DNA of 64,000 nt from IMG/VR virus record IMGVR_UViG_3300001782_000005, positions 213,132 through 277,131 of that record; one strand, written 5' to 3'. The translations under genes and the position numbers were made by a program. The stretch is from a virus. Each line of letters opens with the position of its first letter. Positions within the stretch are counted from its first letter, which is position 1. A model generated the notes under the pieces. The model had not been told where the DNA came from and did not search any database. It was given only the letters and a program-made list of their open reading frames with translations. Shown here in pieces: positions 1 through 64,000 of this stretch.

Positions 1-879
1 AGATCAGCAGGTATTTCAAATTATATTATTGATATTCCTGTGGTAATTCAAAGACCTGGCGAGAAAAAAAGAACACAGTCATTTCCATACTCTCTCAATT
101 ATAAACCAGACCCTCTTGACATGAGAGATTATAGAATTTCTAAACTTATTGATAAACCACTCTCTTATTCTCTATCCGTAGATCACACAAGTAAAATGTC
201 TCCAGTAAAAGATCAAGGTCAAAAAGGTTCTTGCGTTGGTTTTGCAGTTGTTGCGATGAAAGAATGGCAAGAACAAAAAGAACATATTAATGAAATAATA
301 AAGGGAAAGGTATATAGAAGGAAAGCTAAACACTACGATTTATCAGAGCAATGGTTATATCATAAGACAAAAGAAATTGATGCTTGGCCAAACCAAGAGG
401 GTACAAGTTTTAGATATGCTCTTAAGATTCTTCAAAAAATGGGAGTTCCGCCTGAAAAAGCATGGCCATATAGTGATAGAACTTTAGGTAGTCCAAAAAG
501 GTGGGCTAAAATGATTGCCCTTTGGACTATGTGTGGTCACTATTATAGACTAGAAGGCATAAAGCAGATTGAATGGACATTGAGTAATATTGGACCATGT
601 GTTGCTGGGATTGGTTGCTATGAAGAGATATTCTTCGTTGGTAATGATGGATATGTGCCATATCCAGCAAGATCAGATATCCTCTATGGTGGTCATGCCA
701 TATGTCTCGTTGGTTATGATTCTAAAAAGAAATTAGTTAAATTTAAGAATTCATGGGGAACAAATTGGGGAGAAAAGGGTTACGGTTATCTCTCTTATGA
801 TTATATCAATGATTTCTGTTGGGATGCTTGGGCGGTAAAAGATATTAATGTTACAAAGGAGATGCTTAAAAGCAAATAA
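1..879 (+). CDS. Papain-like (C1) cysteine protease, 5' end outside window
   Basis: The frame is open from base 1, and the first usable start (GTG at 40) has no ribosome-binding site, so the gene probably begins upstream of the window. Counting from that GTG, the papain triad is readable in the normal order: Cys65 in QKGSCVGFA, His219 in GGHAICLVGYD and Asn237 in KNSWGTNWGEKGYG. No signal peptide or membrane segment is visible in the part seen. It ends 11 bases before the prohead protease, at the head of the capsid block, so it may be a virion or maturation protease; that role is inference. The fold is secure. Confidence 0.85.
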   Translation, partial: RSAGISNYIIDIPVVIQRPGEKKRTQSFPYSLNYKPDPLDMRDYRISKLIDKPLSYSLSVDHTSKMSPVKDQGQKGSCVGFAVVAMKEWQEQKEHINEIIKGKVYRRKAKHYDLSEQWLYHKTKEIDAWPNQEGTSFRYALKILQKMGVPPEKAWPYSDRTLGSPKRWAKMIALWTMCGHYYRLEGIKQIEWTLSNIGPCVAGIGCYEEIFFVGNDGYVPYPARSDILYGGHAICLVGYDSKKKLVKFKNSWGTNWGEKGYGYLSYDYINDFCWDAWAVKDINVTKEMLKSK

Positions 880-890
880 GAGGTGCTGCT

Positions 891-1559
891 ATGTCACACT
901 TTTTTATTGAAAGTGCAATTATGCAAGAAGCTAAGTTAATGAGAGAAGAACCGGGTAAAGCAATATTTCGTATGGTTCTTCAAACTGCCGATCAAGTCAA
1001 CCAGAATAAGAGGTTATATCCACAAGCTGTCCTAGCTGAGGGAATGAAAGAAGTTGAGAATCGTATGAGTCGACGCGCATTTTTGGGCGAGTTAGATCAC
1101 CCGGTTCCTACAGGAAATCAGTTTGATGAAGTCAGACAAACAACAGTTATGCTAAAAGAGGTATCTCATCTAATTCGTGATTATGATTGGAGGGGGAAGC
1201 AACTAATAGGAGAATTAGAGACGACCAATACTCCCAACGGAGCAATCCTTTTAGGTCTATTAAAAGATCGTTCTGGTATTGGAATGAGTATGAGGGGAAT
1301 GGCATCCTTAAAAAGGATGAGAGAATATAATGAGGTTGAAGGTCCGTTAATGATCATTACTTATGACTCCGTATCCCTACCTAGTCATTCATCTGCAGTA
1401 GTTGACTTTAAAGAGATGAAGTTTGAGAATAAATCTTTGTTAATTGAAAACTGTGATTGTGAAACTGTCTGTACAGCAGACGGTACTTGTTATTTAGCAA
1501 ATTATTTTGATAAATTAGTTGAGACTCGAATGATTCAATTCTTCAAGACTTGGGTATAA
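891..1559 (+). CDS. Prohead core protease, T4 gp21-like (peptidase S80)
   Basis: 222 residues, the usual size for gp21-type proteases that mature the prohead by cutting scaffold, capsid and internal proteins after [LI]-x-E. Visible family features are the N-terminal NKRLYP segment, GELDHP with the likely catalytic His70, GIGMSMRG with the likely catalytic Ser133, and ITYDSVSLPSH with a conserved Asp near 159. The start has a ribosome site (AAGAGG) 8 bases upstream. It sits two short genes before the capsid gene, as in T4-like head operons. The C-terminal tail (about 190-222) carries a cysteine cluster, CDCETVCTADGTC, that I do not recognise from gp21. Confidence 0.88.
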   Translation: MSHFFIESAIMQEAKLMREEPGKAIFRMVLQTADQVNQNKRLYPQAVLAEGMKEVENRMSRRAFLGELDHPVPTGNQFDEVRQTTVMLKEVSHLIRDYDWRGKQLIGELETTNTPNGAILLGLLKDRSGIGMSMRGMASLKRMREYNEVEGPLMIITYDSVSLPSHSSAVVDFKEMKFENKSLLIENCDCETVCTADGTCYLANYFDKLVETRMIQFFKTWV

Positions 1560-1597
1560 GATTCTATCTTCCTACTGTTTTCCGCTTAGATAGAATC
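1560..1597 (+). promoter_or_regulatory. Intercistronic hairpin after the protease gene
   Basis: GATTCTATCT (1560-1569) and AGATAGAATC (1588-1597) form a perfect 10-bp stem with an 18-base loop, directly after the protease stop codon. No T-run follows (TGGGGATTTAG), so it is not a standard terminator. More likely it protects or processes the mRNA to set the protease:scaffold ratio; this is inference. Confidence 0.5.
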
Positions 1598-1611
1598 TGG
1601 GGATTTAGCTT

Positions 1612-1926
1612 ATGCAAATTAAAAAAACTAGTTTAGGTAAAAAGTTAGAACAAAACAAAAATCCATCCTCCGAGAACTTTATCTCGGAAGTCGTAGACAG
1701 AATTTTCCTAATTTGTATGAATGATGAAAATTTTCAAGCACGGGAAAAACTGCAGTCAGTTGAAAACCAAGTTGAAATTCAACAAAAGAAGGTTACTAAA
1801 CAAGAGAACCTTCTAAAAGAAGCAACGAAAATTAGAACCGAAGTAACTGAAAAAATATCTAATATCGAAGAAGAGACGATGAGTCTCAGAGAAATGCTTC
1901 TCGAATCTTTAGGAAGTGAACTATGA
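1612..1926 (+). CDS. Coiled-coil protein, putative prohead core component
   Basis: 104 residues. Residues about 40-95 are a charged heptad-like helix rich in Gln, Glu and Lys, with no membrane segment, Cys or enzyme motif. The stop overlaps the next start (ATGA at 1923). Its position between the prohead protease and the capsid gene suggests a scaffold or core protein, by analogy with T4 gp67/gp68/gp22. The sequence itself does not prove this. The spacing from the upstream gene contains a strong hairpin. Confidence 0.6.
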   Translation: MQIKKTSLGKKLEQNKNPSSENFISEVVDRIFLICMNDENFQAREKLQSVENQVEIQQKKVTKQENLLKEATKIRTEVTEKISNIEEETMSLREMLLESLGSEL

Positions 1927-2339
1927 AAATAGTTGAAACTTCAATTCCTGACGTTGATCTAAAAAACATCAATAAATCGAAATTACATCTTGCTGAAAAA
2001 ATAGTTGAGGGCGTTCATCCTTTACTCGACGATATTTATCGAGAAAAGGCAAATCAACTTGAGGAATTGAAGGAGCGTTATAAAAACCTCAGAAAAAGAA
2101 TTTATAAAGAAAAAGAAGAACTAGAACAATTAATGAAGGAGCACAAGAGAAAGAAGAAGGTGAAAACTCTAGTTGAAAGAATTGCAAAATTGGTTTCAAC
2201 TGGGTTAGTTCATGAAGGGGCTATGAGGAACCAGATGGTGGTTCTTTTAAAAATAGTCGATAATTTATCAGAGGAAAAGTTAAATCATCAGTTGAGAGAA
2301 ATAACAAATATGGTAAGTAAGAGATTTTCAAGAGTGTAG
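1923..2339 (+). CDS. Coiled-coil protein, putative scaffold
   Basis: 138 residues, highly charged, with a long basic/acidic coiled coil (about 35-90, ending in KEHKRKKKVKTL) and a shorter C-terminal helix. It overlaps the preceding gene by four bases (ATGA), so the two are translationally coupled, and it ends 30 bases before the capsid gene. Position and composition fit a prohead scaffold protein. I see no family-specific motif, so the name is contextual. Confidence 0.6.
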   Translation: MKIVETSIPDVDLKNINKSKLHLAEKIVEGVHPLLDDIYREKANQLEELKERYKNLRKRIYKEKEELEQLMKEHKRKKKVKTLVERIAKLVSTGLVHEGAMRNQMVVLLKIVDNLSEEKLNHQLREITNMVSKRFSRV

Positions 2340-2369
2340 GACTACATTAATGAGACAAGGAGGTAGTAT

Positions 2370-3824
2370 ATGAAAGAACTCTTAATGGAATGCTACAGGA
2401 CTACGAAGAAGATTTCCGGTATTGATCCATCAAAACCTGGAAATCTGAAGGCCGTACTTGTAGATGATTCCGCGTTTGAGGCTTATGTTACAAGTCTTGC
2501 TGAGTCCATTGAGGATAAGAAAGACCGCAAGAACTTCCTACAATTGGCTGAGAACACCAGGATCAACCTCCTGGAAAATTCAATGTTTCAGATCAACCCA
2601 TATGAAACTTTGACTCTGCCAATTCTGCGCGTGTTTTATCCGAAGCTGATCGCTAAGGAACTTATCACTGTTTCGCCGATGGACAAACCGGAAACAATCA
2701 AGGCCTTCTTGACCGCCACCTTTTACAGACATGGTGACGCAACTGGGTACCCAGCACCCGCGCAGGCCACTGATATTTCGCAGGGTCCAGCTGTTGGTAC
2801 TCCTGTGGCAGCCACGATGCCTGTTCCAAGTAAGGCATACGATGTCCTGGCATTGATCGGTCTAACCAGCACAGAAGTTCACATTGAACGTGACTTCGAA
2901 ATCACCGCTGTTAGCGCGGATGGTACTGCTTGGACCGAAGTTTCAATCATCCCTGCCGTTGAGGGTCACTTCTCTGGCGGAGTAACAGTCACTGGTGTTG
3001 GTGATGACGTAATCTCCGGTAAAGTTGACTATCTCAATGGTACTGTTGACATTTCCAGTGCTACTGGAGTTGTCACCGTTATCAGGTTTACCTGCACTAC
3101 TTCACTTGAAGAGAATAGGGTAAATCCATACGTCAAGCTGAATGTTGACAAGGTACGCCTCTATGCTAGGGATCGCCAGATCTCTGCAAACTGGACGATT
3201 AATATGGAGCAGGACATGAGAGCTCTGTTTGATCTGTCCATGCAGGCTGAAATCGTCAATATCCTTGGTCAACAGATCGCCCTTGACATTGATAGGGAGA
3301 TTATCAATGCCTTGATTACGGGCAACACAAGGCTGAACCCAGCAACTCACCAGGATACCTTCAACCGTACTCCACCTGTAGGATATACTTGGGGTACTAA
3401 GTATTGGCATGAGAATATTATTCCAGTTCTGAATGTGCTGTCTGCCCAGATCTACACAGACACTAATATTGAAGCAGGTAACACCATTGCGGCCAACCCG
3501 CTTGATGTTGCTATTCTGGAAGATATTCAGACTTTCAATTACACTGGAACCTCAACTGTTGACGGTGACTTCGGCTATCGCTCTGCTACTGTTGCAGGTG
3601 GCAAGTGGCGAGTTCTAACCAGTGCCGTTGTTCCACAAGGTACCATGGTCATCGTTTACAAACCAGTGGAAGAACTGAAGGTTGTCTACTACTACTGTCC
3701 ATACGTTCCTGCCGTGTTGCATCCATACCCACTTGGATATACTCCATCTCTGACCATCTTGAGTCGTTATGCGACTTCGTTGGTCAGGCCACTGGGTATT
3801 GCTACACTGACAATTGGAGCGTAA
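2370..3824 (+). CDS. Major capsid protein, T4 gp23-like
   Basis: 484 residues, with a strong Shine-Dalgarno site (AAGGAGG at 2357-2363). Residues 80-110 (LTLPILRVFYPKLIAKELI then VSPMDKP) match the conserved gp23 segment, and the C-terminal half resembles gp23-type shells. Two possible gp21 cleavage sites lie where gp23 is cut: QLAE61 and NLLE69. Residues about 140-255 form a beta-rich stretch (VDYLNGTVDISS and similar) that looks like a surface domain. Codon use and GC are clearly higher than in neighbouring genes, as expected of the most expressed virion protein. A strong terminator follows. Confidence 0.88.
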   Translation: MKELLMECYRTTKKISGIDPSKPGNLKAVLVDDSAFEAYVTSLAESIEDKKDRKNFLQLAENTRINLLENSMFQINPYETLTLPILRVFYPKLIAKELITVSPMDKPETIKAFLTATFYRHGDATGYPAPAQATDISQGPAVGTPVAATMPVPSKAYDVLALIGLTSTEVHIERDFEITAVSADGTAWTEVSIIPAVEGHFSGGVTVTGVGDDVISGKVDYLNGTVDISSATGVVTVIRFTCTTSLEENRVNPYVKLNVDKVRLYARDRQISANWTINMEQDMRALFDLSMQAEIVNILGQQIALDIDREIINALITGNTRLNPATHQDTFNRTPPVGYTWGTKYWHENIIPVLNVLSAQIYTDTNIEAGNTIAANPLDVAILEDIQTFNYTGTSTVDGDFGYRSATVAGGKWRVLTSAVVPQGTMVIVYKPVEELKVVYYYCPYVPAVLHPYPLGYTPSLTILSRYATSLVRPLGIATLTIGA

Positions 3825-3847
3825 TTCGACAAAAAAATAACAACAAA

Positions 3848-3886
3848 AATAACCCTCGGGTGATTCACACTCGGGGGTTATTTTTT
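3848..3886. terminator. Bidirectional intrinsic terminator after the capsid gene
   Basis: Stem 3848-3862 / 3868-3882 (about 15 bp with two wobbles, five-base loop) followed by TTTTTT on the plus strand and preceded by an A-run. It therefore ends the capsid operon and can also stop minus-strand transcripts of the convergent small-gene operon. Confidence 0.9.
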
Positions 3887-3892
3887 CGTTTT

Positions 3893-4072
3893 TTAGTCTT
3901 TCCATGTTCCTCCCTGTCTCCTCCAAGGAATCATACTCTCTTTAATGAAGGCGACTTTAGGGGAAATTGGTTTTTCCTCAACCTCTTCCTTTTTCTCCTC
4001 TGTAGAAAACCAGGCCAATAGAAAGCAGCACACCATTAATATTAAAGGAAGATAAACTGCAAGATACTTCAT
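3893..4072 (-). CDS. Small single-pass membrane protein
   Basis: 59 residues starting at the ATG at 4072, chosen because AAAGGAGG sits just upstream. N-terminal hydrophobic segment (residues 3-20, LAVYLPLILMVCCFLLAWF), then a charged tail rich in Glu/Lys. The start overlaps the stop of the upstream small gene (TAATG). Last gene of a four-gene minus-strand set. The function is not recognisable; size and topology would suit a lysis accessory or envelope factor. Confidence 0.65.
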   Translation of the reverse strand: MKYLAVYLPLILMVCCFLLAWFSTEEKKEEVEEKPISPKVAFIKESMIPWRRQGGTWKD

Positions 4073-4212
4073 TAGATCCTCCTTTCTATTTCTGAAATTT
4101 CGATTTCTGGGGGACTTGCATCCCAAAACCAGGTTATTAATCTAAAACCCAAGATGATAAGGATAAGGAGGAGGGAAACCAAAGTGGCAATTAATCCCTT
4201 TAATGTTTTCAT
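4072..4212 (-). CDS. Very small membrane protein
   Basis: 46 residues with one hydrophobic helix (LIATLVSLLLILIILGF) and a short acidic tail. The start ATG at 4212 overlaps the TGA of the upstream gene (ATGA), and the stop overlaps the ATG of the next (TAATG). These tight couplings on both sides are the main evidence that this short frame is real. Product unknown. Confidence 0.6.
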   Translation of the reverse strand: MKTLKGLIATLVSLLLILIILGFRLITWFWDASPPEIEISEIERRI

Positions 4213-4562
4213 TTGATATCCCTCCATCTGATAACACCGGTCTCCTTATCGGGTTTGACGTTTTTCCATTCAATTTTTGATTTCTTGTTATCCTCGGGTA
4301 AGAGATCGAAGATTTCTCTAAAACTTAGAGTCTTTACACCGCTGTCTGAAAAGTAATATAGGACCACCTTATCTAGAGTTCCTCCACGAGTTGCTGCATG
4401 CTTCTTTGCTTCATCGCTTTTAATTAAATTGAGGTACTCCATAGCAACAGCGAGTTTTGACGATAAATATACATGCTCATCTGTTAAGTCCTCAGGTCCC
4501 ATTCTTTTATTGAGACAGAATTCACCAACGACTGCCAAAGCGGCTTCTTTTTTTGTAAGCAT
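4209..4562 (-). CDS. Hypothetical protein in small minus-strand operon
   Basis: 117 residues with AAGGAGGGG ten bases before the ATG. Mixed alpha/beta composition, helical N-terminus (KKEAALAVVGEFCLN), no Cys cluster and no membrane segment. Coupled by ATGA overlap to the 46-residue membrane protein downstream. I do not recognise the family. Confidence 0.6.
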   Translation of the reverse strand: MLTKKEAALAVVGEFCLNKRMGPEDLTDEHVYLSSKLAVAMEYLNLIKSDEAKKHAATRGGTLDKVVLYYFSDSGVKTLSFREIFDLLPEDNKKSKIEWKNVKPDKETGVIRWRDIK

Positions 4563-4565
4563 AGG

Positions 4566-4868
4566 TTACCCCTCCTTTTTCCCTAACCCACGACAGCAAA
4601 GATCGTGGTAGTTACAATCATCTCTTCCACACACCTCGACAGCTCGTTTGAAGCAATCTTCGAATCCGTTCTTTATCTGCTTTGCTCGTACATAGTCAGT
4701 GATACATTGATCACAGAGACCTCCTGATAGATGGTGGTTATTATTGCCTTTGGTAAAAATCTTATTTATCCATTTTTCTTGCAGATTAAGAAGGAATATT
4801 TTGACGAGGCTATGATTCTCAACGTTAACCGACCAAGTATATTTACATTTTACACATACGTACTTCAT
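4566..4868 (-). CDS. Cys-rich putative zinc-binding protein
   Basis: 100 residues. The ATG at 4868 is used because AAAGGAGG (4880-4887) lies at correct spacing; an upstream in-frame TTG is rejected. Cysteine pairs occur at the N-terminus (CVKC), in the middle (CDQC) and at the C-terminus (CGRDDC, CC), spaced as in small zinc-ribbon proteins. Ends three bases before the next gene of the operon. Role unknown. Confidence 0.6.
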   Translation of the reverse strand: MKYVCVKCKYTWSVNVENHSLVKIFLLNLQEKWINKIFTKGNNNHHLSGGLCDQCITDYVRAKQIKNGFEDCFKRAVEVCGRDDCNYHDLCCRGLGKKEG

Positions 4869-4903
4869 AAATAATAACCTCCTTTCCAAAATGTTTTATC
4901 TTA

Positions 4904-4919
4904 ATAAGTTATATATATA
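4904..4919 (-). promoter_or_regulatory. AT-rich promoter-like box
   Basis: CTATATATATAACTTATT on the minus strand, about 35-50 bases upstream of the gene starting at 4868 and downstream of the Tas terminator. Similar TAATATATATA boxes recur in other intergenic gaps (15170, 15409, 41873, 42228). A phage promoter -10 element is a reasonable reading but is not proven. Confidence 0.35.
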
Positions 4920-4942
4920 GCAGGAGGTTTTTTATATAACCA

Positions 4943-4984
4943 AAAAAAAGACCTCAAGTATATTAATAACTTGGGGTCTTTAAG
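4943..4984 (-). terminator. Intrinsic terminator of the tas gene
   Basis: Read on the minus strand, AAAGACCCCAAGT (4969-4981) pairs with ACTTGAGGTCTTT (4947-4959) around a nine-base AT loop and is followed by a T-run (4942-4949). It lies 20 bases after the tas stop codon. Confidence 0.88.
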
Positions 4985-5003
4985 GAAAGTGAGAAATGGT
5001 GAC

Positions 5004-6167
5004 TCACCTAGAATGTACGATACCCAATTTTTCTTCTTCATATGGAGCGGATATCGGTAGTCCTTCTAACTCCCTCCACTTCCTCCAGAAGTCAAGAAGA
5101 AATATTTTGAGCATATAGCGAATACTCATATTCTTTATATGGTTATCGCTTATGATATTACTCAAGACAAACTTCTTTGCTTCTTTTAGAGTTGGTTGTT
5201 TTTTCTGTTTTGCCAACCATTTCTTACATAACTCATATTTCTCAGAGTTAATGGTCAGGGTTCCCTCAGAATCATGGGGGTCTTTTTTATAGAGGATTTG
5301 TTTTTGCCTTAGAGCTCTTATGAAGAACTCCCTTCTTCCCTGCATTCTAGTTCTGTAATCATAGAAAATAGGTGAATAAATATTATCTTGCTTACGAAGG
5401 AAACTGGTTGCCAGGACATGGAGTTTTGTTTTTAGGTATGGGGAATATGTTATACTCTTCTTTGTTTTGGTTTTACCAGACTTATCTGTATATTCCCTAT
5501 CGACTAAGTGGTGAGATTTCTTACTTCTACCTTCTCCTCTGACAACCTCTTCACCTTCGATCTCATCTAGAGTCCATACCACGTCAAGACCAGCATAACT
5601 CCAAAATGCGGTGACATGGTTTGCCCTATGAGGATCAAGTTCGCTCACAAGAACGCCGCCCATTGTAGGACCAACTCCTTCAAGTCCTTTCAGGAATTCT
5701 GTCCAGATTGGAAACTCATCAAGAAATTTCTCAATTTGCTTATTGATCTTGTACTCCTGTTTGACAAGAGATATATAGGTGTCAACAAATATAAACATAA
5801 TTTCACCAGAGATTATACCAGGGTGTGCATCCTTCATAATCTTAGGAATCTCTTTCATGTTTATCACAACACCGTCAGTGATTCTCTTGTATTCTCTAGA
5901 GATAAGTCCCATTAACTCTTTTGGGAGACCATAAAGACCTTCTTTCTTTTCTCCCGGTTTTAGTCCAAAGCGACGATATAGATTACCAAGAATCCTATTT
6001 CCCATCCTGATCCTATCCCTCTGAATATCGTCATATCCTCTAATTAATCCTCTCAATTCAATCTTTGGACTCCACAACTCAGGTACAGGTTGCACAGGTA
6101 TGCTAAAACCTCTGCCCTTGAAAACATCTGCGATTGATTTTATAGGTTCTAAAACTTCCTTAGCCAT
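5004..6167 (-). CDS. TasA-like Nop-domain protein (TIGR-associated, no nuclease domain)
   Basis: 387 residues. An N-terminal and central helical region (about 40-160) precedes a helix-hairpin-helix-like segment, GLEGVGPTMGGVLVSEL (161-177), then FWSYAGLD (188-195), a signature shared by IS110 transposase C-terminal (transposase_20) domains and Tas/Nop proteins. The C-terminus (about 240-370) is a basic helical region with many aromatic and Arg residues. No RuvC DEDD region, catalytic Ser-loop or HNH motif is visible, so it resembles the nuclease-free TasA class. The ribosome site AAGGAG (6175-6180) abuts the first repeat of the adjacent array. Known Tas proteins bind 36-nt tigRNAs to recognise DNA; that this one does so is inference from family and context. 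Alternative: a domesticated IS110-like protein. Confidence 0.8.
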   Translation of the reverse strand: MAKEVLEPIKSIADVFKGRGFSIPVQPVPELWSPKIELRGLIRGYDDIQRDRIRMGNRILGNLYRRFGLKPGEKKEGLYGLPKELMGLISREYKRITDGVVINMKEIPKIMKDAHPGIISGEIMFIFVDTYISLVKQEYKINKQIEKFLDEFPIWTEFLKGLEGVGPTMGGVLVSELDPHRANHVTAFWSYAGLDVVWTLDEIEGEEVVRGEGRSKKSHHLVDREYTDKSGKTKTKKSITYSPYLKTKLHVLATSFLRKQDNIYSPIFYDYRTRMQGRREFFIRALRQKQILYKKDPHDSEGTLTINSEKYELCKKWLAKQKKQPTLKEAKKFVLSNIISDNHIKNMSIRYMLKIFLLDFWRKWRELEGLPISAPYEEEKLGIVHSR

Positions 6168-6180
6168 AACACTTCTCCTT

Positions 6181-7706
6181 GGTTCACTATATATATATGG
6201 GATTCTTTAATTCGATGGTTCACTCTACGTGCCGGTACGTCTCGATTCTTTGGAATCGGAAACACGCTTCTCTTGGTACACTACAATTTATTGATTTTTC
6301 TTATTCCTTGGTACACTTTTTCTTCTAGATTTTTTAAGAGATATAGGTTCACTCATGTTCGTTGGATACTGCGGACTTCTGGTTCACTCCGGATGTTTGA
6401 ATTTTATCAAATGATGGTTCACTGCCAACAAATGGTTTTTCCTTGCCAATACGGTTCACTTTTGAGTTCTGATTTTTTTGTGCTTGAAGGTCCACTTTAT
6501 AGAAATGGGTTGCTGTAATTACATGGTTTACTAACACCCACAGGATTTCTCCCAATTCTAGGTTCACTTTTTTCTTCGGAATATTCTCCCCCACCTGGTT
6601 CACTTATCGTCTTAGGTTGTTTATCCATTCCGGGTTCACTCGGCAATTGGGTTTTTACTACGTAACTTGGTCCACTCCAACGCGCTGGGTTTCTGCGAGA
6701 GGACGGTTCACTCTTTTTTCAGGTTAATCTCCCCCACTTGGTTCACTCAAATTTTTGGGTTTCTGACATTTTATGGTCCACTCCGTGTCGCTGGATTCCT
6801 CTGCTCCCTGTTGGTTCACTATTCAAAAATTGGTTTTTTTCCTTAGATTGGTTCACTCCGGCGCACTGGGTTTCTGTTGCTGGGTGGTTCACTTGGTGAA
6901 TGTGAATTATTACAGGGGAATGGTCCACTTTATCATATTAGATTTTTTTCGTCGTTGGTTCACTTTGAAAAATGGGTTTGCATGACTTTTTGGGTTCACT
7001 CAGTCATCATGAATAACTGCCTTCAACTGGTTCACTGCAGCTCCCAGGTTTTCTCCGGGCTTATTGGTTCACTGGACTATAATGGTTTAGCTGTAGACTT
7101 TGGTTCACTTTCATGTACGGGATTTTCTAGCCAACGTAGGTACACTCCTTGCATCGGTTACCTGATATGCTATGGTTCACTTAACAATGATGATTTTTTG
7201 TGTCTTTATCTGGTTCACTTTCCAACGATGGGTTACTTCGCCAAAACGGTCCACTCAAAAATCCTGGTCTTCTGGCCTCGCTTGGTTCACACTAATTTCG
7301 GATTGGTACACTCTAAGGTGCCCTGCACCGACTGGTTTTTTACACTTTCCTTGAATGGTTTTCTCGCCCAGACCGGTTCATTCCCGTTTTCTGGTTATTA
7401 TCCTCACTTCTGATTCACTCGCCACGTCTGAGTTTTTTGATCACTACTGGTTCACTTTCGTCATTTGATTTCTGCTCAATTTTGGTTCACTTAAGATTCT
7501 TAGATACTTCTTTATCTTGGTTCACTAGACTGATTGGATTAATTGTACCACAGGTTCACTCGGCGGGTATGAATTTTTCTGGATGCATGGTTCACTCATT
7601 CTGTTTAGATACTGATAAAGTTAGGTTCACTGAGGTTAGGAGGGTTCCTATTTCTCTCCTTTGGTTCACTCTCTCGCTCAGGTAATCTGTTTCACGATGG
7701 TTCACT
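6181..7706 (-). repeat. TIGR-like array: about 42 GGTTCACT repeats with alternating second repeat
   Basis: The plus strand carries GGTTCACT (variants GGTCCACT, GGTACACT, GGTTTACT) at 6181, 6217, 6275, 6310, 6346, 6381, 6416, 6453, 6489, 6525, 6561, 6597, 6633, 6669, 6705, 6740, 6775, 6813, 6850, 6886, 6922, 6957, 6993, 7029, 7066, 7102, 7139, 7174, 7212, 7248, 7284, 7305, 7339 (degenerate), 7375, 7412, 7449, 7484, 7519, 7553, 7589, 7624, 7663 and 7699. Spacing is 34-39, mostly 36. Halfway lies a weaker GGGTTTCT/GGATTTCT repeat, giving edge(8)-spacer(~10)-loop(8)-spacer(~10). Minus-strand transcription toward tas is preferred: the minus repeat AGTGAACC holds the UGA expected of C/D-like RNA, and the array runs straight into the tas ribosome site. 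No gene here is credible. Confidence 0.85.
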
Positions 7707-7723
7707 TTGCAGAATAAATTACT

Positions 7724-7756
7724 AAAAAAAAGTACTCATAACGAGTACCTTTTTTT
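7724..7756. terminator. Bidirectional terminator bounding the array
   Basis: GTACTC (7732-7737) pairs with GAGTAC (7743-7748) between an eight-base A-run and a T7 run, so it can work in both directions. It isolates the repeat array from the RNA and genes beyond it. Between it and the last repeat (7707-7723) is a short AT-rich stretch (minus strand TAGTAATTTATTC) that could hold a -10 element for array transcription. Confidence 0.8.
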
Positions 7757-7764
7757 CTAAAGGG

Positions 7765-7908
7765 TGGTAGGGGGTGGGAATCGAACCCAAAGACGGTATT
7801 GGCAGTTGAAAGGAGGAAAGACCGCCAACTTTGGAAAAGAGTCCTCCCGACCGTCTTGGATGGTGGTAGAACAACCATCCAGCATTCCGGTTGCCATTCC
7901 CCCTACCA
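7765..7908 (-). ncRNA. Large tRNA-like structured RNA
   Basis: On the minus strand, TGGTAGGGGG (5' end, near 7908) pairs with CCCCCTACCA (3' end, near 7765) as a 10-bp acceptor-like stem. A D-arm-like hairpin follows (GGCA-ACCGGAA-TGCT with the GG dinucleotide), then a 7-8 bp hairpin (TGGATGG/CCATCCA, loop about 9-11 with no regular anticodon), then an 8-bp stem AAGACGGT/ACCGTCTT enclosing about 50 bases, and finally a near-canonical T-arm, TGGG-TTCGATT-CCCA. It is about 144 nt, far longer than a tRNA, so it is either a tRNA with a huge variable region or a tRNA mimic. The alternative of a tRNA with an intron was not supported by any regular anticodon stem. Confidence 0.55.
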
Positions 7909-7945
7909 TTAGAGTTTCCTGTGTATCTCTCATATGCGCCTCTCT

Positions 7946-8254
7946 CTAATTATAGGAAGAACGGCCTTCGGATTTGCTGTCTATTAGTCCGATATCCGAA
8001 AGTTCCAAATCAATCTCTGCTTCGATTCTTAATAATTCTAACTTATTATGGTACTTTATGTACACTTTTGTGGAAACAATTATTAGTGATATTCCACATA
8101 ATATCGAAATGACTGTAATACTATACCAATAGTATCCCAGTCTACTTACATGGATAAGGAGACCAATGACTGAACCAACAAACATTGATAACAGTCCAGT
8201 TATCCATGCGGCAACAGCTACTGCTGTGAGCACCACGTGTCTAAGTTTAAACAT
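7946..8254 (-). CDS. Two-pass membrane protein
   Basis: 102 residues with GGAGGGG upstream of the ATG. Two hydrophobic helices (about residues 9-33 and 42-62), then a charged tail (KYHNKLELLRIEAEIDLELSD). Topology resembles small phage inner-membrane proteins such as holin or superinfection-exclusion proteins; no diagnostic motif is present. First of three minus-strand genes read toward the tRNA-like RNA. Confidence 0.6.
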   Translation of the reverse strand: MFKLRHVVLTAVAVAAWITGLLSMFVGSVIGLLIHVSRLGYYWYSITVISILCGISLIIVSTKVYIKYHNKLELLRIEAEIDLELSDIGLIDSKSEGRSSYN

Positions 8255-8271
8255 AACATCCTCTCCCCTCC

Positions 8272-8445
8272 CTAGAAAACGGAGAAGCCCCCGTCTGTCT
8301 CCTTAGTTATTGTAAAAGTACCATGGTCTCTGGTACCGACTAACCAACTGTTAGAGGTCTTGAGATCAATTTTAATTACTTCAACTTTCTCGTTAAGATG
8401 TCTCCCTATCACATCTTCAAAGACTTTTCTCATGTTAATTAGCAT
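8272..8445 (-). CDS. Small hypothetical protein
   Basis: 57 residues beginning MLINMRKVFEDVIG. The ribosome site AGAGGAA lies at good spacing, and the gene fits tightly between its neighbours (16 bases after the upstream stop, 17 before the next start). Beta-rich second half (KVEVIKIDL, GTFTITKE). No recognised family. Confidence 0.55.
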   Translation of the reverse strand: MLINMRKVFEDVIGRHLNEKVEVIKIDLKTSNSWLVGTRDHGTFTITKETDGGFSVF

Positions 8446-8461
8446 ATTATTCCTCTACAAA

Positions 8462-8830
8462 TTAGATGTTGACTCTTGCTTCTCTGATCTTCTTTGACAA
8501 ATATTCCTTATTATTTGTTCTAAAGAAGATATCGAACCATTCATTGTCCAAATTTAAATTACTATAAAAATGACAGACAGTAAGGTTGTTTTGTCTTGCT
8601 CTCATGAGAAATCCACCAAGACTTGTAAGCAACCCTGAGGTTCCAAATGCTTTAGCAGCTTCTTCATCTGTAGTAGGCCACATTTCATTCTTTAATGCCT
8701 CTATTGTAAGTCTGACATTCTCAACATCATCTTCTGTATAGGTAAATACAGAATCAACATGATAAATCAATTCTCCTGTTTCAAGACTTTTACGTTCGTT
8801 AACTCGTAAACCAATTAGGTAGTGATACAT
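8462..8830 (-). CDS. Hypothetical protein
   Basis: 122 residues, no signal peptide or membrane segment, one Cys. Mixed alpha/beta with an aromatic-rich C-terminal half ([20 protein letters not shown]). It is divergent from the Vsr-like gene at 8883, the 52-base gap holding a promoter-like box. Family not recognised. Confidence 0.6.
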
Positions 8831-8841
8831 AGCTAACTCCA

Positions 8842-8857
8842 GAACAAAATATAAATG
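8842..8857 (+). promoter_or_regulatory. Candidate late-promoter box GAACAAAATATAAATG
   Basis: GAACAAAATATAAATG lies 26 bases before the gene at 8883. The same pattern, GAACAAAT followed by a TATAAA-like core, occurs before genes at 15529, 29886, 38139 and 49861. The core resembles the T4 late promoter TATAAATA. Confidence 0.45.
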
Positions 8858-8882
8858 CTCAAATCGAGAAAGGAGAAACTCA

Positions 8883-9587
8883 ATGAAATATCCCGAATTT
8901 AGCGAGAAGGGTGAAGTAATTTGTCAAGAGTGTGGAGGAGCCTACAAAGTATTAACTGGATCCCACACTCGGAGAAAACACAACATGTCTATTGATGAAT
9001 ATAAGGCGAAATATCCTGATGCACCAACTTCTGGAAAGATGTTCTCCTTAACAATGTCACAGGTACAATCTAAACCTGAGATTTTCAAAGAGAAACCTGT
9101 TGAAGTTGATTTAAACCAAACCGGTGAAGACGACGTAATTACTGACGACGAAGTATTAGATGATGAGCATGCCCCGACAATTGAAGAAATTCAAGAAAAA
9201 CTTCAAGATACAGATCTAAGCGATCTCTTCCAAAGTGATGAAGTTAAGGATCCTGAACCATATAATGTTGAGGATGAAGATGTTCGAAGTCCAAGAGATA
9301 AAATTCAAATTCTCAAATTTTTGAGACAGAAGTATCCCTTTATTCAGAACAACTATCTGATAAAGAAATTCCTCATGACAAATCATCTTGAATATGAATT
9401 TATCACAGATATGGCTGACCCTATAAATAAGATCGACTTTGAATTCCCAAATGCCTTTTGGCACAACAGGATGGCCTTTGAAGATCCTCGTAGAAATGAA
9501 AAATTGAAACGAGATGGTTGGAAGATTATCACTGTCAACTCAAGGGTTCCAAAGGTTAGTGAGGTTCAGAAACTAATTTCCAAATAA
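8883..9587 (+). CDS. Ros/MucR-type zinc finger fused to Vsr-like endonuclease
   Basis: 234 residues. Residues 14-45 read ICQECGG...[18 protein letters not shown], a Ros/MucR-like C2H2 finger followed by its characteristic DEY-KYP helix. Residues about 60-135 are acidic and probably disordered. Residues about 140-230 match the short-patch-repair (Vsr/DUF559-like) nuclease fold: [13 protein letters not shown], then [18 protein letters not shown]. The usual catalytic D and E/K can be matched to Asp/Glu in KIDFEF, but the active site looks partly altered. Likely a DNA-binding nuclease (homing, repair or exclusion). Preceded by a promoter box and followed by a terminator, so it is probably its own transcript. 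Confidence 0.65.
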
Positions 9588-9647
9588 GTGTAGAACAAAT
9601 AACAAATTACTATCTCACTTAACGAGAAGAATTTACCACTCAGTTAC

Positions 9648-9682
9648 GGGGTGATGCTAAAAGGGCGTCACCCCAATTTTTT
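9648..9682. terminator. Intrinsic terminator
   Basis: GGGGTGA (9648-9654) pairs with TCACCCC (9668-9674), followed by AATTTTTT. It ends the Vsr-like gene and overlaps the stop codon of the convergent repeat-protein gene. Confidence 0.85.
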
Positions 9683-10243
9683 CGTTATCACGTTGTTAGC
9701 TTTAGTATGTTTTAATTTCTTATGACTCTCAATGGCAGAGTCTATACATGCCTCTTTTGTTTCCTTATCTATAAGTTCAAGAACCTCTGTTTCCTTCAAT
9801 ATGAGTTCATCCGAATTAGAAGCTGTATTTACAGAATAAACCATTGAGAGGTTCTGAATCGTTATATACCTTGCTACCTCAGGATCTTGTTCTACTTCCC
9901 TGCAATAAATGTATGCCCAGTAAGAGTCCGTTATATACTTTCTTACCTCTGGGCGATTTTCGATCTCTTTACAATAATAGTATGCATCCTCTGGTTCGGT
10001 TATATATTTTCGTATGGTTGGATAATCCACACAGAACCTACAATAGAAATAGGCATATTCGGAGGCAGTTATTCGACGCCTGATTCTAATATCATCTTTA
10101 ACCCACCTACAGTATTCATATGCCCACTTTGGAGATGTAATTAAATTAGCGACTTCAAATAGGTTCTTTACATCTCTGCAATATTCATATGCCCACTTAG
10201 AAATCTGTTCTTCTTCTAACCAAAGGTTCATAATGTCGTCCAT
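9668..10243 (-). CDS. Protein with five 23-residue WAYEYCR repeats
   Basis: 191 residues. Residues about 16-130 are five consecutive 23-residue units of the form xWAYxYCRxVxxxPxVRxYIT, each with the same Tyr-Cys-Arg core; the last 60 residues are a different, Glu/Lys-rich tail. Such short helical repeats usually form a solenoid for protein binding. I do not recognise the family. No clear Shine-Dalgarno precedes the ATG (a T-run does), so the exact start could be the Met five codons in. Confidence 0.65.
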   Translation of the reverse strand: MDDIMNLWLEEEQISKWAYEYCRDVKNLFEVANLITSPKWAYEYCRWVKDDIRIRRRITASEYAYFYCRFCVDYPTIRKYITEPEDAYYYCKEIENRPEVRKYITDSYWAYIYCREVEQDPEVARYITIQNLSMVYSVNTASNSDELILKETEVLELIDKETKEACIDSAIESHKKLKHTKANNVITKKLG

Positions 10244-10260
10244 AAAAAAAATTAAAGTTG

Positions 10261-10295
10261 CCCTACTGACGAGCAGAGAAGACTCGTCAGTAGGG
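10261..10295 (-). terminator. Perfect 13-bp hairpin at end of exported-protein operon
   Basis: CCCTACTGACGAG (10261-10273) and CTCGTCAGTAGGG (10283-10295) form a perfect 13-bp stem with a nine-base loop. On the minus strand it is followed, after nine bases, by TTTTTTTT. It lies between the last exported-protein gene and the repeat-protein gene, so it is probably that operon's terminator or an mRNA stabiliser. Confidence 0.65.
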
Positions 10296-10317
10296 GTTAA
10301 TTGTCATATGAAGCTGG

Positions 10318-11100
10318 TTACTCCGCTAAAGGCTTCAGAGCAAACATTTGAATCCAGGGTTTACTCCTATATCCAGCCTCACCGCCGGAGAATCCGAAAC
10401 CACCGGAACCAACACCACCACTGTTCTGATTGTTTTTGGCAGTCTCAATCCATGCCTGAGTGTAGCTAAAACCAACGCCCCACCCGAAGGCCTTGATTAC
10501 ACGAGAATAACCTTCTGCAGTCAGAAACAACGTTTTGGCTCCCATGTCTAGAGCGGAAAGAGCAGCAGCCGCCAATACCTCCATTGAGGTTGAGTCTACA
10601 TTCTTGCTTGATACATAAATAAGACCAACCTGCTGAACGGGGTATGAAGGTCGCTTAATTATAATCTCAATGGTATCCTCAGCAGCTTTCTCGTCCTTCT
10701 TCTTTATAGGAACTAAGGATTTCGCATTGATCTTGATCCTACCGCCTGCCATGGCCTCCAGTTCAGCACGAGTCCACACCTTCTTGAAGAGCAACATAAC
10801 GCCTGCTTTCTGGAAGTTGTAGTCCTCTGTGGGCTGACCGAAGTACTGTGGATATCCGGGGTAATTAACATCGCCCGGTACCGGGAAGCTTCTGGGAATC
10901 TCCGAACCATACGTAGTGATGGTTGCACTAGGACTCCCACCTATCTGAAGTTGCGACTGCTCATTGTTGCTAAGGTTCTGGTTATCAACTTCATTAGCGT
11001 TGGAGTTGTCACCATTTGCAATAGCATCAGCGAAAACAGCAGGCGCACTCAGCACCAAGCAGGAAAGTAGTGCGACCAGAATGAATAGCTTACGCCTCAT
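10318..11100 (-). CDS. Exported protein, last gene of secreted-protein operon
   Basis: 260 residues from the ATG at 11100, chosen because GGAAAGGAGG precedes it and a Sec signal starts there (MRRKLFILVALLSCLVLSA, cut near AVFA-DA). After an Asn/Gln-rich stretch (about 25-50) and a Pro/Tyr segment comes an alpha/beta domain with GLIYVSSKNVDS and EVLAAAALSALDMGAKTLFLT, then a Gly-rich C-terminus. GC is clearly higher than in the flanking phage genes. Family not recognised; it probably works outside the cytoplasm with the other operon products. Confidence 0.7.
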   Translation of the reverse strand: MRRKLFILVALLSCLVLSAPAVFADAIANGDNSNANEVDNQNLSNNEQSQLQIGGSPSATITTYGSEIPRSFPVPGDVNYPGYPQYFGQPTEDYNFQKAGVMLLFKKVWTRAELEAMAGGRIKINAKSLVPIKKKDEKAAEDTIEIIIKRPSYPVQQVGLIYVSSKNVDSTSMEVLAAAALSALDMGAKTLFLTAEGYSRVIKAFGWGVGFSYTQAWIETAKNNQNSGGVGSGGFGFSGGEAGYRSKPWIQMFALKPLAE

Positions 11101-11122
11101 AGGGTCTTTCCTCCTTTCCTGC

Positions 11123-11989
11123 TTAGAGACCGCCGAGTCCCTCATTATAGGTGATGGACCCGTCCAATACCGGGACCGATCCTGCGCTGTTGATGGTGAG
11201 TTTGGTATATGACTGAGATGCCTGTTGCTGGACTCCAGAAGCTCCAACAAGGACACCTTCGCCATCAAACACTGGCCGCTGTACCTGCTCTTGTATGAAC
11301 ACATTGTTCGCTTCAAGATCAAGATCAGCATCACCAACCATGCTTACTGCAGCGCCGACACATGACTCATGACCACCACTCTGCTGCATGGCCAAGAGAA
11401 CAACATTTTCCATCAACAGTTCGCCAGCTATTCCATAAGTTGGCATCCAGTCAATGTCAATGTCTATGTCAGTGTCAGAATCGAAGTCAGCCTCGACCTC
11501 GGTTTCTGATTCTGCTTCTGCTTCAGAATCGGACATAGCAAGGGCACCAGCGCCAGCAACGGCTCCTGAACCGCTCAGGGCACCAGCACCAGCTATTTCA
11601 ATAGCTTCGCCCTCTCCGCTAGTATTTGCATTAGCGGTTGCATCACTGTCTCCAGTAGCGTTTGCATTTGCATCCGCATCCGAATCAGAAGTTGCGGTAG
11701 AGTCTGCAGTGGCATCGCTGCTAGCACTGTAACTCTCGTCGATGTTGATGTCTACAATCAACTGATCATTGAACACAGGATTCCAGCTGAGACTGAGACT
11801 CTCAATTGAGAGATCAATCATGGACTGTTCGGCACAACAGGTTTCATGGTTGTTCCAAACAATACCATCAACTCCACTGGGTTGACCAATTGTCAGAGAT
11901 GCATCGAGATCCTTGGGCGGATCAGCGAGAGACGGTACCGCAAAGGAGACCAGTGCAACAGCCAACAGTATAGCTAAGACTTTCTTCAT
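11123..11989 (-). CDS. Exported low-complexity Asp/Ser/Ala repeat protein
   Basis: 288 residues with a Sec signal peptide (MKKVLAILLAVALVSFAVPSLA) and AAGGAGG upstream. Residues about 90-180 are low-complexity Asp-Ser-Ala-Asn-Thr repeats (SDSDADANANATGDSDATA and similar); the flanks are beta-prone, with paired Cys (ETCCAE, HESCVG). Composition suggests a secreted, perhaps calcium-binding or fibre-forming protein. Second-last in the minus-strand operon with uniform 20-30 base gaps. Confidence 0.7.
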   Translation of the reverse strand: MKKVLAILLAVALVSFAVPSLADPPKDLDASLTIGQPSGVDGIVWNNHETCCAEQSMIDLSIESLSLSWNPVFNDQLIVDINIDESYSASSDATADSTATSDSDADANANATGDSDATANANTSGEGEAIEIAGAGALSGSGAVAGAGALAMSDSEAEAESETEVEADFDSDTDIDIDIDWMPTYGIAGELLMENVVLLAMQQSGGHESCVGAAVSMVGDADLDLEANNVFIQEQVQRPVFDGEGVLVGASGVQQQASQSYTKLTINSAGSVPVLDGSITYNEGLGGL

Positions 11990-12019
11990 GTCTTTTGCCT
12001 CCTTAATGTTTATGTAGGG

Positions 12020-12472
12020 TTAGTTAGTTGACGTTGATACAACTGAACTGGTGGATGTTTGTGTACTAGTTCCCGTTTGAACTCCGATATATCCGTTAGC
12101 TGCAAGACCAACTTGATTCTGCACATTGGTCTGATAAGCGTTAGCACCACCGGATGTAAACACACGAGTCTTATCTGTACAGTTGAGATCAGTTGTTGAT
12201 TGGATTACCTGAATGACTTCCTGATCGGAAATCTGACTCATTTCTGCATCAGCGGGCATGGCCCAATACTTAGCATCATAATCCAAACCGACATCTTCAG
12301 CTGTTACCGTAAGACCCTGAGCACGATTTTCAAGACGTGTGCTCTGATCGTACTCTTGATATATGACCTGCTTAGCATCCGTATTGGCATTGGTGGCACC
12401 ATCGTCCGCATAGACGGAACTAGTGAGTACGAAGACCAACACGAGAACTAGAAAGACTATTGTCTTCCTCAT
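12020..12472 (-). CDS. Small exported protein
   Basis: 150 residues with a clear signal peptide (MRKTIVFLVLVLVFVLTSSVYA). The mature part is Gln/Asn/Thr-rich with two Cys and ends in a Ser/Thr-rich tail (GTSTQTSTSSVVSTSTN). It shares the N-terminal NANTDAKQ / DNSNANEV flavour of the protein at 10318, so the two may be related subunits. Unrecognised family. Confidence 0.68.
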   Translation of the reverse strand: MRKTIVFLVLVLVFVLTSSVYADDGATNANTDAKQVIYQEYDQSTRLENRAQGLTVTAEDVGLDYDAKYWAMPADAEMSQISDQEVIQVIQSTTDLNCTDKTRVFTSGGANAYQTNVQNQVGLAANGYIGVQTGTSTQTSTSSVVSTSTN

Positions 12473-12504
12473 GTGGTCACTCCTTTCTCAGTGATCGGAG
12501 GTTC

Positions 12505-13491
12505 TTATCGAGGGACGTTACATTCTAACACACCAGCTGCAGTGAAACTGCTAACTGACCCTGCTTGGTAACCGCCTTGAACCTGGCCAGCCACAACACC
12601 GTCTCCAGCCCAACTAAGGGTGGTACCACGGTGAGTTTCGAAAGAGCAGTTTTCAGCATAGGATCCGCTCATGGCCAAGGTTTCTGACTTAGTCTTGGTC
12701 TCATCCTTGGTCTCGGTCACACTCTTGTCCCAGCTCTCTGACTTATCTTTGGTCTCAGTTACACTTTTATCCCAAGATTCAGATGAGCTACCGGAACCTG
12801 AGAGATCGCCGGAGAAGGTGTGAGTATCTGTCTCGGTGACTGACTCTGACTTATTATAGTCACAGTCAGGGCAGTCAGAGTCTTCCTGAGTGTCGTTGTC
12901 AGTGAATGTCCCAGTTGAGGTTTCTGTCACAGTTTCCTCATCCGTACACTCTGCATTCGCAGCGATTTCAAATGAACCCTCACTGGAGGAGTCCTCATCG
13001 ACTACTTTGGTCTCAGTCTTTGACTCGACGTAATCTTCATCGACAACCTTGGTCTTTTCCTTGGACTCGGTCTTCGTTTCATCATACTGCTTGTCGAACG
13101 ACCAAGTACCATCTTTGGAACTTTCCATGGTGAAGTATTTGTCAATGTTGATTGAACCCTCACCCAAAGTGGCAAGTTGACCTTGACCATCAAACTGCAT
13201 GGCCTCACCCTGAGCGCTCTGCATGGTGAAACCACCCACAACAGCATCTTCACAGTCTTCACAGTCGATGGTTGCGGAGGTATCAGCCTCAAGCAGCATC
13301 TCTTTCTTGGATGATTGGAGCATTTCTCCACCGATAGTATCTCCACCCTCATTCTGAATGGCCTGGGCACCCTGGAATTGCTCATCAGTCATGCCCTGGT
13401 AGAGTTCGGCCGAACCACTGATATCTGCCAGCGCCGGGCCGGCAAAAATCAGCAGAACGATGGAAAGTAATACAATAACTTTCGTCTTCAT
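12505..13491 (-). CDS. Exported Ser/Thr/Glu-rich protein with internal repeats
   Basis: 328 residues with a signal peptide (MKTKVIVLLSIVLLIFAGPALA) and GGAGG upstream. The middle (about 130-260) is almost entirely Thr, Glu, Ser, Asp and Lys, including two tandem copies of SESWDKSVTETKD. Cys pairs occur at CEDCED and CPDCD. The ends are Gln/Gly-rich and beta-prone. It looks like an extracellular stalk or fibre protein. GC is high for the window. Confidence 0.68.
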   Translation of the reverse strand: MKTKVIVLLSIVLLIFAGPALADISGSAELYQGMTDEQFQGAQAIQNEGGDTIGGEMLQSSKKEMLLEADTSATIDCEDCEDAVVGGFTMQSAQGEAMQFDGQGQLATLGEGSINIDKYFTMESSKDGTWSFDKQYDETKTESKEKTKVVDEDYVESKTETKVVDEDSSSEGSFEIAANAECTDEETVTETSTGTFTDNDTQEDSDCPDCDYNKSESVTETDTHTFSGDLSGSGSSSESWDKSVTETKDKSESWDKSVTETKDETKTKSETLAMSGSYAENCSFETHRGTTLSWAGDGVVAGQVQGGYQAGSVSSFTAAGVLECNVPR

Positions 13492-13604
13492 GTCTTTGTT
13501 CCTCCTTTCAAAGGGGAATTTAATTAGTTTGAAAAGTAAATACCTCTACCTCTAAAACCTACTTATGACCACCCCCTTCCATGTTTAGATTTGATCGCTG
13601 TTGA

Positions 13605-14147
13605 TCATTGAGAGAAGGATTGTTCCTTCTTGGGTTGTCTTACTTTATAATATGCATCACCAATAGCAACTAAAGGAAGCCCTTGGTTATCATAAAGGAT
13701 GGCTCTCAATTTTACAGTAGAACCAGGATCAACAGGACCATAGATGGTGACATAATTATTAAGTTTGCTAGTGGGTCCACTAACATACTCAACCTTCCTG
13801 GTGCGCCCCTTAAAGGGTTTAGACACGTCTAGCCACGATTGAACTTTATACTCAATGTTTTTCGGATTTTTGATCCAGGCATTGAGTGTTACGCCCTTGA
13901 CATTCTCAGGAAGATACATTTTTTCGTTGACCTTGAAATAGATTGGATATGGTTCTAACTCCTCTCCTCCAAGATCTTTCATTATCCACCCTGCAGCATA
14001 ATACTGAACCCTTATATCTACCTCTGGATCCGGGACCCTTAGATATTCTTGCTCATTACTCATAGGGTATCCGTCGACCAAAACAGTCATATTTGGCGCA
14101 CAGGAGACAGCAACAAAAATAAGTAACACATACATCTTACGCCACAT
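13605..14147 (-). CDS. Putative lipoprotein
   Basis: 180 residues. The short hydrophobic N-terminus ends in VAVSCAP, a lipobox with Cys16 as lipidated residue. The rest is beta-rich with many Tyr/Val (DIRVQYYAAGW, KVQSWLDVSKPFKG), consistent with an outer-membrane-anchored periplasmic or surface domain. AAGGAGG upstream. Could be the assembly or anchoring factor for the secreted proteins in the same operon; that is inference. Confidence 0.7.
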   Translation of the reverse strand: MWRKMYVLLIFVAVSCAPNMTVLVDGYPMSNEQEYLRVPDPEVDIRVQYYAAGWIMKDLGGEELEPYPIYFKVNEKMYLPENVKGVTLNAWIKNPKNIEYKVQSWLDVSKPFKGRTRKVEYVSGPTSKLNNYVTIYGPVDPGSTVKLRAILYDNQGLPLVAIGDAYYKVRQPKKEQSFSQ

Positions 14148-14171
14148 AGGCGTCCTCCTTCCATTTTTTTG

Positions 14172-14801
14172 CTATCTCGGTTGTACTTCGTTTCTTGGAC
14201 TACCCGTTGATGGTGAGGATGCATAAGAACCGTTGCTGCCCTGGTTTGGTTGAGATGAACTATTTACAGATTGACCATTAGATGGTCCACTACCCGGGTA
14301 ACCTTTTGGGCAACCTGGACATACTACTTGTACTTGTGGGCAACAGGTAGTATGGCGTTCAAGCCAAATTTTGGTTATTCCTCCAACCTCTTGATGATCG
14401 GTTTTGGGATATTGAAGAGAAAACAGTTCATCCCTTGATTCTTCAACCTCGTCGTCATCTTCGGATTTTGGTTGATCTATGCATCTCGCTCGCATTGCTT
14501 GATCATATTGAGAGAGTGCAACCCCAGCCTTTTCTTTCTTGTCAATCGCTGCGAAGACTTGATCGCAGGTTGGAGTATTGTCAACGACAATCTTAGTGTC
14601 GATATCCGGGTCTTTGGTGTCATATTTGCCTGGTGGCAAACTTATGTTCTCGCCCGGATTGTCCATGGTAGGACTGTCTGCTTTCAATGGCAACTCAATC
14701 AACTCTATACCTGGGTCATGTACATTGTCTTCGGCTAAGGTAAAAGTTGATATTAATGCAATTGAAAGAATGATAAAAAATACTAGTAAGATTCTCCTCA
14801 T
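14172..14801 (-). CDS. Exported protein with Pro/Ser/Gly-rich tail
   Basis: 209 residues, first gene of the minus-strand exported-protein operon. Signal peptide MRRILLVFFIILSIALISTFTLA. Middle region with paired Cys (TPTCDQ, RARCIDQ) and a Cys cluster CCPQVQVVCPGCP; the last 45 residues are Gly/Ser/Asn-rich and disordered. Strong AAAGGAGG site. No family recognised. Confidence 0.68.
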   Translation of the reverse strand: MRRILLVFFIILSIALISTFTLAEDNVHDPGIELIELPLKADSPTMDNPGENISLPPGKYDTKDPDIDTKIVVDNTPTCDQVFAAIDKKEKAGVALSQYDQAMRARCIDQPKSEDDDEVEESRDELFSLQYPKTDHQEVGGITKIWLERHTTCCPQVQVVCPGCPKGYPGSGPSNGQSVNSSSQPNQGSNGSYASSPSTGSPRNEVQPR

Positions 14802-14840
14802 ACACTACCTCCTTTCATTTGTGGAAAAACTATATAAAAA

Positions 14841-14915
14841 ATTGGGTGGGGTAACTCCAATGGCGCGGTGCCGGAATTAATGGTTATGAATCGGGGAGCC
14901 CCCACCAATTTTTTC
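14841..14915 (-). terminator. Hairpin between the 63-residue gene and the exported-protein operon
   Basis: ATTGGGTGGGG (14841-14851) pairs with CCCCCACCAAT (14899-14909) apart from a two-base internal loop, with runs of T on both outer sides. On the minus strand it terminates the short gene at 14917-15108. The 40-base interior is GC-rich, so this may be more than a simple terminator. Confidence 0.6.
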
Positions 14916-14916
14916 G

Positions 14917-15108
14917 CTACTTACAAGCGTCTTTTACAGCCTGGTTGATGATGTCTGTTGGTGTCATAAAAGACATCGTTGTGATAGGTTTCTCGATACC
15001 TGGGCTGTAGAACTCAATACATTCCCTTTCAAAATTTACTTTGATTAAATCATTTGATTTAATCATCTCAATGATCTCAGGATCAAGATCTTGAATGTAT
15101 GGTGACAT
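14917..15108 (-). CDS. Small hypothetical protein
   Basis: 63 residues, acidic N-terminus (DLDPEIIEMIKSND) and a Thr/Met-rich second half; a ribosome site (AGAGAGG) precedes the ATG. It stands alone between a hairpin and an AT-rich upstream gap with a TTAATATATATAAGG box (about 15168-15184). Not recognised. Confidence 0.5.
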   Translation of the reverse strand: MSPYIQDLDPEIIEMIKSNDLIKVNFERECIEFYSPGIEKPITTMSFMTPTDIINQAVKDACK

Positions 15109-15254
15109 CGTATAACCTCTCTTTTTACGGTTTTTAAAGAAAACATCAACCCTGGTCTAATTATTAGTAATTAATATATATAAGGATTAATTTAATAATA
15201 AAAAGAGAAGGTAGGCGAAGAGAGTAAAAACTAGTCCCTCTTCGCCTTTAGTTT
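15109..15254. promoter_or_regulatory. Divergent intergenic region with AT-rich box and hairpin
   Basis: Contains the repeated box TTAATATATATA (about 15170-15182), a promoter candidate for the minus-strand gene at 15108, and a 10-bp hairpin AGGCGAAGAG (15213-15222) / CTCTTCGCCT (15238-15247), a possible terminator. No gene is visible. Confidence 0.45.
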
Positions 15255-15376
15255 GTGTGGAACTCTGGAGGCCACGACTCCCCCGCCGAATGCCCATTAT
15301 GGCGGGCGCACCACTTCCCAGCGGCAGGTTCCTCCCACCGATTATGTGCATCCTACTGCACCACCTCCAGAGACAC
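15255..15376 (+). ncRNA. Structured GC-rich RNA candidate
   Basis: In a very AT-rich gap, bases 15255-15376 are GC-rich and closed by CTCTGGAGG (15263-15271) pairing with CCTCCAGAG (15364-15372), extended by GTGT/ACAC. Inside are CCCGCC/GGCGGG (a 6-bp hairpin around 15282-15306) and GTGCA/TGCAC (around 15345-15360). The open frame across it is Pro-rich and has no ribosome site, so RNA is the better reading. Strand is inferred from flanks. Family unknown. Confidence 0.55.
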
Positions 15377-15528
15377 TAAAAAAACGAAACAAACCCACTA
15401 CTCTAGAAATTAATATATATAGAACATATACTAAATACAAAAAATTAGATTATGCTGACAATAGATATTAATTAGAACAAATTTTAAAACCACAATAGAC
15501 TTTATCCTAAGAGGGGAGATTAGGTAAG
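15377..15528 (+). promoter_or_regulatory. Leader of the tail-fibre gene run
   Basis: AT-rich gap with a TTAATATATATAG box (about 15408-15421) and a GAACAAATTTTAAAA box (15475-15489) of the kind found before other late genes, then the ribosome site GAGGGGAGA. These are candidate promoters for the long plus-strand structural operon that starts at 15529. Confidence 0.45.
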
Positions 15529-16776
15529 ATGGGTAATCCGACTCCAAGTCAAGAGAGAATAGTTGACCCTTATGCATCTTATCATAGCAATGTTGTAAAC
15601 AGACTAACCCGGATGATAACTACCGGACTCAATTGTTTATTTGGTACACATTCAATTGAAGTCACACAATTATCAACCACGGAAGTCGAATGCTCAGAGG
15701 GTCAATGTTTTAAGGATGACGTACTGATTCAAACGACTGCTACCCTAACAGTTGATTTTGAAGATGAGGATTTTTATGTTGATCCATCTGGAGGGTGGTG
15801 GAACGAAATAGGATATTACTATGTTGTCCTTGATTATGTTTATACAAAATCTAGACCCGCCCCAGAAGCTACCATCAAAATTATCCTACCAAGTCAAACT
15901 GCAACATTATTTAATTCTGATAGATATTTATTTCTAAAAGCAGTTGAAGTATCATGGAGCGGATCCGCATTTGAAATTGATGATGTGTGGGATTTTGACC
16001 CAGCAACTCCAACAAATAGACGAGTCTATGCTCCTCTCTTTGCAGGTGTTCAAGATACAGTTCCGGCATTTGATCAGGATGAACATGAGGCTAGAATTAT
16101 CTACGTAAGGTCGACTGACAGATTATATTGGGGCACGTCTGCTCGTTGGGAAACATTTAATGCAATTAGAGATAATATTGATACAATTGGAATGACTGTT
16201 GGTCAATTAGGTTATGTTGATGCAGGTGGTGCTATGCAACCTGCTATTGCCGATTCTATTGACCATCAAGCAGACGCAGTTATTATTCAAGTTGGTTATG
16301 AGGCCGATGGCAGCGGTAAAGTTAGAATGGCCGGTCGTGCTGATGACGTACCAGTTGAAACTGGAGTTACAGTTGCTATTGGTGATACTCTTTATTTATC
16401 TACAACCGAAGCAGGTACAGTCACAAATGTTGTACCGCCTGCTTTTCGCCAGACAGTTGGAACAGCAATAAGTGCAGCAACAGGTCCAAGTACAATTAGT
16501 ATATGGTTTTTCCCTGGTAATATGTATTTCGTTGCTGGTGCAAGTATTGTTAGAGATAACATTACTGCACCAGGTGATTGGACCCTAAGCGCTGGGAATT
16601 ATTATTATGATGTTGATATTTCTTCCCTTGGAGGTCTACAGGTAACTAGTGCATTTTTTGATGGGGTTGACAAAATCTATCCCATGCATGAAGAACTCAT
16701 CACTGTCCCGCCTTATAAACTCAGAGTATGGATGCCAGTGAATACCGTATCTCTCGACGCTATCATAATAGGTTAA
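15529..16776 (+). CDS. Virion structural protein (baseplate or fibre)
   Basis: 415 residues, beta-rich throughout, with no signal peptide. It begins a series of 12 co-directional genes that include tail-collar and fibre-tip proteins. The middle (about 230-290: ADSIDHQADAVIIQ, VTVAIGDTLYLST) resembles the small beta domains found in phage fibre and spike proteins. No catalytic motif is visible. Structural role is by context and composition. Confidence 0.6.
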   Translation: MGNPTPSQERIVDPYASYHSNVVNRLTRMITTGLNCLFGTHSIEVTQLSTTEVECSEGQCFKDDVLIQTTATLTVDFEDEDFYVDPSGGWWNEIGYYYVVLDYVYTKSRPAPEATIKIILPSQTATLFNSDRYLFLKAVEVSWSGSAFEIDDVWDFDPATPTNRRVYAPLFAGVQDTVPAFDQDEHEARIIYVRSTDRLYWGTSARWETFNAIRDNIDTIGMTVGQLGYVDAGGAMQPAIADSIDHQADAVIIQVGYEADGSGKVRMAGRADDVPVETGVTVAIGDTLYLSTTEAGTVTNVVPPAFRQTVGTAISAATGPSTISIWFFPGNMYFVAGASIVRDNITAPGDWTLSAGNYYYDVDISSLGGLQVTSAFFDGVDKIYPMHEELITVPPYKLRVWMPVNTVSLDAIIIG

Positions 16777-16789
16777 CGGAGGATTCTAA

Positions 16790-17992
16790 ATGAGTAAAAA
16801 TTATGGAACCCAGATGGAAGGTCCGTTTATTGGACAACGAGTACCAACTCTTCCAGTATGGACTCCAGCAGATGAAGGAAGAGAAATCTATACAGAAGAT
16901 ACTAGATTAAGATACTACGGTACTGATACAGGTTGGAGAGAGTACGGTGCAGGTGGAGGCGGCGGTTCTGAGTTTGATATGTACGCCGATATGCTTGGTC
17001 GGTCGATATATCTTAATTGTGGTTGGGATGGGTTTCTTGATGAATCATTTGTTGACCTTTTAAACTCTACAATGACATATGATGCCACAGACAATAAGTA
17101 TACTTTTACTCCTGGTCAAGTATTACAGAGTTTAAATTTCTATGATCCTTTACTAGGAATAACAATAACAGAATGTATGGTTTATATTGATTATGACGAC
17201 ACAGTATCTCCTACAATAGAAGTTACAGCAGATGGTGGAGCAAATTGGGAAACTACTGCTAATGGAGGAGTTCATATATTTTCAAACACTGGAACAGATC
17301 TAAGAATGCGAATTACTGGGGGCGGAAATGGAGAGGTTAGGAGTTGGGGTGTATTCTATAATCCAGACCCAACAGCAAACCAATTACTTAATGTAGTCCC
17401 CTCTGGTACAGTTACGATGTTTGCTGGAATCGCCGCTCCTCCTGGTTGGTTATTATGTGATGGCAGTCCATATCTTGTAGCAGATTATCCGGAGCTACAC
17501 TCAGCCATAGGTTATATTTGGGGTGGGGCGGGAGCAACCTTTAATGTACCCGATCTTCGCCAAAGAGGTCCATATGGTCCTGGTGGTGGTCGAGCTGTAG
17601 GTGATACAGGCGGCAGCGAAACAAAAGATGTATCACATACTCATTCCTTCGATGATGGTGGTCATACACACACAATTGCGAGTGACGGCGATCATACACA
17701 TGACGTTACTGTTTACGCAAGTGATAAAACTGGAGTTATTGTTCCTCATAAACCTGAGCCTCTAACAGTATTTCAGGATAGTATTAGCGTTGATCAAGAT
17801 TGGGCTGGTTTGTCAAAACCTGGTGTTTTTTCTGGAGTAGGAAAGATTGAAACAAGCGACGTAGACGGTGATCATGATCACGGCGGATCAACAGGATCAG
17901 CAAATGCTTCTGGAACAACCGATTCAGGTGGATCTGCAAGTCAAGATGTCTTAAACCCGATTGCAGTTGTTAATTTTATTATTAAGTTCTAA
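16790..17992 (+). CDS. Tail fibre protein with tail-collar domain and His-x-His tip
   Basis: 400 residues. Residues about 205-270 match the phage tail-collar domain: SGTVTMFAGIAAPPGWLLCDG then FNVPDLRQRGPYGPG. The C-terminal third carries repeated HTHSF, HTHTI, HTHDV and HDHGG pairs, the His-x-His metal-binding pattern of T4 gp37-like needle tips. It is 13 bases after the previous gene, with GGAGG upstream. The tip segment DHTHDVT...YASDKTG recurs almost unchanged in the next gene, evidence of module exchange. Confidence 0.85.
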   Translation: MSKNYGTQMEGPFIGQRVPTLPVWTPADEGREIYTEDTRLRYYGTDTGWREYGAGGGGGSEFDMYADMLGRSIYLNCGWDGFLDESFVDLLNSTMTYDATDNKYTFTPGQVLQSLNFYDPLLGITITECMVYIDYDDTVSPTIEVTADGGANWETTANGGVHIFSNTGTDLRMRITGGGNGEVRSWGVFYNPDPTANQLLNVVPSGTVTMFAGIAAPPGWLLCDGSPYLVADYPELHSAIGYIWGGAGATFNVPDLRQRGPYGPGGGRAVGDTGGSETKDVSHTHSFDDGGHTHTIASDGDHTHDVTVYASDKTGVIVPHKPEPLTVFQDSISVDQDWAGLSKPGVFSGVGKIETSDVDGDHDHGGSTGSANASGTTDSGGSASQDVLNPIAVVNFIIKF

Positions 17993-18010
17993 TATGAGGG
18001 AGTATACCAA

Positions 18011-18832
18011 ATGTCAATTGTCAAAGAAACGTCTAGTGGAGAGCACTATTTAGAGAAAATTACGACGGAAGGAGATGCACCTTATATCTCTGGTCTTCAA
18101 TTGTATCAGAGAAATGTAGGTTCTGATGGAGCATCTGGTAATACTGTCTTTACTCTCACTAAACCTTATTCTCCAGGATCAAATACTCTTTTTGTCTATT
18201 TAAATGGTCAGAAATGTACTTTGGAAGCAGCTCCAAGTCTTCCAAATGAGTATGAAGAAACTGATCCAGTTACAGTTACATTTGGTGCTTCCCTTCTTGC
18301 AAGTGACATTATTGAGTTTATTGTAGTTGGTGCTTATGTACTTGACGAAACTGAGGCAGAAAATATTCTTGGTATTGTAACAGGAACTAAAATGTATTTT
18401 TATCAGGCTGCTGCTCCAACTGGTTGGACAATTGACGCTACCCTTGGAGATGCAGTATTGGCAGTTCATGGTTCTTCAAGTTATGCTGGTTCAGGTAGTG
18501 GTGGAGTGCAAGCAGGCACATGGACCCAACCGAATCATAACCATTCAATCACTGGTGAATCTGACCATACTCACGATGTTACAATCTATGCAAGTGATAA
18601 AACTGGAACTATTGTCACTCATAAAGCAGAATCAGTAACAGCTATTATAACTGACGCGGTTGATGTTGCTTGGATCTCTACCTCAGGTCCAGCTAGTTAT
18701 ACTGGAGCAGGTAAAATTGAAACGAGTGAGGCGGAAGGTGCACATGATCATGGTGGAGTAACAGGAAATGCAGCAACAACAAGTACCTGGCGCCCATTTG
18801 CTAATGTAGGTATTATAGCAACCAGAAATTAG
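18011..18832 (+). CDS. Tail fibre tip protein with His-x-His motifs
   Basis: 273 residues. N-terminal half is a beta-rich domain (FTLTKPYSPGSNTLFVYLNGQK); the C-terminal half contains YQAAAPTGWTIDATLGDAV, NHNHS, DHTHDV, HDHGG and ends WRPFANVGIIATRN. The segment from YQAAAPTGW through TWTQPNH is repeated with near-identical DNA at 19589-19735. Probably an adhesin or receptor-binding subunit. Confidence 0.75.
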   Translation: MSIVKETSSGEHYLEKITTEGDAPYISGLQLYQRNVGSDGASGNTVFTLTKPYSPGSNTLFVYLNGQKCTLEAAPSLPNEYEETDPVTVTFGASLLASDIIEFIVVGAYVLDETEAENILGIVTGTKMYFYQAAAPTGWTIDATLGDAVLAVHGSSSYAGSGSGGVQAGTWTQPNHNHSITGESDHTHDVTIYASDKTGTIVTHKAESVTAIITDAVDVAWISTSGPASYTGAGKIETSEAEGAHDHGGVTGNAATTSTWRPFANVGIIATRN

Positions 18833-18842
18833 GAGAATCTAG

Positions 18843-19175
18843 ATGACTGTTTATTATAAGGTTTTTGATGAAGAAGGAAACTTTTCCCACTTCTCAAAAT
18901 TTCCTACAAAAAAAGGGGATGAACCATATGCTTCTGATCACCCTGAAGTTATAACTGAGAGAAAGAGATCTATCAAAGATACTCTAAATCCTGATGAGAA
19001 TTTATTTACTCACAGGGAGAAGAGGGGACCTGAATATCCTAATCATAAAGATCAATTAGATTATATTATGAAAGGGTTTAAATATCTGTATGACCAAGGG
19101 ATTGATGTCGGGCCAGATATTAAAGAGTGGCTCAATAAGTGTTTGGCAGTAAAGGAGAAATATCCAAAGGAGTAA
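18843..19175 (+). CDS. Putative tail-fibre-associated protein or chaperone
   Basis: 110 residues, soluble and charged. The C-terminal half (DQLDYIMKGFKYLYDQGIDVG...WLNKCLAVKEKYPKE) resembles small phage proteins encoded beside fibre tips in which a DQLD helix is followed by a VK-x-xYPK ending; these are often assembly factors. The family call is tentative. Confidence 0.5.
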   Translation: MTVYYKVFDEEGNFSHFSKFPTKKGDEPYASDHPEVITERKRSIKDTLNPDENLFTHREKRGPEYPNHKDQLDYIMKGFKYLYDQGIDVGPDIKEWLNKCLAVKEKYPKE

Positions 19176-19179
19176 AAGG

Positions 19180-19524
19180 ATGTACTGCGATGGAGTCTGT
19201 GAAAAGGATGGGAAGAAATGTGGTCATTATATAACCCTTACTATGCATGATACTCAGACCACGAAGACAAGTGTTATTGATCTATGTAGATTTCAAGCTA
19301 TACTTGATTCTCTTCTTAGGATGGAAAAAAATCACTTAGGTATTCAGCAAGCGGTTGAGAGTCAAAGAAATGAAGAAGTCAAAACCGGTGACAAACTTGC
19401 ACAAGCAATGGATACTGGATTTAGACGAGTTGCAAAAGCAACAAAAGATTCTATAGTTTCGTTAAAACCAGAGAAGAAAAAAGTTAGCCAAAAATTACTA
19501 AGTTTTTTAAAGGGAGATAGTTAA
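19180..19524 (+). CDS. Hypothetical protein with N-terminal Cys-His cluster
   Basis: 114 residues. The N-terminus (MYCDGVCEKDGKKCGHY) could bind a metal; the rest is mostly helical with a Lys-rich end. It overlaps the next gene by one base (TAATG), so the two are coupled. No family recognised. Confidence 0.5.
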   Translation: MYCDGVCEKDGKKCGHYITLTMHDTQTTKTSVIDLCRFQAILDSLLRMEKNHLGIQQAVESQRNEEVKTGDKLAQAMDTGFRRVAKATKDSIVSLKPEKKKVSQKLLSFLKGDS

Positions 19525-19946
19525 TGGCTGATCTAAGTTCATCAAATTTTCCACCCGAAGTAGTTCAATTTGCATCTGGTGTAAAGCAATACTTTTATCA
19601 GGCTGCTGCTCCAACTGGTTGGACAATTGACGCTACTCTTGGAGATGCTGTACTAGCTGTCCATGGTTCGTCAAGTTATGACGGTTCGGGTAGTGGTGGG
19701 GAACAGAGAGGAACATGGACCCAACCAAATCATACTCACCCTTTCAATGCCGGAACTCACGTTCATACAGGTGTGACCTCGTCAGAACTTGGCCTTGGTC
19801 CGAATTTAAAGAGTAGTGGTGATGATAGTCACTATCACACATTTACTACTGACCCCACGGGCGTTTCTGGTACGACTTCTGGTGGAGCAACTGCAAGTTC
19901 TTGGCGTCCATTCGCCAATGTAGGTATTATAGCAACAAAGGACTAA
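19524..19946 (+). CDS. Short tail fibre tip paralogue
   Basis: 140 residues, essentially the tip module of the gene at 18011 on its own: YQAAAPTGWTIDATLGDAV, TWTQPNHTH, then HVHTG and HYHTF pairs and the ending WRPFANVGIIATKD. The DNA of the shared segment differs mainly at third codon positions, so this is an old duplication under selection. It could provide an alternative receptor-binding tip. Confidence 0.72.
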   Translation: MADLSSSNFPPEVVQFASGVKQYFYQAAAPTGWTIDATLGDAVLAVHGSSSYDGSGSGGEQRGTWTQPNHTHPFNAGTHVHTGVTSSELGLGPNLKSSGDDSHYHTFTTDPTGVSGTTSGGATASSWRPFANVGIIATKD

Positions 19947-19948
19947 TT

Positions 19949-20206
19949 ATGCCCATACCAGATATAAGGATCGCTATTAAAATATTAAAGGATTTTCAGA
20001 TTGGCGTAAGTGATCCTAAAGTTTTAGAAAATGCAGCATCAATTATTTATGCAAATGATATTAAACCTATGTATGTAGTAAATGCAATTAGAAATCTGAT
20101 TGACCCACCAGAAGAGGGTGGTTATGCTTATGCACAAGAATATATTGATCAGCAAATTGAAGATATAGTAAGAAGTTTACACAGACGAAAAACAGGAGTC
20201 TATTGA
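19949..20206 (+). CDS. Small helical protein, paralogue A
   Basis: 85 residues, start at ATG 19949 just after the fibre-tip stop. Helical, with AIKILKDF, LENAASIIYANDIKP and AQEYIDQQIEDI. The next gene (20206) repeats this whole plan, so they are tandem paralogues, joined by TGATG overlap. Unknown role; lies among tail-fibre genes. Confidence 0.55.
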   Translation: MPIPDIRIAIKILKDFQIGVSDPKVLENAASIIYANDIKPMYVVNAIRNLIDPPEEGGYAYAQEYIDQQIEDIVRSLHRRKTGVY

Positions 20207-20460
20207 TGCCAGTTCCCAACCTTGAAGATGCTATTAATATCTTAAAAACTTTTAATGTTGAGACATCACCAATTACTTTGCTGCAACAAGCAGCATCTAT
20301 TGTCATGGCCAACGATATTAGACCTGTTGATATTATAAGGGCAATTCGGATCCTTAATGTCTCTGAAGATGAAGATGATGAAGATGATGCACAAGAATAT
20401 ATTGATCAAGCAATTCAGGATTTAGAAAGAATAAGGGATGAGAGGCAAGGGTCTAGTTGA
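20206..20460 (+). CDS. Small helical protein, paralogue B
   Basis: 84 residues from ATG 20206 (an in-frame TTG one codon earlier is less likely). It shares AINILKTF, LLQQAASIVMANDIRP and AQEYIDQAIQDLER with the preceding gene, with an acidic insert (EDEDDEDD) before the last helix. Tandem duplication among virion genes. Confidence 0.55.
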   Translation: MPVPNLEDAINILKTFNVETSPITLLQQAASIVMANDIRPVDIIRAIRILNVSEDEDDEDDAQEYIDQAIQDLERIRDERQGSS

Positions 20461-20491
20461 TATAAATAAAACTTATTTTCGGGAGAGGTTA

Positions 20492-20791
20492 ATGGAAAAG
20501 ACAGGGAAAATGGCTCACAAGTTTCTTCAACAACTAACTTCTGAAGATTCCAGGGAAATGTTTGAGGGTCTTGCGGATCTTGTGGAGGTATTAGAAAACA
20601 AAAATGACCCAGAACAAACCGAGATGTATCTAGTTCAAAATATCTATCATTTTTTCGAGAAATTGAAAGCTCTTGAAAATAACTTACATAGTTATGTAAG
20701 AGAGTCGGCAGGAGAACTCCCTGGAAATAAGTTGGATATGTTGTATGATGAGACTAAAAGTACTGGGTCTAGTATCCTCTATGAAGATTAA
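20492..20791 (+). CDS. Small helical protein
   Basis: 99 residues from ATG 20492, chosen for the GGGAGAGG site. Acidic and helical (MFEGLADLVEVLENKND, YHFFEKLKALENNLHSY). No membrane segment or Cys. Its family resemblance to small structural or phosphoribosyl-ATP-pyrophosphohydrolase-like helical proteins is too weak to use. Unknown. Confidence 0.5.
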   Translation: MEKTGKMAHKFLQQLTSEDSREMFEGLADLVEVLENKNDPEQTEMYLVQNIYHFFEKLKALENNLHSYVRESAGELPGNKLDMLYDETKSTGSSILYED

Positions 20792-20805
20792 ACAAAAGGA
20801 TCGAA

Positions 20806-21258
20806 ATGTTACGAGATACATTTGTTGGACCCGGAGCCCAATTTAGGCAGGACAATGGTTTATTATTATTCTATGACCTCTTTAGGTTGAAATGGATAAG
20901 TGCTGCCAGAGAAAATGTGGCTTTTGGAATCGACCATCGAAACATATCAAGTGATAGATGGATGTCCCTTATCTCTAGTATATATTCAAATGTTGTAGGT
21001 TATCGAATTCCTCGAAACGCAACAATCACTGCCGTGACCATCCAAACACAAAATCTAACTACCTGTACATTTAGAATCCGAAAGAACAACTCACCGGCGA
21101 ACATTATGAGTATAAATTTAGCAGCAGAATCAGGAAAATCGAATGACGATCTTGATATTGATCTATCTGAAAATGACTTCTTACAATGTTATTTAGAGAA
21201 TATAACAGGAAATGTTGATTATCCTACTTTATTATTAGAATTGGCATGGAGAGAATAA
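20806..21258 (+). CDS. Virion protein with IPRNATI...LAWRE module
   Basis: 150 residues. The last ~100 form a beta module (GYRIPRNATITAVTIQ, FRIRKN, DLSENDFLQCYLENI, LLLELAWRE) that is repeated at the C-terminus of the genes at 21275 and, more distantly, 23243. Such repeated modules are typical of trimeric fibre or baseplate decorations. Confidence 0.6.
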   Translation: MLRDTFVGPGAQFRQDNGLLLFYDLFRLKWISAARENVAFGIDHRNISSDRWMSLISSIYSNVVGYRIPRNATITAVTIQTQNLTTCTFRIRKNNSPANIMSINLAAESGKSNDDLDIDLSENDFLQCYLENITGNVDYPTLLLELAWRE

Positions 21259-21274
21259 ATAGGAGGTATTAACT

Positions 21275-22549
21275 ATGGCAGAAATGTGGACATTACAAAT
21301 TAGAAATGACTCCACTGCCGATGTGTTTATCGAAGACCTTGGCATAAATGTTCCTGCTGGGGACACAATACCTTTTGCTGATCAATTTACATATCCAGAA
21401 ATTGCAGCATCTGACGATCTTCGAACAGCAGTAGGAGGGGGTGAATTAGTTCTCTATGGTTATGATGGAGACTTATCTGCTGCAGATGGACAAGAATATC
21501 TTGAGATGGTTCATATTTATTATCTCAAAGATAACTATTATTCTAAAACTGAATTGCAAACGTCTGGTCAAGCTGAAGTTCATTGGGACAATCTTACTAA
21601 TGTTCCACCATTTGGTTTCTTTACATGGACGGAACCAGTTCAAGCTAGAGTTCTTGTAATTCAAGCAACCCCTCCAGCAAATCCAGATACAGGTGATTTC
21701 TATGTAGATACTGATAATGATTACCTATATAAATGGGATGGTACTGCATGGATTGATATGAAGCACCTGACTGAGGGTGATAGAGTAATCAACCTTGATT
21801 CAACTTCTGAGAACATCTTTGAACTCACAACTGGAACATGGACTGATCTTGGTCAACCAGCAGATAATACTGCAGTCATTGTAAACTTTGATTACAATGA
21901 TTTGCCAGCACTATGGGTTTATGATGACGAGATCTTGCTTGGTTGGATAAGAATAGCTGACTCTGAAATGTTTACCGGCAATACACTAGACCAAGCATAT
22001 GATCAAGGTGGACCTGGAGCAGGTAGAACCATCTATGTCGACTCTGGTGCAGTTCAATTAAGTGCTTCTGGTGGTTATGCTCCTCTTGAATTAACTGATC
22101 TAGCTTCTGCTCCAACTACTGGACTTGCTGATGGTCAATTGGCAGTGATTAATGGTCTGCTCTATGAGTATGACGATGTTCGGACAAAGTGGTTGAGTGT
22201 CCAAAAAATAAGTCTTTTCTTTGGTCGAAGTGGTAATACAAAGAATCAATACCTTAGTTTCGGCGTTGGTACTCTAGCATCAAATAATTCAGGTTTCCGT
22301 ATTCCACGTAACGCAACTATAGTTTCACTTTCTGGACAACTAGATGCATCTGGAACTTGTGATATGAGAATAAGAAAGAATGGTACAGCAACGAATATAG
22401 CCACACTATCAATTGCCGCTGCTCAAGGTGCCCACGATAATACAATAAACGTTGACCTGTCTGCTGGAGATTTTCTCCATTCTTATCTTGATGCTGTTGC
22501 TGGTGTTCCTGATCCAGTACTTATTGTTGAGATCGCTTGGAGAGAATAG
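21275..22549 (+). CDS. Virion fibre-like protein, two shared modules
   Basis: 424 residues. The N-terminal ~75 residues (NDSTADVFIEDLGINVPAGDT) are shared with the genes at 22557, 23243 and 24052. The middle has PPANPDTGDFYVDTDNDYLYKW, a pattern common in phage fibre beta domains, and the C-terminus carries the IPRNATI...EIAWRE module. GGAGG ribosome site. Probably a structural fibre subunit. Confidence 0.62.
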   Translation: MAEMWTLQIRNDSTADVFIEDLGINVPAGDTIPFADQFTYPEIAASDDLRTAVGGGELVLYGYDGDLSAADGQEYLEMVHIYYLKDNYYSKTELQTSGQAEVHWDNLTNVPPFGFFTWTEPVQARVLVIQATPPANPDTGDFYVDTDNDYLYKWDGTAWIDMKHLTEGDRVINLDSTSENIFELTTGTWTDLGQPADNTAVIVNFDYNDLPALWVYDDEILLGWIRIADSEMFTGNTLDQAYDQGGPGAGRTIYVDSGAVQLSASGGYAPLELTDLASAPTTGLADGQLAVINGLLYEYDDVRTKWLSVQKISLFFGRSGNTKNQYLSFGVGTLASNNSGFRIPRNATIVSLSGQLDASGTCDMRIRKNGTATNIATLSIAAAQGAHDNTINVDLSAGDFLHSYLDAVAGVPDPVLIVEIAWRE

Positions 22550-22556
22550 GTGAATA

Positions 22557-23243
22557 ATGACAACATGGAAAGATATAATTGCGATCAACGATACAACGAG
22601 CGATATATTCCTGGAGGACCTGGGAGTAACTATCCCAGCGTCCTCCCAAGTTTCGCTACATGAGCAGTTCGAGTTTTCAGAAATAGCGAATGCTGATCCA
22701 TTAAAAGTTGAAGTAGCAGCAGGAAATATAATCATAAATAATGGTACCTCAAATCTTTCAATATCAGATGCTTTATACTATATAGACTATTGGGGTAAAT
22801 ATGAGTATAACTCTGAACAAGCATTTATTGAGGGTTATGTTTATGCGACTCAAACTTTAGTAGCGGATGATACTTATAAGGATTTAGAAATATCAAGTTT
22901 ATCAGTTACACCCAAGAATGCTGAATTAAATAGTAATACAGAAGTTAAGGCATTAATAGGAGGAATCTATTCGATAAGTTATAAAGTTGCTTTCCTCTAT
23001 ACTGGTAATGCTGCAATTATTCAATATACTACAATCGCCTCTAAGAATGCAGTTGATATATCTAGGTCAAGAAGAAATGACTGGTCTCAATACTCTAATA
23101 CTCGGGTTACTCTTGATTCAGGGAGGTTTTTGACAAGACTTAATGCAGATGATTTAGTAAAGATCAGAGCGAAGGTTAGTTGGAAATATGATAACGTAAC
23201 TATTGAATATGCTAGCTTATTACTACAAAGGTTATATGAATAA
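22557..23243 (+). CDS. Virion fibre-like protein
   Basis: 228 residues. N-terminal module (NDTTSDIFLEDLGVTIPASSQ) shared with its neighbours; the C-terminal ~130 residues are a different beta domain (YSISYKVAFLYTGNAA, RVTLDSGRFLTRL) that looks like a TNF/C1q-type trimer. Overlaps the next gene by one base (TAATG). Confidence 0.58.
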   Translation: MTTWKDIIAINDTTSDIFLEDLGVTIPASSQVSLHEQFEFSEIANADPLKVEVAAGNIIINNGTSNLSISDALYYIDYWGKYEYNSEQAFIEGYVYATQTLVADDTYKDLEISSLSVTPKNAELNSNTEVKALIGGIYSISYKVAFLYTGNAAIIQYTTIASKNAVDISRSRRNDWSQYSNTRVTLDSGRFLTRLNADDLVKIRAKVSWKYDNVTIEYASLLLQRLYE

Positions 23244-24055
23244 TGGCAGTATACTACTACAATATAACGAATAATACTAGTAATCCAATTAGGTTGCCTA
23301 GTAATCAAGTAGTAGATGCCACTTCTACAGTTAGTTTAACTTTACTTGAGTTTAGAACTTATTGTGAACAAGATGATGAATTTTTGGAGTATGTATATAA
23401 TGGAGATATAAGTGTAAGTTTTGGTCCTGGATATCAATCAGTCCATATACCAATACCTTCAGATGGAATTCATGAAGTATTGAGAAATACTGATAAGATA
23501 AAAGGAATTGAAGTTGATGATTCTGGTATAAACCCTAGTTATTTCTTAACCTATAGAAGTGGTAGTGGGAAAATAGAATATCAACCCGTTGCTCAGTCAT
23601 CCCTAACAACTCCTGACACAACAGCGGTTCTTTGGATTGATACTTTAAATTCTCTCATATGCTTTTGGGATGAGGCAAGAGGTAAATGGTTAGCAACAGT
23701 CAAGAACGTTTTTGCATTTGGTAAAGCTTCTCTATCAAGAAATACTTATTTGAATGTATCTGGTATTGCACCCAGTTCAGCAAATGTGGGTTATTTTGTA
23801 TTTAGGTACGCAACTATAACAGGAGTATGGTGCAAAGTAGCGAGTATGACTGGCGCTTCAGATCCCTATATGGAAATAAGGACTATATTAGATGGAACGT
23901 TGTTCACTTTTGAAATACCAGACCCAGGTCTTGTATATTATAATAATGAGTTGAATATTGATATAGATAAAGGGAGGGTTCTTCAATGTTGGGTTAGAGA
24001 TAGGTTTGTAGACCCTGTTGTTCAAGTTGAAATGTCGTGGAGATGTGGAATATGA
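23243..24055 (+). CDS. Virion fibre-like protein
   Basis: 270 residues. A divergent copy of the N-terminal module (NNTSNPIRLPSNQVVDATST) is followed by a linker domain with VLWIDTLNSLICFWDEARGKW and a C-terminal module related to those ending AWRE (here QVEMSWRCGI). ATGA overlap with the next gene. Structural by context. Confidence 0.58.
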   Translation: MAVYYYNITNNTSNPIRLPSNQVVDATSTVSLTLLEFRTYCEQDDEFLEYVYNGDISVSFGPGYQSVHIPIPSDGIHEVLRNTDKIKGIEVDDSGINPSYFLTYRSGSGKIEYQPVAQSSLTTPDTTAVLWIDTLNSLICFWDEARGKWLATVKNVFAFGKASLSRNTYLNVSGIAPSSANVGYFVFRYATITGVWCKVASMTGASDPYMEIRTILDGTLFTFEIPDPGLVYYNNELNIDIDKGRVLQCWVRDRFVDPVVQVEMSWRCGI

Positions 24056-25788
24056 GGAAATTCTTAAAAAATCCGGGAGCATCTGATTTCTTGATAGATG
24101 ATATGGGTCAAGCGCTTCCTCCTGGAGATGAACTTGAGATTCTTCAACACCAACTTCATGCATATTTAAATAGTGAAGATTTAATACAAGCAATTAGAAA
24201 TGGAGATATATTAGCTGGAGATGGTTGGACATACTATACAAACCCAGTAGAGGGTGAGTTATATTTTAGAACTAGATTCGATGATGATACTTATATTGTA
24301 GATGGCACATCAGTTACACAAATTACTCCTGCAGTTGTTCAAGATCAAACAACTGGAAAAAAGGGTACAACTCTTTATATGAATCTCATAGGCATTATGA
24401 GGGAATTATATAATGCCCCTGAGAATCCTATATACGATCCTGACTTTCAGAAGTTTATTGGTCCTGGTGGAAGAGAAGTTGAGCATCTAGCACGAACTCT
24501 GAACCTTGAAGAAATACATGATAAAACTGGGTTTCATTGGATAGAATTACATAAAGGTGGTTATTATAAACCATTTGATCTATTAACGTATTATGGATGG
24601 TTGAATTCCTTTAACTATTCGGATAATAGCTGGAATAACGAAAGTGTTGCAAAAGATATGGCCAGATATAATTTGATTATATTTGGTGACGGTATACAAG
24701 ATCCTGGTCATGGAGATTATTCAAATACTGAGATTATAATACCAAGGGTAAAAGCATTAAATCCGTGCGCTCTTATCTTTGGATATGTAACTGCAAATCA
24801 ATCTCAAGCAAATTTTGAAACCAAAGTTGATCAATGGAATGATCTTGAGGTACATGGGATCTTCATGGATGAGTGTGGTTATGATTATGGAATAGATCGT
24901 TCCGAATTTAATACTTTAGTTGACTACATTCATTCACAGACTAGTGCAAATTTAGTTATGACAAATGCTTGGACCACGGATCATATTATTGGTACGGCTA
25001 ATGATCCTTCATATCCAAATTCAACTTATAATCCAGGTTTGGTTGAATCTCATCTAACAGCAGATGATTGGATACACCTTGAAAGTTTTCCAATCAATAC
25101 AACTGAATATTCAGGAAATAACGGTTATGAATCTAGAACTGAATGGGCGAGTAGAGGTGTAAAAGCAATAGGACATAGAGATACATACGGTATTAATTTA
25201 GTTGCAGGTGGAATAATTAATAACGATAATTCGAATGGACAAGACTTATTTGATTTTGGTTTTATCTCTGCCTGTATGTTTGCTTTAGATGGATATGGAA
25301 CTTCAGATACAGGTTATGGAGCAAGTTCAGCAACTGTTGAATTCTGGAATCGACCAGATGTCAAAGGAGCTGGAAGAGTATGGGCCCCTGCTCCATCTGT
25401 TCAGAATGATATTAGTGATAACCAGATCTACTGGAGATATACCGATTTTGCTAAATTTATGTTAGATTTCTCTAGTGGAGCAGAAGATAGTTCAATAACT
25501 ATTTTTGGTCAAGTGACTGCTACAGCACCTCCTGGTAGCGGTCCAACTATGAAAACAGGAACAACTACAACTAATAATCAAGGAGATGGATCGGTTACCT
25601 TTAATACCGCATTTCCGGATATGAATTATTCTATTGTGATGTCTGCACAATATCCAAACGATGTTGCTGTTTGTATGTGGCAAAATAAGACAGCTGGTGG
25701 TTTTGATATAAGAACTGAGAATGATCAAGGGAATAATGAACCAAATGTTACTGTCGACTGGGCTGCTACTGCTCATTATGATCCTTAA
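24052..25788 (+). CDS. Tail fibre with glycosidase-like (spherulin-4/GH114-type) domain
   Basis: 578 residues from ATG 24052 (overlapping the previous stop). Modules: the N-terminal FLIDDMGQALPPGDE unit; a central TIM-barrel-like domain (about 175-475) with FGDGIQDPGHGDY, ALIFGYVTANQ, VHGIFMDECGYDYG and GLVESHL, which fits spherulin-4 or GH114-type alpha-1,4-polygalactosaminidases; and a C-terminal fibre-tip domain (FNTAFPDMNYSIVMSAQ). Acidic residues of IFMDE are in the expected active-site strand. Likely a depolymerase that cuts host polysaccharide. The barrel is duplicated in the next gene. Confidence 0.65.
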   Translation: MRKFLKNPGASDFLIDDMGQALPPGDELEILQHQLHAYLNSEDLIQAIRNGDILAGDGWTYYTNPVEGELYFRTRFDDDTYIVDGTSVTQITPAVVQDQTTGKKGTTLYMNLIGIMRELYNAPENPIYDPDFQKFIGPGGREVEHLARTLNLEEIHDKTGFHWIELHKGGYYKPFDLLTYYGWLNSFNYSDNSWNNESVAKDMARYNLIIFGDGIQDPGHGDYSNTEIIIPRVKALNPCALIFGYVTANQSQANFETKVDQWNDLEVHGIFMDECGYDYGIDRSEFNTLVDYIHSQTSANLVMTNAWTTDHIIGTANDPSYPNSTYNPGLVESHLTADDWIHLESFPINTTEYSGNNGYESRTEWASRGVKAIGHRDTYGINLVAGGIINNDNSNGQDLFDFGFISACMFALDGYGTSDTGYGASSATVEFWNRPDVKGAGRVWAPAPSVQNDISDNQIYWRYTDFAKFMLDFSSGAEDSSITIFGQVTATAPPGSGPTMKTGTTTTNNQGDGSVTFNTAFPDMNYSIVMSAQYPNDVAVCMWQNKTAGGFDIRTENDQGNNEPNVTVDWAATAHYDP

Positions 25789-25805
25789 TTCTACCGGAGG
25801 ATAAT

Positions 25806-26891
25806 ATGCCAAAAAAACCAAAACCGACAGAACCACCACCACAAACAACTACTAGCACGACGACATCAACTGTAACAACTAGTACTTTGACAACTACTAT
25901 ACACGCTGATTTATTTACAACCACAACTTACTTTTTTGAGGAGGAAGAAGATATGTACTTTCGACCGAAAAACCTTTTGATTTATTATGGTTGGTTGAAT
26001 GCTTTTAATTCTGCCCAGAATAGTTGGGATAATGAGAAGGTTGCTAAAGACCTTGCTAAATATAATTTGATTGTATTTGGAGATGGAGTACAAGATCCAG
26101 GTCATGGTGATTTTGCCAATACACAAGTAATCATTCCTCGAGTGAAAGAATTGAATGCTGATGCCCTCATCTTTGGTTATGTAACTGTAAATCAGGATTA
26201 TTCTGTTTTTACTACAAAAGCAAGTCAATGGAATAGTCTTGCTGTCCATGGAATCTTTATGGACGAAGCAGGATATGACTATGGGAAAAATAGACAAGAG
26301 TTTAATCAAAGAGTAGATTTTGTTCATAATCAATCAGAAGCGAATGTTTGTTTTGCAAATGCATGGAATATTGATCATGTCCTTGGAACTGATGAAGATG
26401 CTTCTTATCCAAACTCAACTTATAATCCAGGTTTAGTCGAATCTAACCTAGATGAGAATGACTGGTACTTGATGGAGAGTTTTCCAATCAATACAGATGC
26501 ATATACGGGTGGTTATGAACCACGAGCAGATTGGAAAGTTAGAGGCGAGAAAGCAGTTGATAAGAGAAATCAGTGCCTTATAAACCTAGCTGCTTGTGGA
26601 ATTATAAATGATGATAATGTTAACGGTCAAGTAATGTTTGAGTTTGGTTTTACTTCTGCCTGTATGTTTGCTCTTGAGGCATTTGGAACTTCAGATTCAT
26701 TTTATGGAGCGAGTTCTGCAAAATCTCAGTTCTGGGCAAGACCACCTACCCTTGGTATAGGAATAATCTCAAAATATGACATAACAATTGCAGATGATAC
26801 TGGAGATGTCTATTGGAGATATGTCGAATTTGGAAAGTTTATGCTTGACTTTACAAGTGGAGCCGAATCAAGTAGCATAACAAAATGGTAG
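25806..26891 (+). CDS. Second glycosidase-like barrel with Thr-rich N-terminus
   Basis: 361 residues. Residues 1-45 are Pro/Thr-rich (TTTSTVTTSTLTTT), then a barrel closely similar to the one at 24052 (FGDGVQDPGHGDF, ALIFGYVTVNQ, VHGIFMDEAGYDYG, GLVESNL, SACMFALEAFGTSD). Cys in MDECGYDYG is Ala here. It lacks the fibre-tip domain. A tandem duplication of a depolymerase domain, probably held in the fibre by the mucin-like segment. Confidence 0.65.
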   Translation: MPKKPKPTEPPPQTTTSTTTSTVTTSTLTTTIHADLFTTTTYFFEEEEDMYFRPKNLLIYYGWLNAFNSAQNSWDNEKVAKDLAKYNLIVFGDGVQDPGHGDFANTQVIIPRVKELNADALIFGYVTVNQDYSVFTTKASQWNSLAVHGIFMDEAGYDYGKNRQEFNQRVDFVHNQSEANVCFANAWNIDHVLGTDEDASYPNSTYNPGLVESNLDENDWYLMESFPINTDAYTGGYEPRADWKVRGEKAVDKRNQCLINLAACGIINDDNVNGQVMFEFGFTSACMFALEAFGTSDSFYGASSAKSQFWARPPTLGIGIISKYDITIADDTGDVYWRYVEFGKFMLDFTSGAESSSITKW

Positions 26892-26915
26892 AGTGTGGAT
26901 CAAGGGGAATAATAA

Positions 26916-28031
26916 ATGCAGATTGGTCGTGTGGGAGATGTTATTCATGAAGATTTCACGGTTACTGATACTGCTGGTAATCGAATCCCCGGAATTGATT
27001 CCACTGCGTTTACATATCATATATTCGATGATACGGGGGCCGAAGTAAGTGCAACGGTCCCTGTATCTTTTACGGAATTAGGGTTTGGAAATTATAGATC
27101 TAGCTTTATCCCAAACGCAACTGGTGATTGGTATCTTATTGCTTATCATGATACCTATTTCCCTTGGGGTAAAGCGGATACTATTCAAGTGTTTGAGAAT
27201 ACATTTGATACTTTGGTACCTTTGCTTCAGAGGATTCTTGGCCTTGTTCAGGAAAACTTTTATATTGATCAGACGACATTCAACGAATTTGGATGTATGA
27301 TAACTGGCCGAATTAGAATCTATGACGATGCTGGAGATGTTGGAACTGATATTGGGGTAATTGAGACATATTGTATTACAGCAACTTATGATGCCGAGGG
27401 AAGACTGGAAACATATGAGGTTGTAACTTGTGGAAATCCCGGAAATCCAGGAAACCCTCATGGAATGCCGGTTCCACCAACTATAACTACAGTAACAACT
27501 ACTACTGCTCCACCAGTAACTACAAGCACGTCAACTACAACAAGTACAACGACTACAACCACAACAACCTCAACAGCAACTACAACGAGTCCAGACTGGA
27601 GACTTTCAAAATCAATTCTTTTAAGTTCAGGAACTATTAATTCTGGAACAATTGTTAATACCTATACTGAAAATAATACATACCTTATATTAAACGAGAT
27701 AGCCGGAAATCCTGGATTTGATTTTAGATTTGATTTTAATGATGTACCAACATCTAATATTGATATTTGTCTTGCTGGTTACTATCAAGGAAACCCAGCA
27801 CATAATGTTAAAATTAGAGCATGGAACTTTAATACTTCTGTCTTTGACGACTTAACTGCTGCTACCACTGATTTTCCAAGTATAGTGGTGAAGAGTAGCT
27901 ATAAATTTACAATTCAAAATGCTAATTATGTAAGTGGAGTTGGGCAAGCAATTATACAGATTATTCATACATCGAATGGGTCAGCGGGTCACTTGTTCCA
28001 TATTGATCATCTCTATTTGTGTGACCCATAA
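26916..28031 (+). CDS. Fibre/appendage protein with Thr-rich mucin-like linker
   Basis: 371 residues. N-terminal beta domain (VGDVIHEDFTVTDTAGNRI, as in phage BppU-like or Ig-like N-domains), a helical middle (LVPLLQRILGLVQENFYID), a Thr/Ser run of about 45 residues (around 190-230) and a C-terminal carbohydrate-binding-like beta domain. The Thr-rich run resembles that of the preceding gene. Possibly glycosylated by the phage's own enzymes; this is inference. Confidence 0.6.
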   Translation: MQIGRVGDVIHEDFTVTDTAGNRIPGIDSTAFTYHIFDDTGAEVSATVPVSFTELGFGNYRSSFIPNATGDWYLIAYHDTYFPWGKADTIQVFENTFDTLVPLLQRILGLVQENFYIDQTTFNEFGCMITGRIRIYDDAGDVGTDIGVIETYCITATYDAEGRLETYEVVTCGNPGNPGNPHGMPVPPTITTVTTTTAPPVTTSTSTTTSTTTTTTTTSTATTTSPDWRLSKSILLSSGTINSGTIVNTYTENNTYLILNEIAGNPGFDFRFDFNDVPTSNIDICLAGYYQGNPAHNVKIRAWNFNTSVFDDLTAATTDFPSIVVKSSYKFTIQNANYVSGVGQAIIQIIHTSNGSAGHLFHIDHLYLCDP

Positions 28032-28048
28032 GTTGAGGGAACAAATAT

Positions 28049-28267
28049 ATGAATGCTACTAGTGTTGCTACAAAGGGGATAATTTGTTGTCCCTGTCCTG
28101 GTCTTATTCCCCCAGTAGGCGGCGCGGAAGTTTTGCGTATTGAAGAAGAAGAGATTAAAAGACCTTTGGTCATGGTTAAGAAAGTTGAATTAGAAGAAAC
28201 TAAAGAAAGGGAAGACCTTACAGTAATTGAAGTGACCAAAGTAAAGTTTGATAATAATAATGATTAA
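28049..28267 (+). CDS. Small hypothetical protein with CCPCPG motif
   Basis: 72 residues. CCPCPG near residue 13 is followed by a charged Glu/Lys/Val-rich tail (EEEEIKRPLVMVKKVELEE) of alternating pattern. Ribosome site GAGGGAA. Sits between the last fibre gene and the 259-residue protein. No family recognised. Confidence 0.5.
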   Translation: MNATSVATKGIICCPCPGLIPPVGGAEVLRIEEEEIKRPLVMVKKVELEETKEREDLTVIEVTKVKFDNNND

Positions 28268-28284
28268 TTAGAGAGGATATTGCT

Positions 28285-29064
28285 ATGGCACTTAAATTAA
28301 AAGTCAATGAGAAAAGAACCCTTCAATTTGAAGTTCAAATTGGCGGCATTGATTATAAGGAACTGGTCGGGACACTTCGAGTTGTAGTAGATGATATTGA
28401 ATATGGATTTCCGGCCGAAGTGCGTAGTGAATCTATCTCTGTTGACTTGCCAGCATTAAATAGAGTCGTCAAGAGATCTCTAAAAGACGATGAACTGCTA
28501 ATGACTAAATTAGAGATCATAGGAAATGGTTTTTATATGGATCCTTGGAGAAGTGAATTTAGGGTAGTGAACCCTGTAAAAATAGAAGCAAAGGTTATTA
28601 CCGAAGAAGATGAAGAAATCAAGAAAGAGAAAAAAGAGGTTAGTGTTAAATTAATAGAAGATGAAACTGTTATCCCTAAGAAGGGAGATAAGAGAAAGAT
28701 TATAATTGACGACGATGAAGATGAAGCAAGTAAGATGGTTGAGCAAAGACTAAAAAGAATGCAAAATGCTGTTGATCGCTTTCTGACTGAAGGATTTCCT
28801 TCACCAAAAAAGAGACCTGTGAAAAAGAAGAGGACTTTAAAGAAAGAAGCCAAAACGCATATTCGGCCGGATCAAATTACTGAACAAGAAGTTTATAATT
28901 TAATGGAAGAAAAGGGTATGAAGAATTCTAAAGCACAGGAGGCTCTACTTGAGAGAGCAAAAGCAATGTGTCTCAGAGAAGATATGACATCTGAACCAGA
29001 TCCCTCAGATGTCTATGAGGTTATAGAGAAGATGCTCTCTCCGAGGGATATAATAGATGGATAA
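28285..29064 (+). CDS. Putative virion or prohead-core protein
   Basis: 259 residues. The N-terminal ~110 residues form a compact beta domain (LQFEVQIGGIDYKELVGTLRVVVDD, IEYGFPAEV, DPWRSEFRV) of a type I associate with phage structural proteins; then comes a long, very charged linker (KKEKKEVSV, IDDDEDEA, KKRPVKKKRTLKKEAK) and a C-terminal helical domain. Family assignment is tentative. AGAGAGGA ribosome site; overlaps the next start. Confidence 0.5.
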   Translation: MALKLKVNEKRTLQFEVQIGGIDYKELVGTLRVVVDDIEYGFPAEVRSESISVDLPALNRVVKRSLKDDELLMTKLEIIGNGFYMDPWRSEFRVVNPVKIEAKVITEEDEEIKKEKKEVSVKLIEDETVIPKKGDKRKIIIDDDEDEASKMVEQRLKRMQNAVDRFLTEGFPSPKKRPVKKKRTLKKEAKTHIRPDQITEQEVYNLMEEKGMKNSKAQEALLERAKAMCLREDMTSEPDPSDVYEVIEKMLSPRDIIDG

Positions 29065-29476
29065 ATTCACGTTCTATGACTTTCTGCACGTGATTATTGC
29101 AGCGATTGCTACAGGTAGTATTGCATTACTGATATGGTTGGTTCAAGACTATTTCAAATTTAAATTTAATTATGCAAAAGAATCTCTTACAATAGAAAGG
29201 TGGGAAGAACTTTGTAAGCAGTATAGAATTACTTGTGATGCAAGAATTTGTAGAAAGTTAGAAAATTTAGTCAAGACAATGGATGGGTGTTCAATTACTT
29301 TATCTGACCTCACTCGAGAAGTGTCTATAGTTCAAACTAAAATGGAACCACAAGCAGAGAAAATAAAGGAGATAGATGCTTTAAAAGTAAATTTAGTCCG
29401 CTTAGAAACTGAATTTGAGAGATATAAGCGTGAGGTTAATAATGCTAAGAAAAATATTAGAGGTGCTGAAACCTAG
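29057..29476 (+). CDS. Membrane-anchored coiled-coil protein
   Basis: 139 residues. One N-terminal membrane helix (FLHVIIAAIATGSIALLIWLV), then a helical domain with two Cys (CDARICRKLE) and a C-terminal coiled coil (about 90-130). Topology is N-in membrane anchor with a long helical body, as in some phage lysis or injection proteins. Overlaps both neighbours. Confidence 0.55.
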   Translation: MDKFTFYDFLHVIIAAIATGSIALLIWLVQDYFKFKFNYAKESLTIERWEELCKQYRITCDARICRKLENLVKTMDGCSITLSDLTREVSIVQTKMEPQAEKIKEIDALKVNLVRLETEFERYKREVNNAKKNIRGAET

Positions 29477-29831
29477 TAAACAGAAAACTATTTTTAGCGG
29501 AGGGAAATCTCTCATAGGAGAAATTCTAGTAATGAGAGACAAGTGTACGAATGAGCAAGTTTTGGAAGCATTGGAGCAACAGAGAATAGAAGGTGCAGGA
29601 AGGAGAATAGGAAATTTGTTGTTACTAACTTGTAACCTTAGTCAAGATGATATTAGAGAGGCCCTTGAGATTCAGTCATATCTCCGAGAAGAAGTTTGTG
29701 CAAATAAATCTATGAAGAAACTTGAAGAGGCCACAAAGAACTTCATAATGCAGAAAGAGATTTTTCTAGAATCTCTACAAAATGTTCATAATACTCTCGA
29801 TGAAGCAAATGGTACATTGGACAATATATAA
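29442..29831 (+). CDS. MshEN/GspE-N-like small protein
   Basis: 129 residues from ATG 29442 inside the previous gene. Residues about 17-65 read LIGEILVMRDKCTNEQVLEALEQQ...RRIGNLLLLTCNLSQDDIREALEIQ, the two-helix repeat of GspE N-terminal (MshEN) domains, which in ATPases bind c-di-GMP. Only one unit is present here and there is no ATPase. C-terminal coiled coil. Whether it binds c-di-GMP cannot be told from sequence. Confidence 0.55.
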   Translation: MLRKILEVLKPSKQKTIFSGGKSLIGEILVMRDKCTNEQVLEALEQQRIEGAGRRIGNLLLLTCNLSQDDIREALEIQSYLREEVCANKSMKKLEEATKNFIMQKEIFLESLQNVHNTLDEANGTLDNI

Positions 29832-29851
29832 GTGATTTTATTGTTCAAACA

Positions 29852-29868
29852 GAACATATTATAAATTA
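29852..29868 (+). promoter_or_regulatory. Candidate late-promoter box
   Basis: GAACATATTATAAATTA, 18 bases before the gene at 29886. Matches the GAACAAAT/TATAAA pattern seen before several other genes. Confidence 0.42.
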
Positions 29869-29885
29869 AGATAGGAGTACAGATA

Positions 29886-30254
29886 ATGAAACTTGACAAG
29901 TATCTAAATCAGCTCAATGAGCAAAAGGTAAAGATTCCGGTTGAGCACCCTGGTATTCTTGAAGTTCCTGAGGGAAAGAATGTTGAAGATCTTCCAATGT
30001 CCCATTTTCAGGATCTAATTAAGAAAAAAGGATGGGTAGAAATTTCAAAAGCTCTTATTAACTTGAAAGTCTGGAATCGTGAAAGAGATAAACCCCTTTC
30101 TAGCTGGGCTGATGGCATGCAAGAGAAACTTGCAAAGTGGGTTGAGAGTCAGAGAGAAAAGGGAGAGATGAAAGAAGATGTTAAGCTTTCAACCTTCTCA
30201 TATGTTAACTTGCTTAAAGAGCAAGCTAAGAGACAATTAAAACGTCCTCGCTAA
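29886..30254 (+). CDS. Putative internal head protein with YLxxLxE leader
   Basis: 122 residues. N-terminus MKLDKYLNQLNEQ matches the YLxxLxE leader shared by six other proteins in the window; LNE is a legitimate gp21-type cleavage site. The remainder is Lys/Glu-rich and soluble (SWADGMQEKLAKWVESQREKG). GGAG ribosome site and a late-promoter-like box upstream. Targeting to the head is inference. Confidence 0.58.
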   Translation: MKLDKYLNQLNEQKVKIPVEHPGILEVPEGKNVEDLPMSHFQDLIKKKGWVEISKALINLKVWNRERDKPLSSWADGMQEKLAKWVESQREKGEMKEDVKLSTFSYVNLLKEQAKRQLKRPR

Positions 30255-30265
30255 CGGAATCAGAT

Positions 30266-30550
30266 ATGAATCCGATAGTCGAAAGGTATTTGAAAATAAT
30301 ACAAAGATTGCCCTCCACATACAATCGCTTGAAGGAGATTGAGAAGGATGTAAGTGGTAGGATAGTTAGAAGTTTGACTAATCCTCAATTAATTGAGTTA
30401 CATAGAAAATGTCATATGCTTTATGGAGCATGGACAAAGAAGGGAAATGTGAAGAGAGAAGCATTTGAATTTCTTTTCAATGTACATGAAAAAATAGTAG
30501 AAGAAATGCTTCGTCGAAAAATAAATCACAATACTCCGCTGGAGATTTAA
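30266..30550 (+). CDS. Small helical protein with partial YLxxLxE leader
   Basis: 94 residues. Begins MNPIVERYLKIIQRL, similar to the YLxxL leader but lacking the LxE cleavage site. The rest is helical and basic (LIELHRKCHMLYGAW, EKIVEEMLRRKIN). It ends 12 bases before the tRNA-like gene. Unknown function. Confidence 0.52.
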   Translation: MNPIVERYLKIIQRLPSTYNRLKEIEKDVSGRIVRSLTNPQLIELHRKCHMLYGAWTKKGNVKREAFEFLFNVHEKIVEEMLRRKINHNTPLEI

Positions 30551-30562
30551 AAATGAATACAC

Positions 30563-30630
30563 GCGGAGGCCGGGTGGCCGGGATGGACCTTCCAAGTCCA
30601 GAAGGGGTTCGACTCCTCTCCCCCGCTCCA
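30563..30630 (+). tRNA. tRNA-Gly(TCC)-like with reduced D-arm
   Basis: 68 nt with encoded CCA. Acceptor GCGGAGG (30563-30569) pairs with CCCCCGC (one A-C mismatch); anticodon stem TGGAC/GTCCA with loop CTTCCAA gives anticodon TCC (Gly); the T-arm is AGGGG-TTCGACT-CCTCT. The D region is only 14 bases, CCGG-GTGG-CCGG-GA, a 4-bp stem with a tetraloop, and the variable region is two bases. It lacks the normal D-loop, so it is either a minimal functional tRNA or a tRNA mimic. Confidence 0.75.
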
Positions 30631-30640
30631 AAAAATCTCT

Positions 30641-30843
30641 CCACTATGCTACAAAAATCCCTCCGATCTCAGCATAGTGGTTGGTGCGAGTCCAGCCCAT
30701 GCCGTCTGCGAATCTGCGGCCCTAGACACAGTTCGCACCAGAAAATCCTGACTGTGACTAGCCGACTCCGAGGGAAGATGTGGTTTGAGGAGCCCACCCC
30801 TTTTTAACAAGATTCGCATCTCCTCGATGCTATTGCCGCTGCC
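30641..30843 (+). ncRNA. Structured RNA, copy A of tandem pair
   Basis: CCACTATGCT (30641-30650) pairs perfectly with AGCATAGTGG (30671-30680). TGGTGCGA (30682-30689) pairs with TCGCACCA (30733-30740). Further on are CACAGT/ACTGTG, a GTGG...CCAC hairpin with a ten-base loop and TGAGGAG pairing with CTCCTCG. The region is GC-rich beside an AT-rich genome and shares TCTGCGGCCCT, AGATGTGG and CCAC-CC-TTTTT with copy B. The open frames across it are fortuitous. Confidence 0.6.
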
Positions 30844-31031
30844 TTTACCTCTGATCTGCCGGGGGTTTGTGTGGTGTTTTGAGTCATGTCAATTCGTGTC
30901 TGCGGCCCTGCACGTGGTAGAGTTCGGTCCACACTAGAAAAAGGCCGCTGAACTCGTCCTCCTTTGGGATAGATGTGGCTGAGGGGGTCCACTCCTTTTT
31001 TAAAAGGGTCGCAACCCCCTCAATTTTTTTC
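30844..31031 (+). ncRNA. Structured RNA, copy B of tandem pair, with terminator
   Basis: Same order of elements as copy A: CTCTGATCT, GTGTGG pairing with CCACAC (replacing TGGTGCGA/TCGCACCA, so the helix is kept while bases change), CTGCGGCCCT, AGAAAA, GATAGATGTGG...GGTCCACTCCTTTTTT, then TGAGGGGG (30977-30984) pairing with CCCCCTCA (31014-31021) before TTTTTTT, an intrinsic terminator. Ends 18 bases before the next gene. Confidence 0.6.
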
Positions 31032-31048
31032 GTTTATAGAAGGAGTGA

Positions 31049-31477
31049 ATGATGAATAAAATTGATGAGTTGAAAAAATGGTTCGAAGAAATTGCTAGAT
31101 ACTGTCGAGTTGATAGGTTTCTAGAAGTCGTTGAAGATGAGGGAGAAGGAGATGGGAAAGGTTATGAGCATCGACTACGAGTTAGGTTATATACAAATGA
31201 TCATAAATATGCCATAGTTGCTCATGACCGCAGTAAGGACAAAGGTTACCTTGGTTGTGTAGTATCCACAAGAAAACCAAGAGCTGGAGAAGACTGGACT
31301 CGTGGTAACGATTTAGCGGATGGCCCTTTTGAGAAGGAGACGTGGGAAAGAATTAAGAATGATATTATTGCTTATGAATTGGTTCCTATTACACTAAAAG
31401 TTGAAGCTAAGGCAGATATTCCAGTAGAGGGGCCTTCAATTGAACCAGGAAATGAGGTTCAGGATGTTGGATGCTGA
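31049..31477 (+). CDS. Hypothetical protein
   Basis: 142 residues, start with AGAAGGAG upstream (two ATGs in tandem; the first is used). Beta-alpha mix with a charged Glu/Gly loop (EDEGEGDGKGYEH) and a C-terminal strand. No Cys pairs or membrane segment. First gene after the tandem RNAs and heads the enzyme-rich plus-strand block. Not recognised. Confidence 0.55.
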   Translation: MMNKIDELKKWFEEIARYCRVDRFLEVVEDEGEGDGKGYEHRLRVRLYTNDHKYAIVAHDRSKDKGYLGCVVSTRKPRAGEDWTRGNDLADGPFEKETWERIKNDIIAYELVPITLKVEAKADIPVEGPSIEPGNEVQDVGC

Positions 31478-31649
31478 AACGTGGGTAAAATTCTGTGAGA
31501 AACTTTTTCCAGGATATAGGAATCTTACGAAAGAGGAAGCAGAGACCCACCATAACTTTCTATACAATTTCTTTGAGGAACAGAAAGATCCTGATCCAGA
31601 AATTCAGGAGGTTATCAATAATCATTTTTGGGAATTATTTGAGGATTAA
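31464..31649 (+). CDS. Small acidic protein
   Basis: 61 residues. ATG 31464 is preferred for GAGG six bases upstream; an ATG at 31452 is possible. Acidic and helical (LTKEEAETHHNFLYNFFEEQ). Overlaps the end of the preceding gene out of frame, a common arrangement in this window. Unknown role. Confidence 0.48.
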   Translation: MLDAETWVKFCEKLFPGYRNLTKEEAETHHNFLYNFFEEQKDPDPEIQEVINNHFWELFED

Positions 31650-31652
31650 CAA

Positions 31653-31907
31653 ATGAAAATTGTAAGGTGTTTATTTCGACATAGGTTTGTTAGCCTCAAT
31701 ATGTGTGAGAGAGAAATAGCAACCTGTAGATACCGTGGATCAAGAGTATGGGGAACTATATATGAGTTGTCTGGGCAATTGTCAAAGAATCCTAGTGAAG
31801 TAGATGTTATCAAACCAATGAAATGTAGAAACTTTATAAAACTAGAGGGTTATAAGAGGAATAGAAATGACAGGAACTATGATCTTAGGCACGTGCGCAA
31901 AATGTGA
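31653..31907 (+). CDS. Small basic Cys-containing protein
   Basis: 84 residues, very basic, with four separated Cys (RCLF, MCER, TCRY, KCRN). The spacing would suit a metal site. Overlaps the following gene by 41 bases. No family recognised. Confidence 0.48.
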   Translation: MKIVRCLFRHRFVSLNMCEREIATCRYRGSRVWGTIYELSGQLSKNPSEVDVIKPMKCRNFIKLEGYKRNRNDRNYDLRHVRKM

Positions 31908-32100
31908 TGACCATGAAGTAAGGAGCGATCGGAGTTATTGTAAAAAAGAAAGTTGTTACTCTGAGATCTCGAAGTGTATTACAGTTGAGGCATTGAGGTT
32001 ATTTTTAAAACAAGACAGAATTCTATCGGTACATATAATCAATGAAATCAAAAAAGGCAAAAAATATATACCAAAACAAGGCATTGCTCAAGTCGATTAG
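31867..32100 (+). CDS. Small Cys-rich protein
   Basis: 77 residues, start after AGAGGAATAGAA. Four N-terminal Cys in CAKC...YCKKESCY suggest a zinc or Fe-S site, followed by a helical tail. It resembles the later C-x2-C miniproteins in size but does not have their exact motif. Confidence 0.48.
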   Translation: MTGTMILGTCAKCDDHEVRSDRSYCKKESCYSEISKCITVEALRLFLKQDRILSVHIINEIKKGKKYIPKQGIAQVD

Positions 32101-32123
32101 AAAAGGTCGGAGGCAAATGCGAA

Positions 32124-33098
32124 ATGGCGAAAAGTGGAGAACTCACAAACAAGTCTTTGGCAAAAAGAATTGATAAATTTATAGATAACCGAATTTTAGT
32201 TGTTGGTGATATAATAGTAGATGAATTTATATGGGGTCATGTCAAAAGAGTTTCCCCCGAAGCTCCAGTCCCAATAGTTAATGTTGAAAGGCGATCCATG
32301 ATGCTCGGAGGCGCCGGAAACGTAGTACATAACATTATTTCTTTGGGGGGAAATGCTACAATCTGTGGAGTAATCGGGAGTGATTCTACAGGATGGAAGT
32401 TACGAGAAATGCTTATAAGCATAAGCAGCCCTACCGACTATATTATAATAGATGAAGGAAGACCAACTACTGTAAAAACTAGAGTAGTAGCTCACTCTCA
32501 GCAAGTTGTTCGAGTCGACCTGGAAGATACAAAACCTATTAGCTCAGAATATACCAAGAAAATTCTAGATGCAATTACTGACCAATTACCAATACTACAC
32601 GCTATTATAATTGCTGATTATGGAAAGGGTGTTGTTACTCAAGAGCTTATGGACGGAATTCGCTCAATTATACCTAATGATCTTATTTTAGCAGTAGATC
32701 CTAAGGTACAGAATATAGAATTATATAAAGGGGCCACACTAATTACTCCTAATTCTTATGAAGCTAAACTTATGGCAAATACAGATACTATAGATGAAGC
32801 TGGTCGATTACTACTCGATAAACTTAATTGTAAGACAGTATTAATAACACGTGGGGAAAAGGGAATGACCCTTTTTGAAGATAATCAAATTATCCAAATA
32901 CCTACAATAGCAAGAAAGGTTTTTGATGTATCTGGAGCGGGTGATACTGTAATTAGTACCTTTACTCTATCGTTAGTCTCTGGACTAAACTCAAAGCAGG
33001 CAGCAATACTTGCAAATGCTGCAGCCGGTTTGGTGGTTGCAGAGGTTGGTACTGCTGCTATATCAGCAACTAGATTAAAACAATTTTTATTGGAGTAA
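32124..33098 (+). CDS. hldA: HldE kinase-domain homologue (heptose 7-phosphate kinase, PfkB fold)
   Basis: 324 residues, the length of the N-terminal kinase half of HldE/RfaE. Visible are VVGDIIVDEFIWGHVKRVSPEAPVP, LGGAGNV, ADYGKGV and the anion-hole/catalytic VSGAGDTVISTF near the C-terminus, all standard for D-glycero-beta-D-manno-heptose-7-phosphate kinases. The partner nucleotidyltransferase half is a separate gene at 42991. Together they would make ADP- or related NDP-heptose from host sedoheptulose-derived heptose phosphate. Start ATG with GGAGG 10 bases upstream. Confidence 0.88.
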   Translation: MAKSGELTNKSLAKRIDKFIDNRILVVGDIIVDEFIWGHVKRVSPEAPVPIVNVERRSMMLGGAGNVVHNIISLGGNATICGVIGSDSTGWKLREMLISISSPTDYIIIDEGRPTTVKTRVVAHSQQVVRVDLEDTKPISSEYTKKILDAITDQLPILHAIIIADYGKGVVTQELMDGIRSIIPNDLILAVDPKVQNIELYKGATLITPNSYEAKLMANTDTIDEAGRLLLDKLNCKTVLITRGEKGMTLFEDNQIIQIPTIARKVFDVSGAGDTVISTFTLSLVSGLNSKQAAILANAAAGLVVAEVGTAAISATRLKQFLLE

Positions 33099-33141
33099 GA
33101 GATGGATTATTATGAGACAATAATTGAAAAAGGATTAGAGA

Positions 33142-33642
33142 ATGCTGAACGATCAAGAAAAGAGAAGTCCGAAGATGGTGATAATGTGCGGACTACCGAA
33201 GAGCGGGAAATCGACAATAGTGGACCGAGAATTGCGGGAGTACCAAGTCATTTGTGGTGATGATATTAGACTTGCACTTGGAGTTGAATTTGATCCAAGA
33301 CTAGAAGAATTTGTGTGGGGTACATTTAATACAATGGTAAGAGCTAGTCTAATTAGAGGATTAGATGTAGTTCTTGATGGAACACATACAACAAGATTTA
33401 GAAGAGAAAGAGTTATTAATTTAGGGAAAGAATATGGAGCAGATATAACAATCATCCATGTAAAAACTCCATATGAAACTTGTATCAAAAGAGCAATCGA
33501 ATCAGACTTTCCACTAGCTGTCATGGAAAGGATGCGAGCTAATCTAGAGCTTGAACCTCCATCGGAAGAAGAAGGTGTAGAAGTAGTTGAGAAGAGTGTT
33601 GAAATTATTCACGGAGCTGTTGTAATAACTGGATACAATTAA
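33142..33642 (+). CDS. P-loop kinase of the AAA_33/PseT-kinase type
   Basis: 166 residues. Walker A GLPKSGKS at about 18-25, a CGDDIR strand, LDGTHTTRFRRE at about 80-90 (the Thr/Arg region of polynucleotide-kinase-like enzymes) and a lid helix ERMRANLE. Substrate may be a nucleic-acid 5' end or a small metabolite. An overlapping frame from ATG 33102 exists but looks less gene-like. Confidence 0.75.
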   Translation: MLNDQEKRSPKMVIMCGLPKSGKSTIVDRELREYQVICGDDIRLALGVEFDPRLEEFVWGTFNTMVRASLIRGLDVVLDGTHTTRFRRERVINLGKEYGADITIIHVKTPYETCIKRAIESDFPLAVMERMRANLELEPPSEEEGVEVVEKSVEIIHGAVVITGYN

Positions 33643-33659
33643 TTAATTAGAGGATTATA

Positions 33660-33995
33660 ATGGTATATTGGATTACAGGTAGATCTGGGGCTGGTAAAAC
33701 AACTTTAGCAAAGCGTATTGCAAAACAAACAAATGGAATTATTTTAGATGGAGATAAAATAAGGGAATATTTTCCCTCTGATTTTACAGACGAGGGAAGA
33801 GAAAACAATATAATGCTTATAGCAAAATTTGCTACGTTATTAGAGGAACAGGGGTTTACAGTTGTAGTCGCTTGTGTTAGCCCAAAAAGAGAATGGAGGA
33901 GGAAGGCACAATCATTACTTAACGAATGTCTTGAAATTTGCCTTCCCTTTGGAGAATTATGGGAAGGAACTGACTATGAAGAACCAGAATATTAA
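33660..33995 (+). CDS. Adenylyl-sulfate kinase-like protein (short)
   Basis: 111 residues. VYWITGRSGAGKTTLA (Walker A), LDGDKIREYF, ENNIMLIAKFATLLEEQGFTVVVACVSPKREWR and CLEICLPF follow the order of APS kinase (CysC), which makes PAPS, the sulfate donor of sulfotransferases. It is shorter than typical CysC (about 170-200), ending soon after the R-x-x-R region, so activity is uncertain. Directly followed by three sulfotransferase-like genes and a fourth at 37036. Confidence 0.75.
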   Translation: MVYWITGRSGAGKTTLAKRIAKQTNGIILDGDKIREYFPSDFTDEGRENNIMLIAKFATLLEEQGFTVVVACVSPKREWRRKAQSLLNECLEICLPFGELWEGTDYEEPEY

Positions 33996-34647
33996 AGTAG
34001 TAATTGCACCGTGGGGTGGTCATGCGACATCCCATATCCGTAGATTCATGGATGCGTATATGCGACCTGATGTGGTTCTTGGTGCTAATGGTGACATATG
34101 TCATATGCCAAAACCGACCATGCAAAAAGCATGGAAACATCGTACAGGAACCGATCTTGATATGAGTATCACTCTTAATGACAATTTAGTAAGATTTATT
34201 CATAACTCAAAAAAGCCAATTTTATTGAGTGGCGGAGTTTCCAAATTTAGTCCGTTTCTAACAATAAACTCAGTTAAAGCAATGTGTATTGTACGCAACC
34301 CTGTATATGCTTATTGTTCAATGTATAGTCGAAGGCATCCAGAAAAAGCTGAACCTTTTGGGGGAATAGATACAAAAGAATTAGCTATTTGGTATACAAC
34401 TAGATGGAATAATATCGTGTATGACTTTCTTGAATCAGGAAATCCTATTATCAGGTTTGAGCATTGGACTGATGATATGAAGCGCCAAGACGTTGGCCAA
34501 TTTAGAAAACTAATAAATTCTATAGATCATAGGAGAGCATCTACTAAAAAACCAATAAGTAAAGAAATAGAAGATTTAGTTATTAAAAGAACCAGAGAAT
34601 TATATGGAGAAATTAATAAATTTCATAAGCGCCTAAGAGGGAGATAA
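33976..34647 (+). CDS. Sulfotransferase-like protein 1
   Basis: 223 residues from ATG 33976 (GGGAAGGAA upstream), overlapping the APS-kinase gene by 20 bases. APWGGHATSHIRRF near the N-terminus takes the place of the PAPS 5'-phosphosulfate loop; CIVRNPVYAYCSMYSRR matches the 3'-phosphate-binding R-x-P-x5-S segment. A P-loop-like Gly-rich motif is present but atypical. Probably transfers sulfate from PAPS to a glycan or protein. Confidence 0.62.
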   Translation: MKNQNIKVVIAPWGGHATSHIRRFMDAYMRPDVVLGANGDICHMPKPTMQKAWKHRTGTDLDMSITLNDNLVRFIHNSKKPILLSGGVSKFSPFLTINSVKAMCIVRNPVYAYCSMYSRRHPEKAEPFGGIDTKELAIWYTTRWNNIVYDFLESGNPIIRFEHWTDDMKRQDVGQFRKLINSIDHRRASTKKPISKEIEDLVIKRTRELYGEINKFHKRLRGR

Positions 34648-34649
34648 TA

Positions 34650-35345
34650 TTGGGAGTAAAGATATTAGTAGTTGGTTTTCCAAGGAGTGGAACTACCCTT
34701 ACATACAGAGTTTGTAAGAAACATCCCCAAGTGGCGGGCATGTTTAATGAAGAACATATTCTAAGAAGTAGATCTTTACCGGGATTTCGATTTGTGAATA
34801 AGCAGTATTTATATAATAGGTACCCGAAATTCAAACTTAATTATGGAGAAAAACTAATTTATGAGAAAGGAGTTTTGGGTAAAAGGCATATATCAAATGT
34901 TACTGTAGTTGACTATTGTAAACAGTGGAATAAAACATTTGGAAAAGATTCAAGAATAATTCAAATAGTGAGACACCCCTTTGATTCTTGGAATTCAATT
35001 ATAAGGTTTAAATATAGGAGTCGAAGAATAGAGAAAGAAATACCAAGAATGTTTGATCAGTATCTTAAATGTATACCTAATTATACACAAGAAATTTCAG
35101 AATTGAAGACATGCTTAACTATCAAGTACGAGAATTTAGTTTTAAATTTTAAAGAGATCACTGCAAATATATATAAGCACTGTAATCTAGATCCCTTTAA
35201 TTATAGCGAAGTTGTAAGGACAGGAAGAGCCTTTAACTACAAGAGAAATGGTTTTGGACTAAAGGTTGATTCAAGACTTAATAAAGTTATTGATGTATTC
35301 AATAGATTCGATGGACCAAAATATGAGTTAGGAGATTCATCTTGA
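34650..35345 (+). CDS. Sulfotransferase-like protein 2
   Basis: 231 residues, TTG start two bases after the previous stop with GAGGGAGA. Clear PAPS loop VGFPRSGTTLTYRV and a 3'-phosphate motif IVRHPFDSWNS (about 108-118), then KYENLVLNF, as in family-1/3 sulfotransferases. C-terminal Gly/Lys region (KRNGFGLK) could contact 3'-phosphate. Acceptor unknown. Confidence 0.8.
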   Translation: MGVKILVVGFPRSGTTLTYRVCKKHPQVAGMFNEEHILRSRSLPGFRFVNKQYLYNRYPKFKLNYGEKLIYEKGVLGKRHISNVTVVDYCKQWNKTFGKDSRIIQIVRHPFDSWNSIIRFKYRSRRIEKEIPRMFDQYLKCIPNYTQEISELKTCLTIKYENLVLNFKEITANIYKHCNLDPFNYSEVVRTGRAFNYKRNGFGLKVDSRLNKVIDVFNRFDGPKYELGDSS

Positions 35346-36130
35346 AATTTCCAGACTTTATAATAGCAGGTTTTATGAAATGTGGAACAACACAACTATT
35401 TCTAAATTTAAATAAACACCCTGACGTAACAATGTGCAAACCAGCAGGGCCAATAAGACCAGGAGTCAGTGGTGGTACAGAAATGAGATTCTGGGGTTTA
35501 AATAATTGGAAGAGAGGAGTCGACTGGTATAAAAGTAGATTTCAGGGTGATATTTGTGGTGAGAAAAGTCCAGATTATGCAGGTTATAAAAAGTGTATGA
35601 GACTTATGTCTCAACATTCTCCAGACACTAAGCTATTAATAGGTATTAGAAACCCAATTGATCGAGCATATTCACATTATCAGATGAATCTCCAGCAGAG
35701 AAAATTAAGTTGGCCATTTAGTCTTGATAATTGTAAAAGTCAACCTAGGGGAAAACTCTATTTACAGTTGGGTATGTATCATAAGCTACTTACAAATAAT
35801 GTTCTATTATTTTTCCCAAGAGAACAGATTTATATATACATTTGTGAGAGGATGAAAGTTAATTTAACTGAGGAGATGAAAAAGATATATAATTTTATTG
35901 GAGCTAAACTAATTGAATTGCCAACTGAGAGAATACCTACGTCTAAGAGGTATAATAAAAAGACAGATGATATGTACGAGGATAGTCAGGAAAAAGTATA
36001 TAAAGTTTGGTCAAGAAAATATGAACCTATAAAGAAAAAGGATAAAAGAGAGTTTAATGATTTTTATAAAGAACATAATGAAAAGTTATTTGACCTTCTA
36101 GGATACAGAATAGAGGAATGGGAGAATTAA
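35342..36130 (+). CDS. Sulfotransferase-like protein 3 (heparan/NDST-like)
   Basis: 262 residues, overlapping the previous stop by four bases. FIIAGFMKCGTTQLFLNLNKHPDV (PAPS loop with the Lys of glycosaminoglycan sulfotransferases), CGEKSPDYAG, LLIGIRNPIDRAYSHYQMN and the C-terminal tail KKDKREFNDFYKEHNEKLFDLLG are all typical of heparan-sulfate N/O-sulfotransferase-type enzymes. Likely acts on a polysaccharide. Confidence 0.85.
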   Translation: MKFPDFIIAGFMKCGTTQLFLNLNKHPDVTMCKPAGPIRPGVSGGTEMRFWGLNNWKRGVDWYKSRFQGDICGEKSPDYAGYKKCMRLMSQHSPDTKLLIGIRNPIDRAYSHYQMNLQQRKLSWPFSLDNCKSQPRGKLYLQLGMYHKLLTNNVLLFFPREQIYIYICERMKVNLTEEMKKIYNFIGAKLIELPTERIPTSKRYNKKTDDMYEDSQEKVYKVWSRKYEPIKKKDKREFNDFYKEHNEKLFDLLGYRIEEWEN

Positions 36131-36131
36131 T

Positions 36132-36503
36132 ATGGAAACAATGGCTAAAATTATGACCTTTATAAAAGATTTTGGGATTGTCATACTAGCAGTCATCATA
36201 GGTATTATATTCTTCAGCATGAGAACTGAAACGTCAGAAATGTTAAGAAATCAATTCGAATATAATATGAGGCAACAGGAGAATATATATAAGCTAGTTG
36301 ACAGTCTACAAAATTTGGCTAAAGCACAGCAAGATTTTGTGACCAAATTCGAACAAAGAAAAGAAGTGGTACAAGAAATAAAAGTTGACTTAGGTAGATC
36401 AATACGAACGCTTAACAGAAGTGTTAAGGAGCTAAAAAATGTTCAAGATCCTAAAGAATCCTATACTCTTCTTGCTAATTCTTGGAGTTGGAGTCCTAAC
36501 TAG
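36132..36503 (+). CDS. Membrane-anchored coiled-coil protein (possible inner-membrane spanin)
   Basis: 123 residues. One N-terminal membrane helix (IVILAVIIGIIFFSM), then an extended coiled coil (about 35-105). Its last 65 bases overlap, out of frame, the lipoprotein gene at 36439. Inner-membrane coiled coil plus overlapping lipoprotein is the usual spanin layout, so a lysis role is plausible. Confidence 0.55.
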   Translation: METMAKIMTFIKDFGIVILAVIIGIIFFSMRTETSEMLRNQFEYNMRQQENIYKLVDSLQNLAKAQQDFVTKFEQRKEVVQEIKVDLGRSIRTLNRSVKELKNVQDPKESYTLLANSWSWSPN

Positions 36504-37026
36504 TTGTGCAGGAGCACAAAAATTCGAACCTCCTGATGAATTTAAACCAATTGAAGTAGAGGAAAGATTTACTAAACCATTTAAACTTAGAATAGACAAA
36601 TTAGCTGAAATTTTGGAGAAGGTTCACAAGATGGATAAACCTGTTCCAATCTATCTTGTGAGAAAGGGGAATACTAGTGACTTTGATTGGGAAGGGGAAA
36701 TTCCCGATGATGCTCAGATAATCGGTTACCTTGTGAAAGAGCATAATAAGATAGTTGCTAAAATAGAGCAAGGTAAGATGATGACTGAGATTGCTGACCT
36801 TCTTGTACAAAGAGTTCAAGTTGAAGTAGAACTTTATAACTCAATGCTAGAACTAGTCAAACTCCAAGATGTTACCGTTCAACGATATAGAACTTTATGG
36901 ATAAATGCAGAGAATAGAGTCTTACAATTGGAGTATGAATTGAAGCAACAAAGAATAGAACATAAGGTTACACTTGGAGTTGTGGGAACTGTAGCGGTGG
37001 CAATAGCAGTAATATTAGCGTTATAG
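36439..37026 (+). CDS. Lipoprotein with C-terminal membrane helix (u-spanin-like)
   Basis: 195 residues. Signal with lipobox LTSCAG (Cys23), a long helical, charged periplasmic body (about 40-170) and a final membrane helix (VTLGVVGTVAVAIAVILAL). An outer-membrane lipoprotein tail joined to an inner-membrane anchor is the defining plan of unimolecular spanins (T1 gp11 type), which fuse inner and outer membranes at lysis. It is larger than most. Alternative: an o-spanin partner of the preceding gene. Confidence 0.6.
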   Translation: MFKILKNPILFLLILGVGVLTSCAGAQKFEPPDEFKPIEVEERFTKPFKLRIDKLAEILEKVHKMDKPVPIYLVRKGNTSDFDWEGEIPDDAQIIGYLVKEHNKIVAKIEQGKMMTEIADLLVQRVQVEVELYNSMLELVKLQDVTVQRYRTLWINAENRVLQLEYELKQQRIEHKVTLGVVGTVAVAIAVILAL

Positions 37027-37035
37027 GAGAATATA

Positions 37036-37764
37036 GTGAGTTATAATTTTATCTTTATTGTTGGTTGCTCTGGTTCAGGCACAACTATGATGCTTAGAAT
37101 TATGAGTACTCCCGGCAATGTATTAACTCTTGGAGGAAATTACAAACCAATAAAAGACCCTTTAATTAATGAGTTTAACGAGTTAACAAAACTAATGTGG
37201 GATCGTTTTGGTGATATAAAGCAGTATAAAGGAGCAAAGAAGCAGATAATTCCAACTTTAGATATGTTACTCAAAAAATATAATAGAAAACAATTTCTAT
37301 TATATAAGAGGTCTGCTCCTTTTGGAAAGGGAGATCGTTATACGCCAGACTTAAAGGATATGATTGAATTATTTGACAATTTGAAAATAGTTATAATGAC
37401 TAGAGATCCTATGATGTCTACATTATCATCTTTCCGAAGAAATTTTGGGACTAACCTTAGAAATACAGCCATTATCTGTAATGAGCAACTAACACTTTTA
37501 AATAATCAAGTATCAAATCTTGATCCGAAAATATATAGGGTTATACGATATGAAGATTATTGTTCAACTCCAAAGAAGCAAGGAATAGAAATAGCCAAGT
37601 TCACTGGATTACCTCAAGGTTGTATACTTACAGGAAATGTTAGACATAATGTTAAATTAGATACAGGTAATAGTGTGAATTTAACAGATGAGCAAAGAGA
37701 TTGGATAACCGAATTCTTTTCAAATAAAGAAGAAAGGTGGCCACTACTTATGAGGAGTATATAA
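37036..37764 (+). CDS. Sulfotransferase-like protein 4
   Basis: 242 residues; GTG start with TAGGAGAA upstream. FIVGCSGSGTTMMLRIM is a PAPS-type loop; IVIMTRDPMMSTLSSFRRN matches the 3'-phosphate motif; RVIRYEDYCSTP is the conserved strand of the family. Separated from the other three by the spanin-like pair but in the same direction. Acceptor unknown. Confidence 0.78.
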   Translation: MSYNFIFIVGCSGSGTTMMLRIMSTPGNVLTLGGNYKPIKDPLINEFNELTKLMWDRFGDIKQYKGAKKQIIPTLDMLLKKYNRKQFLLYKRSAPFGKGDRYTPDLKDMIELFDNLKIVIMTRDPMMSTLSSFRRNFGTNLRNTAIICNEQLTLLNNQVSNLDPKIYRVIRYEDYCSTPKKQGIEIAKFTGLPQGCILTGNVRHNVKLDTGNSVNLTDEQRDWITEFFSNKEERWPLLMRSI

Positions 37765-38036
37765 TGGCTCTAAAATTCCTATGGAGTGTAAGTAATCAGT
37801 CATCGAAGACAGCTTTCTTTGCTACTATTCTTACCGGAATGATTGTTGGAATGTTCCCCTTTGTTTGGTGGTTTCAAAAGCCTTACCCTGCAATGACCCC
37901 TGAACTCCTAGCAATTCTATGGGGAACATATATTGGTTCAAACAAAGTTGAGAGATGGGTTGGAGCTGCGAGAAAAGATAAACCTCCAGTACCCACAACT
38001 CCCCCACCAGGAGCAGACCAAGTTCCTAAACCATAG
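37764..38036 (+). CDS. Small membrane protein, holin candidate
   Basis: 90 residues from ATG 37764, which overlaps the previous TAA. Two membrane helices (about 14-36 and 46-60) and a basic Pro-rich tail (KDKPPVPTTPPPGADQVPKP). Topology and proximity to the spanin-like genes fit a holin; no direct signature. A second two-helix candidate lies at 39252. Confidence 0.5.
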   Translation: MALKFLWSVSNQSSKTAFFATILTGMIVGMFPFVWWFQKPYPAMTPELLAILWGTYIGSNKVERWVGAARKDKPPVPTTPPPGADQVPKP

Positions 38037-38093
38037 AGAAACACTTCCTTTAATTATTTTTAATGCTTTGTTGGTTATTATTCCTATATTCCG

Positions 38094-38109
38094 GAACAAA
38101 TATAAAATA
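38094..38109 (+). promoter_or_regulatory. Candidate late-promoter box
   Basis: GAACAAATATAAAATA, 30 bases before the gene at 38139, in a 102-base gap with no gene. Best match of the GAACAAAT/TATAAA pattern in the window. Confidence 0.48.
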
Positions 38110-38138
38110 AACTGGTAAAATAAGTTTAGGAGAAGATT

Positions 38139-38462
38139 ATGAAATTACTCAATGAATACTTAACTTATCTACAAGAAGCCGGTTTTAAAGCATACCCGAG
38201 AGGATGGACAAGGGACAGTGTTAGAAGATTTGGACTAACTCTATCAAAGAGAGTTAAGGGCGGACCCAAATCTCCTGGATTTTTCAAACTGTGTGTCGAA
38301 AAGATGAAAGGGAAGGTTAGCGATCCTAACGCGTTTTGTGCAGCTGTTAAAGACGAAGTTCATGCATCAACCTATTGGAGAGGTAAAGGAAAATCTCCGT
38401 CACAAGTCCAGAAATCAATCAAATCACATCCGAAAGTTCCGGAGAAACCGAAGGGAAAGTAA
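38139..38462 (+). CDS. Basic internal-head-protein candidate with YLxxLxE leader
   Basis: 107 residues. Leader MKLLNEYLTYLQEAG contains LQE, a gp21-type cleavage site followed by Ala as in T4 internal proteins. The rest is strongly basic with Gly/Pro (VKGGPKSPGFFKLC, KGKGKSPSQVQKSIK) and could bind DNA. Preceded by a late-promoter-like box and AGGAGAAG. Packaging in the head is inferred from the leader. Confidence 0.6.
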   Translation: MKLLNEYLTYLQEAGFKAYPRGWTRDSVRRFGLTLSKRVKGGPKSPGFFKLCVEKMKGKVSDPNAFCAAVKDEVHASTYWRGKGKSPSQVQKSIKSHPKVPEKPKGK

Positions 38463-38465
38463 AAA

Positions 38466-38624
38466 ATGAAGTTTAATTTGTCTACCTATGAACCCATCAT
38501 CTATACCATTGTAGGAATCATAATCGGCAGGCACCTAGACTCAATGTTGAAGCGTTTAGTAGACATATTTAGTGGAGGTTCTAGTGAACAAATTAGGTCC
38601 CCCGATAGAAAAGATAGATGTTGA
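38466..38624 (+). CDS. Very small membrane protein
   Basis: 52 residues with one hydrophobic helix (IIYTIVGIIIGRHL) and a Ser/Arg-rich tail. Starts three bases after the previous stop; no strong ribosome site, so coupling is assumed. Overlaps the next gene by 41 bases. Marginal call. Confidence 0.4.
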   Translation: MKFNLSTYEPIIYTIVGIIIGRHLDSMLKRLVDIFSGGSSEQIRSPDRKDRC

Positions 38625-38802
38625 GTGTAAATGTCCAATATGTGGAGAAAATCATTTTGCTAGAATGGAGTGGACAGGTCGTGGTACTCCTATAAAGTAC
38701 TGCACAACTTGTAAGAAGTCTATAGCAAGCATAGATTACTTACAACTCATAGTAAATAAAGAAGCTATTAGAAAGTCTGCTTTGAGACCACCTTATGAAT
38801 AA
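38584..38802 (+). CDS. Small zinc-ribbon protein
   Basis: 72 residues from GTG 38584, preferred because GGAGG (38574-38578) is well spaced. Two Cys pairs, CKCPICG and YCTTCK, about 24 residues apart, form a zinc ribbon. Basic C-terminus. Overlaps the following Cys-motif gene by eight bases. Confidence 0.6.
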   Translation: MNKLGPPIEKIDVECKCPICGENHFARMEWTGRGTPIKYCTTCKKSIASIDYLQLIVNKEAIRKSALRPPYE

Positions 38803-39013
38803 AGAAGTTAGTAAAATAATATGTGAGCATTGTATAGTTAAAGCGGTTTGCGATGATCCTTGTGTTCTATATTCTGAAGTATTTAACCCTCTATATAAGG
38901 AAATGAAAATAATAGAGAAGAAGATAGGAAGGCGGCTACATCCAAGTGAGGTATGGCAATTAGCGGTTAATAGTGCAAAGAGGATGAAAGAGGATGAGCG
39001 AAACAAAGTTTAA
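38795..39013 (+). CDS. Miniprotein with SPASM-type motif, copy 1
   Basis: 72 residues. Near the N-terminus, CEHCIVKAVCDDPC fits C-x2-C-x5-C-x3-C, the same four-Cys pattern that closes the radical SAM/SPASM enzyme at 46623, followed by a helical basic tail. Six further small genes in the window carry this motif (39923, 41394, 41590, 42675, 43840, 44150). The pattern is a known 4Fe-4S ligand set in SPASM domains; that these proteins hold a cluster is inference. Confidence 0.62.
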   Translation: MNKEVSKIICEHCIVKAVCDDPCVLYSEVFNPLYKEMKIIEKKIGRRLHPSEVWQLAVNSAKRMKEDERNKV

Positions 39014-39248
39014 ATTTCCAACTATGAAACTATGGATTGTGGGAAGGTTAAATCTTGATAAAGGAATTAAAGATTATCCGTTTGTGTGGGAAATCATGGG
39101 CGTGTTCTCAGATGAAAATCTAGCTAGACAAGCATGTACAAAACCAGTAGATTTCGTTGGACCCATAAACATGAATGAAAAACTTCCTGAAGAAACTCAG
39201 GAGTGGCCCAGTTTATATTATCCCTTAGATCCTCTAGCTACGGAGTAG
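38994..39248 (+). CDS. Hypothetical protein
   Basis: 84 residues, overlapping the previous gene by 20 bases with GAGGATGAG ahead of the ATG. Compact alpha/beta look (KLWIVGRLN, WEIMGVFSDENLARQAC), no membrane segment. Unknown. Confidence 0.55.
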   Translation: MSETKFKFPTMKLWIVGRLNLDKGIKDYPFVWEIMGVFSDENLARQACTKPVDFVGPINMNEKLPEETQEWPSLYYPLDPLATE

Positions 39249-39251
39249 GGA

Positions 39252-39530
39252 ATGAGTCTAAAAGATAAGATAGATGAATGGATTGGTAAGAAGTGGAGGA
39301 AAAGACTTGATCAATTATTTCATTTAGCTTGGGCGCTTATTGCATTATACCCTGTTGCTAGTGATCCCAACTGGTACATGGGCGGAATAAGTGGTTTCTT
39401 ATTGGGACTACCAAGAGAGACAGTTGATCAATGGCCCGTAAATAATTGGGAAGATACGGCCTTAGATCTTTTATTTTTCACAATTGGTGGTATTATTGTT
39501 GGGACATATGTACAAGTGAAGATACGTTAA
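39252..39530 (+). CDS. Small two-helix membrane protein
   Basis: 92 residues. Basic N-terminus (EWIGKKWRKRLDQ), hydrophobic helix about 24-37, Gly-rich turn, and a second helix near the C-terminus (LLFFTIGGIIVGTYVQV). Resembles phage holin-like or Rz-associated membrane proteins; not diagnostic. Confidence 0.5.
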   Translation: MSLKDKIDEWIGKKWRKRLDQLFHLAWALIALYPVASDPNWYMGGISGFLLGLPRETVDQWPVNNWEDTALDLLFFTIGGIIVGTYVQVKIR

Positions 39531-39584
39531 TAGCGTATCAGTCGAAACGTATAGAAATATCCGTGAATAATGAAGGAGGAAAAA

Positions 39585-39926
39585 ATGACTGAATGGTGTA
39601 TGGATTGTGGTAGAGCACATATAGGTCCCTGTAGGTCTATATTTGGAGGTGTGGTTCCAGATTTCATCATACAAGAAAGAAGAAGGAAGAGAGCAAAAAA
39701 GTATTCTTCAACAGAAGTTGTCTTAATTAGTGATGAAAATTCAAAGAGTAATAAAGTACATATACAAAGGAAATGGAATCAAACTCGTTGTGGTATTAAA
39801 CTATCTTCTGCTCGTCAGGTGTGGTCTGGAGATGAGATAGCCTTTGAGAATCTAAAAGAAGAGTATAATGTTTGTGGAAGATGTGCAAGTGCATTGAAGA
39901 GGAAAATTGCGAGAGATAAGAGATGA
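39585..39926 (+). CDS. Zinc-finger-like hypothetical protein
   Basis: 113 residues from ATG 39585 (AAGGAGG just upstream). N-terminal CMDCGRAHIGPC and C-terminal CGRC frame a basic middle (ERRRKRAKKY). ATGA-type overlap with the next gene. Possibly nucleic-acid binding; unknown family. Confidence 0.55.
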   Translation: MTEWCMDCGRAHIGPCRSIFGGVVPDFIIQERRRKRAKKYSSTEVVLISDENSKSNKVHIQRKWNQTRCGIKLSSARQVWSGDEIAFENLKEEYNVCGRCASALKRKIARDKR

Positions 39927-40129
39927 AAGAACATATGCGTATGTACCATGAGAATAAGAAAGCTATTAAAGATATAGTATGTAAAGAGTGTATAGTCAAA
40001 GCAACTTGTGAGGATTATTGTGAGAATATGGATTATCTAATTATCATGTGTGCGGATGTTAGACACCATACAAATCCCTCTAAAAGAAAAGCTGAGTTGA
40101 TAACAATCGCAAAAAGCATAAGTGAGTAG
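39923..40129 (+). CDS. Miniprotein with SPASM-type motif, copy 2
   Basis: 68 residues. CKECIVKATCEDYC is C-x2-C-x5-C-x3-C with the same I-V-K core as copy 1, preceded by a basic/His-rich N-terminus. Coupled to the upstream gene by overlap. A member of the seven-copy family; a cluster-binding role is inferred. Confidence 0.6.
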   Translation: MKEHMRMYHENKKAIKDIVCKECIVKATCEDYCENMDYLIIMCADVRHHTNPSKRKAELITIAKSISE

Positions 40130-40142
40130 GGAGGAAATTATA

Positions 40143-40283
40143 ATGGGTAATTTCATATTTGGTGCATTGGTGGGTTTAGTGATAGGTTGGAATTTTCTCA
40201 AACAACCAGTATGGGCAAAAGAATTAGTTGATAAACTTATTGCCTGGATTAAGTCATTGTTTAACAAAGATGCCAAAGGTTAA
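40143..40283 (+). CDS. Very small membrane protein
   Basis: 46 residues with GGGAGGAAA upstream. Hydrophobic N-terminus with GxxxG (GALVGLVIGWNFL) and an amphipathic basic C-terminal half. Overlaps the next gene by 14 bases. Unknown. Confidence 0.5.
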   Translation: MGNFIFGALVGLVIGWNFLKQPVWAKELVDKLIAWIKSLFNKDAKG

Positions 40284-40500
40284 GCAAAAATATCCTAAAC
40301 CATTTGAGAGATATTATAGAGAGCTTCCTTGGTGGGGTAAGATATTTCATTGGATCAAAGTTGTATTAGCTCTAGTTGCTATAGTTGTAATGTTTCTTGG
40401 ATTTGCCTACCTTATATTAATAATCTTTGGTCTATATGGTTTTATATTGAAAGTAAGGGATTTCATTCTACTTGATATAATGCATTGGATATTTGGGTGA
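40270..40500 (+). CDS. Small membrane protein
   Basis: 76 residues from ATG 40270. Basic N-terminus (KVKQKYPKPFERYY) then a long hydrophobic region (about 30-60) that may be two helices. Weak ribosome site, so start is uncertain. Unknown. Confidence 0.48.
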   Translation: MPKVKQKYPKPFERYYRELPWWGKIFHWIKVVLALVAIVVMFLGFAYLILIIFGLYGFILKVRDFILLDIMHWIFG

Positions 40501-40504
40501 AGAA

Positions 40505-40741
40505 ATGAGGCTGAAAGAAGGCGAACATTTGTGTAGCAAATGTGATGGTCTTGGACTTGTTGTGTTGGTTAGAGATAGCCAACCAAAAACGACTATCTGT
40601 GACCGCTGTGATGGTAGAGGCAAGTATGACTGGATTGAACGTGCAACTGGTCAAGTAGGTGAGAATCGTCCTTATACAAAAGAAGCAGAGAATTGGTTTC
40701 TTAGAGATATGATGGAATTCATAAGAGAAAAAGATGAATAG
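40505..40741 (+). CDS. DnaJ-type zinc-finger miniprotein
   Basis: 78 residues from ATG 40505 (GGTGAAG upstream). CSKCDGLG and CDRCDGRG are two CxxCxGxG units, the signature of the DnaJ central Cys-rich domain, with no J domain. Such isolated units occur in phages and in small chaperone-like or metal-binding proteins. Confidence 0.65.
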   Translation: MRLKEGEHLCSKCDGLGLVVLVRDSQPKTTICDRCDGRGKYDWIERATGQVGENRPYTKEAENWFLRDMMEFIREKDE

Positions 40742-41378
40742 AGAAAGAATCCTTGCAATCGGAGGTCATGTAATAAAAACTGCCAAATTAGATTTGGGGG
40801 AAGTTATCAAACGCGGAAATGTCGAGATGTTGATTCATAATGGTGGTTCAATATTTCATGACTTTCAATTATCAACTGATTTTGAACTTAATATTATTGG
40901 AAAACATTCTTATGACTTAGATAAACTAATTGTGGATCCAGGTATTAATCGAGTTGCTAGTTCAGTTGTATGGAATTGGATCAAAGATAAAGAAGAGTCA
41001 CCAAATGGTTCTATAACAAAACTATGTGAAGACTTAGGAATACCAGTGCTTCTATTTACTGCACCAGGTTGTGATTTTTGGCATTTGTTTGAGGGTGAGG
41101 AATATTGGATTGAACTTGCTAAAAGGATGTATAGAGATTTTGGAGATCTCAGACTTAGACTAAAATTTCCTTTTCATTATGTTTGTATGGGATCTGCTGT
41201 TATCCATCCAGAGGTTTTTACTAAAGCAATATCTGGTATCAGAAAACCGGAATTTAGAGCTGATGTTGTTGATTTCCTTGATATGTATAGACCTAGGACT
41301 AGAGTGGCAAAGTATGGTAAATATTATAAAATGGAACATAAGGAGTATTTACAAAGATGGATCATGGGAAAGTTGTAG
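40734..41378 (+). CDS. Deoxyhypusine-synthase-like protein
   Basis: 214 residues. AIGGHVIKTAKLDLGEVIKRG, then LIHNGGSIFHDFQLS, matches the NAD-binding fold of bacterial deoxyhypusine-synthase-like proteins (GGHVIK and NG-x-x-IHDFE). It is shorter than true DHS (about 330-370), and bacteria have no eIF5A substrate, so the reaction is unknown; nucleotide or polyamine chemistry is possible. Overlaps the previous gene by eight bases. Confidence 0.6.
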   Translation: MNRERILAIGGHVIKTAKLDLGEVIKRGNVEMLIHNGGSIFHDFQLSTDFELNIIGKHSYDLDKLIVDPGINRVASSVVWNWIKDKEESPNGSITKLCEDLGIPVLLFTAPGCDFWHLFEGEEYWIELAKRMYRDFGDLRLRLKFPFHYVCMGSAVIHPEVFTKAISGIRKPEFRADVVDFLDMYRPRTRVAKYGKYYKMEHKEYLQRWIMGKL

Positions 41379-41393
41379 ATTACGGTGGTAGAT

Positions 41394-41630
41394 ATGGATC
41401 AAGCTGAAAGACTGGCGAATTTAATTTTAACTTCATGTCGAGGGTGTCTAGTGTATACTGTATGTAGTATGCCCTGCGTAGATCTCTATAAAATGCTACG
41501 GCAGCATGGAGTTTCAATACCCCCAAATCTTCCAAACCCCGTAGGGTTAGGGCACACTGTTCATCGAATTGTCAAGGAGTGGAGAGAGAATGGTCGAGAA
41601 AGGTTGGGAATGGAAACCAGGGTGGGGTAG
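41394..41630 (+). CDS. Miniprotein with SPASM-type motif, copy 3
   Basis: 78 residues from ATG 41394 (GTG 41385 possible). CRGCLVYTVCSMPC is C-x2-C-x5-C-x3-C; the tail is Pro-rich then basic. The next copy begins inside its 3' end, so two motif genes sit in tandem. Confidence 0.58.
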   Translation: MDQAERLANLILTSCRGCLVYTVCSMPCVDLYKMLRQHGVSIPPNLPNPVGLGHTVHRIVKEWRENGRERLGMETRVG

Positions 41631-41823
41631 ACATACCCTAGCTGCTATAACAAGAGTAGTATGTGATGAGTGTTTAGTTAAATCAGTTTGTATGCGTGTG
41701 TGTCGCAACTATCATTTAATTCACGGTGTAATACTAAAATGGTATCAGAAGTACGAATATAATAGTTCAGAAGATGACTTCATGACAGAACTTAGAGACA
41801 TAACACAACAATTCATGCAATAA
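41590..41823 (+). CDS. Miniprotein with SPASM-type motif, copy 4
   Basis: 77 residues from ATG 41590 (GGAGAGAG upstream), overlapping copy 3. CDECLVKSVCMRVC keeps the LVK core of copies 1 and 2. Aromatic-rich N-terminus (WEWKPGWGRH). Last gene before two terminator hairpins. Confidence 0.6.
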   Translation: MVEKGWEWKPGWGRHTLAAITRVVCDECLVKSVCMRVCRNYHLIHGVILKWYQKYEYNSSEDDFMTELRDITQQFMQ

Positions 41824-41852
41824 AAAAAGTTGGGAGACCTTCATCTCTCAAC
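41822..41852 (-). terminator. Minus-strand hairpin with T-run
   Basis: GTTGGGAGA (41829-41837) pairs with TCTCTCAAC (41844-41852), nine pairs with one wobble, with seven A on the plus strand at its left, that is a U-run for minus-strand transcripts. It could back up the terminator at 41898. Confidence 0.6.
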
Positions 41853-41897
41853 ACTTGACTACACAAGTTAGTTAGTAATATATATAGTTAACAAGGC

Positions 41898-41929
41898 AAA
41901 AAAAGGAGTCGTGATGACCTCCTTTTTTT
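41898..41929. terminator. Bidirectional terminator
   Basis: A7-GGAGTC and GACCTCC-T7 flank a five-base loop, so it works both ways between the plus-strand operon ending at 41823 and the minus-strand minigene at 41933-42076. Confidence 0.82.
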
Positions 41930-41932
41930 GTT

Positions 41933-42076
41933 TTACTCACTGCTCGTGAGTTCGTCGATAATGACTTCTATTAGCCTGATCATCTTATGTTTAAGACGAT
42001 CGTCTAGAGTCATACGCGCTTCGTAGCGGTATTGACTCAAGTCATTAGCGGCACGGTCATCATAGTCTTCTGACAT
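41933..42076 (-). CDS. Small charged protein, lone minus-strand gene
   Basis: 47 residues. AAAGGAGGTGATC precedes the ATG at ideal spacing. Charged helices (SEDYDDRAANDLSQYRYEAR, DDRLKHKMIRLIEVIIDEL). It is the only minus-strand gene in the right half of the window and has its own terminator; this isolation suggests a regulator or anti-factor, which is inference. Confidence 0.6.
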   Translation of the reverse strand: MSEDYDDRAANDLSQYRYEARMTLDDRLKHKMIRLIEVIIDELTSSE

Positions 42077-42135
42077 ATGATCACCTCCTTTCCCCTTAGA
42101 TCACAATGGGGCTACTCACGAGCAAAACGGAGTAC

Positions 42136-42205
42136 TGGCGTGGAGGGTTTAAACTTCCGGAACCCTCCGTGTAGACCAGGACAACATCAACCTGATCTAC
42201 CGCCA
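42136..42205. ncRNA. Three-way-junction structured element
   Basis: TGGCG (42136-42140) pairs with CGCCA (42201-42205), enclosing hairpins GGAGGGTT (42142-42149)/AACCCTCC (42161-42168) and TAGACCAGG (42172-42180)/CCTGATCTA (42191-42199, one A-C mismatch). GC-rich in an AT-rich gap between divergent genes. Could be a small RNA, a 5' leader element of the minus-strand minigene, or a protein-binding site. Confidence 0.5.
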
Positions 42206-42250
42206 AATACATTCTCCACAAAATAACATATATAGTAAAGGTTTTTTAAA

Positions 42251-42460
42251 ATGAATGACTGGTGCCAATTCGAGAACATATGGGTAGATGATAATACTCG
42301 AAAATACAGGTGCCCGGAGTGCAACAAACGTCTCACCCCAATGGAGATTAACGACAGGTTTACAGGTGAGTTCATAGGTTTTAAATTACCCCCACATAAG
42401 ACGAAAGGTTACAAGATCAAACGTCTCAAATCTAGGTCCTCGAAGAGAAGGTCTAAATAA
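42251..42460 (+). CDS. Small basic Cys-containing protein
   Basis: 69 residues. C in DWCQFEN and the CPEC pair about 20 residues later may bind zinc; the C-terminus is strongly basic (KIKRLKSRSSKRRSK), suggesting nucleic-acid contact. An AT-rich box (ACATATATAG, about 42227) lies upstream. Unknown. Confidence 0.52.
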   Translation: MNDWCQFENIWVDDNTRKYRCPECNKRLTPMEINDRFTGEFIGFKLPPHKTKGYKIKRLKSRSSKRRSK

Positions 42461-42487
42461 CAGATAATCTTAGAGAGGAGGAAACTA

Positions 42488-42682
42488 ATGCCAAAAGACA
42501 ATAAGAAAAGTAAATTACTATCTCATCTAGTGGTTATCATCATAGCATTAATTATAGGTTTCTTCATTGGCCGTTCATTCACTTGTCCACCCCAAAAAGA
42601 CTGCCCCGAACTAAGTAGAAGCGATTGGATACATGAACATGACTTAAGAACCGTACTAGACAACAGGAATAGTAATGGATAA
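42488..42682 (+). CDS. Small membrane protein with periplasmic Cys
   Basis: 64 residues, GAGAGGAGG upstream. One helix (LVVIIIALIIGFFIG), then CPPQKDCPEL facing outward and a charged tail. Plan resembles small spanin or anchor subunits. Overlaps the next gene by eight bases. Confidence 0.52.
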   Translation: MPKDNKKSKLLSHLVVIIIALIIGFFIGRSFTCPPQKDCPELSRSDWIHEHDLRTVLDNRNSNG

Positions 42683-42998
42683 AAAGTTAGAGTCCGCCGG
42701 CCCCCTATGGGTTTCCCTCGGAGAATATAAATCAGGTGGAGACATAAGACTAAAGATGATAGGTCTAGACTATATGTTTGAGTGTGGTCTGTCAGCAAAA
42801 GAGGTTCTAATAAACGTATCAAAGACTATATGTACTGGTTGCCTTATAAATCCTACGTGTGGAGTGGTGTGTCCAGGATTCTTATTCACATACAGAGAAA
42901 TAGTAGAGTGGTTGAATAAGAATGAAGATAGACAAGTGAATGGTTTAGAAGTATTAGAGGTATTGATGGAAATTGCAGGAGATAAGAAACTTGAATGA
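42675..42998 (+). CDS. Miniprotein with SPASM-type motif, copy 5
   Basis: 107 residues, the longest of the family. CTGCLINPTCGVVC (C-x2-C-x5-C-x3-C) lies at about 54-67 after an extra N-terminal domain. Ends inside the start of the nucleotidyltransferase gene (overlap of eight bases). Confidence 0.6.
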   Translation: MDKKLESAGPLWVSLGEYKSGGDIRLKMIGLDYMFECGLSAKEVLINVSKTICTGCLINPTCGVVCPGFLFTYREIVEWLNKNEDRQVNGLEVLEVLMEIAGDKKLE

Positions 42999-43401
42999 CG
43001 AAAGAATATTTGTTTTCACAAATGGTTGTTTTGACATATTACATTGTGGTCATTTGAGGGTATTTCAGTATGCAAGAACCCTAGGTGACTATGTAATAGT
43101 CGGCCTCAATAGCGACCAGTCCGTCAGGGAGTTGAAAGGTCCAGGTCGTCCCATTATACCCCAAGACGAGAGAAAAGAGATGTTAGAGTCTATTAGGTTC
43201 GTTGATAAAGTCATCATATTTGATGAACTAACCCCACTGAAGTTGATAGAGGCCATACGACCTAACATTATAGTCAAGGGTGAAGATTGGAAGGATCGAG
43301 AAGTCGTGGGATCTCACATTGCAAAGGTTAAGTTTGTACCCATATTGAAGAGGTACTCCACAACGGAGATTGTAGAGAGGATTAGAGGAGTTGAAAAATA
43401 A
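42991..43401 (+). CDS. hldC: HldE nucleotidyltransferase-domain homologue
   Basis: 136 residues from TTG 42991 (AGGAG at 42978-42982). FTNGCFDILHCGHLRVF carries the HxGH of nucleotidyltransferases, GLNSDQSVRELKGPGRPI and EDWKDREVVG match the C-terminal half of HldE, which charges heptose 1-phosphate with ADP. ERIRG and the RYSTTEI end are typical. Ten kilobases from its kinase partner at 32124. Confidence 0.9.
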   Translation: MNDERIFVFTNGCFDILHCGHLRVFQYARTLGDYVIVGLNSDQSVRELKGPGRPIIPQDERKEMLESIRFVDKVIIFDELTPLKLIEAIRPNIIVKGEDWKDREVVGSHIAKVKFVPILKRYSTTEIVERIRGVEK

Positions 43402-43787
43402 TGCATGGCAGGCATGATGAAGATAATGAGTATATAACTGTAAGTATGTTCTGTCAACAGTGCGATTTTGAGAGCGAACCCTTTGAATGTATCAATACTG
43501 AAGATGAGAGGTTAAACCTAACCTGTCCCATTGAGGCGTGTGTGAATTATGGCGGGAGAATGTTACCAAGATTATACAGGGATGTCCCTGTGGAGCAACT
43601 TGGTCCTAAAATCCTCACCCTTGATGATAAATGGGTAGAGTTTATAATGGATGAATTGAAAAGGGAAGATATTGAAGTTGGGACTAGAAGGTTCTCTGAA
43701 TTAGTGAGAGACCGAGATATACTGAAGATTATATGGAGAATAGTTAGGAGATGGAGGATTTCAGAGTATATAGACTGGGATACCTAA
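43401..43787 (+). CDS. Zinc-binding hypothetical protein
   Basis: 128 residues. CQQCDFESEPFEC and CPIEAC form a zinc site in the N-terminal half; the C-terminal half is a basic helical domain (ILKIIWRIVRRWRISEY). Overlaps the previous stop (TAATG). Unknown. Confidence 0.55.
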   Translation: MHGRHDEDNEYITVSMFCQQCDFESEPFECINTEDERLNLTCPIEACVNYGGRMLPRLYRDVPVEQLGPKILTLDDKWVEFIMDELKREDIEVGTRRFSELVRDRDILKIIWRIVRRWRISEYIDWDT

Positions 43788-43839
43788 TGCCTTATAGGGG
43801 TGAAAATTTAGTTCTATAAATTTTTGAGGATATTTGGAT

Positions 43840-44082
43840 ATGAAAAAACGGATATTACCCCGACTAAGGGATCCCTGTGCGAAATGCTTAGTAATAACTA
43901 TATGTGGGGTTAGATGTGAGATAAAGGAGGGGTATGAGAAAAGGAAGCAATTAATGGGGGATTGGTGGGATATGGTTAAGTTAACTGGTTCATTTGCTTG
44001 TTTAATATGTATGCTCCCATTCGTTGCTTTTGCCTTTATGCTTACGAATCTCTTATATAGGGTAAAAATTGGGAACCCATAA
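43840..44082 (+). CDS. Membrane miniprotein with SPASM-type motif, copy 6
   Basis: 80 residues from ATG 43840 (GAGGA upstream). CAKCLVITICGVRC is C-x2-C-x5-C-x3-C, here followed by a hydrophobic helix (SFACLICMLPFVAFAFMLT), so this copy is membrane-anchored. The other copies are soluble. Confidence 0.58.
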   Translation: MKKRILPRLRDPCAKCLVITICGVRCEIKEGYEKRKQLMGDWWDMVKLTGSFACLICMLPFVAFAFMLTNLLYRVKIGNP

Positions 44083-44149
44083 GATTGCCCTTGCTCAGAA
44101 TGAGTAAAAATCTCGGACGTAAAAAAAAGATAGAAAAGGCGAGTAATAG

Positions 44150-44476
44150 ATGATCCACGAAATGAAAGAAAAATTTTCTCAGAAATCAGTAAAATCCGGT
44201 GAAATAGTCGTTTCCGTCAAAAATGACTCAGATCCAATAAATGACCTAATTTGTTCAAAATGTCTACTCTATACTAATTGTTCAGCAGCTTGTGAGCACT
44301 TAGATGAGGTTTATTCGCATATTGGCCATGAATTCTACAATAAAGATTACATATACCAACCAAAACTCATGAGAGCCAAGGGAAAACGGGATGAAATACG
44401 TAGAATAGTTACTAATATAGTTAATGAATACCTAAAAGAAAAGGAGATACATAATGGCGGAGAAACAGATACTTAA
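44150..44476 (+). CDS. Miniprotein with SPASM-type motif, copy 7
   Basis: 108 residues. CSKCLLYTNCSAAC (C-x2-C-x5-C-x3-C) near residue 40, with a basic N-terminus and C-terminus. Overlaps the next gene. Nearest copy to the SPASM enzyme at 46623. Confidence 0.6.
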   Translation: MIHEMKEKFSQKSVKSGEIVVSVKNDSDPINDLICSKCLLYTNCSAACEHLDEVYSHIGHEFYNKDYIYQPKLMRAKGKRDEIRRIVTNIVNEYLKEKEIHNGGETDT

Positions 44477-44669
44477 CATATTGAACGCTATTGAACCGCG
44501 TCTATGGTGGTTCTTGCTGCAAACTGTTATCGCATTTGGGATTGCTTTGGCCGCTAAGAATTATATAGATAGTTTAGTATCTTACTTTTACTTTATGGTT
44601 AATAAGAGACTGAACATAAACGTCAAAGTAGAGGTGAGGGGGGAAGCAAGGAGTCATAACTGGATATAA
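44454..44669 (+). CDS. Small single-pass membrane protein
   Basis: 71 residues with AAAGGAGA ten bases before the ATG. One hydrophobic helix (WWFLLQTVIAFGIALAA) and a beta/basic tail. Unknown. The following 225 bases (44670-44894) hold no convincing gene and include the AT/CG palindromic element. Confidence 0.52.
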   Translation: MAEKQILNILNAIEPRLWWFLLQTVIAFGIALAAKNYIDSLVSYFYFMVNKRLNINVKVEVRGEARSHNWI

Positions 44670-44776
44670 CCGAAGATGGATCTTTATACGAACTGACGAC
44701 AATTGTGATGTATTGGTGAATATGAAACGGTGGGAATTCGAGCAGTGGGTGATAGTTGACCCATATAAGATGACAT

Positions 44777-44833
44777 AACGGCGTATATGGCGCGTTATAT
44801 GGCGGCATATATACGCGTATATATCGCGATATG
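44777..44833. repeat. AT/CG-alternating palindromic element
   Basis: In a gene-free gap, short GGCG/CGCG blocks alternate with TATAT blocks, including an 18-base perfect palindrome (44807-44824, ATATATACGCGTATATAT). The element is symmetric at several scales and unlike anything else in the window. Could be an origin, a partition or recombinase site, or a promoter operator; no function is shown. Confidence 0.55.
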
Positions 44834-44894
44834 GGACTCTGAATACCTGTTGCCATAGGCTTTTCTTAGAAATTTTTCAAAAATGGAGGGTAGG

Positions 44895-45893
44895 ATGCAA
44901 TCTGTGAATTATGAAATCTTGTTGAATGATTTGTTGAGAGAGAATATGTCAGAGGATGGTTTCAAACTATGGACTGCAATGCTGACCAAAATAACTGCGA
45001 TATGGAATCGTCCAACTTCGTCTACTGGGAAATACCATAATAAAGATGATGGGAGAGTTCCCACAGTTGCTGAGCATACATATGAGATGTTATATGCAGC
45101 AACAAAAGTTATGAGAATGTATGGAGCAGAACCAAAATCAGTTGATGCAGACATCATATGTCTTGGAATTGCGTTGCATGATGCTTGGAAATATGGTGAA
45201 AATCCAAAATTGAGAGATCATACAGCAAATGCTCACGACATGATCGCAGCAGATATGATTAGGAAGAACAAAGATGTCATCCTCCAACTATATTCTGAAG
45301 AAAAATTCGATCTTCTAGAAGAAATTATACGCTTCCACCAGGGAAGATGGTCTACAAACGTCAAATATGAACCCGATTTTGATTGGTCCACATATCATCC
45401 CTATACTCACTTCATACATGCCCTTGATATGCTCTCTGCAAACAACTGTCTCCACTCAAACAATCAAACAAAAGAAACAAAACTCCACCCCATACCAGAT
45501 GACAAATCATATACCTCACTAGCTACCATAATAACAGGTCTCCGAGTTAAAATAGACGAGACCATATATGACTCCGCACAACAACCCATCCTGCTCATCT
45601 TAACCGATCAAGACAAGTTGAACATCACAAATATGTCACCTGAGGCAACCAAGTACTGCGTATATCCCAAAGACCTTAGTCCAGACTCTATAAAAGAGTG
45701 GATGAAGGATGAGGGTTATTTACCCCCCAGTATGGTTAAGCATACAAAGGACATTGAGCATATTGAGAGAATTGATAATAAGGGTCAGAATATCCCAGAT
45801 GAAGAACTAAACAATGATAATGATACTGAAGAAGACTCTAGTATACACTTACCTAAAATGACTGAATATGACCTTGATGACGTCTCTATATAG
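44895..45893 (+). CDS. HD-domain phosphohydrolase
   Basis: 332 residues from ATG 44895, chosen for GGAGGG. Classical HD pattern: VAEHTYEM (His), IALHDAWKYG (HD), DHTANAHDMIA, IRFHQGRW and HALDMLSAN (Asp). The last ~70 residues are acidic and disordered (NDNDTEEDSS). Likely nucleotide or cyclic-nucleotide phosphohydrolase; substrate cannot be read from sequence. Confidence 0.8.
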   Translation: MQSVNYEILLNDLLRENMSEDGFKLWTAMLTKITAIWNRPTSSTGKYHNKDDGRVPTVAEHTYEMLYAATKVMRMYGAEPKSVDADIICLGIALHDAWKYGENPKLRDHTANAHDMIAADMIRKNKDVILQLYSEEKFDLLEEIIRFHQGRWSTNVKYEPDFDWSTYHPYTHFIHALDMLSANNCLHSNNQTKETKLHPIPDDKSYTSLATIITGLRVKIDETIYDSAQQPILLILTDQDKLNITNMSPEATKYCVYPKDLSPDSIKEWMKDEGYLPPSMVKHTKDIEHIERIDNKGQNIPDEELNNDNDTEEDSSIHLPKMTEYDLDDVSI

Positions 45894-45905
45894 GGGGATA
45901 GCATA

Positions 45906-46136
45906 TTGTCAGACAGCGATATATCCAGGATGATTGACAATGAGTTGAATAGGGACTATGAGGTCAACTGTAATAGGTGTGGGAAAAGACTGAAGACATG
46001 GTTTAAGTGTCCCCATTGTCAGTTGATACATTTCTGCGACTGTTACCAAGGACCCTCATGTGATTGTGTTAGTAGTCCCAATGATATACGAAGTATTATT
46101 GAGGATATGAAGCAACTGTGCAGGAGTTATATATGA
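45906..46136 (+). CDS. Small Cys-rich zinc protein
   Basis: 76 residues, TTG start. CNRCGKRL, CPHC, FCDCY and CDC give at least seven Cys, suggesting two zinc sites. Overlaps the next gene by four bases. Unknown. Confidence 0.52.
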   Translation: MSDSDISRMIDNELNRDYEVNCNRCGKRLKTWFKCPHCQLIHFCDCYQGPSCDCVSSPNDIRSIIEDMKQLCRSYI

Positions 46137-46312
46137 ACCCCATAGACTACCTATCAAGGTTTTGGGAGAGTATATTATTCCCAACTGATAAACTTAAAAT
46201 AGGACCGCCTCCTGTATCTGCTGAAGTTATGGCATGGATAACTCTCATAGGTGGCATTATAGGTTTCATTATGTTCGTAGACTGGTTGTGGGATAAGGTT
46301 AAACCTAAATAG
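46133..46312 (+). CDS. Small single-pass membrane protein
   Basis: 59 residues from ATG 46133 (GCAGGAG upstream). One hydrophobic helix (AWITLIGGIIGFIMFVDWL) after a Pro-rich N-terminal third. Unknown. Confidence 0.52.
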   Translation: MNPIDYLSRFWESILFPTDKLKIGPPPVSAEVMAWITLIGGIIGFIMFVDWLWDKVKPK

Positions 46313-46318
46313 GAGTCA

Positions 46319-46642
46319 ATGAATATGTCAGTAAAAGACTTCAGGTGGGAGTTTCAGGCATTAATCAAGAAGGTTGTCACTACAACTAAATATGACGTTG
46401 AAGTGGACTTGGGATTTAGGATAAAACATAAGATGAGGATTTCGTTGTTAGGTTGGTCTGAGATATCAAATGATGCAGTCGATTATGTTAGGGATAAGGT
46501 TGAGGGTAAGATTGTCATACTGAGACCAAGACATGCTGAAGTAGATGAGCAATATGTTGCAGATATAATACTCCTTGATGGTCGTGATCTAAAACTATTA
46601 ATTAGGGGTTGGGAGACTGGATATGATAAGGTTGGTACATAG
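46319..46642 (+). CDS. SNase-like protein
   Basis: 107 residues with TAGGAG upstream. KYDVEVDLGFRIKHKMRISLLGW recalls the beta-barrel of staphylococcal nuclease-like proteins (DGDT-x-x-V-x-DLGF...RL-x-G), followed by VEGKIVILRPRH and IILLDGRDLKLLIRGWE. The usual catalytic Asp/Arg pair is not clear, so it may be a binding rather than a cutting version. Confidence 0.52.
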   Translation: MNMSVKDFRWEFQALIKKVVTTTKYDVEVDLGFRIKHKMRISLLGWSEISNDAVDYVRDKVEGKIVILRPRHAEVDEQYVADIILLDGRDLKLLIRGWETGYDKVGT

Positions 46643-47600
46643 GATTATATTGACTGAACTATGTAATCAATCGTGCCCCCATTGCTTCAATGCAGACTTC
46701 CGGACTAAGGGTGTTATGGATGCAGATATGTGGATCAAGTTTATACAGGATAACACCGACTATATACGAGGTCATGAACTAAAGGTAATGGGTGGGGAGC
46801 CTACTCTGCATCCTAGATTTCTTGAGGTCGTTGAGGAATCACTTAATCACTATAGGACTATCTCTATATTCACTAATGGTTCTACGATGCATAAATATGC
46901 TTCTAATAGAATGCTGATGAAGAATCACTTTAGGGGTAGAGTAGACTATAAGATAAATGGTTACGTATTTGATCCTAATAAGTTCGAGGAGTATAAGGAA
47001 TATGTACACCAGATAGGTCTACACTGTGTTGTTCCTCTAGGAGATTCTGATCTATTTGTTAATAAGGTACTTGAATTTACATATTTGCACCCACAGGTTA
47101 TGATATTGCTCTCTCCCGATACTCAGGTTAATATATTTGACGAGTCTATACTAAAGGAATATAGAGAAGTATGGATTAATGTTATTACAGACATTGTGCC
47201 TGAACTTAGAAGGATGAATATACCCTTTGGTTATGACCATGTATTTCCTATATGCTTCTATACTCAAGAGATGATAGATATTCTACATACCTTTGATATG
47301 GATAGTCTATATAGAGAGAAGATATGTTGTTGTGGGGATTTGAATTTAGGGTTGATTGACTATAACTTTGATCTATACTATTGTAATCAGACAAGGATTA
47401 AGTTAGGATCTATTCTCAAAGATGATAATACTTTTAAGACGATGGACGAAATATTCAATATGATTCAATGTGCATCATCTATGAAAACTGAGTCTATCCT
47501 TGAGTTATCGGATAAGTGTAGATCATGTCATGTTGTAGCATCTTGTAAGACTGGTTGTTTTTATAACTCTCTTGTGGGGGGGTTAATGTGTCAAAGATAA
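46623..47600 (+). CDS. Radical SAM enzyme with SPASM-type C-terminus
   Basis: 325 residues. CNQSCPHC (Cys14, 18 and 21) binds the radical SAM cluster; KVMGGEPTLHP is the SAM-binding GGEP; FTNGS follows. C-terminal Cys: CCCGD, YYCNQT and finally DKCRSCHVVASCKTGC (C-x2-C-x5-C-x3-C), as in SPASM auxiliary clusters. Such enzymes usually modify peptides. The same last motif occurs in seven small neighbours. Overlaps both adjacent genes. Confidence 0.85.
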   Translation: MIRLVHRIILTELCNQSCPHCFNADFRTKGVMDADMWIKFIQDNTDYIRGHELKVMGGEPTLHPRFLEVVEESLNHYRTISIFTNGSTMHKYASNRMLMKNHFRGRVDYKINGYVFDPNKFEEYKEYVHQIGLHCVVPLGDSDLFVNKVLEFTYLHPQVMILLSPDTQVNIFDESILKEYREVWINVITDIVPELRRMNIPFGYDHVFPICFYTQEMIDILHTFDMDSLYREKICCCGDLNLGLIDYNFDLYYCNQTRIKLGSILKDDNTFKTMDEIFNMIQCASSMKTESILELSDKCRSCHVVASCKTGCFYNSLVGGLMCQR

Positions 47601-47974
47601 GTAAGTGGTTATATCCAAGGTTTAAGTTTCCTATTGATCCTCAGTGGCCATTGAAGAGTAATTTCATAAATAGGTTGGCAGCTAGGATTACAGCTAGGAT
47701 GATATTCCATGCGTTAGGGGAGTCTTATCAGTTTGGTGGATATACAGGAATGTTAATGGAACAATATGAAATGGTAGATGCAGATAAATTTCAATTGATG
47801 CATTGGATATTGAGGGAGGCTGGATATAATTGCTGTCCTGCAGATGTAATGGAGGCATGTGGTGTGGACCCAGATACTAGGAAGGCAACTGTAGGACCTA
47901 AGTCAATGGGTGATCACATAGCAATTGGTAAATGGGTAAGGAGACACGTAAGGGGGGATTTGACACTTGATTAG
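47588..47974 (+). CDS. Hypothetical protein beside the radical SAM gene
   Basis: 128 residues from GTG 47588, overlapping the radical SAM stop. Helical N-terminus, an aromatic-rich centre (YQFGGYTGMLMEQYEM) and paired Cys (NCCPADVMEAC). Tight coupling to the radical SAM gene makes it a candidate partner or substrate; no family recognised. Confidence 0.52.
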   Translation: MSKISKWLYPRFKFPIDPQWPLKSNFINRLAARITARMIFHALGESYQFGGYTGMLMEQYEMVDADKFQLMHWILREAGYNCCPADVMEACGVDPDTRKATVGPKSMGDHIAIGKWVRRHVRGDLTLD

Positions 47975-47987
47975 AAGGAGGGTGAAT

Positions 47988-48185
47988 ATGTGGTGGCATA
48001 GACATTATTGGGGTAATGGATTTGTTCCTGTACAGAATAGTAAAGGGGAACTTGAGTTGGTACCTAGTCGGTATTGTTGGGATCAAAACTGTAGAAAACA
48101 CCAGGTATGGATAAAACCTAGGTGGTTTGACTATCCGCCTAACTTTGAGATGAAGGGATTCTATTTTCATGCGCAATACATCTAA
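47988..48185 (+). CDS. Small Trp/Arg-rich protein
   Basis: 65 residues from ATG 47988 (AAGGAGGG). Rich in Trp/His/Tyr (MWWHRHYWGNGF) with two Cys in CWDQNCRKH. Overlaps the Nudix gene by 17 bases. Unknown; could be a peptide substrate for the radical SAM enzyme, but nothing proves it. Confidence 0.5.
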   Translation: MWWHRHYWGNGFVPVQNSKGELELVPSRYCWDQNCRKHQVWIKPRWFDYPPNFEMKGFYFHAQYI

Positions 48186-48615
48186 TGGAATAACTAAATA
48201 TGTGGTTGGTTTTGCTTTCGATGAATGTAAGAAGAAGGTGATTCTTATCCGTAAATTAAGACCGGAATGGCAAAAAGGTGCACTCAATGGACCTGGTGGA
48301 GTCATTGAGGATGATGAGAGTGAGTATGAAGCAATGGCTAGGGAATTTTCTGAGGAAACGGGAGTTATTACTCTATCTGATTGGTGGAGGTGTAAAGTTG
48401 TTCTAGAGGGTGATGGTTGGAGAGTTTATTTCTTTTCAATTATATTAGATAATAAGGTATTCAATTCTGCTAAGACAGTAACTGATGAAAAAGTACAGGT
48501 TGTACCTACCAATAGGTTATTTGATTATTCAATGATAAATAATTTGACTTGGTTGATTCCCTTTTGTATGTACGAACCAGATATACCTGAGAGAGTATAT
48601 TTTATAGGAGCTTAA
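48169..48615 (+). CDS. Nudix hydrolase
   Basis: 148 residues. The Nudix box G-x5-E-x7-R-E-x2-E-E-x-G is fully present in GPGGVIEDDESEYEAMAREF followed by SEETG, with catalytic Glu in place. Substrate (NTP, NDP-sugar or cap-like) is unknown. T4-like phages often carry Nudix enzymes. Confidence 0.87.
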   Translation: MRNTSNGITKYVVGFAFDECKKKVILIRKLRPEWQKGALNGPGGVIEDDESEYEAMAREFSEETGVITLSDWWRCKVVLEGDGWRVYFFSIILDNKVFNSAKTVTDEKVQVVPTNRLFDYSMINNLTWLIPFCMYEPDIPERVYFIGA

Positions 48616-48616
48616 T

Positions 48617-49195
48617 ATGGGACTATCACAGTCATATACTGGTATTGAGGTACCCAAATTAAAAGCGGGTGATATAATTCTCACTCGTGCTAAGAAGAAT
48701 TGGTTTACTGACCTGTTCCTCAAACTTATTCAATATGGTGGGGGCGGGGACCCTGCTAGATTTACTCATGTATCTTGTATGGTAGCCCCTAACATGCTAA
48801 TAGAGGCACAGATGAAAGTTGTTAAACGAGATATGCTTCAGGTTAAGAAGTATATGTCAAAGAGAGCATACAGGATTGTGAGGAAGAATGATTTGAGTGA
48901 TGGGGATGCTGCCGGTATTGCTGAGAGACTCCATTGGGAATTAGGTAGGAAGTTCAGTCTAGCTACTATATTCTGGCAACTCTGTGATAACCTGTTTAGA
49001 ACTAATTGGTTTACAGGTACCTTGAATAGATCAAGTGGTATCGTATGTTCCTCTCTTGTAGCCAAGGCATGGCAGGACCAAGTAGGTCTTAGATTTAACG
49101 GAAGAGATTGGTTTTCAGTAGAACCAGATGATGTTGATGATGAAACACAGAAATCTGGTTGGACTGCCCTATCTGAGAAAGTAGAAGGTGTGTAA
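48617..49195 (+). CDS. NlpC/P60-like (YiiX-type) papain-fold hydrolase
   Basis: 192 residues. LKAGDIILTRAKKNW, FTHVSCMVAPNMLIEA and IVCSSLVAKAW follow the permuted NlpC/P60 (YiiX/LRAT-like) order, with likely catalytic His in FTHV and Cys in VCSSLV. Family members cleave peptide, amide or thioester bonds; a wall or lipid substrate is plausible. No signal peptide. Confidence 0.72.
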   Translation: MGLSQSYTGIEVPKLKAGDIILTRAKKNWFTDLFLKLIQYGGGGDPARFTHVSCMVAPNMLIEAQMKVVKRDMLQVKKYMSKRAYRIVRKNDLSDGDAAGIAERLHWELGRKFSLATIFWQLCDNLFRTNWFTGTLNRSSGIVCSSLVAKAWQDQVGLRFNGRDWFSVEPDDVDDETQKSGWTALSEKVEGV

Positions 49196-49196
49196 T

Positions 49197-49565
49197 ATGA
49201 ATGGTGAGTTATTTGATAGTATAGAAAAACCGCCAGAGGGTTTATCAAAAGATGAATTAAAAAAGTGGATGAGAAAACACCGTGATTACCCGGAGATGAC
49301 TTTGGCTGAATATATGATCTTACCCACAAGAGAAGAGTACCATGAGATTATATACTCAGTACCTAGAAATCACAGAGAGGGAGACAAATATAGACTTGGT
49401 GAGGATCCTAAGGTTGGCGATCTTGCTGTGTATATGGAGTTTATGGATATTGATAATAAGTTGAGAAAATCAGAACTTGCACCTGCCATGGACCCTGTAG
49501 ATGTGCATGGTAATGTGCCGCTAACTACTATTACTTTACAACTAAGATTATGTTGGATTGTATAG
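49197..49565 (+). CDS. Hypothetical protein
   Basis: 122 residues from ATG 49197 (AAGGTGTG upstream). Acidic, soluble, with SIEKPPEGLSKDELKKWMRKH and a beta C-terminus. No Cys cluster or membrane helix. Unknown. Confidence 0.52.
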   Translation: MNGELFDSIEKPPEGLSKDELKKWMRKHRDYPEMTLAEYMILPTREEYHEIIYSVPRNHREGDKYRLGEDPKVGDLAVYMEFMDIDNKLRKSELAPAMDPVDVHGNVPLTTITLQLRLCWIV

Positions 49566-49574
49566 GAGGATATT

Positions 49575-49793
49575 GTGAGTAGTAAGGTTGAGGAATATCT
49601 GCTATATCTTGAAGAAAGAGATCGTCTATTAGAACAGTATCGTGCCTGTCGTGAGTATTGTAATAAATTGCCTGGAGATAAACAACTAGATTGCTTCAAA
49701 AGATGTGAATCTAAAGTTGTAGATCAGATGGAAAAATTAAAAACTAATATAGTTGTATTTGGTCGAGATTACCATGCTGAAGTGGGAGCATAA
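49575..49793 (+). CDS. Putative internal head protein with YLxxLxE leader
   Basis: 72 residues, GTG start with AGGAGG. Leader SSKVEEYLLYLEERD contains LEE, a gp21-type site. The mature part has paired Cys (CREYCNKLPGDK, CFKRCESK) in a Cys-coiled-coil pattern. First of a run of three leader proteins. Confidence 0.58.
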   Translation: MSSKVEEYLLYLEERDRLLEQYRACREYCNKLPGDKQLDCFKRCESKVVDQMEKLKTNIVVFGRDYHAEVGA

Positions 49794-49820
49794 TTTGCTG
49801 ATAATGACTACTTGTAATGG

Positions 49821-49836
49821 GAACAAATTCAAAATA
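49821..49836 (+). promoter_or_regulatory. Candidate late-promoter box
   Basis: GAACAAATTCAAAATA, 25 bases before the gene at 49861. Same GAACAAAT pattern as the other boxes but with a weaker TATAAA core. Preceded by a short AT-rich stretch and no gene. Confidence 0.4.
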
Positions 49837-49860
49837 TGACCTACGCGTTGGGAGGATAAT

Positions 49861-50466
49861 ATGAATGAGTTAGTAGAAAATTATCTACAGCTCCTACAAG
49901 AAGATGAAATAATAACTGAGGATATAAGGTCTTTCCTAGGCCGTCTTTCAGATAGAAAACTTAATAACTTTAGGTATTTTTTATCTAAAGCTTTTAAGAG
50001 AAAAGATAAGGAAGGTATTAAACGAATATTATCAACTGTTCCTGTTATTTCAGATGATAAATTGAAATATGTTGCTAAGAAATTCTCTCCAAATTTTAAC
50101 TTACCTTATAGACTGACCTTCTCATATATCAAACGTAAATATCCTAATGTTCCAGATACAATTGCTTCATATTTAGCTATTGCAGTTGGAGTAATGACTG
50201 GTCGTGAAGATAAACCTGAGGAGAAGACAAAAGACCTCTTATTGAAGTTTGATAAGAATTTGAAGAAAGCTCTTAGGGGTCAACTGAGGGAGCAAGATCC
50301 AGATGACCCTAGAACAGTCTTCTCTGGAGGTTTTGCATGGGGATTTTTTAGTTCAGCGCTTGTTACACTTCTTCTTGCATGGTTGTCTGCAGCAGGAACT
50401 CCTATGATAGCTGCTGGTATAGTTATATTAGTATTTGGTGCAATAATGGTAAAAGGATCAATTTAG
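49861..50466 (+). CDS. Leader protein with C-terminal membrane helices
   Basis: 201 residues. Leader MNELVENYLQLLQEDE contains LQE. A helical domain follows (about 20-130), then two membrane helices (WGFFSSALVTLLLAWLS and MIAAGIVILVFGAIMV). Could be a head protein that inserts in the host membrane on ejection; this is inference. Confidence 0.58.
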   Translation: MNELVENYLQLLQEDEIITEDIRSFLGRLSDRKLNNFRYFLSKAFKRKDKEGIKRILSTVPVISDDKLKYVAKKFSPNFNLPYRLTFSYIKRKYPNVPDTIASYLAIAVGVMTGREDKPEEKTKDLLLKFDKNLKKALRGQLREQDPDDPRTVFSGGFAWGFFSSALVTLLLAWLSAAGTPMIAAGIVILVFGAIMVKGSI

Positions 50467-50475
50467 GAGGAAGTT

Positions 50476-50826
50476 ATGAGCAAGATGGTTGATGAATACC
50501 TTCAAGTTTTACAGGATGATAATATATCTGAAGCAGCAATTTCTCCAACTACTGCTCTTTTTATTGTTCCGACAGCAATTAGTTTAGCTGCTAAAGCATA
50601 TAAGGCCTTTATTGATAAGGCGGAGAAGACCTGTAGGGATTATACTGGCCTTGAAAAGACTAAGTGTCTAAAGAGATTTAGAGCTCAAGCAGTTAAAGCT
50701 AAAATAGCTACTCTGAATAAAGCTAAGGGAATGTGTGCTAAGGATAAGAACCCTGAGAAGTGCCGTGAGAAACTAGCGGGGCAGGTTTCTAAATTAAATG
50801 CTAAATTGAAGATGATTCAATTTTAG
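50476..50826 (+). CDS. Basic leader protein
   Basis: 116 residues. Leader MSKMVDEYLQVLQDDN (LQD in place of LxE), a short hydrophobic stretch, then a Lys-rich body with Cys pairs (TCRDYTGLEKTKC, MCAKDKNPEKC). The charge fits a packaged, DNA-binding protein. GGAGG upstream. Confidence 0.56.
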   Translation: MSKMVDEYLQVLQDDNISEAAISPTTALFIVPTAISLAAKAYKAFIDKAEKTCRDYTGLEKTKCLKRFRAQAVKAKIATLNKAKGMCAKDKNPEKCREKLAGQVSKLNAKLKMIQF

Positions 50827-50835
50827 GAGGATGAT

Positions 50836-51066
50836 ATGAAAAGACCAACTGATAAATTAGAGGAATTGTACACCGGAGAAAAGAGACAACTGTTGCAGGA
50901 GCAGATAACAGTTGAAATGTTTGGCCCTCCTTTTGAGGATGAGGAAGATGAAAGTGTTGAAGAACCTCTTCCACCCGGAGAAGCAGCTGGTGCTCCTGAA
51001 AAGAACCCTATGACTGGTGAAGATATGGAAGAAGAGGGAGAGGAAGAAGAAGAAGGTTTACTCTAA
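50836..51066 (+). CDS. Small acidic protein
   Basis: 76 residues, about half Glu/Asp, with LLQEQ near residue 17 and an acidic tail (EDMEEEGEEEEEG). Possibly a chaperone or decoy partner of the basic proteins beside it. GGAGG upstream. Unknown. Confidence 0.5.
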   Translation: MKRPTDKLEELYTGEKRQLLQEQITVEMFGPPFEDEEDESVEEPLPPGEAAGAPEKNPMTGEDMEEEGEEEEEGLL

Positions 51067-51080
51067 CGAAGGAGTAAATA

Positions 51081-52193
51081 ATGAGTAACATAATGACGGC
51101 AAAAAATGCTCTAGACGAGAATAAGAGTAATCTCCTTAAAAAGGCTAATGTAGTAGCAGTGGGGGTTGGACTCAAAACTGTAGCTGGAGTAACTACAGAT
51201 GAAATATGTGTGATTGTGTCAGTTAAAGAGAAACTTCCAATTGAGAAACTCTCTGCTGCTGATGTGATTCCACAATCTTTTGGTGCTATAAAAACAGACG
51301 TTATCGAGACAGGAGAAATTGTTGCGTTAAAAGAACGAAGTGACTGGTGGAGGCCATATCCTGCTGGTGTCTCTGCTGGTCATAAAGATATAACCGCAGG
51401 AACCCTTGGTGCGTTTGTTAAGCGTGGAGATACTATACTCCTGTTAAGTAATAACCATGTTTTTGCAAACTCCAATGAAGCTAGTGTAGGCGATGCCATA
51501 TTTCAACCAGGCAGAGTTGATGGTGGTCGAGAGGAAGATACAATAGCTAATCTCTTAGATTATGTACCTATTTCTTTCTCTGGAGATACTGCACCTATAT
51601 GTCCTATAGCCAAGAAGGTCGAGAAGATTATCAATAGTATAGGGAGATTGCTAAAATCCAGTCATAAATTTTCCTTATCAAAGGCAGCTGAACCTGGAGA
51701 TCCTAATAAGGTAGATTGTGCTATAGCTACTCCTATTAATCCGGAGGATATGGAGCTGGTGATTCTTGAGATTGGTCATGTTAAGGGTGTAGCAGAAGCG
51801 ACTCTAGGGACAGCAGTTCAGAAGAGCGGGAGGACGACAGCATATACACAGGATACTGTGATTCAGATCCACGTGACTGCACAGGTTAATTACGGTGGAC
51901 CTATTGCTATATTTGAAGATCAGATAATGGCAGGCGCTATGAGTCAAGGTGGAGACTCTGGATCATTAGTATTAGATATGTTTAATAATGCTGTAGGTCT
52001 TCTATTTGCGGGTTCAGATAGTGTTACACTAATGAACCCTATTCGATATGTTCTGGATGGACTTGGAATTGAATTTGTGACTGAGTTAGACTCGAAGCAA
52101 CATGAGGTTGAAGTTATAGTAGATGAGAAAGAGGAGGACGAATCTGGGTTTAAAGTATATACTCCGATGCATCCATGGTATCCACTACCTTAG
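51081..52193 (+). CDS. Trypsin-like serine protease
   Basis: 370 residues. LLLSNNHVFANSN holds the catalytic His; VDCAIATP the Asp; SQGGDSGSLVLD the Ser in GDSGS. Order and spacing match chymotrypsin-fold proteases. N-terminal ~110 residues form a separate beta domain (VVAVGVGLKTVAG), C-terminal tail acidic. GAAGGAG upstream. It sits among putative packaged proteins, so it may be injected; that is inference. Confidence 0.78.
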   Translation: MSNIMTAKNALDENKSNLLKKANVVAVGVGLKTVAGVTTDEICVIVSVKEKLPIEKLSAADVIPQSFGAIKTDVIETGEIVALKERSDWWRPYPAGVSAGHKDITAGTLGAFVKRGDTILLLSNNHVFANSNEASVGDAIFQPGRVDGGREEDTIANLLDYVPISFSGDTAPICPIAKKVEKIINSIGRLLKSSHKFSLSKAAEPGDPNKVDCAIATPINPEDMELVILEIGHVKGVAEATLGTAVQKSGRTTAYTQDTVIQIHVTAQVNYGGPIAIFEDQIMAGAMSQGGDSGSLVLDMFNNAVGLLFAGSDSVTLMNPIRYVLDGLGIEFVTELDSKQHEVEVIVDEKEEDESGFKVYTPMHPWYPLP

Positions 52194-52202
52194 GAGGATA
52201 AT

Positions 52203-52268
52203 ATGATGGAGAGTTATCTTAAATTCTTATCTGAAAAGGGAAAGTGCCCTCCCGGGATGAGATGGTGA
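52203..52268 (+). CDS. YLxxLxE leader minigene ending in TGA, in frame with cupin
   Basis: 21 codons with AGGAGG at ideal spacing, MMESYLKFLSEKGKCPPG and then Trp-TGA. The leader contains LSE. The TGA at 52266-52268 is in frame with the cupin start at 52296; without it the product would run on through PVRKKCIREM into the cupin. The cupin lacks its own clear ribosome site. So this is either a readthrough/recoding site, a nonsense mutation in a fused gene, or a coupled leader. Confidence 0.55.
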   Translation: MMESYLKFLSEKGKCPPGMRW

Positions 52269-52295
52269 CCTGTCCGGAAAAAGTGTATCCGTGAG

Positions 52296-52700
52296 ATGCA
52301 GTATGAACAAGCTATTTATAATGCTAATGACGGATTTGTGACTAATATTGAAAAAGATACAGTTGAAAATGATAATTTTCGAAAGGTTCTATATACTCCA
52401 AGGAATCTTCAATTAGTATTGATGAGTATTCCTCCTGGCGGAGAAGTTGGTGAGGAGATCCATCCTGCTGTTGATCAATTCTTTAGGATTGATGCTGGTG
52501 AAGGTAAAGTAATTTTGAATGGGAGAGAAATCCCAATTGAAGATGGTTTTGCTTTTATTGTTCCCGAAGGAACAAAGCATAATATTGTAAATACTTCGGC
52601 TAAAGATGACTTGAAACTCTATAGTATTTACTCTCCGCCTAATCACCCACCTGGGGTAATTCAGGCAACTAAAGCTGAGGCAGACGCCGAAGAAGAGTGA
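52296..52700 (+). CDS. Cupin-domain protein
   Basis: 134 residues. GFVTNIEKDT, FRKVLYTPRNLQLVLM, PPGGEVGEEIHPAVDQFFRI, EGKVILNGREIPIEDGFAFIVPEGTKHNIVNT match small cupins with the His-Glu metal set (H in EEIHP, E in GEVGEE, H in KHNIVN). Usually these isomerise or sense sugars. In frame with the upstream leader ORF, separated by one TGA. Acidic C-terminus. Confidence 0.85.
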   Translation: MQYEQAIYNANDGFVTNIEKDTVENDNFRKVLYTPRNLQLVLMSIPPGGEVGEEIHPAVDQFFRIDAGEGKVILNGREIPIEDGFAFIVPEGTKHNIVNTSAKDDLKLYSIYSPPNHPPGVIQATKAEADAEEE

Positions 52701-52707
52701 GGATAAT

Positions 52708-53136
52708 ATGAAAGATAAAAGACATCTCAGTGAACTTAAGCAGGTAGTATCTAGAAATATAGGTTATCTTAAGGAACAAGATGAGACCCATAAAGATATT
52801 AGGATGAGGATACTTGATTTCTTTAAAGAGAATCCAAGACCTACAGATAATGAAGTTCATGGCCTTGCAGATGAACTTGGTATAAATGAGCATGATTTTG
52901 AAGAGCACATTTATGCAATCCTTGGAGATATCTTTGCTTATGGAAGGGCCAATGAAAAAGGTTTTACTGAAGATAATGCTGATCCTGAGCAATTGAGGAT
53001 GGGAATAAAAGTTGAGATGGAGCATACTCGATGTCCTCAGATATCTAAAAGAATTGCATTAGATCATTTGGCTGAATTAGGGGACTATTATACTCGCTTA
53101 GCAAAGATGGAAGAAGAAGGTGGAGTAGAAGATTAA
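52708..53136 (+). CDS. DUF5661-like protein with helix-turn-helix N-part
   Basis: 142 residues. The C-terminal half matches small phage DUF5661-type proteins: KVEMEHTRCPQISKRIALDHLAEL then DYYTRLAKMEEEGG. The N-terminal half (MRILDFFKENPRPTDNEVHGLADELGI) reads as a helix-turn-helix. GAGGA upstream, ends overlapping the next gene by one base. Function not established. Confidence 0.6.
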   Translation: MKDKRHLSELKQVVSRNIGYLKEQDETHKDIRMRILDFFKENPRPTDNEVHGLADELGINEHDFEEHIYAILGDIFAYGRANEKGFTEDNADPEQLRMGIKVEMEHTRCPQISKRIALDHLAELGDYYTRLAKMEEEGGVED

Positions 53137-53765
53137 TGACACTACCATTCTCTACGAATCTAGTACAGGAGTTACAACATTGGTTTAGTAGAGCGGTTCT
53201 TCTCCGGGATCTTAACAAGGATAAGATACCTTATCCCGTTGATATACCAGTGATCTATTTAAAACCGAAATCATTTATTGAACTCCTGTTTAATGAATCG
53301 TATCCATATACTGAATACGAATATTTTTTTCAAGATGTGGCCAGTAAGTCATCATGGCCATCTTTAGTTAGAGATAGGATTACTATTTATCCATCTTCTA
53401 GAGTTTATGAGGTTTGTGATAGTACCGCTGCATTTAATCTGTTTCAACTTAAACCTCATGATCTGACTCTATTGAATGCTCTGTTAGCATATCGAATTGA
53501 TTCAACAAGTGTTACGATGATTGATTCAACATCAGTAACCTTAGTTGATTCAACTGCCGGAATAACTCTATATGCTTCATTGGATTTCTTAGATACTAGT
53601 TTATCTAAATTGATATATGTATATTTAAAATTGAAGATTGATGGGGATGCTTCAGGTTATGATAATGTAAATCTTTTCTCTCGACCATATGAGGTTTTGG
53701 AGAGTTGTTATGAGGCCTTTGTTATTGAGCAATTCTTTGAATTTATAGCTGCCAGAGGTACGTAA
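53136..53765 (+). CDS. Virion protein with DSTSVT repeat
   Basis: 209 residues. Central stretch with two IDSTSVT units and a related VDSTAG, flanked by helical regions; no enzyme motif. Overlaps the upstream stop (TAATG) and precedes a baseplate-like gene by three bases. Structural by context. Confidence 0.52.
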   Translation: MTLPFSTNLVQELQHWFSRAVLLRDLNKDKIPYPVDIPVIYLKPKSFIELLFNESYPYTEYEYFFQDVASKSSWPSLVRDRITIYPSSRVYEVCDSTAAFNLFQLKPHDLTLLNALLAYRIDSTSVTMIDSTSVTLVDSTAGITLYASLDFLDTSLSKLIYVYLKLKIDGDASGYDNVNLFSRPYEVLESCYEAFVIEQFFEFIAARGT

Positions 53766-53767
53766 GT

Positions 53768-54730
53768 ATGGGATTTAAAATTGAAGACTATTGGACAATA
53801 TGGGGTTATCTGTACCAAAGGAGATTAGACCCTACCTACGATACGATTGACCTCGACAATAATACGAAAAATATAGCTGAATCTGAAAGGGGTGTTTCTG
53901 AGCAAGTTTTTGAGAGCACTCTTGATCAATCTGTCTTTAATTCAAATGATTATAAGATGTTAAGAACTTTTCTTATAGACTGGTATGCTACACTTAGGAC
54001 TGTTGGCACAACTGGAGCAACTGTATCTCAAGTATTCTCTATGCCGGATACTCACGTTCAGGAGTTGATTCAGTCGTTCGGATATGATGTACCAGTAGAT
54101 ATATTGACTTTTACAACTAAAGTAAATTTCTTTCTTGACCTTGTTAATCTGTATAAGGTTAAGGGAACCCCCAATGCTCTCTATCAAGTTTTAGCATATT
54201 ATGGTTTGAGTAACCTTGATATTGTTGAGTATGATGTGCAATATACTGAACCAGGGGATGCTCTAGGACCGGGTGAACTAGTTTTTAGAGGTAAATCTAC
54301 AAGGCAATTGGGGCCAGGTGAAATGCCCATACCATGGCCAGATGTTCCTTTTGATGAAATGATTTATCCAGATCCACATTGGTTATTGACTAAAGAAGAC
54401 GTTGAATATGCCCACCGAACTCAAGATATAAACCTTCCTTCAAGAAGTCCTTATTTTGGCATAAGACCAAGATTCTATATGTCTGAACTTTTCTTTATGA
54501 TAGCTGTCCTTGTAAGAATGGTTGAAAATCAGTATGACCTATGGGTTGCTACGGGTAGCGTTGAAGTAACTGACCCAATGTTCTCTCATATCTATGATGC
54601 TGCAGTCGAAAAATATGAGATGACCCTTCTGAATTATAATGTGTCTTTATTAGAATTGTATCTATCTTGTATATATGCCTTTAATAGGAGATACGGTCGA
54701 AGTGCTATCTATCCACCAACATGGCCATAA
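53768..54730 (+). CDS. Baseplate/tail-associated protein
   Basis: 320 residues. FFLDLVNLYKVKGTPNALYQVLAYYG is the motif seen in phage baseplate and tail-end proteins (K-G-T-P-x-A-x-x), with helical flanks and a Pro-rich middle. Followed, with a 56-base overlap, by the tailspike gene, a typical baseplate-spike pairing. Confidence 0.65.
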   Translation: MGFKIEDYWTIWGYLYQRRLDPTYDTIDLDNNTKNIAESERGVSEQVFESTLDQSVFNSNDYKMLRTFLIDWYATLRTVGTTGATVSQVFSMPDTHVQELIQSFGYDVPVDILTFTTKVNFFLDLVNLYKVKGTPNALYQVLAYYGLSNLDIVEYDVQYTEPGDALGPGELVFRGKSTRQLGPGEMPIPWPDVPFDEMIYPDPHWLLTKEDVEYAHRTQDINLPSRSPYFGIRPRFYMSELFFMIAVLVRMVENQYDLWVATGSVEVTDPMFSHIYDAAVEKYEMTLLNYNVSLLELYLSCIYAFNRRYGRSAIYPPTWP

Positions 54731-56087
54731 TCAGTATTCTAATCTATGGGGAGAAGATGGAGAACAGTGGAGTCCTCAAAGTTACCTACCTGATTTTTCT
54801 TATGCTGGTTACCACCATGGAGAAGAACCTCTACCAAAAATAAATCAGTGTGTAAGTATAGTGGATGATTTTGGAGCGAAAGGTGATGGTCGTGATAGTT
54901 CACAAGCATTTCTCGATGCTATAGAAGTAAATAGACCTATCTATATTCCTTCTGGTCGTTATAAGATTACTAAGATTATTGAAAGTAAAGTATCACTCAT
55001 AGGAGAGGACCCAGACAAGACGGTTTTATATTTCCCCAACCACCTGACTGATATTAAACCAGATTGGAAAATTACTCCTGAAATGAGAATTTCTAATTAC
55101 TCATGGTCTGGAGGTTTTATCTGGATTAAGGGAAATTTTGAAAAGAGATTTCTTACATCTATTATTGCAGAAGCTAAGCGTGGAGAGGACTCTTTAATAG
55201 TTTCTTCAGCAGATGAGTTAAGGGTTGGCCAAAGGATTGAAATAAAATTTAGAAGAAAAAGTAATTCTTTAGTACAATATCTATACTCAGGCGATTCTGG
55301 TGATACTGATAATTGGAAAGATATAAAAGTCTCGTTAGTTTGTAGAATTACTGAGGTTAAAGGTAACCTAATTATATTTGATCGCCCCCTACGTTTCGAT
55401 GTAAAATTGGAATGGTTACCTGAAGTTTATCAATTTAATTCAAGTGTGACCAAAATTAGTATAGAGAATCTATGTTTTGAATTTCCAAATACGTTGTACG
55501 ATGGTCATTTTTCTGAACTTGGTTATAATGCTTTAGCTTTAAGTAATGTCTCAGACTGTTGGGTAAGAAATATAAAGATTGTGAATGCTGATAGTGGAAT
55601 ATTTATTGATAGAAGTAAATTCTGTACTATCCAAAATATTATTTTTGAATCAAACCGGAAAGGTAGAGATAATTGTGTTGGTCATCATGGTATATATCTA
55701 CAGGGAGATGATAATCTTTTTACTAATTTTGAATTTAAAGTTCAATTTATACATGATATCTCAGTAAGTAATTGCTCAGGTAATGTCTGTTGTGATGGTA
55801 GAGGTATAAACTTGTGTTTTGATCATCATAAAAAAGCTCCTTATGAGAACCTGTTTACTAATATTGATGCTGGATTAGGAAGTCGTATGTGGATATCTGG
55901 TGGAGGAGAAAAACTCGGGAGACACTGTGGAGCACGAGGTACCTTCTGGAATATACGATCTAAAAATCCTCAGAAATATCCTATAGATTTTGGTCCCAAT
56001 TCAGTAAATCTAGTAGCCATAAAATCCGAAAGTATTTATCCACAGAATATTTATAGGTCTCAATTAGCTAGAAGATTAAGGAGATAA
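54675..56087 (+). CDS. Tailspike with pectate-lyase-like beta-helix
   Basis: 470 residues. CVSIVDDFGAKGDGRDSSQAFLDAI then PIYIPSGRYKITK is the standard entry to a right-handed beta-helix (pectate lyase 3 family) of phage depolymerases; many short NxxI/V rungs follow. A specific active site cannot be assigned. Its start lies within the baseplate-like gene, without a strong ribosome site, so coupled reinitiation is likely. Confidence 0.8.
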   Translation: MPLIGDTVEVLSIHQHGHNQYSNLWGEDGEQWSPQSYLPDFSYAGYHHGEEPLPKINQCVSIVDDFGAKGDGRDSSQAFLDAIEVNRPIYIPSGRYKITKIIESKVSLIGEDPDKTVLYFPNHLTDIKPDWKITPEMRISNYSWSGGFIWIKGNFEKRFLTSIIAEAKRGEDSLIVSSADELRVGQRIEIKFRRKSNSLVQYLYSGDSGDTDNWKDIKVSLVCRITEVKGNLIIFDRPLRFDVKLEWLPEVYQFNSSVTKISIENLCFEFPNTLYDGHFSELGYNALALSNVSDCWVRNIKIVNADSGIFIDRSKFCTIQNIIFESNRKGRDNCVGHHGIYLQGDDNLFTNFEFKVQFIHDISVSNCSGNVCCDGRGINLCFDHHKKAPYENLFTNIDAGLGSRMWISGGGEKLGRHCGARGTFWNIRSKNPQKYPIDFGPNSVNLVAIKSESIYPQNIYRSQLARRLRR

Positions 56088-56089
56088 AT

Positions 56090-57007
56090 TTGTGGGGTTT
56101 GACTTCATTCTTTAATCCTATTGGATATAAGAACAAGGTTAAGAATTATAGGAAGTTTAGGTTATCTAGTCAAAAGCAAGGGTTGAAACTTTTATGTGTT
56201 GAGTTATCATTCGGAGGTAGGGAACCTGAGTTAACTAAAGATGATGCTGATATTTTGATCCAACTAAGATCTAATACGATATTATGGCAAAAAGAGCGTT
56301 TACTAAATATTGGTCTAAGAAATCTTCCGGATGATTGTACTAAGATTATCTGGATTGACTGTGACATTATTTTTCAGAATGATAATTGGGTTGAGGAAGT
56401 ATATAAATCTTTGGATAAGTATTTTGTTATTCAACCTTTTTCATTCGTTATTAGATTACCAAAGGATGGAATAATAAGTTCTGAGGATTTGCCTTTTGGA
56501 TTAGAAGAGGGTCAAAAAATTCATAGTATGGGTTACGGTATGCGAGATTCTGATAGGGAAAAGCTCTTTGATTTTTTTATACATGGTCATTCTGGGTTTG
56601 CCTGGGCTGCCAGAAGAGAGATTTTTAATAAGCACGGTTTTTATGATAGGTTAATTCTTGGTTCTGGTGACTTGATGATGGCCCATACTTTCTACGGTCA
56701 TAAATTTAATTATATTAGGAGTTTGTCTTCTGAACCAATGCAATTAGATCAAGATGTGTGGTTTGAGGAAATTTATAATATAGTTAAAAGCAATGTTTAT
56801 TTTGTTCCTGGTCTAATTTTTCATCTATGGCATGGAGATAAAATTAATAAGCTTCATGATGAGAGATTTGAGATTCTTGTCTCGGAGAATTTTGACCCCA
56901 GAAAAGACATTAAACTAGATAGTAATGATTGCTGGACTTGGGCAACTAACAAACCAAAATTGCACCAATGGTGTGAGAAATATTTTAGTTTTAGAAAAGA
57001 AGAGTAA
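56090..57007 (+). CDS. Glycosyltransferase, GT2/GTA-like
   Basis: 305 residues, TTG start after GGAGATAAAT. IIWIDCDIIFQNDNWVEEV is a GT-A DxD-type strand (DCD) of retaining/inverting transferases; SGFAWAARREIF and GSGDLMMAHTFYGH are typical acceptor-side motifs. NDP-sugar dependent; acceptor unknown. First of a glycan-enzyme run to the window end. Confidence 0.78.
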   Translation: MWGLTSFFNPIGYKNKVKNYRKFRLSSQKQGLKLLCVELSFGGREPELTKDDADILIQLRSNTILWQKERLLNIGLRNLPDDCTKIIWIDCDIIFQNDNWVEEVYKSLDKYFVIQPFSFVIRLPKDGIISSEDLPFGLEEGQKIHSMGYGMRDSDREKLFDFFIHGHSGFAWAARREIFNKHGFYDRLILGSGDLMMAHTFYGHKFNYIRSLSSEPMQLDQDVWFEEIYNIVKSNVYFVPGLIFHLWHGDKINKLHDERFEILVSENFDPRKDIKLDSNDCWTWATNKPKLHQWCEKYFSFRKEE

Positions 57008-57930
57008 TGAAATCTATTCGATTAGAAGCTACAACAATTTGTCAACTAAAGTGTCCCTCTTGTCCGACATCTTCAGGAGATGTGAGTAGGTATCTTGGAT
57101 CTGGACATCTTCGAATTGAGGATTTTAAAAATCTCGTTGATAGTAACTCTTGGATTTCGAATATTGAACTTTCTAATTGGGGGGAGATTTTTCTCAACCC
57201 GGACTTGATACCTATTTTTTACCACGCTTATAAGAGAGATGTAGGTTTGAGTGCTGATAATGGTGTAAATCTAAATACTGTTAGTCGAGATATTCTTGAA
57301 GCAATGATTGTATATAAATTTCGAAGTATGAAATGTTCTATTGATGGAGCTACACCAGGGACTTATAGTATCTATCGACGCAGAGGAGATTTTAATGCTG
57401 TGATAGAGAATATTCAAACTATCAATTATTTTAAGAAGCAGTACAATTCTAGATATCCACAGTTAACTTGGCAATTTATAATGTTTGATCATAATATACA
57501 CGAACTTGAAAGTGCAGGGGAAATGGCTAAAAAGTTAGGTATGAGTTTTTTCCCTAAACTTTCTTGGGAAAATTTTTATGTTAAAGATTCTATAGCTAAA
57601 CCTGAGAGAGCTCCTACACGAGAAGAATTTAAGAACAGATTTGGTAAGCATTATATTCGAAACCTCTGTACTCAACTATGGACAAAACCTCAAATTAATT
57701 ATGATGGAAAAGTCCTTGGTTGCTGTGTTCAGTATTGGGGAGATTTTGGTAATGCTTTTAAAGAAGGTCTCAGAGAGAGTTTGAATAATGAGAAGATTGA
57801 ATATGCTCGTCAGATGCTCTTGGGAGAAGAAGATAGCCGTCAAGACATTGCTTGTAGTTCCTGTGAGGTTTACCTGGAGATGAAAGAATCTCAGAATTGG
57901 ATAAAGATGAGTGAGGTCCATGAAATTTAA
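57007..57930 (+). CDS. Radical SAM enzyme 2
   Basis: 307 residues. CQLKCPSCP (C-x3-C-x2-C) near the N-terminus, then SNWGEIFLNPDL in place of GGEP, and C-terminal CCVQYWG and CSSC that may hold an auxiliary cluster. Overlaps the previous stop. Different subtype from 46623; its place among glycosyltransferases suggests it acts on a sugar or glycoconjugate. Confidence 0.8.
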   Translation: MKSIRLEATTICQLKCPSCPTSSGDVSRYLGSGHLRIEDFKNLVDSNSWISNIELSNWGEIFLNPDLIPIFYHAYKRDVGLSADNGVNLNTVSRDILEAMIVYKFRSMKCSIDGATPGTYSIYRRRGDFNAVIENIQTINYFKKQYNSRYPQLTWQFIMFDHNIHELESAGEMAKKLGMSFFPKLSWENFYVKDSIAKPERAPTREEFKNRFGKHYIRNLCTQLWTKPQINYDGKVLGCCVQYWGDFGNAFKEGLRESLNNEKIEYARQMLLGEEDSRQDIACSSCEVYLEMKESQNWIKMSEVHEI

Positions 57931-58948
57931 ACTTTGTGTTTGGTATAATGGAATAGCTTTAGCTACACATACTCCAATTGCTAGGGCTATAAATGAGTTA
58001 AAGGATTATGGTTATCAATTCTCTAATAACGATTACGATATATTGATAATAAATTTTGCTTTTATTCCAAAAGATGTTCACTATCATACTTATTCAAAAA
58101 GGATCAACGACGAGTCTAGTCCGATAATAATATTTAATGAGCAAGTTTCTACAGGTAAATTGAATTTCTGGCATCTTGAACAAGAGCGAGTCATTGGTTG
58201 TACAAAGATGTGTCTCTTTAAGGACCTACACCTATATAGGTTTAAACTACCATATTACCACTATCATTTAATAAGTCCTATATACGAGATACCTCAGGTA
58301 TACACTCCTAGGAATAAGTGGAATCCTGACCTCCTTTCAAAAATATATCTTGGTTGGAATTTAGGTCTATACGATTTCTTTACGAGGCATGCACCAGATT
58401 TTAGTGTTGAGAGACCAATTGATATTCACTTTAGTATTGGTCTAGAACCATTCTATGAGGGCGATGAGCACTATCAACTTCACAGAAATCATTTTGTTAG
58501 TGAGGTTAAAAAGTTATGTGAGGAGTATAAATTTACCACTTCCGGAAAATGTGGGGAACTTAGAAGATTCCCTGTTCAGAAAAGTAGAGAAGATAAAAAA
58601 TATCACTTTTTAATGAGACACTCAAAAGTCTGTATTAGTCCGCTTGGAGATGGGGAATTATGTTGGAGAGATTTTGAAGCAATAGTTCATGGAGCAATAT
58701 TGATTAAACCAGAGATAACACATATAGAAACATGGCCAGATATTTACAAACCTATGGAAACTTATATACCCGTCAAATTAGATCTATCAGATTTTAGAGA
58801 AACTGTCTTTCAAGTCATAAAAAATTATTCTAAGTACAAATATATAACAATTAATGCGTATAACGCGCTAAAAGAAGTTCTAGACAATAATGTTTTTGCA
58901 GAAAGATTTGATAAGGTGATAGGAAAGATTATTGAAAAGGAGAATTAA
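57920..58948 (+). CDS. Exostosin-like glycosyltransferase
   Basis: 342 residues from ATG 57920 (GTGAGG upstream). SKVCISPLGDGELCWRDFEAIVHGAILIKPE is the NDP-sugar-binding region of exostosin-like GT-B enzymes. No membrane helix. Acceptor unknown; probably acts after the GT2. Confidence 0.7.
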   Translation: MKFKLCVWYNGIALATHTPIARAINELKDYGYQFSNNDYDILIINFAFIPKDVHYHTYSKRINDESSPIIIFNEQVSTGKLNFWHLEQERVIGCTKMCLFKDLHLYRFKLPYYHYHLISPIYEIPQVYTPRNKWNPDLLSKIYLGWNLGLYDFFTRHAPDFSVERPIDIHFSIGLEPFYEGDEHYQLHRNHFVSEVKKLCEEYKFTTSGKCGELRRFPVQKSREDKKYHFLMRHSKVCISPLGDGELCWRDFEAIVHGAILIKPEITHIETWPDIYKPMETYIPVKLDLSDFRETVFQVIKNYSKYKYITINAYNALKEVLDNNVFAERFDKVIGKIIEKEN

Positions 58949-58950
58949 AT

Positions 58951-60381
58951 ATGGGTGAAGTTATTGATATGGAACAGAAGGAAGATGGAATCGTTGAGAT
59001 GAAGGAAAAGCAACCTGAATCCGGTTTTACAATTCAGGATAAAAGGAAACTTGCTCCGCACCCTCAACCTGAACCCCCTAAACAGTTTAAGCAAAAGAGT
59101 GTAGGGAAGGGTAAGAAAGAGAAGATTTGTATTGTCACAAACTTCATGGAGTTTAATCCTCGCTACTCATTAACTGGAATTGTTAAAGACCACATTCAAG
59201 CACTCACGAAAAATGGGCACAAAGTTGGCCTTATTGTCAACGAAAAATATAGGGATCAGGATTTTAAGGGTGTTGAGATGCTCAAAGTCCTTCCTTTTGC
59301 CCATTTAAAAGATTACCACAATATAAATGACCTAAAAGAAGAACACAAAGTTACGATTGATAAGACAGAACAGGTACTTAAAAAAGTGTTTACTAATACA
59401 GATGGAGATGGAGATGTTTATGAATTAGCTTTCTGCCATGATATAAATTTCCAAGGTTGGTTCCTACCTTACAAATTAGGTCTCGAAAAAGCATCTTTTC
59501 AACTTCCCCATGTTAGATGGCTTCATTGGGTTCATAGTATTCCAAGTGGTATGCGCGAATATTGGAAAATTCCAAGCAAGAAGCATAAGATCATATTTCC
59601 TAATGAAACTGATAGACTACGAGTTGCTGAACAATTTAGAGGGGAGTTGGATGATGTTCGAATTGTTCACCATATAAAGGATATGAGAACCTTTATGGAT
59701 TTTGATCCAATTGCTTGTAGGATGATAGATCAATATGACTTAATGAATGCTTCTATTATTCAAGTATATCCGGCTTCAGTTGATCGTCTTCATGCTAAAG
59801 GTGTTGATTATGTTATAAGAATCTTCTCTAACCTAAAGAAGCAGGGAGAAAGTGTTAGACTTATTATTCTAAACCAGTGGTGTAATGTTGACAAACATCG
59901 TCAAACCGTTGAGCAATATTGCCAGACTGCTAGGGGTCTTGGTTTAGAACCAGATAAAGAATTAATATTTAGTTCACGTTTTGAAACTCCCCGCTTTGAA
60001 ACAGGTGTTGATGCTAATATTGTGAAAGATTTATTTTCTCTTTCGAACCTCTTTATTTTTCCAACGAGAGAAGAAGCATTTGGACTTGTTCTTCCTGAGG
60101 CTGCTTTAAGTGGTGGAGTGCTATTAGTATTGAATAGATCTCTACAAATGCAGTCAGAGGTTGCAGGTTTAAATGCCCTGTACTTTGATTTTGGAAGTTT
60201 TACCCATAATTTTTCAATACCGGGTGATAAATATTACGAAGATATAGCAACTATTATTAGAGGTAGAATGAGACAAGAATACTCACTTATGGCAAAGACA
60301 TTTATGAGACGGATGTATAATATGGATAGAATTTATAAGGAGGAGATGTTGCCCATTATTGGGGAGAGCAGAAATTGGTAG
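58951..60381 (+). CDS. Glycosyltransferase family 4-like protein
   Basis: 476 residues. N-terminal ~65 residues are charged/Pro-rich and extra; then a GT-B fold: ICIVTNFMEFNPRYSLTGIVKDH, and the donor site NLFIFPTREEAFGLVLPEA. Retaining GT4 enzymes use NDP-hexoses. The extra N-terminus is unusual. Confidence 0.82.
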   Translation: MGEVIDMEQKEDGIVEMKEKQPESGFTIQDKRKLAPHPQPEPPKQFKQKSVGKGKKEKICIVTNFMEFNPRYSLTGIVKDHIQALTKNGHKVGLIVNEKYRDQDFKGVEMLKVLPFAHLKDYHNINDLKEEHKVTIDKTEQVLKKVFTNTDGDGDVYELAFCHDINFQGWFLPYKLGLEKASFQLPHVRWLHWVHSIPSGMREYWKIPSKKHKIIFPNETDRLRVAEQFRGELDDVRIVHHIKDMRTFMDFDPIACRMIDQYDLMNASIIQVYPASVDRLHAKGVDYVIRIFSNLKKQGESVRLIILNQWCNVDKHRQTVEQYCQTARGLGLEPDKELIFSSRFETPRFETGVDANIVKDLFSLSNLFIFPTREEAFGLVLPEAALSGGVLLVLNRSLQMQSEVAGLNALYFDFGSFTHNFSIPGDKYYEDIATIIRGRMRQEYSLMAKTFMRRMYNMDRIYKEEMLPIIGESRNW

Positions 60382-61175
60382 ATATAGTAATAAAATCATT
60401 TAATGGTATAGGTGATTGTCTATTTATGACTCCTACTCTGAGAAAAATTAAGGAGGCATATCCAGATAGGAAGATAATTGTAAATACTAATTATCCTCTC
60501 TTATTAGAGAATAATCCTTTTATTGATGAAGTTAATACAAGAGGTAAAGAGGGAGTTTTTCTGGGTTATGATGATCCTATTCATAGAAAGTGGCCCAGAA
60601 AACATCACATACTAAGAGATTGGGAAATAGTTTGTCAGCAATATGGAATTCAGACTGAAATACCTATTTTGAAACCTGAGATCTATTTTAAATTTAAGCA
60701 TGGAGATAGAAAGGGTAATATTGGAGTTCAGGTTATACATAAGAATCACTGGCATGGAAAGAAGAATTGGGGGAAATTTTCTGAGTTATCTGAGGAATCT
60801 GGGTTTCAACCTATTCCAAAAGTTGGAGGAGTACGGGAAATTGTTGAATTTCTTACTTCGTGTAGGGCTATTATATGTGCAGAAGGCGGAATATCTCATT
60901 TATGTAGGGCATTAGATATTCCGTGTGTTGTAGTTTATGGAGGTTTTGCTGACCCGGAGTGGAATGGTTATAAAGAACAAATTAATATAACAAATAGGAA
61001 ATACTGCTCCTATTGCTATAATCCTGGTCCGTGTATTAATCCCGTTGAGAAAGAGTGTATGCAGGAAATTAAAATCACTACTGTAAAGAAAGCTGTTATG
61101 CTAGCCTATTACCACTTAAAGTCTATTCAGAGCGATACTGGGGTGGTTTTAAATATCCATCATTCACTTGTATAG
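60375..61175 (+). CDS. GT9-like heptosyltransferase
   Basis: 266 residues, TTG start (GGGGAGAG upstream), overlapping the previous gene by seven bases. SFNGIGDCLFMTPTLRKIKEAYP is the GT9 entry motif (GIGD), and CAEGGISHLCRAL-x-IPCVV matches the donor-binding strand. GT9 enzymes use ADP-heptose, which fits the phage hldA/hldC pair. Shorter than typical (about 340), with a Cys-rich C-terminus (CSYCYNPGPC). Confidence 0.82.
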   Translation: MVDIVIKSFNGIGDCLFMTPTLRKIKEAYPDRKIIVNTNYPLLLENNPFIDEVNTRGKEGVFLGYDDPIHRKWPRKHHILRDWEIVCQQYGIQTEIPILKPEIYFKFKHGDRKGNIGVQVIHKNHWHGKKNWGKFSELSEESGFQPIPKVGGVREIVEFLTSCRAIICAEGGISHLCRALDIPCVVVYGGFADPEWNGYKEQINITNRKYCSYCYNPGPCINPVEKECMQEIKITTVKKAVMLAYYHLKSIQSDTGVVLNIHHSLV

Positions 61176-61206
61176 GTGATTTAAGAACTCACAGCAGGGA
61201 AGCAAA

Positions 61207-61794
61207 ATGCGGCAAAATTTAACCGATTTTATATCAGAAGAGAATATTTTTGAAACTATTAAGGAAAGGTTTGGTAGCAAAATTAATAATGAGGCTACCG
61301 CAATTGACAAAATTGAGATTAGTCGGATACTAAAAGACTTCATTGAGATAGTAAAACCAAAGAAGATTCTGGAGATTGGAACTTATCAAGGATTATCTGC
61401 AGCCTACTTAAGTTTATTTGCGGAAGTAATAACTGTAGATTTGCATTTTCAACCCATTTCGAAAGAGATATGGGATTATCTAGGGGTTTCTGAAAGAATT
61501 AGATTTTTCGTTTCTCCAGAGCTAGATCGAATAAAGAAATTTGTTGAGAATCTCGATTTTGATTGTGCTTTTATTGATGGTGAACATACATATAAAGCAG
61601 TATCTCATGATTATGAACTTGTTAGGAAATGTGGGAATGTGATTTTTCACGACTATGCATGGCATTTAATAAAGGAGAATAAGGAGGATAGTTTTCCAGG
61701 TGTAACAAAATTTGTGAATTCTTTACCTGAAGATGAAGTTTTGAAATCTCCGCCTTTTGCTTTATGGAGGGATGAAAATGCCAGAAGAGAATAA
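61207..61794 (+). CDS. SAM-dependent methyltransferase 1
   Basis: 195 residues. ILEIGTYQGLSAAYLS is motif I of class I methyltransferases; ITVDLHFQP and DCAFIDGEHTY match the Methyltransf_24 type that also acts on glycans. No ribosome site stronger than AGGGAAG. Probably O-methylates a sugar. Confidence 0.82.
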   Translation: MRQNLTDFISEENIFETIKERFGSKINNEATAIDKIEISRILKDFIEIVKPKKILEIGTYQGLSAAYLSLFAEVITVDLHFQPISKEIWDYLGVSERIRFFVSPELDRIKKFVENLDFDCAFIDGEHTYKAVSHDYELVRKCGNVIFHDYAWHLIKENKEDSFPGVTKFVNSLPEDEVLKSPPFALWRDENARRE

Positions 61795-62212
61795 TAATAA
61801 AAAAGTTTGTCTTATTGATAACGTCAAAAAGAAATGTGTTGAACTTTGGAAATTAATTGTTGGAATTGGTGTTATAATAGGTTTGATAGCTGGTTTTTAT
61901 GGTCTTGATGCTGTGGTTGCAACAGAAAAGGATTTAGATATCCACAAAAAGGATATTATTGGTAAACTTGAGAACCTTGAGACAGAGGTTATATCTAGTT
62001 TACAGCAGTTTCAGAAACAGCAAGATTTACAGTTCTGGAACCAGAGGTATCAAGAATATTTGGATAGGGAAACAGATTTCAGATATAAATTGAAAAGAGA
62101 TCCAAATAATCAGGATTTGAAAGCTCAATATGAATATTGGAAGCAGAAAAGAATTGAAGCGCAAAAGAAGATTGATGAGTTGACGAAACCGACACCACCA
62201 ACTGGAGGGTAA
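61778..62212 (+). CDS. Membrane-anchored coiled-coil protein
   Basis: 144 residues from ATG 61778 (GGAGGGATG). One membrane helix (LIVGIGVIIGLIAGFYGL), then a long coiled coil (about 50-135) and a Pro-rich end. The plan matches i-spanins. Sits oddly between two methyltransferases. Confidence 0.55.
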   Translation: MPEENNNKKVCLIDNVKKKCVELWKLIVGIGVIIGLIAGFYGLDAVVATEKDLDIHKKDIIGKLENLETEVISSLQQFQKQQDLQFWNQRYQEYLDRETDFRYKLKRDPNNQDLKAQYEYWKQKRIEAQKKIDELTKPTPPTGG

Positions 62213-62213
62213 T

Positions 62214-62747
62214 TTGAAGTTGAATCTTGGTAGTGGTATAATGTTGAAGAAAGAATTTGTTAATTATGATATGAAGATACGTAAACCTGAAATGGATGTA
62301 CCTAGAGTGGTTGGAATGATTGAGTATTTACCGTTCAAAGAAAATAGTTTTGATGAAGTATTGAGTTCTCATGTAATCGAACATTTTCAACCTGAGCAAA
62401 GTATACAAATGCTTAAAGATATATACTATGTTCTTAAACCCGGAGGAATTTTAATAATTGAAGGTCCAGATATCTTAGGTGCTTATTGGTATTATGTTGG
62501 TTGTGACTGTGGTAATAGATGGGGTGGCCGGAAAGAACCAGATGTTAAGAGCTTAATTGATTGTATCTTTGCAAACGTTCACAGGTATACTCGTGGAGAA
62601 GAGTGGACACATAAATCTGGTTGGACTGGGTGTATGGTTGCTCAACATATGGCTGAGATTGGATTCTATATTAGGCATGTTGGAAAAGGTTGGACACATG
62701 GAATGGGCCGTAGAGATTTTAGAGTAGAAGGGATTAAAAGTGGTTGA
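62214..62747 (+). CDS. SAM-dependent methyltransferase 2
   Basis: 177 residues, TTG start (GGAGGG upstream). LNLGSGIMLK is motif I; VVGMIEYLPFKENSFDEVLSSHVIEHF is the Methyltransf_11 core; VLKPGGILIIEGPDI follows. Acceptor unknown. Confidence 0.82.
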   Translation: MKLNLGSGIMLKKEFVNYDMKIRKPEMDVPRVVGMIEYLPFKENSFDEVLSSHVIEHFQPEQSIQMLKDIYYVLKPGGILIIEGPDILGAYWYYVGCDCGNRWGGRKEPDVKSLIDCIFANVHRYTRGEEWTHKSGWTGCMVAQHMAEIGFYIRHVGKGWTHGMGRRDFRVEGIKSG

Positions 62748-63669
62748 TCTAGCTGGGAAATTAATTGTTGGAACTTATGGAGCGTATTTGATTCTGGATC
62801 CAGAAACTGGAGATTATGATATCTTTAAGAGGCACCACCAACTTTATCATTGGGGAATAACTTGGAGTGATAGATTTCTCGTTACTTGTGTTTGGTTGGG
62901 TATTTCAACAACTTTCCTTTTTTATGATCGTAATTTTAAAAGGATAGAAACTATTAAACCTCCAGAACATCGTTCAATTATTGCTCCTCATCAGATTCTT
63001 TGGTTTGATGATAAACTCTGGATTGCTAATACTCAATATGATTATGCAAATATTTATGATTTTGATAATAAGAGTTGGGAAATTTGGAGGATGTTTAACG
63101 AAAAAACCTATAGGGGGCCAGAGAAGAGGGGTGGAGATATTTATCATATGAATGGCGTTTGGTTTTATGATGGTCATGTTTTTGTTTGTGCTCATAATAA
63201 ACAGAGGCCAAGTTTTATTTCAATTTTTGAGTATCCCAGTTTGAAGTATATAGAAACTCTAGATGTTGGCAGAATGATCCATAATATATGGTGTGAAAAT
63301 GGTGAGTTTTTTACCTGCTCTTCTGGAGATGGGAAGATAATTACAACTACAGGGAAAGAAGTAGTTCGGACTGGTGGTTTCCCTAGAGGGGTTTCCATTA
63401 CTGATAAATATAATTGTATTGGAATTTCTCCTCATCATTTTCATGGTTGTAAGAAAAGAAATGAAGTTGATGGTGAGATTCAAATATATGATAAGAACTG
63501 GAATTTAATTAGAGTTTTTGTAACTAGAGGTTTTGGTCAAGTTTACGAAATGAGAATGTTTGGTAAGAGAGATATTACACACTGGGCAGGTTCTGAGAAT
63601 GTTAAATTTAATTATCCTGATTTGAGGCGAAAACCCCCTGCAGATTGCTATAGACTCTCACTTGATTAG
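62740..63669 (+). CDS. Beta-propeller-like protein
   Basis: 309 residues. Repeated short strands with WDxxFLVT, LWIANTQYDYAN, HVFVCAH, EFFTCSSGDGKI suggest a six-bladed propeller. No signal peptide. Resembles uncharacterised propellers next to sugar-modifying enzymes. Overlaps the previous gene by eight bases. Confidence 0.6.
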   Translation: MVDLAGKLIVGTYGAYLILDPETGDYDIFKRHHQLYHWGITWSDRFLVTCVWLGISTTFLFYDRNFKRIETIKPPEHRSIIAPHQILWFDDKLWIANTQYDYANIYDFDNKSWEIWRMFNEKTYRGPEKRGGDIYHMNGVWFYDGHVFVCAHNKQRPSFISIFEYPSLKYIETLDVGRMIHNIWCENGEFFTCSSGDGKIITTTGKEVVRTGGFPRGVSITDKYNCIGISPHHFHGCKKRNEVDGEIQIYDKNWNLIRVFVTRGFGQVYEMRMFGKRDITHWAGSENVKFNYPDLRRKPPADCYRLSLD

Positions 63670-63678
63670 AGGTAGAGA

Positions 63679-64000
63679 ATGCCGGAATTATCAATTGTCA
63701 TTCCCTTTGTAAATGAGTATCCCCAAAATGTATTTACTATTCAAAATGTGATGTGTGAATTGGAGGGACGACTTGACTATGAAATAATTGCAGTCAACAA
63801 TTGGATTCCTAATTCCTCTTGTGGTAAAGAGCAAGACAAAGGTTTCAAATTTCTAAATAACGTCGCAAGAGGTCATGGTCCAAGGTTGAGGGTTTTACAC
63901 TATGATAAAAAGCTGTCTCATTGGAATGCTAAAAATTTTGGTATCATTCATTCAAAGTCTCCCTATCTATTCTTTTGTGATGCTCATTGTATTATTGGTA
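63679..64000 (+). CDS. GT2 glycosyltransferase, 3' end outside window
   Basis: First ~107 residues only, after AGAGGTAGAGA. LSIVIPFVNEYPQNV is the GT2 entry, YEIIAVNNW the next strand, and FFCDAH (last visible) is the DxD-like site. Cut by the window edge. The run of glycan enzymes evidently continues beyond. Confidence 0.78.
   Translation, partial: MPELSIVIPFVNEYPQNVFTIQNVMCELEGRLDYEIIAVNNWIPNSSCGKEQDKGFKFLNNVARGHGPRLRVLHYDKKLSHWNAKNFGIIHSKSPYLFFCDAHCIIG

What the first reader, a model, noticed from the sequence alone, without database searches (positions are those of the whole stretch)
5004..7756. Complete TIGR-Tas-like locus: nuclease-less Tas protein plus ~42-repeat array
Seen: about 42 GGTTCACT-type repeats at a modal 36-base period, alternating with a second repeat GGGTTTCT, so each unit has two ~10-base spacers. 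This abuts a gene for a 387-residue protein with the HhH/Nop-like GVGPTMGG...FWSYAGLD segment of IS110 and Tas proteins. Known: TIGR-Tas systems (described in 2025 in phages and parasitic bacteria) use 36-nt tigRNAs with two spacers and Nop-domain proteins. No RuvC or HNH is visible, so this resembles TasA. Inferred: array and tas share a minus-strand transcript, because the first repeat touches the tas ribosome site and AGTGAACC contains UGA. A nuclease-free system in a jumbo phage points to silencing, anti-defence or inter-phage competition rather than cutting.
Basis: partly seen in the sequence, partly recalled or inferred. Interest (0 to 1): 0.92.

Follow-up and report, generated by a model that had tools for sequence, protein, structure and literature searches.

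The report
Nuclease-less TIGR-Tas system in jumbo phage
This giant phage carries a recently discovered kind of RNA-guided DNA-binding system, a guide array plus a protein with no cutting domain, and comparing its arrays with those of sister phages shows which guide positions natural selection protects, although what the guides aim at remains unknown.

Summary
Window 6180-7706 is a TIGR dual-repeat array (42 edge repeats, modal period 36). ORF 5004-6167(-) is a Tas protein: it passes the curated NCBIfam TIGR-Tas cut-off (116.5 vs 100 bits), and its closest solved folds are TasR and TasH. No RuvC or HNH domain is present, so it is TasA. The genome is a complete circular ~277 kb T4-like jumbo phage, with a second, orphan array of 28 units at 75.5-76.5 kb. 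In 13 of 13 contigs carrying both this repeat and a tas gene, the AGTGAACC strand is the tas strand, so tigRNAs come from the minus strand. The array runs straight into the tas ribosome site. New here: sister phages share collinear guides amid replaced ones, and substitutions in shared guides avoid spacer positions 4-5 (6 vs 14 expected, p=0.004), the TasR 'seed'. So the nuclease-less system's guides appear to be under selection for pairing. A perfect match in a type I-E cas7 gene is one of 11 hits (about 7.5 expected by chance) and is only a lead. Most likely: RNA-guided binding and silencing of other DNA.

The parts
5004..6167 (-). tasA: 387-aa Nop-domain Tas protein without nuclease domain
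   Evidence: NCBIfam NF052498 TIGR_Tas_endo 1.6e-33, 116.5 bits > cut-off 100, residues 38-365; profile hits to PDB TasH and TasR; AF2 model pLDDT 76, best folds 9mty TasR and 9w04 TasH; no RuvC/HNH in Pfam
6180..7706 (-). TIGR array 1: 42 edge repeats (5'-AGUGAACCA on the tigRNA strand) alternating with loop repeats (AGnAAnCCA), about 40 units with two ~9-nt spacers each
   Evidence: strand assigned from 13/13 co-orientation with tas in related contigs
6175..6180 (-). tas Shine-Dalgarno AAGGAG, its first base shared with the last edge repeat (AGTGAACCAAGGAGAAGTGTTATG)
   Evidence: sequence; same arrangement in sister phage G003 and at array 2
6217..6274 (-). non-canonical 58-nt unit with a hairpin (CGATTC TTTG GAATCG) in place of the loop; CTnCGTGCCGGTA conserved in the sister phage
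7283..7352 (-). non-canonical hairpin unit (GGTGCCCTGCACC) inside the array; nearly identical in the sister phage
7724..7756 (-). A/T-flanked hairpin at the distal (5' on the tigRNA strand) border of the array, terminator-like on both strands; isolates the array from the upstream tRNA-like gene
4942..4979 (-). terminator-like hairpin AGACCCCAAGT...ACTTGAGGTCT followed by T8, 3' of tas
   Evidence: read from the sequence; not listed by the scan tool, whose loop limit is 8

Best explanation
This is a TIGR-TasA system. A minus-strand transcript starts at the distal end of the array, runs through the guides and into tasA, and ends at a terminator behind tasA. It is cut within the edge repeats into ~36-nt tigRNAs, each with a box C (CCA) and box D (AG) pair around two ~9-nt spacers. 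A TasA dimer binds one tigRNA; the two spacers pair with opposite strands of one ~18-bp DNA site, unwinding and bending it without cutting, which would block transcription or replication there. The second, orphan array at 75.5-76.5 kb feeds the same protein, giving about 70 guides. Shown: gene, arrays, strand, fold, absence of a nuclease, and selection on guide positions. Inferred from studied relatives: 36-nt processing, dimer, dual-strand DNA binding. Inferred without direct test: silencing of DNA from outside this phage (host defence genes or rival mobile elements).
For: Curated family model, PDB profile and fold hits. Same repeat family in 19 further contigs; tas above the family cut-off in 13 of 18 records searched, and in all 13 the AGTGAACC strand is the tas strand. 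Some of these relatives (L054, L065) look like HNH-bearing TasH, which ties the repeat to proven DNA targeting (paper PMC12045711). Substitutions in 26 orthologous guide families avoid spacer positions 4-5 in minus-strand numbering (6 vs 14.0 expected, p=0.004; interior positions only, p=0.036) but not the corresponding positions if the + strand were used (13 vs 14, p=0.44); positions 4-5 are the seed mapped for TasR in PMC12045711. No self-targets with 0-1 mismatch.
Against: No target found for any guide, so the outcome of binding is untested. No RNA evidence for transcription or 36-nt products. A terminator-like hairpin lies just beyond the array on its + side, which alone would also fit + strand transcription. 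Loop repeats in this phage are looser than in most relatives. The seed-depletion test rests on 63 substitutions.
Confidence: 0.75

Rival explanations
1. The guides regulate the phage's own genes: TasA binds the phage genome to switch genes during infection.
For: Nuclease-less, and encoded by a lytic-type jumbo phage in which cutting self would be harmful; both arrays sit in the leader of phage genes.
Against: No own-genome target with 0-1 mismatch for any guide in either geometry; 2- and 3-mismatch counts are no more than a modest composition effect (T1 3 and 29, T2 2 and 35, shuffled T2 1.5 and 23.5). No guide from one sister phage matches the other.
Confidence: 0.07
2. The guides silence host defence genes, such as type I-E CRISPR cas7: RNA-guided counter-defence.
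For: A guide identical in four sister phages (window 6345-6379 in this one) matches 18/18 bases of a cas7e gene at its conserved SSQCLK-RTWRTS motif in a Desulfobacteraceae MAG.
Against: That hit is 1 of 11 in 257 Gb, where about 7.5 are expected by chance; no other guide matches that cas operon above background; 16 other Desulfobacterota cas7e loci do not match. The host is unknown.
Confidence: 0.15
3. The guides target rival phages or other mobile elements (inter-element competition).
For: Proposed for TasA in PMC12045711; one guide conserved in four phages matches 18/18 of a contig ORF that reads like a large terminase (FDEVLQSWD..., L204).
Against: Five guide patterns scanned over 2.9 million viral contigs gave 0, 5, 28, 0 and 4 hits, at chance level and without agreement between guides.
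Confidence: 0.35
4. tigRNAs guide TasA to RNA, as box C/D snoRNAs do, rather than DNA.
For: Nop fold shared with Nop5 (weak); variable columns show a weak 3-base phase only if both spacers are read on the same strand (p about 0.03 before correction).
Against: TasR has no activity on RNA substrates (PMC12045711); no L7Ae or fibrillarin partner was found near the locus by the searches made.
Confidence: 0.06
5. A decayed IS110-type transposase beside an unrelated tandem repeat.
For: Pfam calls the HhH segment Transposase_20.
Against: IS110 model score 30.6 vs cut-off 140, while the TIGR-Tas model passes; no room for a DEDD domain; tas-repeat association in 13 contigs.
Confidence: 0.01

Closest known systems
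TIGR-TasA of Flavonifractor plautii (FpTIGR) and other solo-Nop Tas systems, Faure et al. 2025 (PMC12045711)
   Same: Nop-only Tas protein; alternating edge and loop repeats with ~9-nt spacers; 36-nt period; paired box motifs; phage setting
   Different: About 40 and 28 units in two arrays rather than the usual 5-15; array lies 5' of tas and runs into its ribosome site; TasA is 387 aa with extra insertions; box D is AG, not the UG described for TasR arrays; two hairpin units inside the array
TIGR-TasH (HNH) in phages, e.g. relatives L054 and L065 here and PDB 21kl/9w04
   Same: Same edge repeat AGTGAACCA and same co-orientation in L054 and L065; profile E 6e-63 over the Nop part of 21kl
   Different: No HNH domain in the window protein
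TIGR-TasR (PDB 9mty)
   Same: Nop fold; box C CCA; seed positions 4-5 match the conserved guide positions here
   Different: No RuvC domain; box D differs
IS110/IS621 bridge-RNA transposases
   Same: Shared HhH/Nop segment
   Different: Fails the IS110 equivalog cut-off; no DEDD domain; many guides in an array

Membership tests
TIGR-Tas | Tas protein with a Nop domain of the Tas clade | tested here: met
   NF052498 116.5 bits > curated 100; PDB profile and fold hits to TasH and TasR
TIGR-Tas | Adjacent array of two alternating 8-12-nt repeats with ~9-nt spacers, ~36-nt period | tested here: met
TIGR-Tas | Box motifs at repeat ends that covary between edge and loop repeats | tested here: met
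   AG...CCA ends in both edge and loop over 410 units
TIGR-Tas | Array transcribed and processed to 36-nt tigRNAs | not testable with these tools
   needs small-RNA sequencing; strand inferred from 13/13 co-orientation
TIGR-Tas | Tandem spacers bind opposite strands of one DNA site | tested here: inconclusive
   no target found; seed-position conservation is indirect support
TasA subtype | No nuclease domain | tested here: met
   no HNH/RuvC Pfam hit; Nop match starts at residue 38 and residues 1-37 are mostly low confidence
TasR / TasH subtypes | N-terminal RuvC or HNH | tested here: not met
IS110 family transposase | IS110 equivalog with DEDD catalytic domain | tested here: not met
   30.6 bits vs cut-off 140, match only to the C-terminal part of the model
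CRISPR-Cas | Single repeat of 25 nt or more with unique spacers of similar size, cas genes | tested here: not met
   8-9-nt dual repeats; the flanking proteins tested are not Cas
Box C/D snoRNP | Nop5/56/58 with fibrillarin and L7Ae, k-turn guide RNA | not tested
   only weak fold similarity to Nop5 (E 0.2-0.8); partners not searched for

The most novel reading that the evidence does not exclude
The phage uses about 70 tigRNAs and a nuclease-less TasA as a programmable repressor of host immunity, for example binding type I-E cas7 at its most conserved motif: an RNA-guided, multi-target anti-CRISPR and anti-defence system whose guides are inherited, reshuffled and kept under seed-position selection.
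Probability: 0.12. Interest if true: 0.92.

Novelty: new member of a known kind. Interest (0 to 1): 0.62.

Why it matters
What TasA does, what TIGR guides aim at, and how TIGR arrays gain and lose units are stated open questions in the founding paper (PMC12045711). This phage group gives a natural comparison series: two arrays at conserved positions, several sister phages, dozens of orthologous guides. It already yields two partial answers: shared units keep their order while new ones are interspersed, unlike leader-end CRISPR growth, and the TasR seed positions are the conserved ones in a nuclease-less system, so its guides appear to be selected for pairing. With the host genome or small-RNA data from the same samples, targets could be named directly.

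Tried and rejected
Codon-phase idea: orthologous guides looked synonymous by eye, but a formal test failed (41 vs 40.1 expected, p=0.42; synonymous share 0.615 vs 0.576, sd 0.049), so it is dropped. Housekeeping-gene targets: guide-encoded peptides are not enriched in 1.2 Mb of a Desulfobacterota genome. Overlapping targets between guides: none above shuffles. Self-targeting: none with 0-1 mismatch; the earlier hint of self-avoidance did not hold. cas7e: kept only as a lead. The QGARV/ATRAPC guide in 395 Desulfobacterota genomes gave 12 one-mismatch hits (about 10 expected by my estimate) in unrelated genes. A second-array tas: there is only one tas in the genome. A first AlphaFold model with two sequences was useless (pLDDT 33). 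No tas relative was found in cultured phages by tblastn.

Full report
What is there. The window is bases 213132-277131 of a 277131-base viral contig. Two independent assemblies of the same phage (99.998% identical) run across its ends with a ~94-base overlap, so the genome is complete and circular although filed as linear. It is T4-like: a Gp23 major capsid protein and an S77-type prohead protease lie upstream of the locus. The repeats are real: 42 edge repeats between 6180 and 7706, modal spacing 36, 29 exact GGTTCACT on one strand against 0.7 expected. Read on the minus strand the unit is edge AGTGAACCA, 9-nt spacer, loop AGnAAnCCA, 9-nt spacer; both repeats begin AG and end CCA, over 410 units from related contigs.

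The protein. ORF 5004-6167(-) passes the curated NCBIfam model TIGR_Tas_endo (116.5 bits, cut-off 100) and fails the IS110 model (30.6, cut-off 140). A profile of nine homologues finds TasH (6e-63), TasR (3.5e-39) and more weakly IS621 in the PDB. The AlphaFold model on that alignment (pLDDT 76, pTM 0.74) matches TasR and TasH best, then IS621, then Nop5 weakly. The Nop match starts at residue 38; no HNH or RuvC is detected. It is TasA. It is about 100 residues longer than its nearest complete homologue outside the sister phage (L058, 285 aa), through an N-terminal extension and insertions around residues 195-240 and 288-340. No second tas lies in the genome.

Second array. A scan of the genome finds an orphan array of 28 units at 75526-76530, upstream of an unrelated gene whose ribosome site again follows the last repeat (AGTGAATCATAGGAGAAATTAATG). 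The same site carries the same kind of array in three related contigs L052, L053 and L057, whose flanks are 72-86% identical to this phage.

Strand. An IMG/VR scan for the edge-loop-edge pattern returned 21 stretches; 13 of 18 records searched carry a tas above cut-off. In all 13 the AGTGAACC strand is the tas strand, with arrays on either side of tas. If each lineage were a coin toss, with the two sister phages counted as one, the chance is about 2^-12. With the ribosome-site junctions this makes minus-strand transcription the clear choice. The terminator-like hairpin beyond 7724 can serve the upstream tRNA-like gene. Transcription itself was not tested. Relatives L054 and L065 carry an N-terminal HNH-like segment (C..C, GGTYT, H..H) absent from the window protein (read from the alignment, not called by Pfam), so one repeat type appears to serve both cutting and non-cutting Tas.

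How the arrays evolve. A sister phage (G003, mostly 74-83% identical) has tas 83% identical and a 54-unit array at the same place. Ten elements are shared with array 1, in the same order (1 inversion of 45 pairs), including both hairpin units. The array-2 orthologues of L052 and L057 share 15 units with 0 of 105 inversions. Unshared units are interspersed; 6 of 7 comparisons show no significant end bias, one (L057 vs L053) does, p=0.004. A few guides sit in array 1 in this phage and in array 2 in others. This looks like vertical inheritance with internal gain, loss and exchange.

Selection on guides. In 35 orthologous guide families, 26 with changes, 63 positions vary. By tigRNA position 1-9 over both spacers the counts are 9, 4, 8, 3, 3, 10, 5, 5, 16. 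Positions 4-5 have 6 changes against 14.0 expected (p=0.004; 0.036 with spacer edges removed). No other adjacent pair is depleted, and the same test in + strand numbering gives p=0.44. The TasR seed is the two target bases next to the cut, which pair with guide bases 5 and 4 by the C-5 rule (PMC12045711). The match was not built in, but the numbers are small, the windows were looked at after the fact, and edges may be blurred by spacers of 8 or 10 nt.

Targets. Own genome and sister genomes: nothing with 0-1 mismatch. Viral contigs: five guide patterns gave 0, 5, 28, 0 and 4 hits, at chance level or single-lineage; one lies in a terminase-like ORF. Genomes: the guide that is identical in four phages has 11 exact hits in 257 Gb (about 7.5 expected), one of them in a type I-E cas7 at its most conserved motif. 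Other guides do not match that operon and 16 other cas7e loci do not match. I treat this as a lead with perhaps one chance in eight of being right. The idea that shared guides vary synonymously was tested and failed.

Verdict. A genuine, complete TIGR-TasA locus: a new member of a known kind. The function is still inference, and the main added value is the comparative evidence that these guides are inherited, reshuffled and selected at the seed.

Noticed in passing
window 7760-7912 (-): A tRNA-like cloverleaf with a very large (~68 nt) structured variable arm, fold -61.5 kcal/mol, z -4.2; conserved in the sister phage (81%) with apparent compensatory changes; called neither by ARAGORN nor by Rfam.
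   Followed up: partly
window 6217-6274 and 7283-7352: Two hairpin-bearing units inside a dual-repeat array, both conserved at the same place in the sister phage; the second is more conserved than ordinary units. Possibly stem-loop-type tigRNAs or regulatory elements.
   Followed up: partly
G000:75526-76530 (L009:5526-6530): Second, orphan TIGR array of 28 units, with no tas beside it, conserved in place in at least four related contigs.
   Followed up: yes
L029 (G003 about 87230-87500): In the sister phage's array a small gene (MSEIELGRKVRD...) interrupts the array; its Shine-Dalgarno directly follows an edge repeat.
   Followed up: no
L054, L065: Contigs with the same edge repeat but a TasH-like protein with an N-terminal HNH-like segment: one repeat type, apparently cutting and non-cutting effectors.
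   Followed up: partly
window 10318-14801 (-): A run of small predicted secreted proteins with signal peptides in a jumbo phage.
   Followed up: no
L009:866-8818 (G000 70.9-78.8 kb): tRNA-Pro, -His, -Cys and -Trp genes around the second array.
   Followed up: no

Follow-up and report, generated by a model that had tools for sequence, protein, structure and literature searches.

The DNA analysed here, a 64,000-nucleotide window (positions 213,132 to 277,131) of the virus record IMGVR_UViG_3300001782_000005, from a giant phage, carries on its plus strand a block of genes that opens with mini-CysC (33660..33995; 111 aa), a lid-less APS-kinase-like protein recognized by Pfam APS_kinase. It is followed by ST1 (33976..34647; 223 aa), a probable diverged sulfotransferase linked to ST4 by a colinear profile match; ST2 (34650..35345; 231 aa), a sulfotransferase of Pfam Sulfotransfer_3; ST3 (35342..36130; 262 aa), a glycan-type sulfotransferase of Pfam Sulfotransfer_1; and, further on, ST4 (37036..37764; 242 aa), again of Sulfotransfer_3. 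These five reading frames are all open, each with a plausible ribosome-binding site. The original prediction of a sulfation block holds for gene content, but the block is interrupted: the genes at 36132..36503 and 36439..37026 (both on the plus strand) split ST3 from ST4. The first encodes a 123-aa protein with an N-terminal membrane helix and a coiled coil, placed by synteny and by a weak PHROG match to an Rz-like spanin (0.008); the second, overlapping it, encodes a putative 195-aa lipoprotein with the lipobox LTSC. The two are possibly an inner-membrane and an outer-membrane spanin, respectively. Immediately 5' of mini-CysC, and co-directional with it, lies a small P-loop kinase (33142..33642, plus strand; AAA_33, polynucleotide-kinase-like). 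Promoter and terminator scans returned results at or near chance level, and PADLOC gave only short P-loop matches, thus no sign of a defence system. An HldE kinase was dropped as a candidate member, being absent at that place in a sister phage.

The whole block is kept in that sister phage, at 58-90% identity, with no stops and with dN/dS ratios (0.09-0.27) that indicate purifying selection: 80% and 0.09 for ST1, 70% and 0.12 for ST2, 67% and 0.12 for ST3, and 58% and 0.27 for ST4. The coiled-coil membrane protein and the lipoprotein (70% identity) are syntenic there, occupying the same place between ST3 and ST4, and the upstream P-loop kinase is 86% identical.

Against Pfam APS_kinase, mini-CysC scores 65.8 bits (E=5.8e-18; cut-off 21.1) over profile positions 4-101 of 152 only, and it falls below the equivalog cut-off of NCBIfam apsK (TIGR00455; 65.3 versus 138.7). 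The best Foldseek matches of its AlphaFold model (pLDDT 89) are APS kinases. The P-loop and LDGD motif are conserved among mini-CysC sequences (K13 in 54/54, D30 in 53/54, D32 in 52/54), and both phosphosulfate-binding arginines are kept at equivalent alignment positions (R35 in 54/54, R47 in 53/54). Lys13, Asp30, Asp32, Arg35 and Arg47 are the counterparts of Lys456, Asp478, Asp480, Arg483 and Arg497, which bind substrate in Mycobacterium tuberculosis CysC, with Arg483 and Arg497 contacting the phosphosulfate of APS (PMC4373884). What is gone is the lid: its ~30 residues are absent from 14 mini-CysC aligned with full-length enzymes, and in 54 sequences an invariant motif, the conserved C-terminal GxLWxGTxYExP, comes immediately where the lid would be. 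Lost along with it are the equivalents of Arg559, Lys562 and Phe576, assigned in the M. tuberculosis enzyme to ATP, the transition state and the APS adenine, and lid closure is essential for the activity of that enzyme (PMC4373884). The earlier doubt as to whether so short an APS kinase is catalytic was therefore justified, the lid being missing in the whole short family; invariant Trp101 might replace the lost phenylalanine. Known APS kinases (PF01583, TIGR00455; Archaeoglobus fulgidus 7yq0, M. tuberculosis) share the fold, P-loop, LDGD and two arginines, but they measure ~170-200 aa as against 111-147 aa for most mini-CysC, which differ further in lacking the lid, in having their own GxLWxGTxYExP and in occurring, within this analysis, on viral contigs only. 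Mini-CysC appears to be a shortened and so far virus-only version of a PAPS-making enzyme.

The sulfotransferase-like genes at 34650, 35342 and 37036 are clear, all scoring above the Pfam cut-off: ST2 at 59.0 bits (1e-15), ST3 at 49.6 bits (4.5e-13) and ST4 at 46.8 bits (5.6e-12). The fourth that had been predicted, at 33976, is less secure. ST1 has no match in Pfam, PHROG, NCBIfam or PDB sequences, its PAPS loop is degenerate (PWGGHATS), and its model, built from two sequences, has an unusably low pLDDT of 32. It is a probable diverged sulfotransferase because its profile aligns colinearly with that of ST4 over the full length (E=1e-3, against 0.13 for the reversed control) and because it has a 3'-phosphate motif. 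Three clear PAPS loops had been claimed as well, and two are canonical, the 5'-PSB loops PRSGTT of ST2 and MKCGTT of ST3 each having the basic residue, whereas SGSGTT of ST4 lacks the usual R/K. The 3'-phosphate motif is present in all four, as proposed: RNPVYAYCS in ST1, RHPFDSWNS in ST2, RNPIDRAYS in ST3 and RDPMMSTLSS, retained, in ST4. ST3 resembles heparan-sulfate 3-O- and N-sulfotransferases, matching them at K13, E74, R103 and S111; it aligns over its full length, at low identity, with 3-OST-3A1 (1t8t) and NDST1 (PF00685/PF13469), sharing the PAPS-loop Lys, the catalytic Glu (EKSPDY/EKTPSY) and the 3'-PB Arg/Ser. Unlike these carbohydrate sulfotransferases, the phage block has several diverged paralogues. 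Relatives of ST1 come from three records only, near-identical or sister; ST2 has relatives in other jumbo phages, and among 50,697 phage records none was found for ST2, ST3 or two siphovirus sulfotransferases.

The mini-CysC form is present in 55 IMG/VR records, nearly all metagenomic, while two scans of 84,980 prokaryote genomes for its signature motif, the sole feature tested, yielded no CysC relative. At 42 of 54 loci a sulfotransferase gene lies within 1.5 kb, on the same strand every time, upstream of mini-CysC in 24 and downstream in 18. By sequence cluster, 21 of 26 have an adjacent sulfotransferase and 25 of 26 have one anywhere in the record. Among dereplicated related phages, 12 of 14 with CysC carry a sulfotransferase, as against 5 of 29 without (Fisher p=2.6e-5); the 81-kb record G013 has CysC and no detected sulfotransferase. 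The similar clusters sought in other phages exist, the pairing recurring across unrelated phages, and together with the dN/dS values this recurrence leads us to reject a chance gene cluster. What is new is the mini-CysC form and its pairing with sulfotransferases in diverse phages.

The named-phage matches of mini-CysC that we examined are full-length CysC, several apparently in bacterial DNA. The exception, Stenotrophomonas phage DLP_6, has a diverged CysC fusion that lacks the GxLWxGT motif, and its annotation shows no sulfotransferase closer than 6 kb. Both there and at a second locus, L117, CysC is fused to an NMN-adenylyltransferase-like domain. The L117 arrangement recalls PAPS synthase, a fusion of ATP sulfurylase and APS kinase, in that mini-CysC is joined to an HxGH adenylyltransferase with a sulfotransferase adjoining; the L117 adenylyltransferase is, however, NMNAT-like, whereas PAPS synthase carries ATP sulfurylase.

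A module of CysC and sulfotransferases is strongly supported by conservation in the sister phage and by recurrent pairing; gene content, conservation, purifying selection and pairing are all shown. That mini-CysC carries out the APS kinase step, which molecules accept the sulfate and how the phage gains from it are inferred. Our preferred reading, to which we give a probability of about 0.68, is that the phage encodes in this block a sulfation module in which mini-CysC makes PAPS and ST1-ST4 transfer its sulfate, probably to glycans. Mini-CysC would phosphorylate host-made APS to PAPS, possibly touched by a sulfotransferase that covers the lid-less active site, and ST1-ST4 would sulfate several different sites or a number of different acceptors. 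That APS would have to come from the host, as first proposed, is supported by the 277-kb record, in which neither ATP sulfurylase nor CysD/PAPS reductase was found.

A glycan acceptor is plausible because ST3 is nearest to heparan-sulfate sulfotransferases and because sulfotransferases of related phages sit in glycan clusters. In siphovirus contigs the CysC-sulfotransferase pair is found in the stretch separating head from tail genes, where its neighbours are glycosyltransferase-like reading frames and a methyltransferase, and in jumbo relatives lacking CysC the sulfotransferases are located in sugar clusters. Glycans of the virion or envelope are the most likely acceptors. Those on the tail fibres, spikes or capsid of the virion, which the phage's own glycan genes would make, rank first, and those of the host envelope second. 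Receptor masking, superinfection exclusion and escape from glycan-based defence, as first suggested, would be conceivable benefits. A real but lesser chance attaches to the module chiefly modifying host envelope glycans or lipids, for receptor masking or superinfection exclusion, rather than the virion. Two LPS-type genes near the block speak for an envelope target, one encoding a heptose-7-phosphate kinase and the other a protein that resembles a heptose-1-phosphate adenylyltransferase; the heptose kinase, however, is missing beside the block in the sister phage, and the siphovirus pair is located among virion structural genes. This is a variant of the preferred explanation, and the two are compatible.

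It is rather doubtful that mini-CysC is a P-loop kinase no longer acting on APS, whether it now phosphorylates some other small molecule or binds PAP/PAPS as a regulator or subunit of the sulfotransferase, with the sulfotransferases drawing on host PAPS. The loss of the lid throughout the family would fit such a role, as would the NMN-adenylyltransferase-like fusions and the phages that have sulfotransferases and no CysC, in which host PAPS can suffice. Set against this, the arginines that bind the phosphosulfate and the Asp that serves as catalytic base are conserved throughout the family, and APS kinases head the structural matches. A bolder version of the sulfation module, which we rate as rather unlikely, would make mini-CysC a virus-specific APS kinase that needs no lid because its sulfotransferase closes the active site, the L117 fusion with its NMNAT-like domain a compact and unorthodox PAPS synthase working from sulfate, and phage 'cysC' generally a gene for sulfating virions or glycans; PAPS would then be made and spent inside one complex.

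Phage cysC is commonly annotated as a gene of assimilatory sulfate reduction, its standard interpretation (PMC9529941, PMC10914622), and is widely treated as part of sulfur cycling; a 2025 review enters it as 'Not validated' (PMC12713726). That mini-CysC is an auxiliary metabolic gene supplying host cysteine, with sulfotransferases nearby only incidentally, is improbable: this phage has no assimilatory-reduction partners, PAPS reductase (PF01507) occurs in 1 of 16 CysC records as against sulfotransferase in 13, and the adjacency described above survives a swapped gene order between lineages. Such surroundings speak rather for a role in providing PAPS to sulfation, and the recurrence of the pair in many unrelated phages suggests that phage cysC serves sulfation, not sulfur assimilation. 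The viral cysC reported from the Challenger Deep (PMC9529941) and from COBRA/Rotsee (PMC10914622), ~109-135 residues modelled as APS kinase and forming a virus-specific clade, agrees with mini-CysC in length; both reports assign it to assimilatory reduction, and neither mentions sulfotransferases. Conversely, sulfotransferase family proteins like those of this phage are reported from OM43 phages (PMC10580990), where their role is called unclear, and from glacier phages (PMC8290583), singly and with no partner CysC described. The recurrent pairing joins these two puzzles and offers one testable answer, PAPS for sulfation. If correct, sulfation would stand beside glycosylation as a modification of phage surface or envelope, and biogeochemical claims drawn from short viral cysC would need revision; in some lake samples, viral cysC is reported to be transcribed more than host cysC (PMC10914622).

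The window, the final 64 kb of a 277,131-bp IMG/VR virus record, comes from a large phage whose major capsid protein is of the T4 type (Gp23). Downstream of its tail-fibre region lies a co-directional block in which the predicted CysC-like and sulfotransferase-like genes were confirmed: a small, polynucleotide-kinase-like P-loop kinase (33142-33642) directly precedes a CysC-like protein of 111 aa (33660-33995; Pfam 5.8e-18), followed by the sulfotransferase-like genes ST1 (33976), ST2 (34650; 1e-15), ST3 (35342; 4.5e-13) and ST4 (37036; 5.6e-12), all four Pfam matches lying above curated cut-offs and ST1 matching no family in the Pfam search. Several genes overlap or almost abut, an arrangement like that of a translationally coupled operon. 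Between ST3 and ST4 sit genes for a coiled-coil membrane protein (36132) and an overlapping lipoprotein (36439), a spanin-pair-like unit (36132-37026) that is syntenic in the sister phage. The record holds one CysC copy and no Sulfotransfer_3 match besides those of the block; the predicted lack of ATP sulfurylase was borne out over all 277,131 bp by a family search, which found no PAPS-reductase/CysD family protein either.

Block order is retained in two near-identical records and in one clear sister (L014, a 113-kb contig), whose copies contain no stop codons and are 90% (CysC), 86% (small kinase), 80% (ST1), 70% (ST2), 67% (ST3) and 58% (ST4) identical, with dN/dS of 0.09-0.13 for all but ST4 (0.27). 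Given this order, identity, low dN/dS and freedom from stops, the block is not a chance assembly, and the conservation on which the original prediction had staked itself is present.

The sulfotransferases are not equally secure. The closest solved structures to ST3 are heparan sulfate 3-O-sulfotransferase 3A1 (5.7e-14) and N-deacetylase/N-sulfotransferase 1; its catalytic glutamate motif (E74 in EKSPDY) corresponds to EKTPSY of 3-OST, and the PAPS-loop lysine (K13) and both 3'-phosphate-binding residues (R103, S111) are there. These are the catalytic residues of the heparan-sulfate-type family. ST2 carries PRSGTT and RHPFDSWNS, and ST4 carries SGSGTT and RDPMMSTLSS; three PAPS loops had been thought clear, and those of ST2 and ST3 have a basic residue, that of ST4 none. 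All four genes had been called sulfotransferase-like, which Pfam upholds for ST2-ST4; ST1 is a probable sulfotransferase, since its profile is colinear with that of ST4 across 161 columns (E=1e-3, against 0.13 for the reversed control).

The CysC-like protein belongs to a short form, mini-CysC, that aligns colinearly with full-length CysC across the P-loop, LDGD, APS-binding arginines and SP strand, after which it has no lid and ends in GELWEGTDYEEP. An AlphaFold model from 14 sequences (pLDDT 89) finds its best structural matches among APS kinases. In Mycobacterium tuberculosis CysC, Lys456, Asp478/Asp480, Arg483 and Arg497 bind ATP/Mg and APS, and closing of the lid (552-581), whose Arg559 contacts ATP, Lys562 the transition state and Phe576 the APS adenine, is essential (PMC4373884). 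The expected active site is kept in part: mini-CysC is constrained in its substrate-binding core, whose residues persist in 52-54 of 54 sequences, whereas the lid, with the equivalents of Arg559, Lys562 and Phe576, is gone; in the new C-terminal motif, Gly98, Trp101 and Tyr106 are invariant (54/54). With core kept and lid lost, mini-CysC looks like an APS kinase, a working role as one being putative, and the missing lid makes the kinase step uncertain.

Similar clusters do occur in other phages. Scans of viral contigs recovered 16 and later 55 mini-CysC loci; the signature motif, as distinct from every conceivable mini-CysC, brought up no relative in either of two scans of 84,980 prokaryote genomes. 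Local profiles place a sulfotransferase within 1.5 kb in 42/54 loci, always on the same strand, 24 upstream and 18 downstream. Among 26 clusters at 60% identity, 21 have an adjoining sulfotransferase and 25 one somewhere in the record; the remaining cluster (L116) has a neighbouring ORF with a sulfotransferase-like motif only. The partners are not all orthologous: they include ST2-ST4 of the window, a GAARSGTS-type family in siphovirus contigs, strong Sulfotransfer_3 proteins (contigs L030/L098), Sulfotransfer_2 (L031/L032) and another sulfotransferase (L016). In a dereplicated control, sulfotransferases occur in 5/29 records of capsid-sharing relatives without CysC, versus 12/14 records with CysC (Fisher p=2.6e-5, optimistic because the records share ancestry); swapped gene order and differing partner families are stronger evidence for partnership than this p-value.

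Viral cysC has been reported as assimilatory sulfate reduction (PMC9529941, PMC10914622), with nine cysC/cysH genes from the Challenger Deep, modelled CysC spanning 109-135 residues (PMC9529941), and 62 cysC in freshwater phages, which in some samples were expressed more than host cysC (PMC10914622); a 2025 review enters cysC as not validated (PMC12713726). PAPS reductase is found in 1 of 16 CysC records. Phage sulfotransferases have been noted singly, their function called unclear (PMC10580990). In a search of open-licence literature, the one paper to bring phage, cysC and sulfotransferase together concerned cyanobacterial photosynthesis; as subscription papers and preprints lie outside that scope, we claim no priority for the link. 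The pairing in other phages strengthens the sulfation reading and suggests that it extends beyond the window phage.

Mini-CysC also has other neighbours. In another phage group (L034, L035, L037, L101; about 4400-6750) it adjoins a dCMP-deaminase-like gene and, in three of the four, also a gene resembling sugar epimerases close to the capsid gene; only one of these records was found to have a sulfotransferase, at another site. Contig L117 (6001-6717) encodes a fusion of a mini-CysC-like kinase with an HxGH adenylyltransferase that is NMNAT-like, followed by a sulfotransferase, and Stenotrophomonas phage DLP_6 (KU682439.2, 129043-129774) encodes such a fusion, possibly a compact PAPS synthase or else an NAD-type enzyme.

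Glycans are the favoured sulfate acceptors, with the virion the likelier site, because of indirect evidence from gene context in three settings. In L031/L032, the CysC-sulfotransferase pair has as neighbours glycosyltransferase-like ORFs (one tested, without a Pfam match), Methyltransf_24 and a weakly MptE-like protein, in the region that separates the capsid genes from those for head-tail proteins; in jumbo relatives without CysC, sulfotransferases adjoin genes that read as UDP-GlcNAc-2-epimerase-like, glycosyltransferase-like and sugar-epimerase-like; and the window phage carries additional glycan-type genes (57-63 kb) plus an ADP-heptose gene pair. The latter, predicted to supply two ADP-heptose steps, comprises HldE domain I, a heptose-7-phosphate kinase (32124-33098; TIGR02198, above cut-off) that the sister lacks next to its block, together with an adenylyltransferase like HldE domain II (42973-43401; TIGR02199, 8.6e-47, below cut-off). 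Radical SAM proteins with SPASM-type domains lie at 46623-47600 and 57007-57930, the second adjoining glycosyltransferases and methyltransferases (58951-62747) in a second surface-modification cluster, beside which a pectate-lyase-like (RHGA_epim) protein (54675-56087) is a possible tailspike depolymerase.
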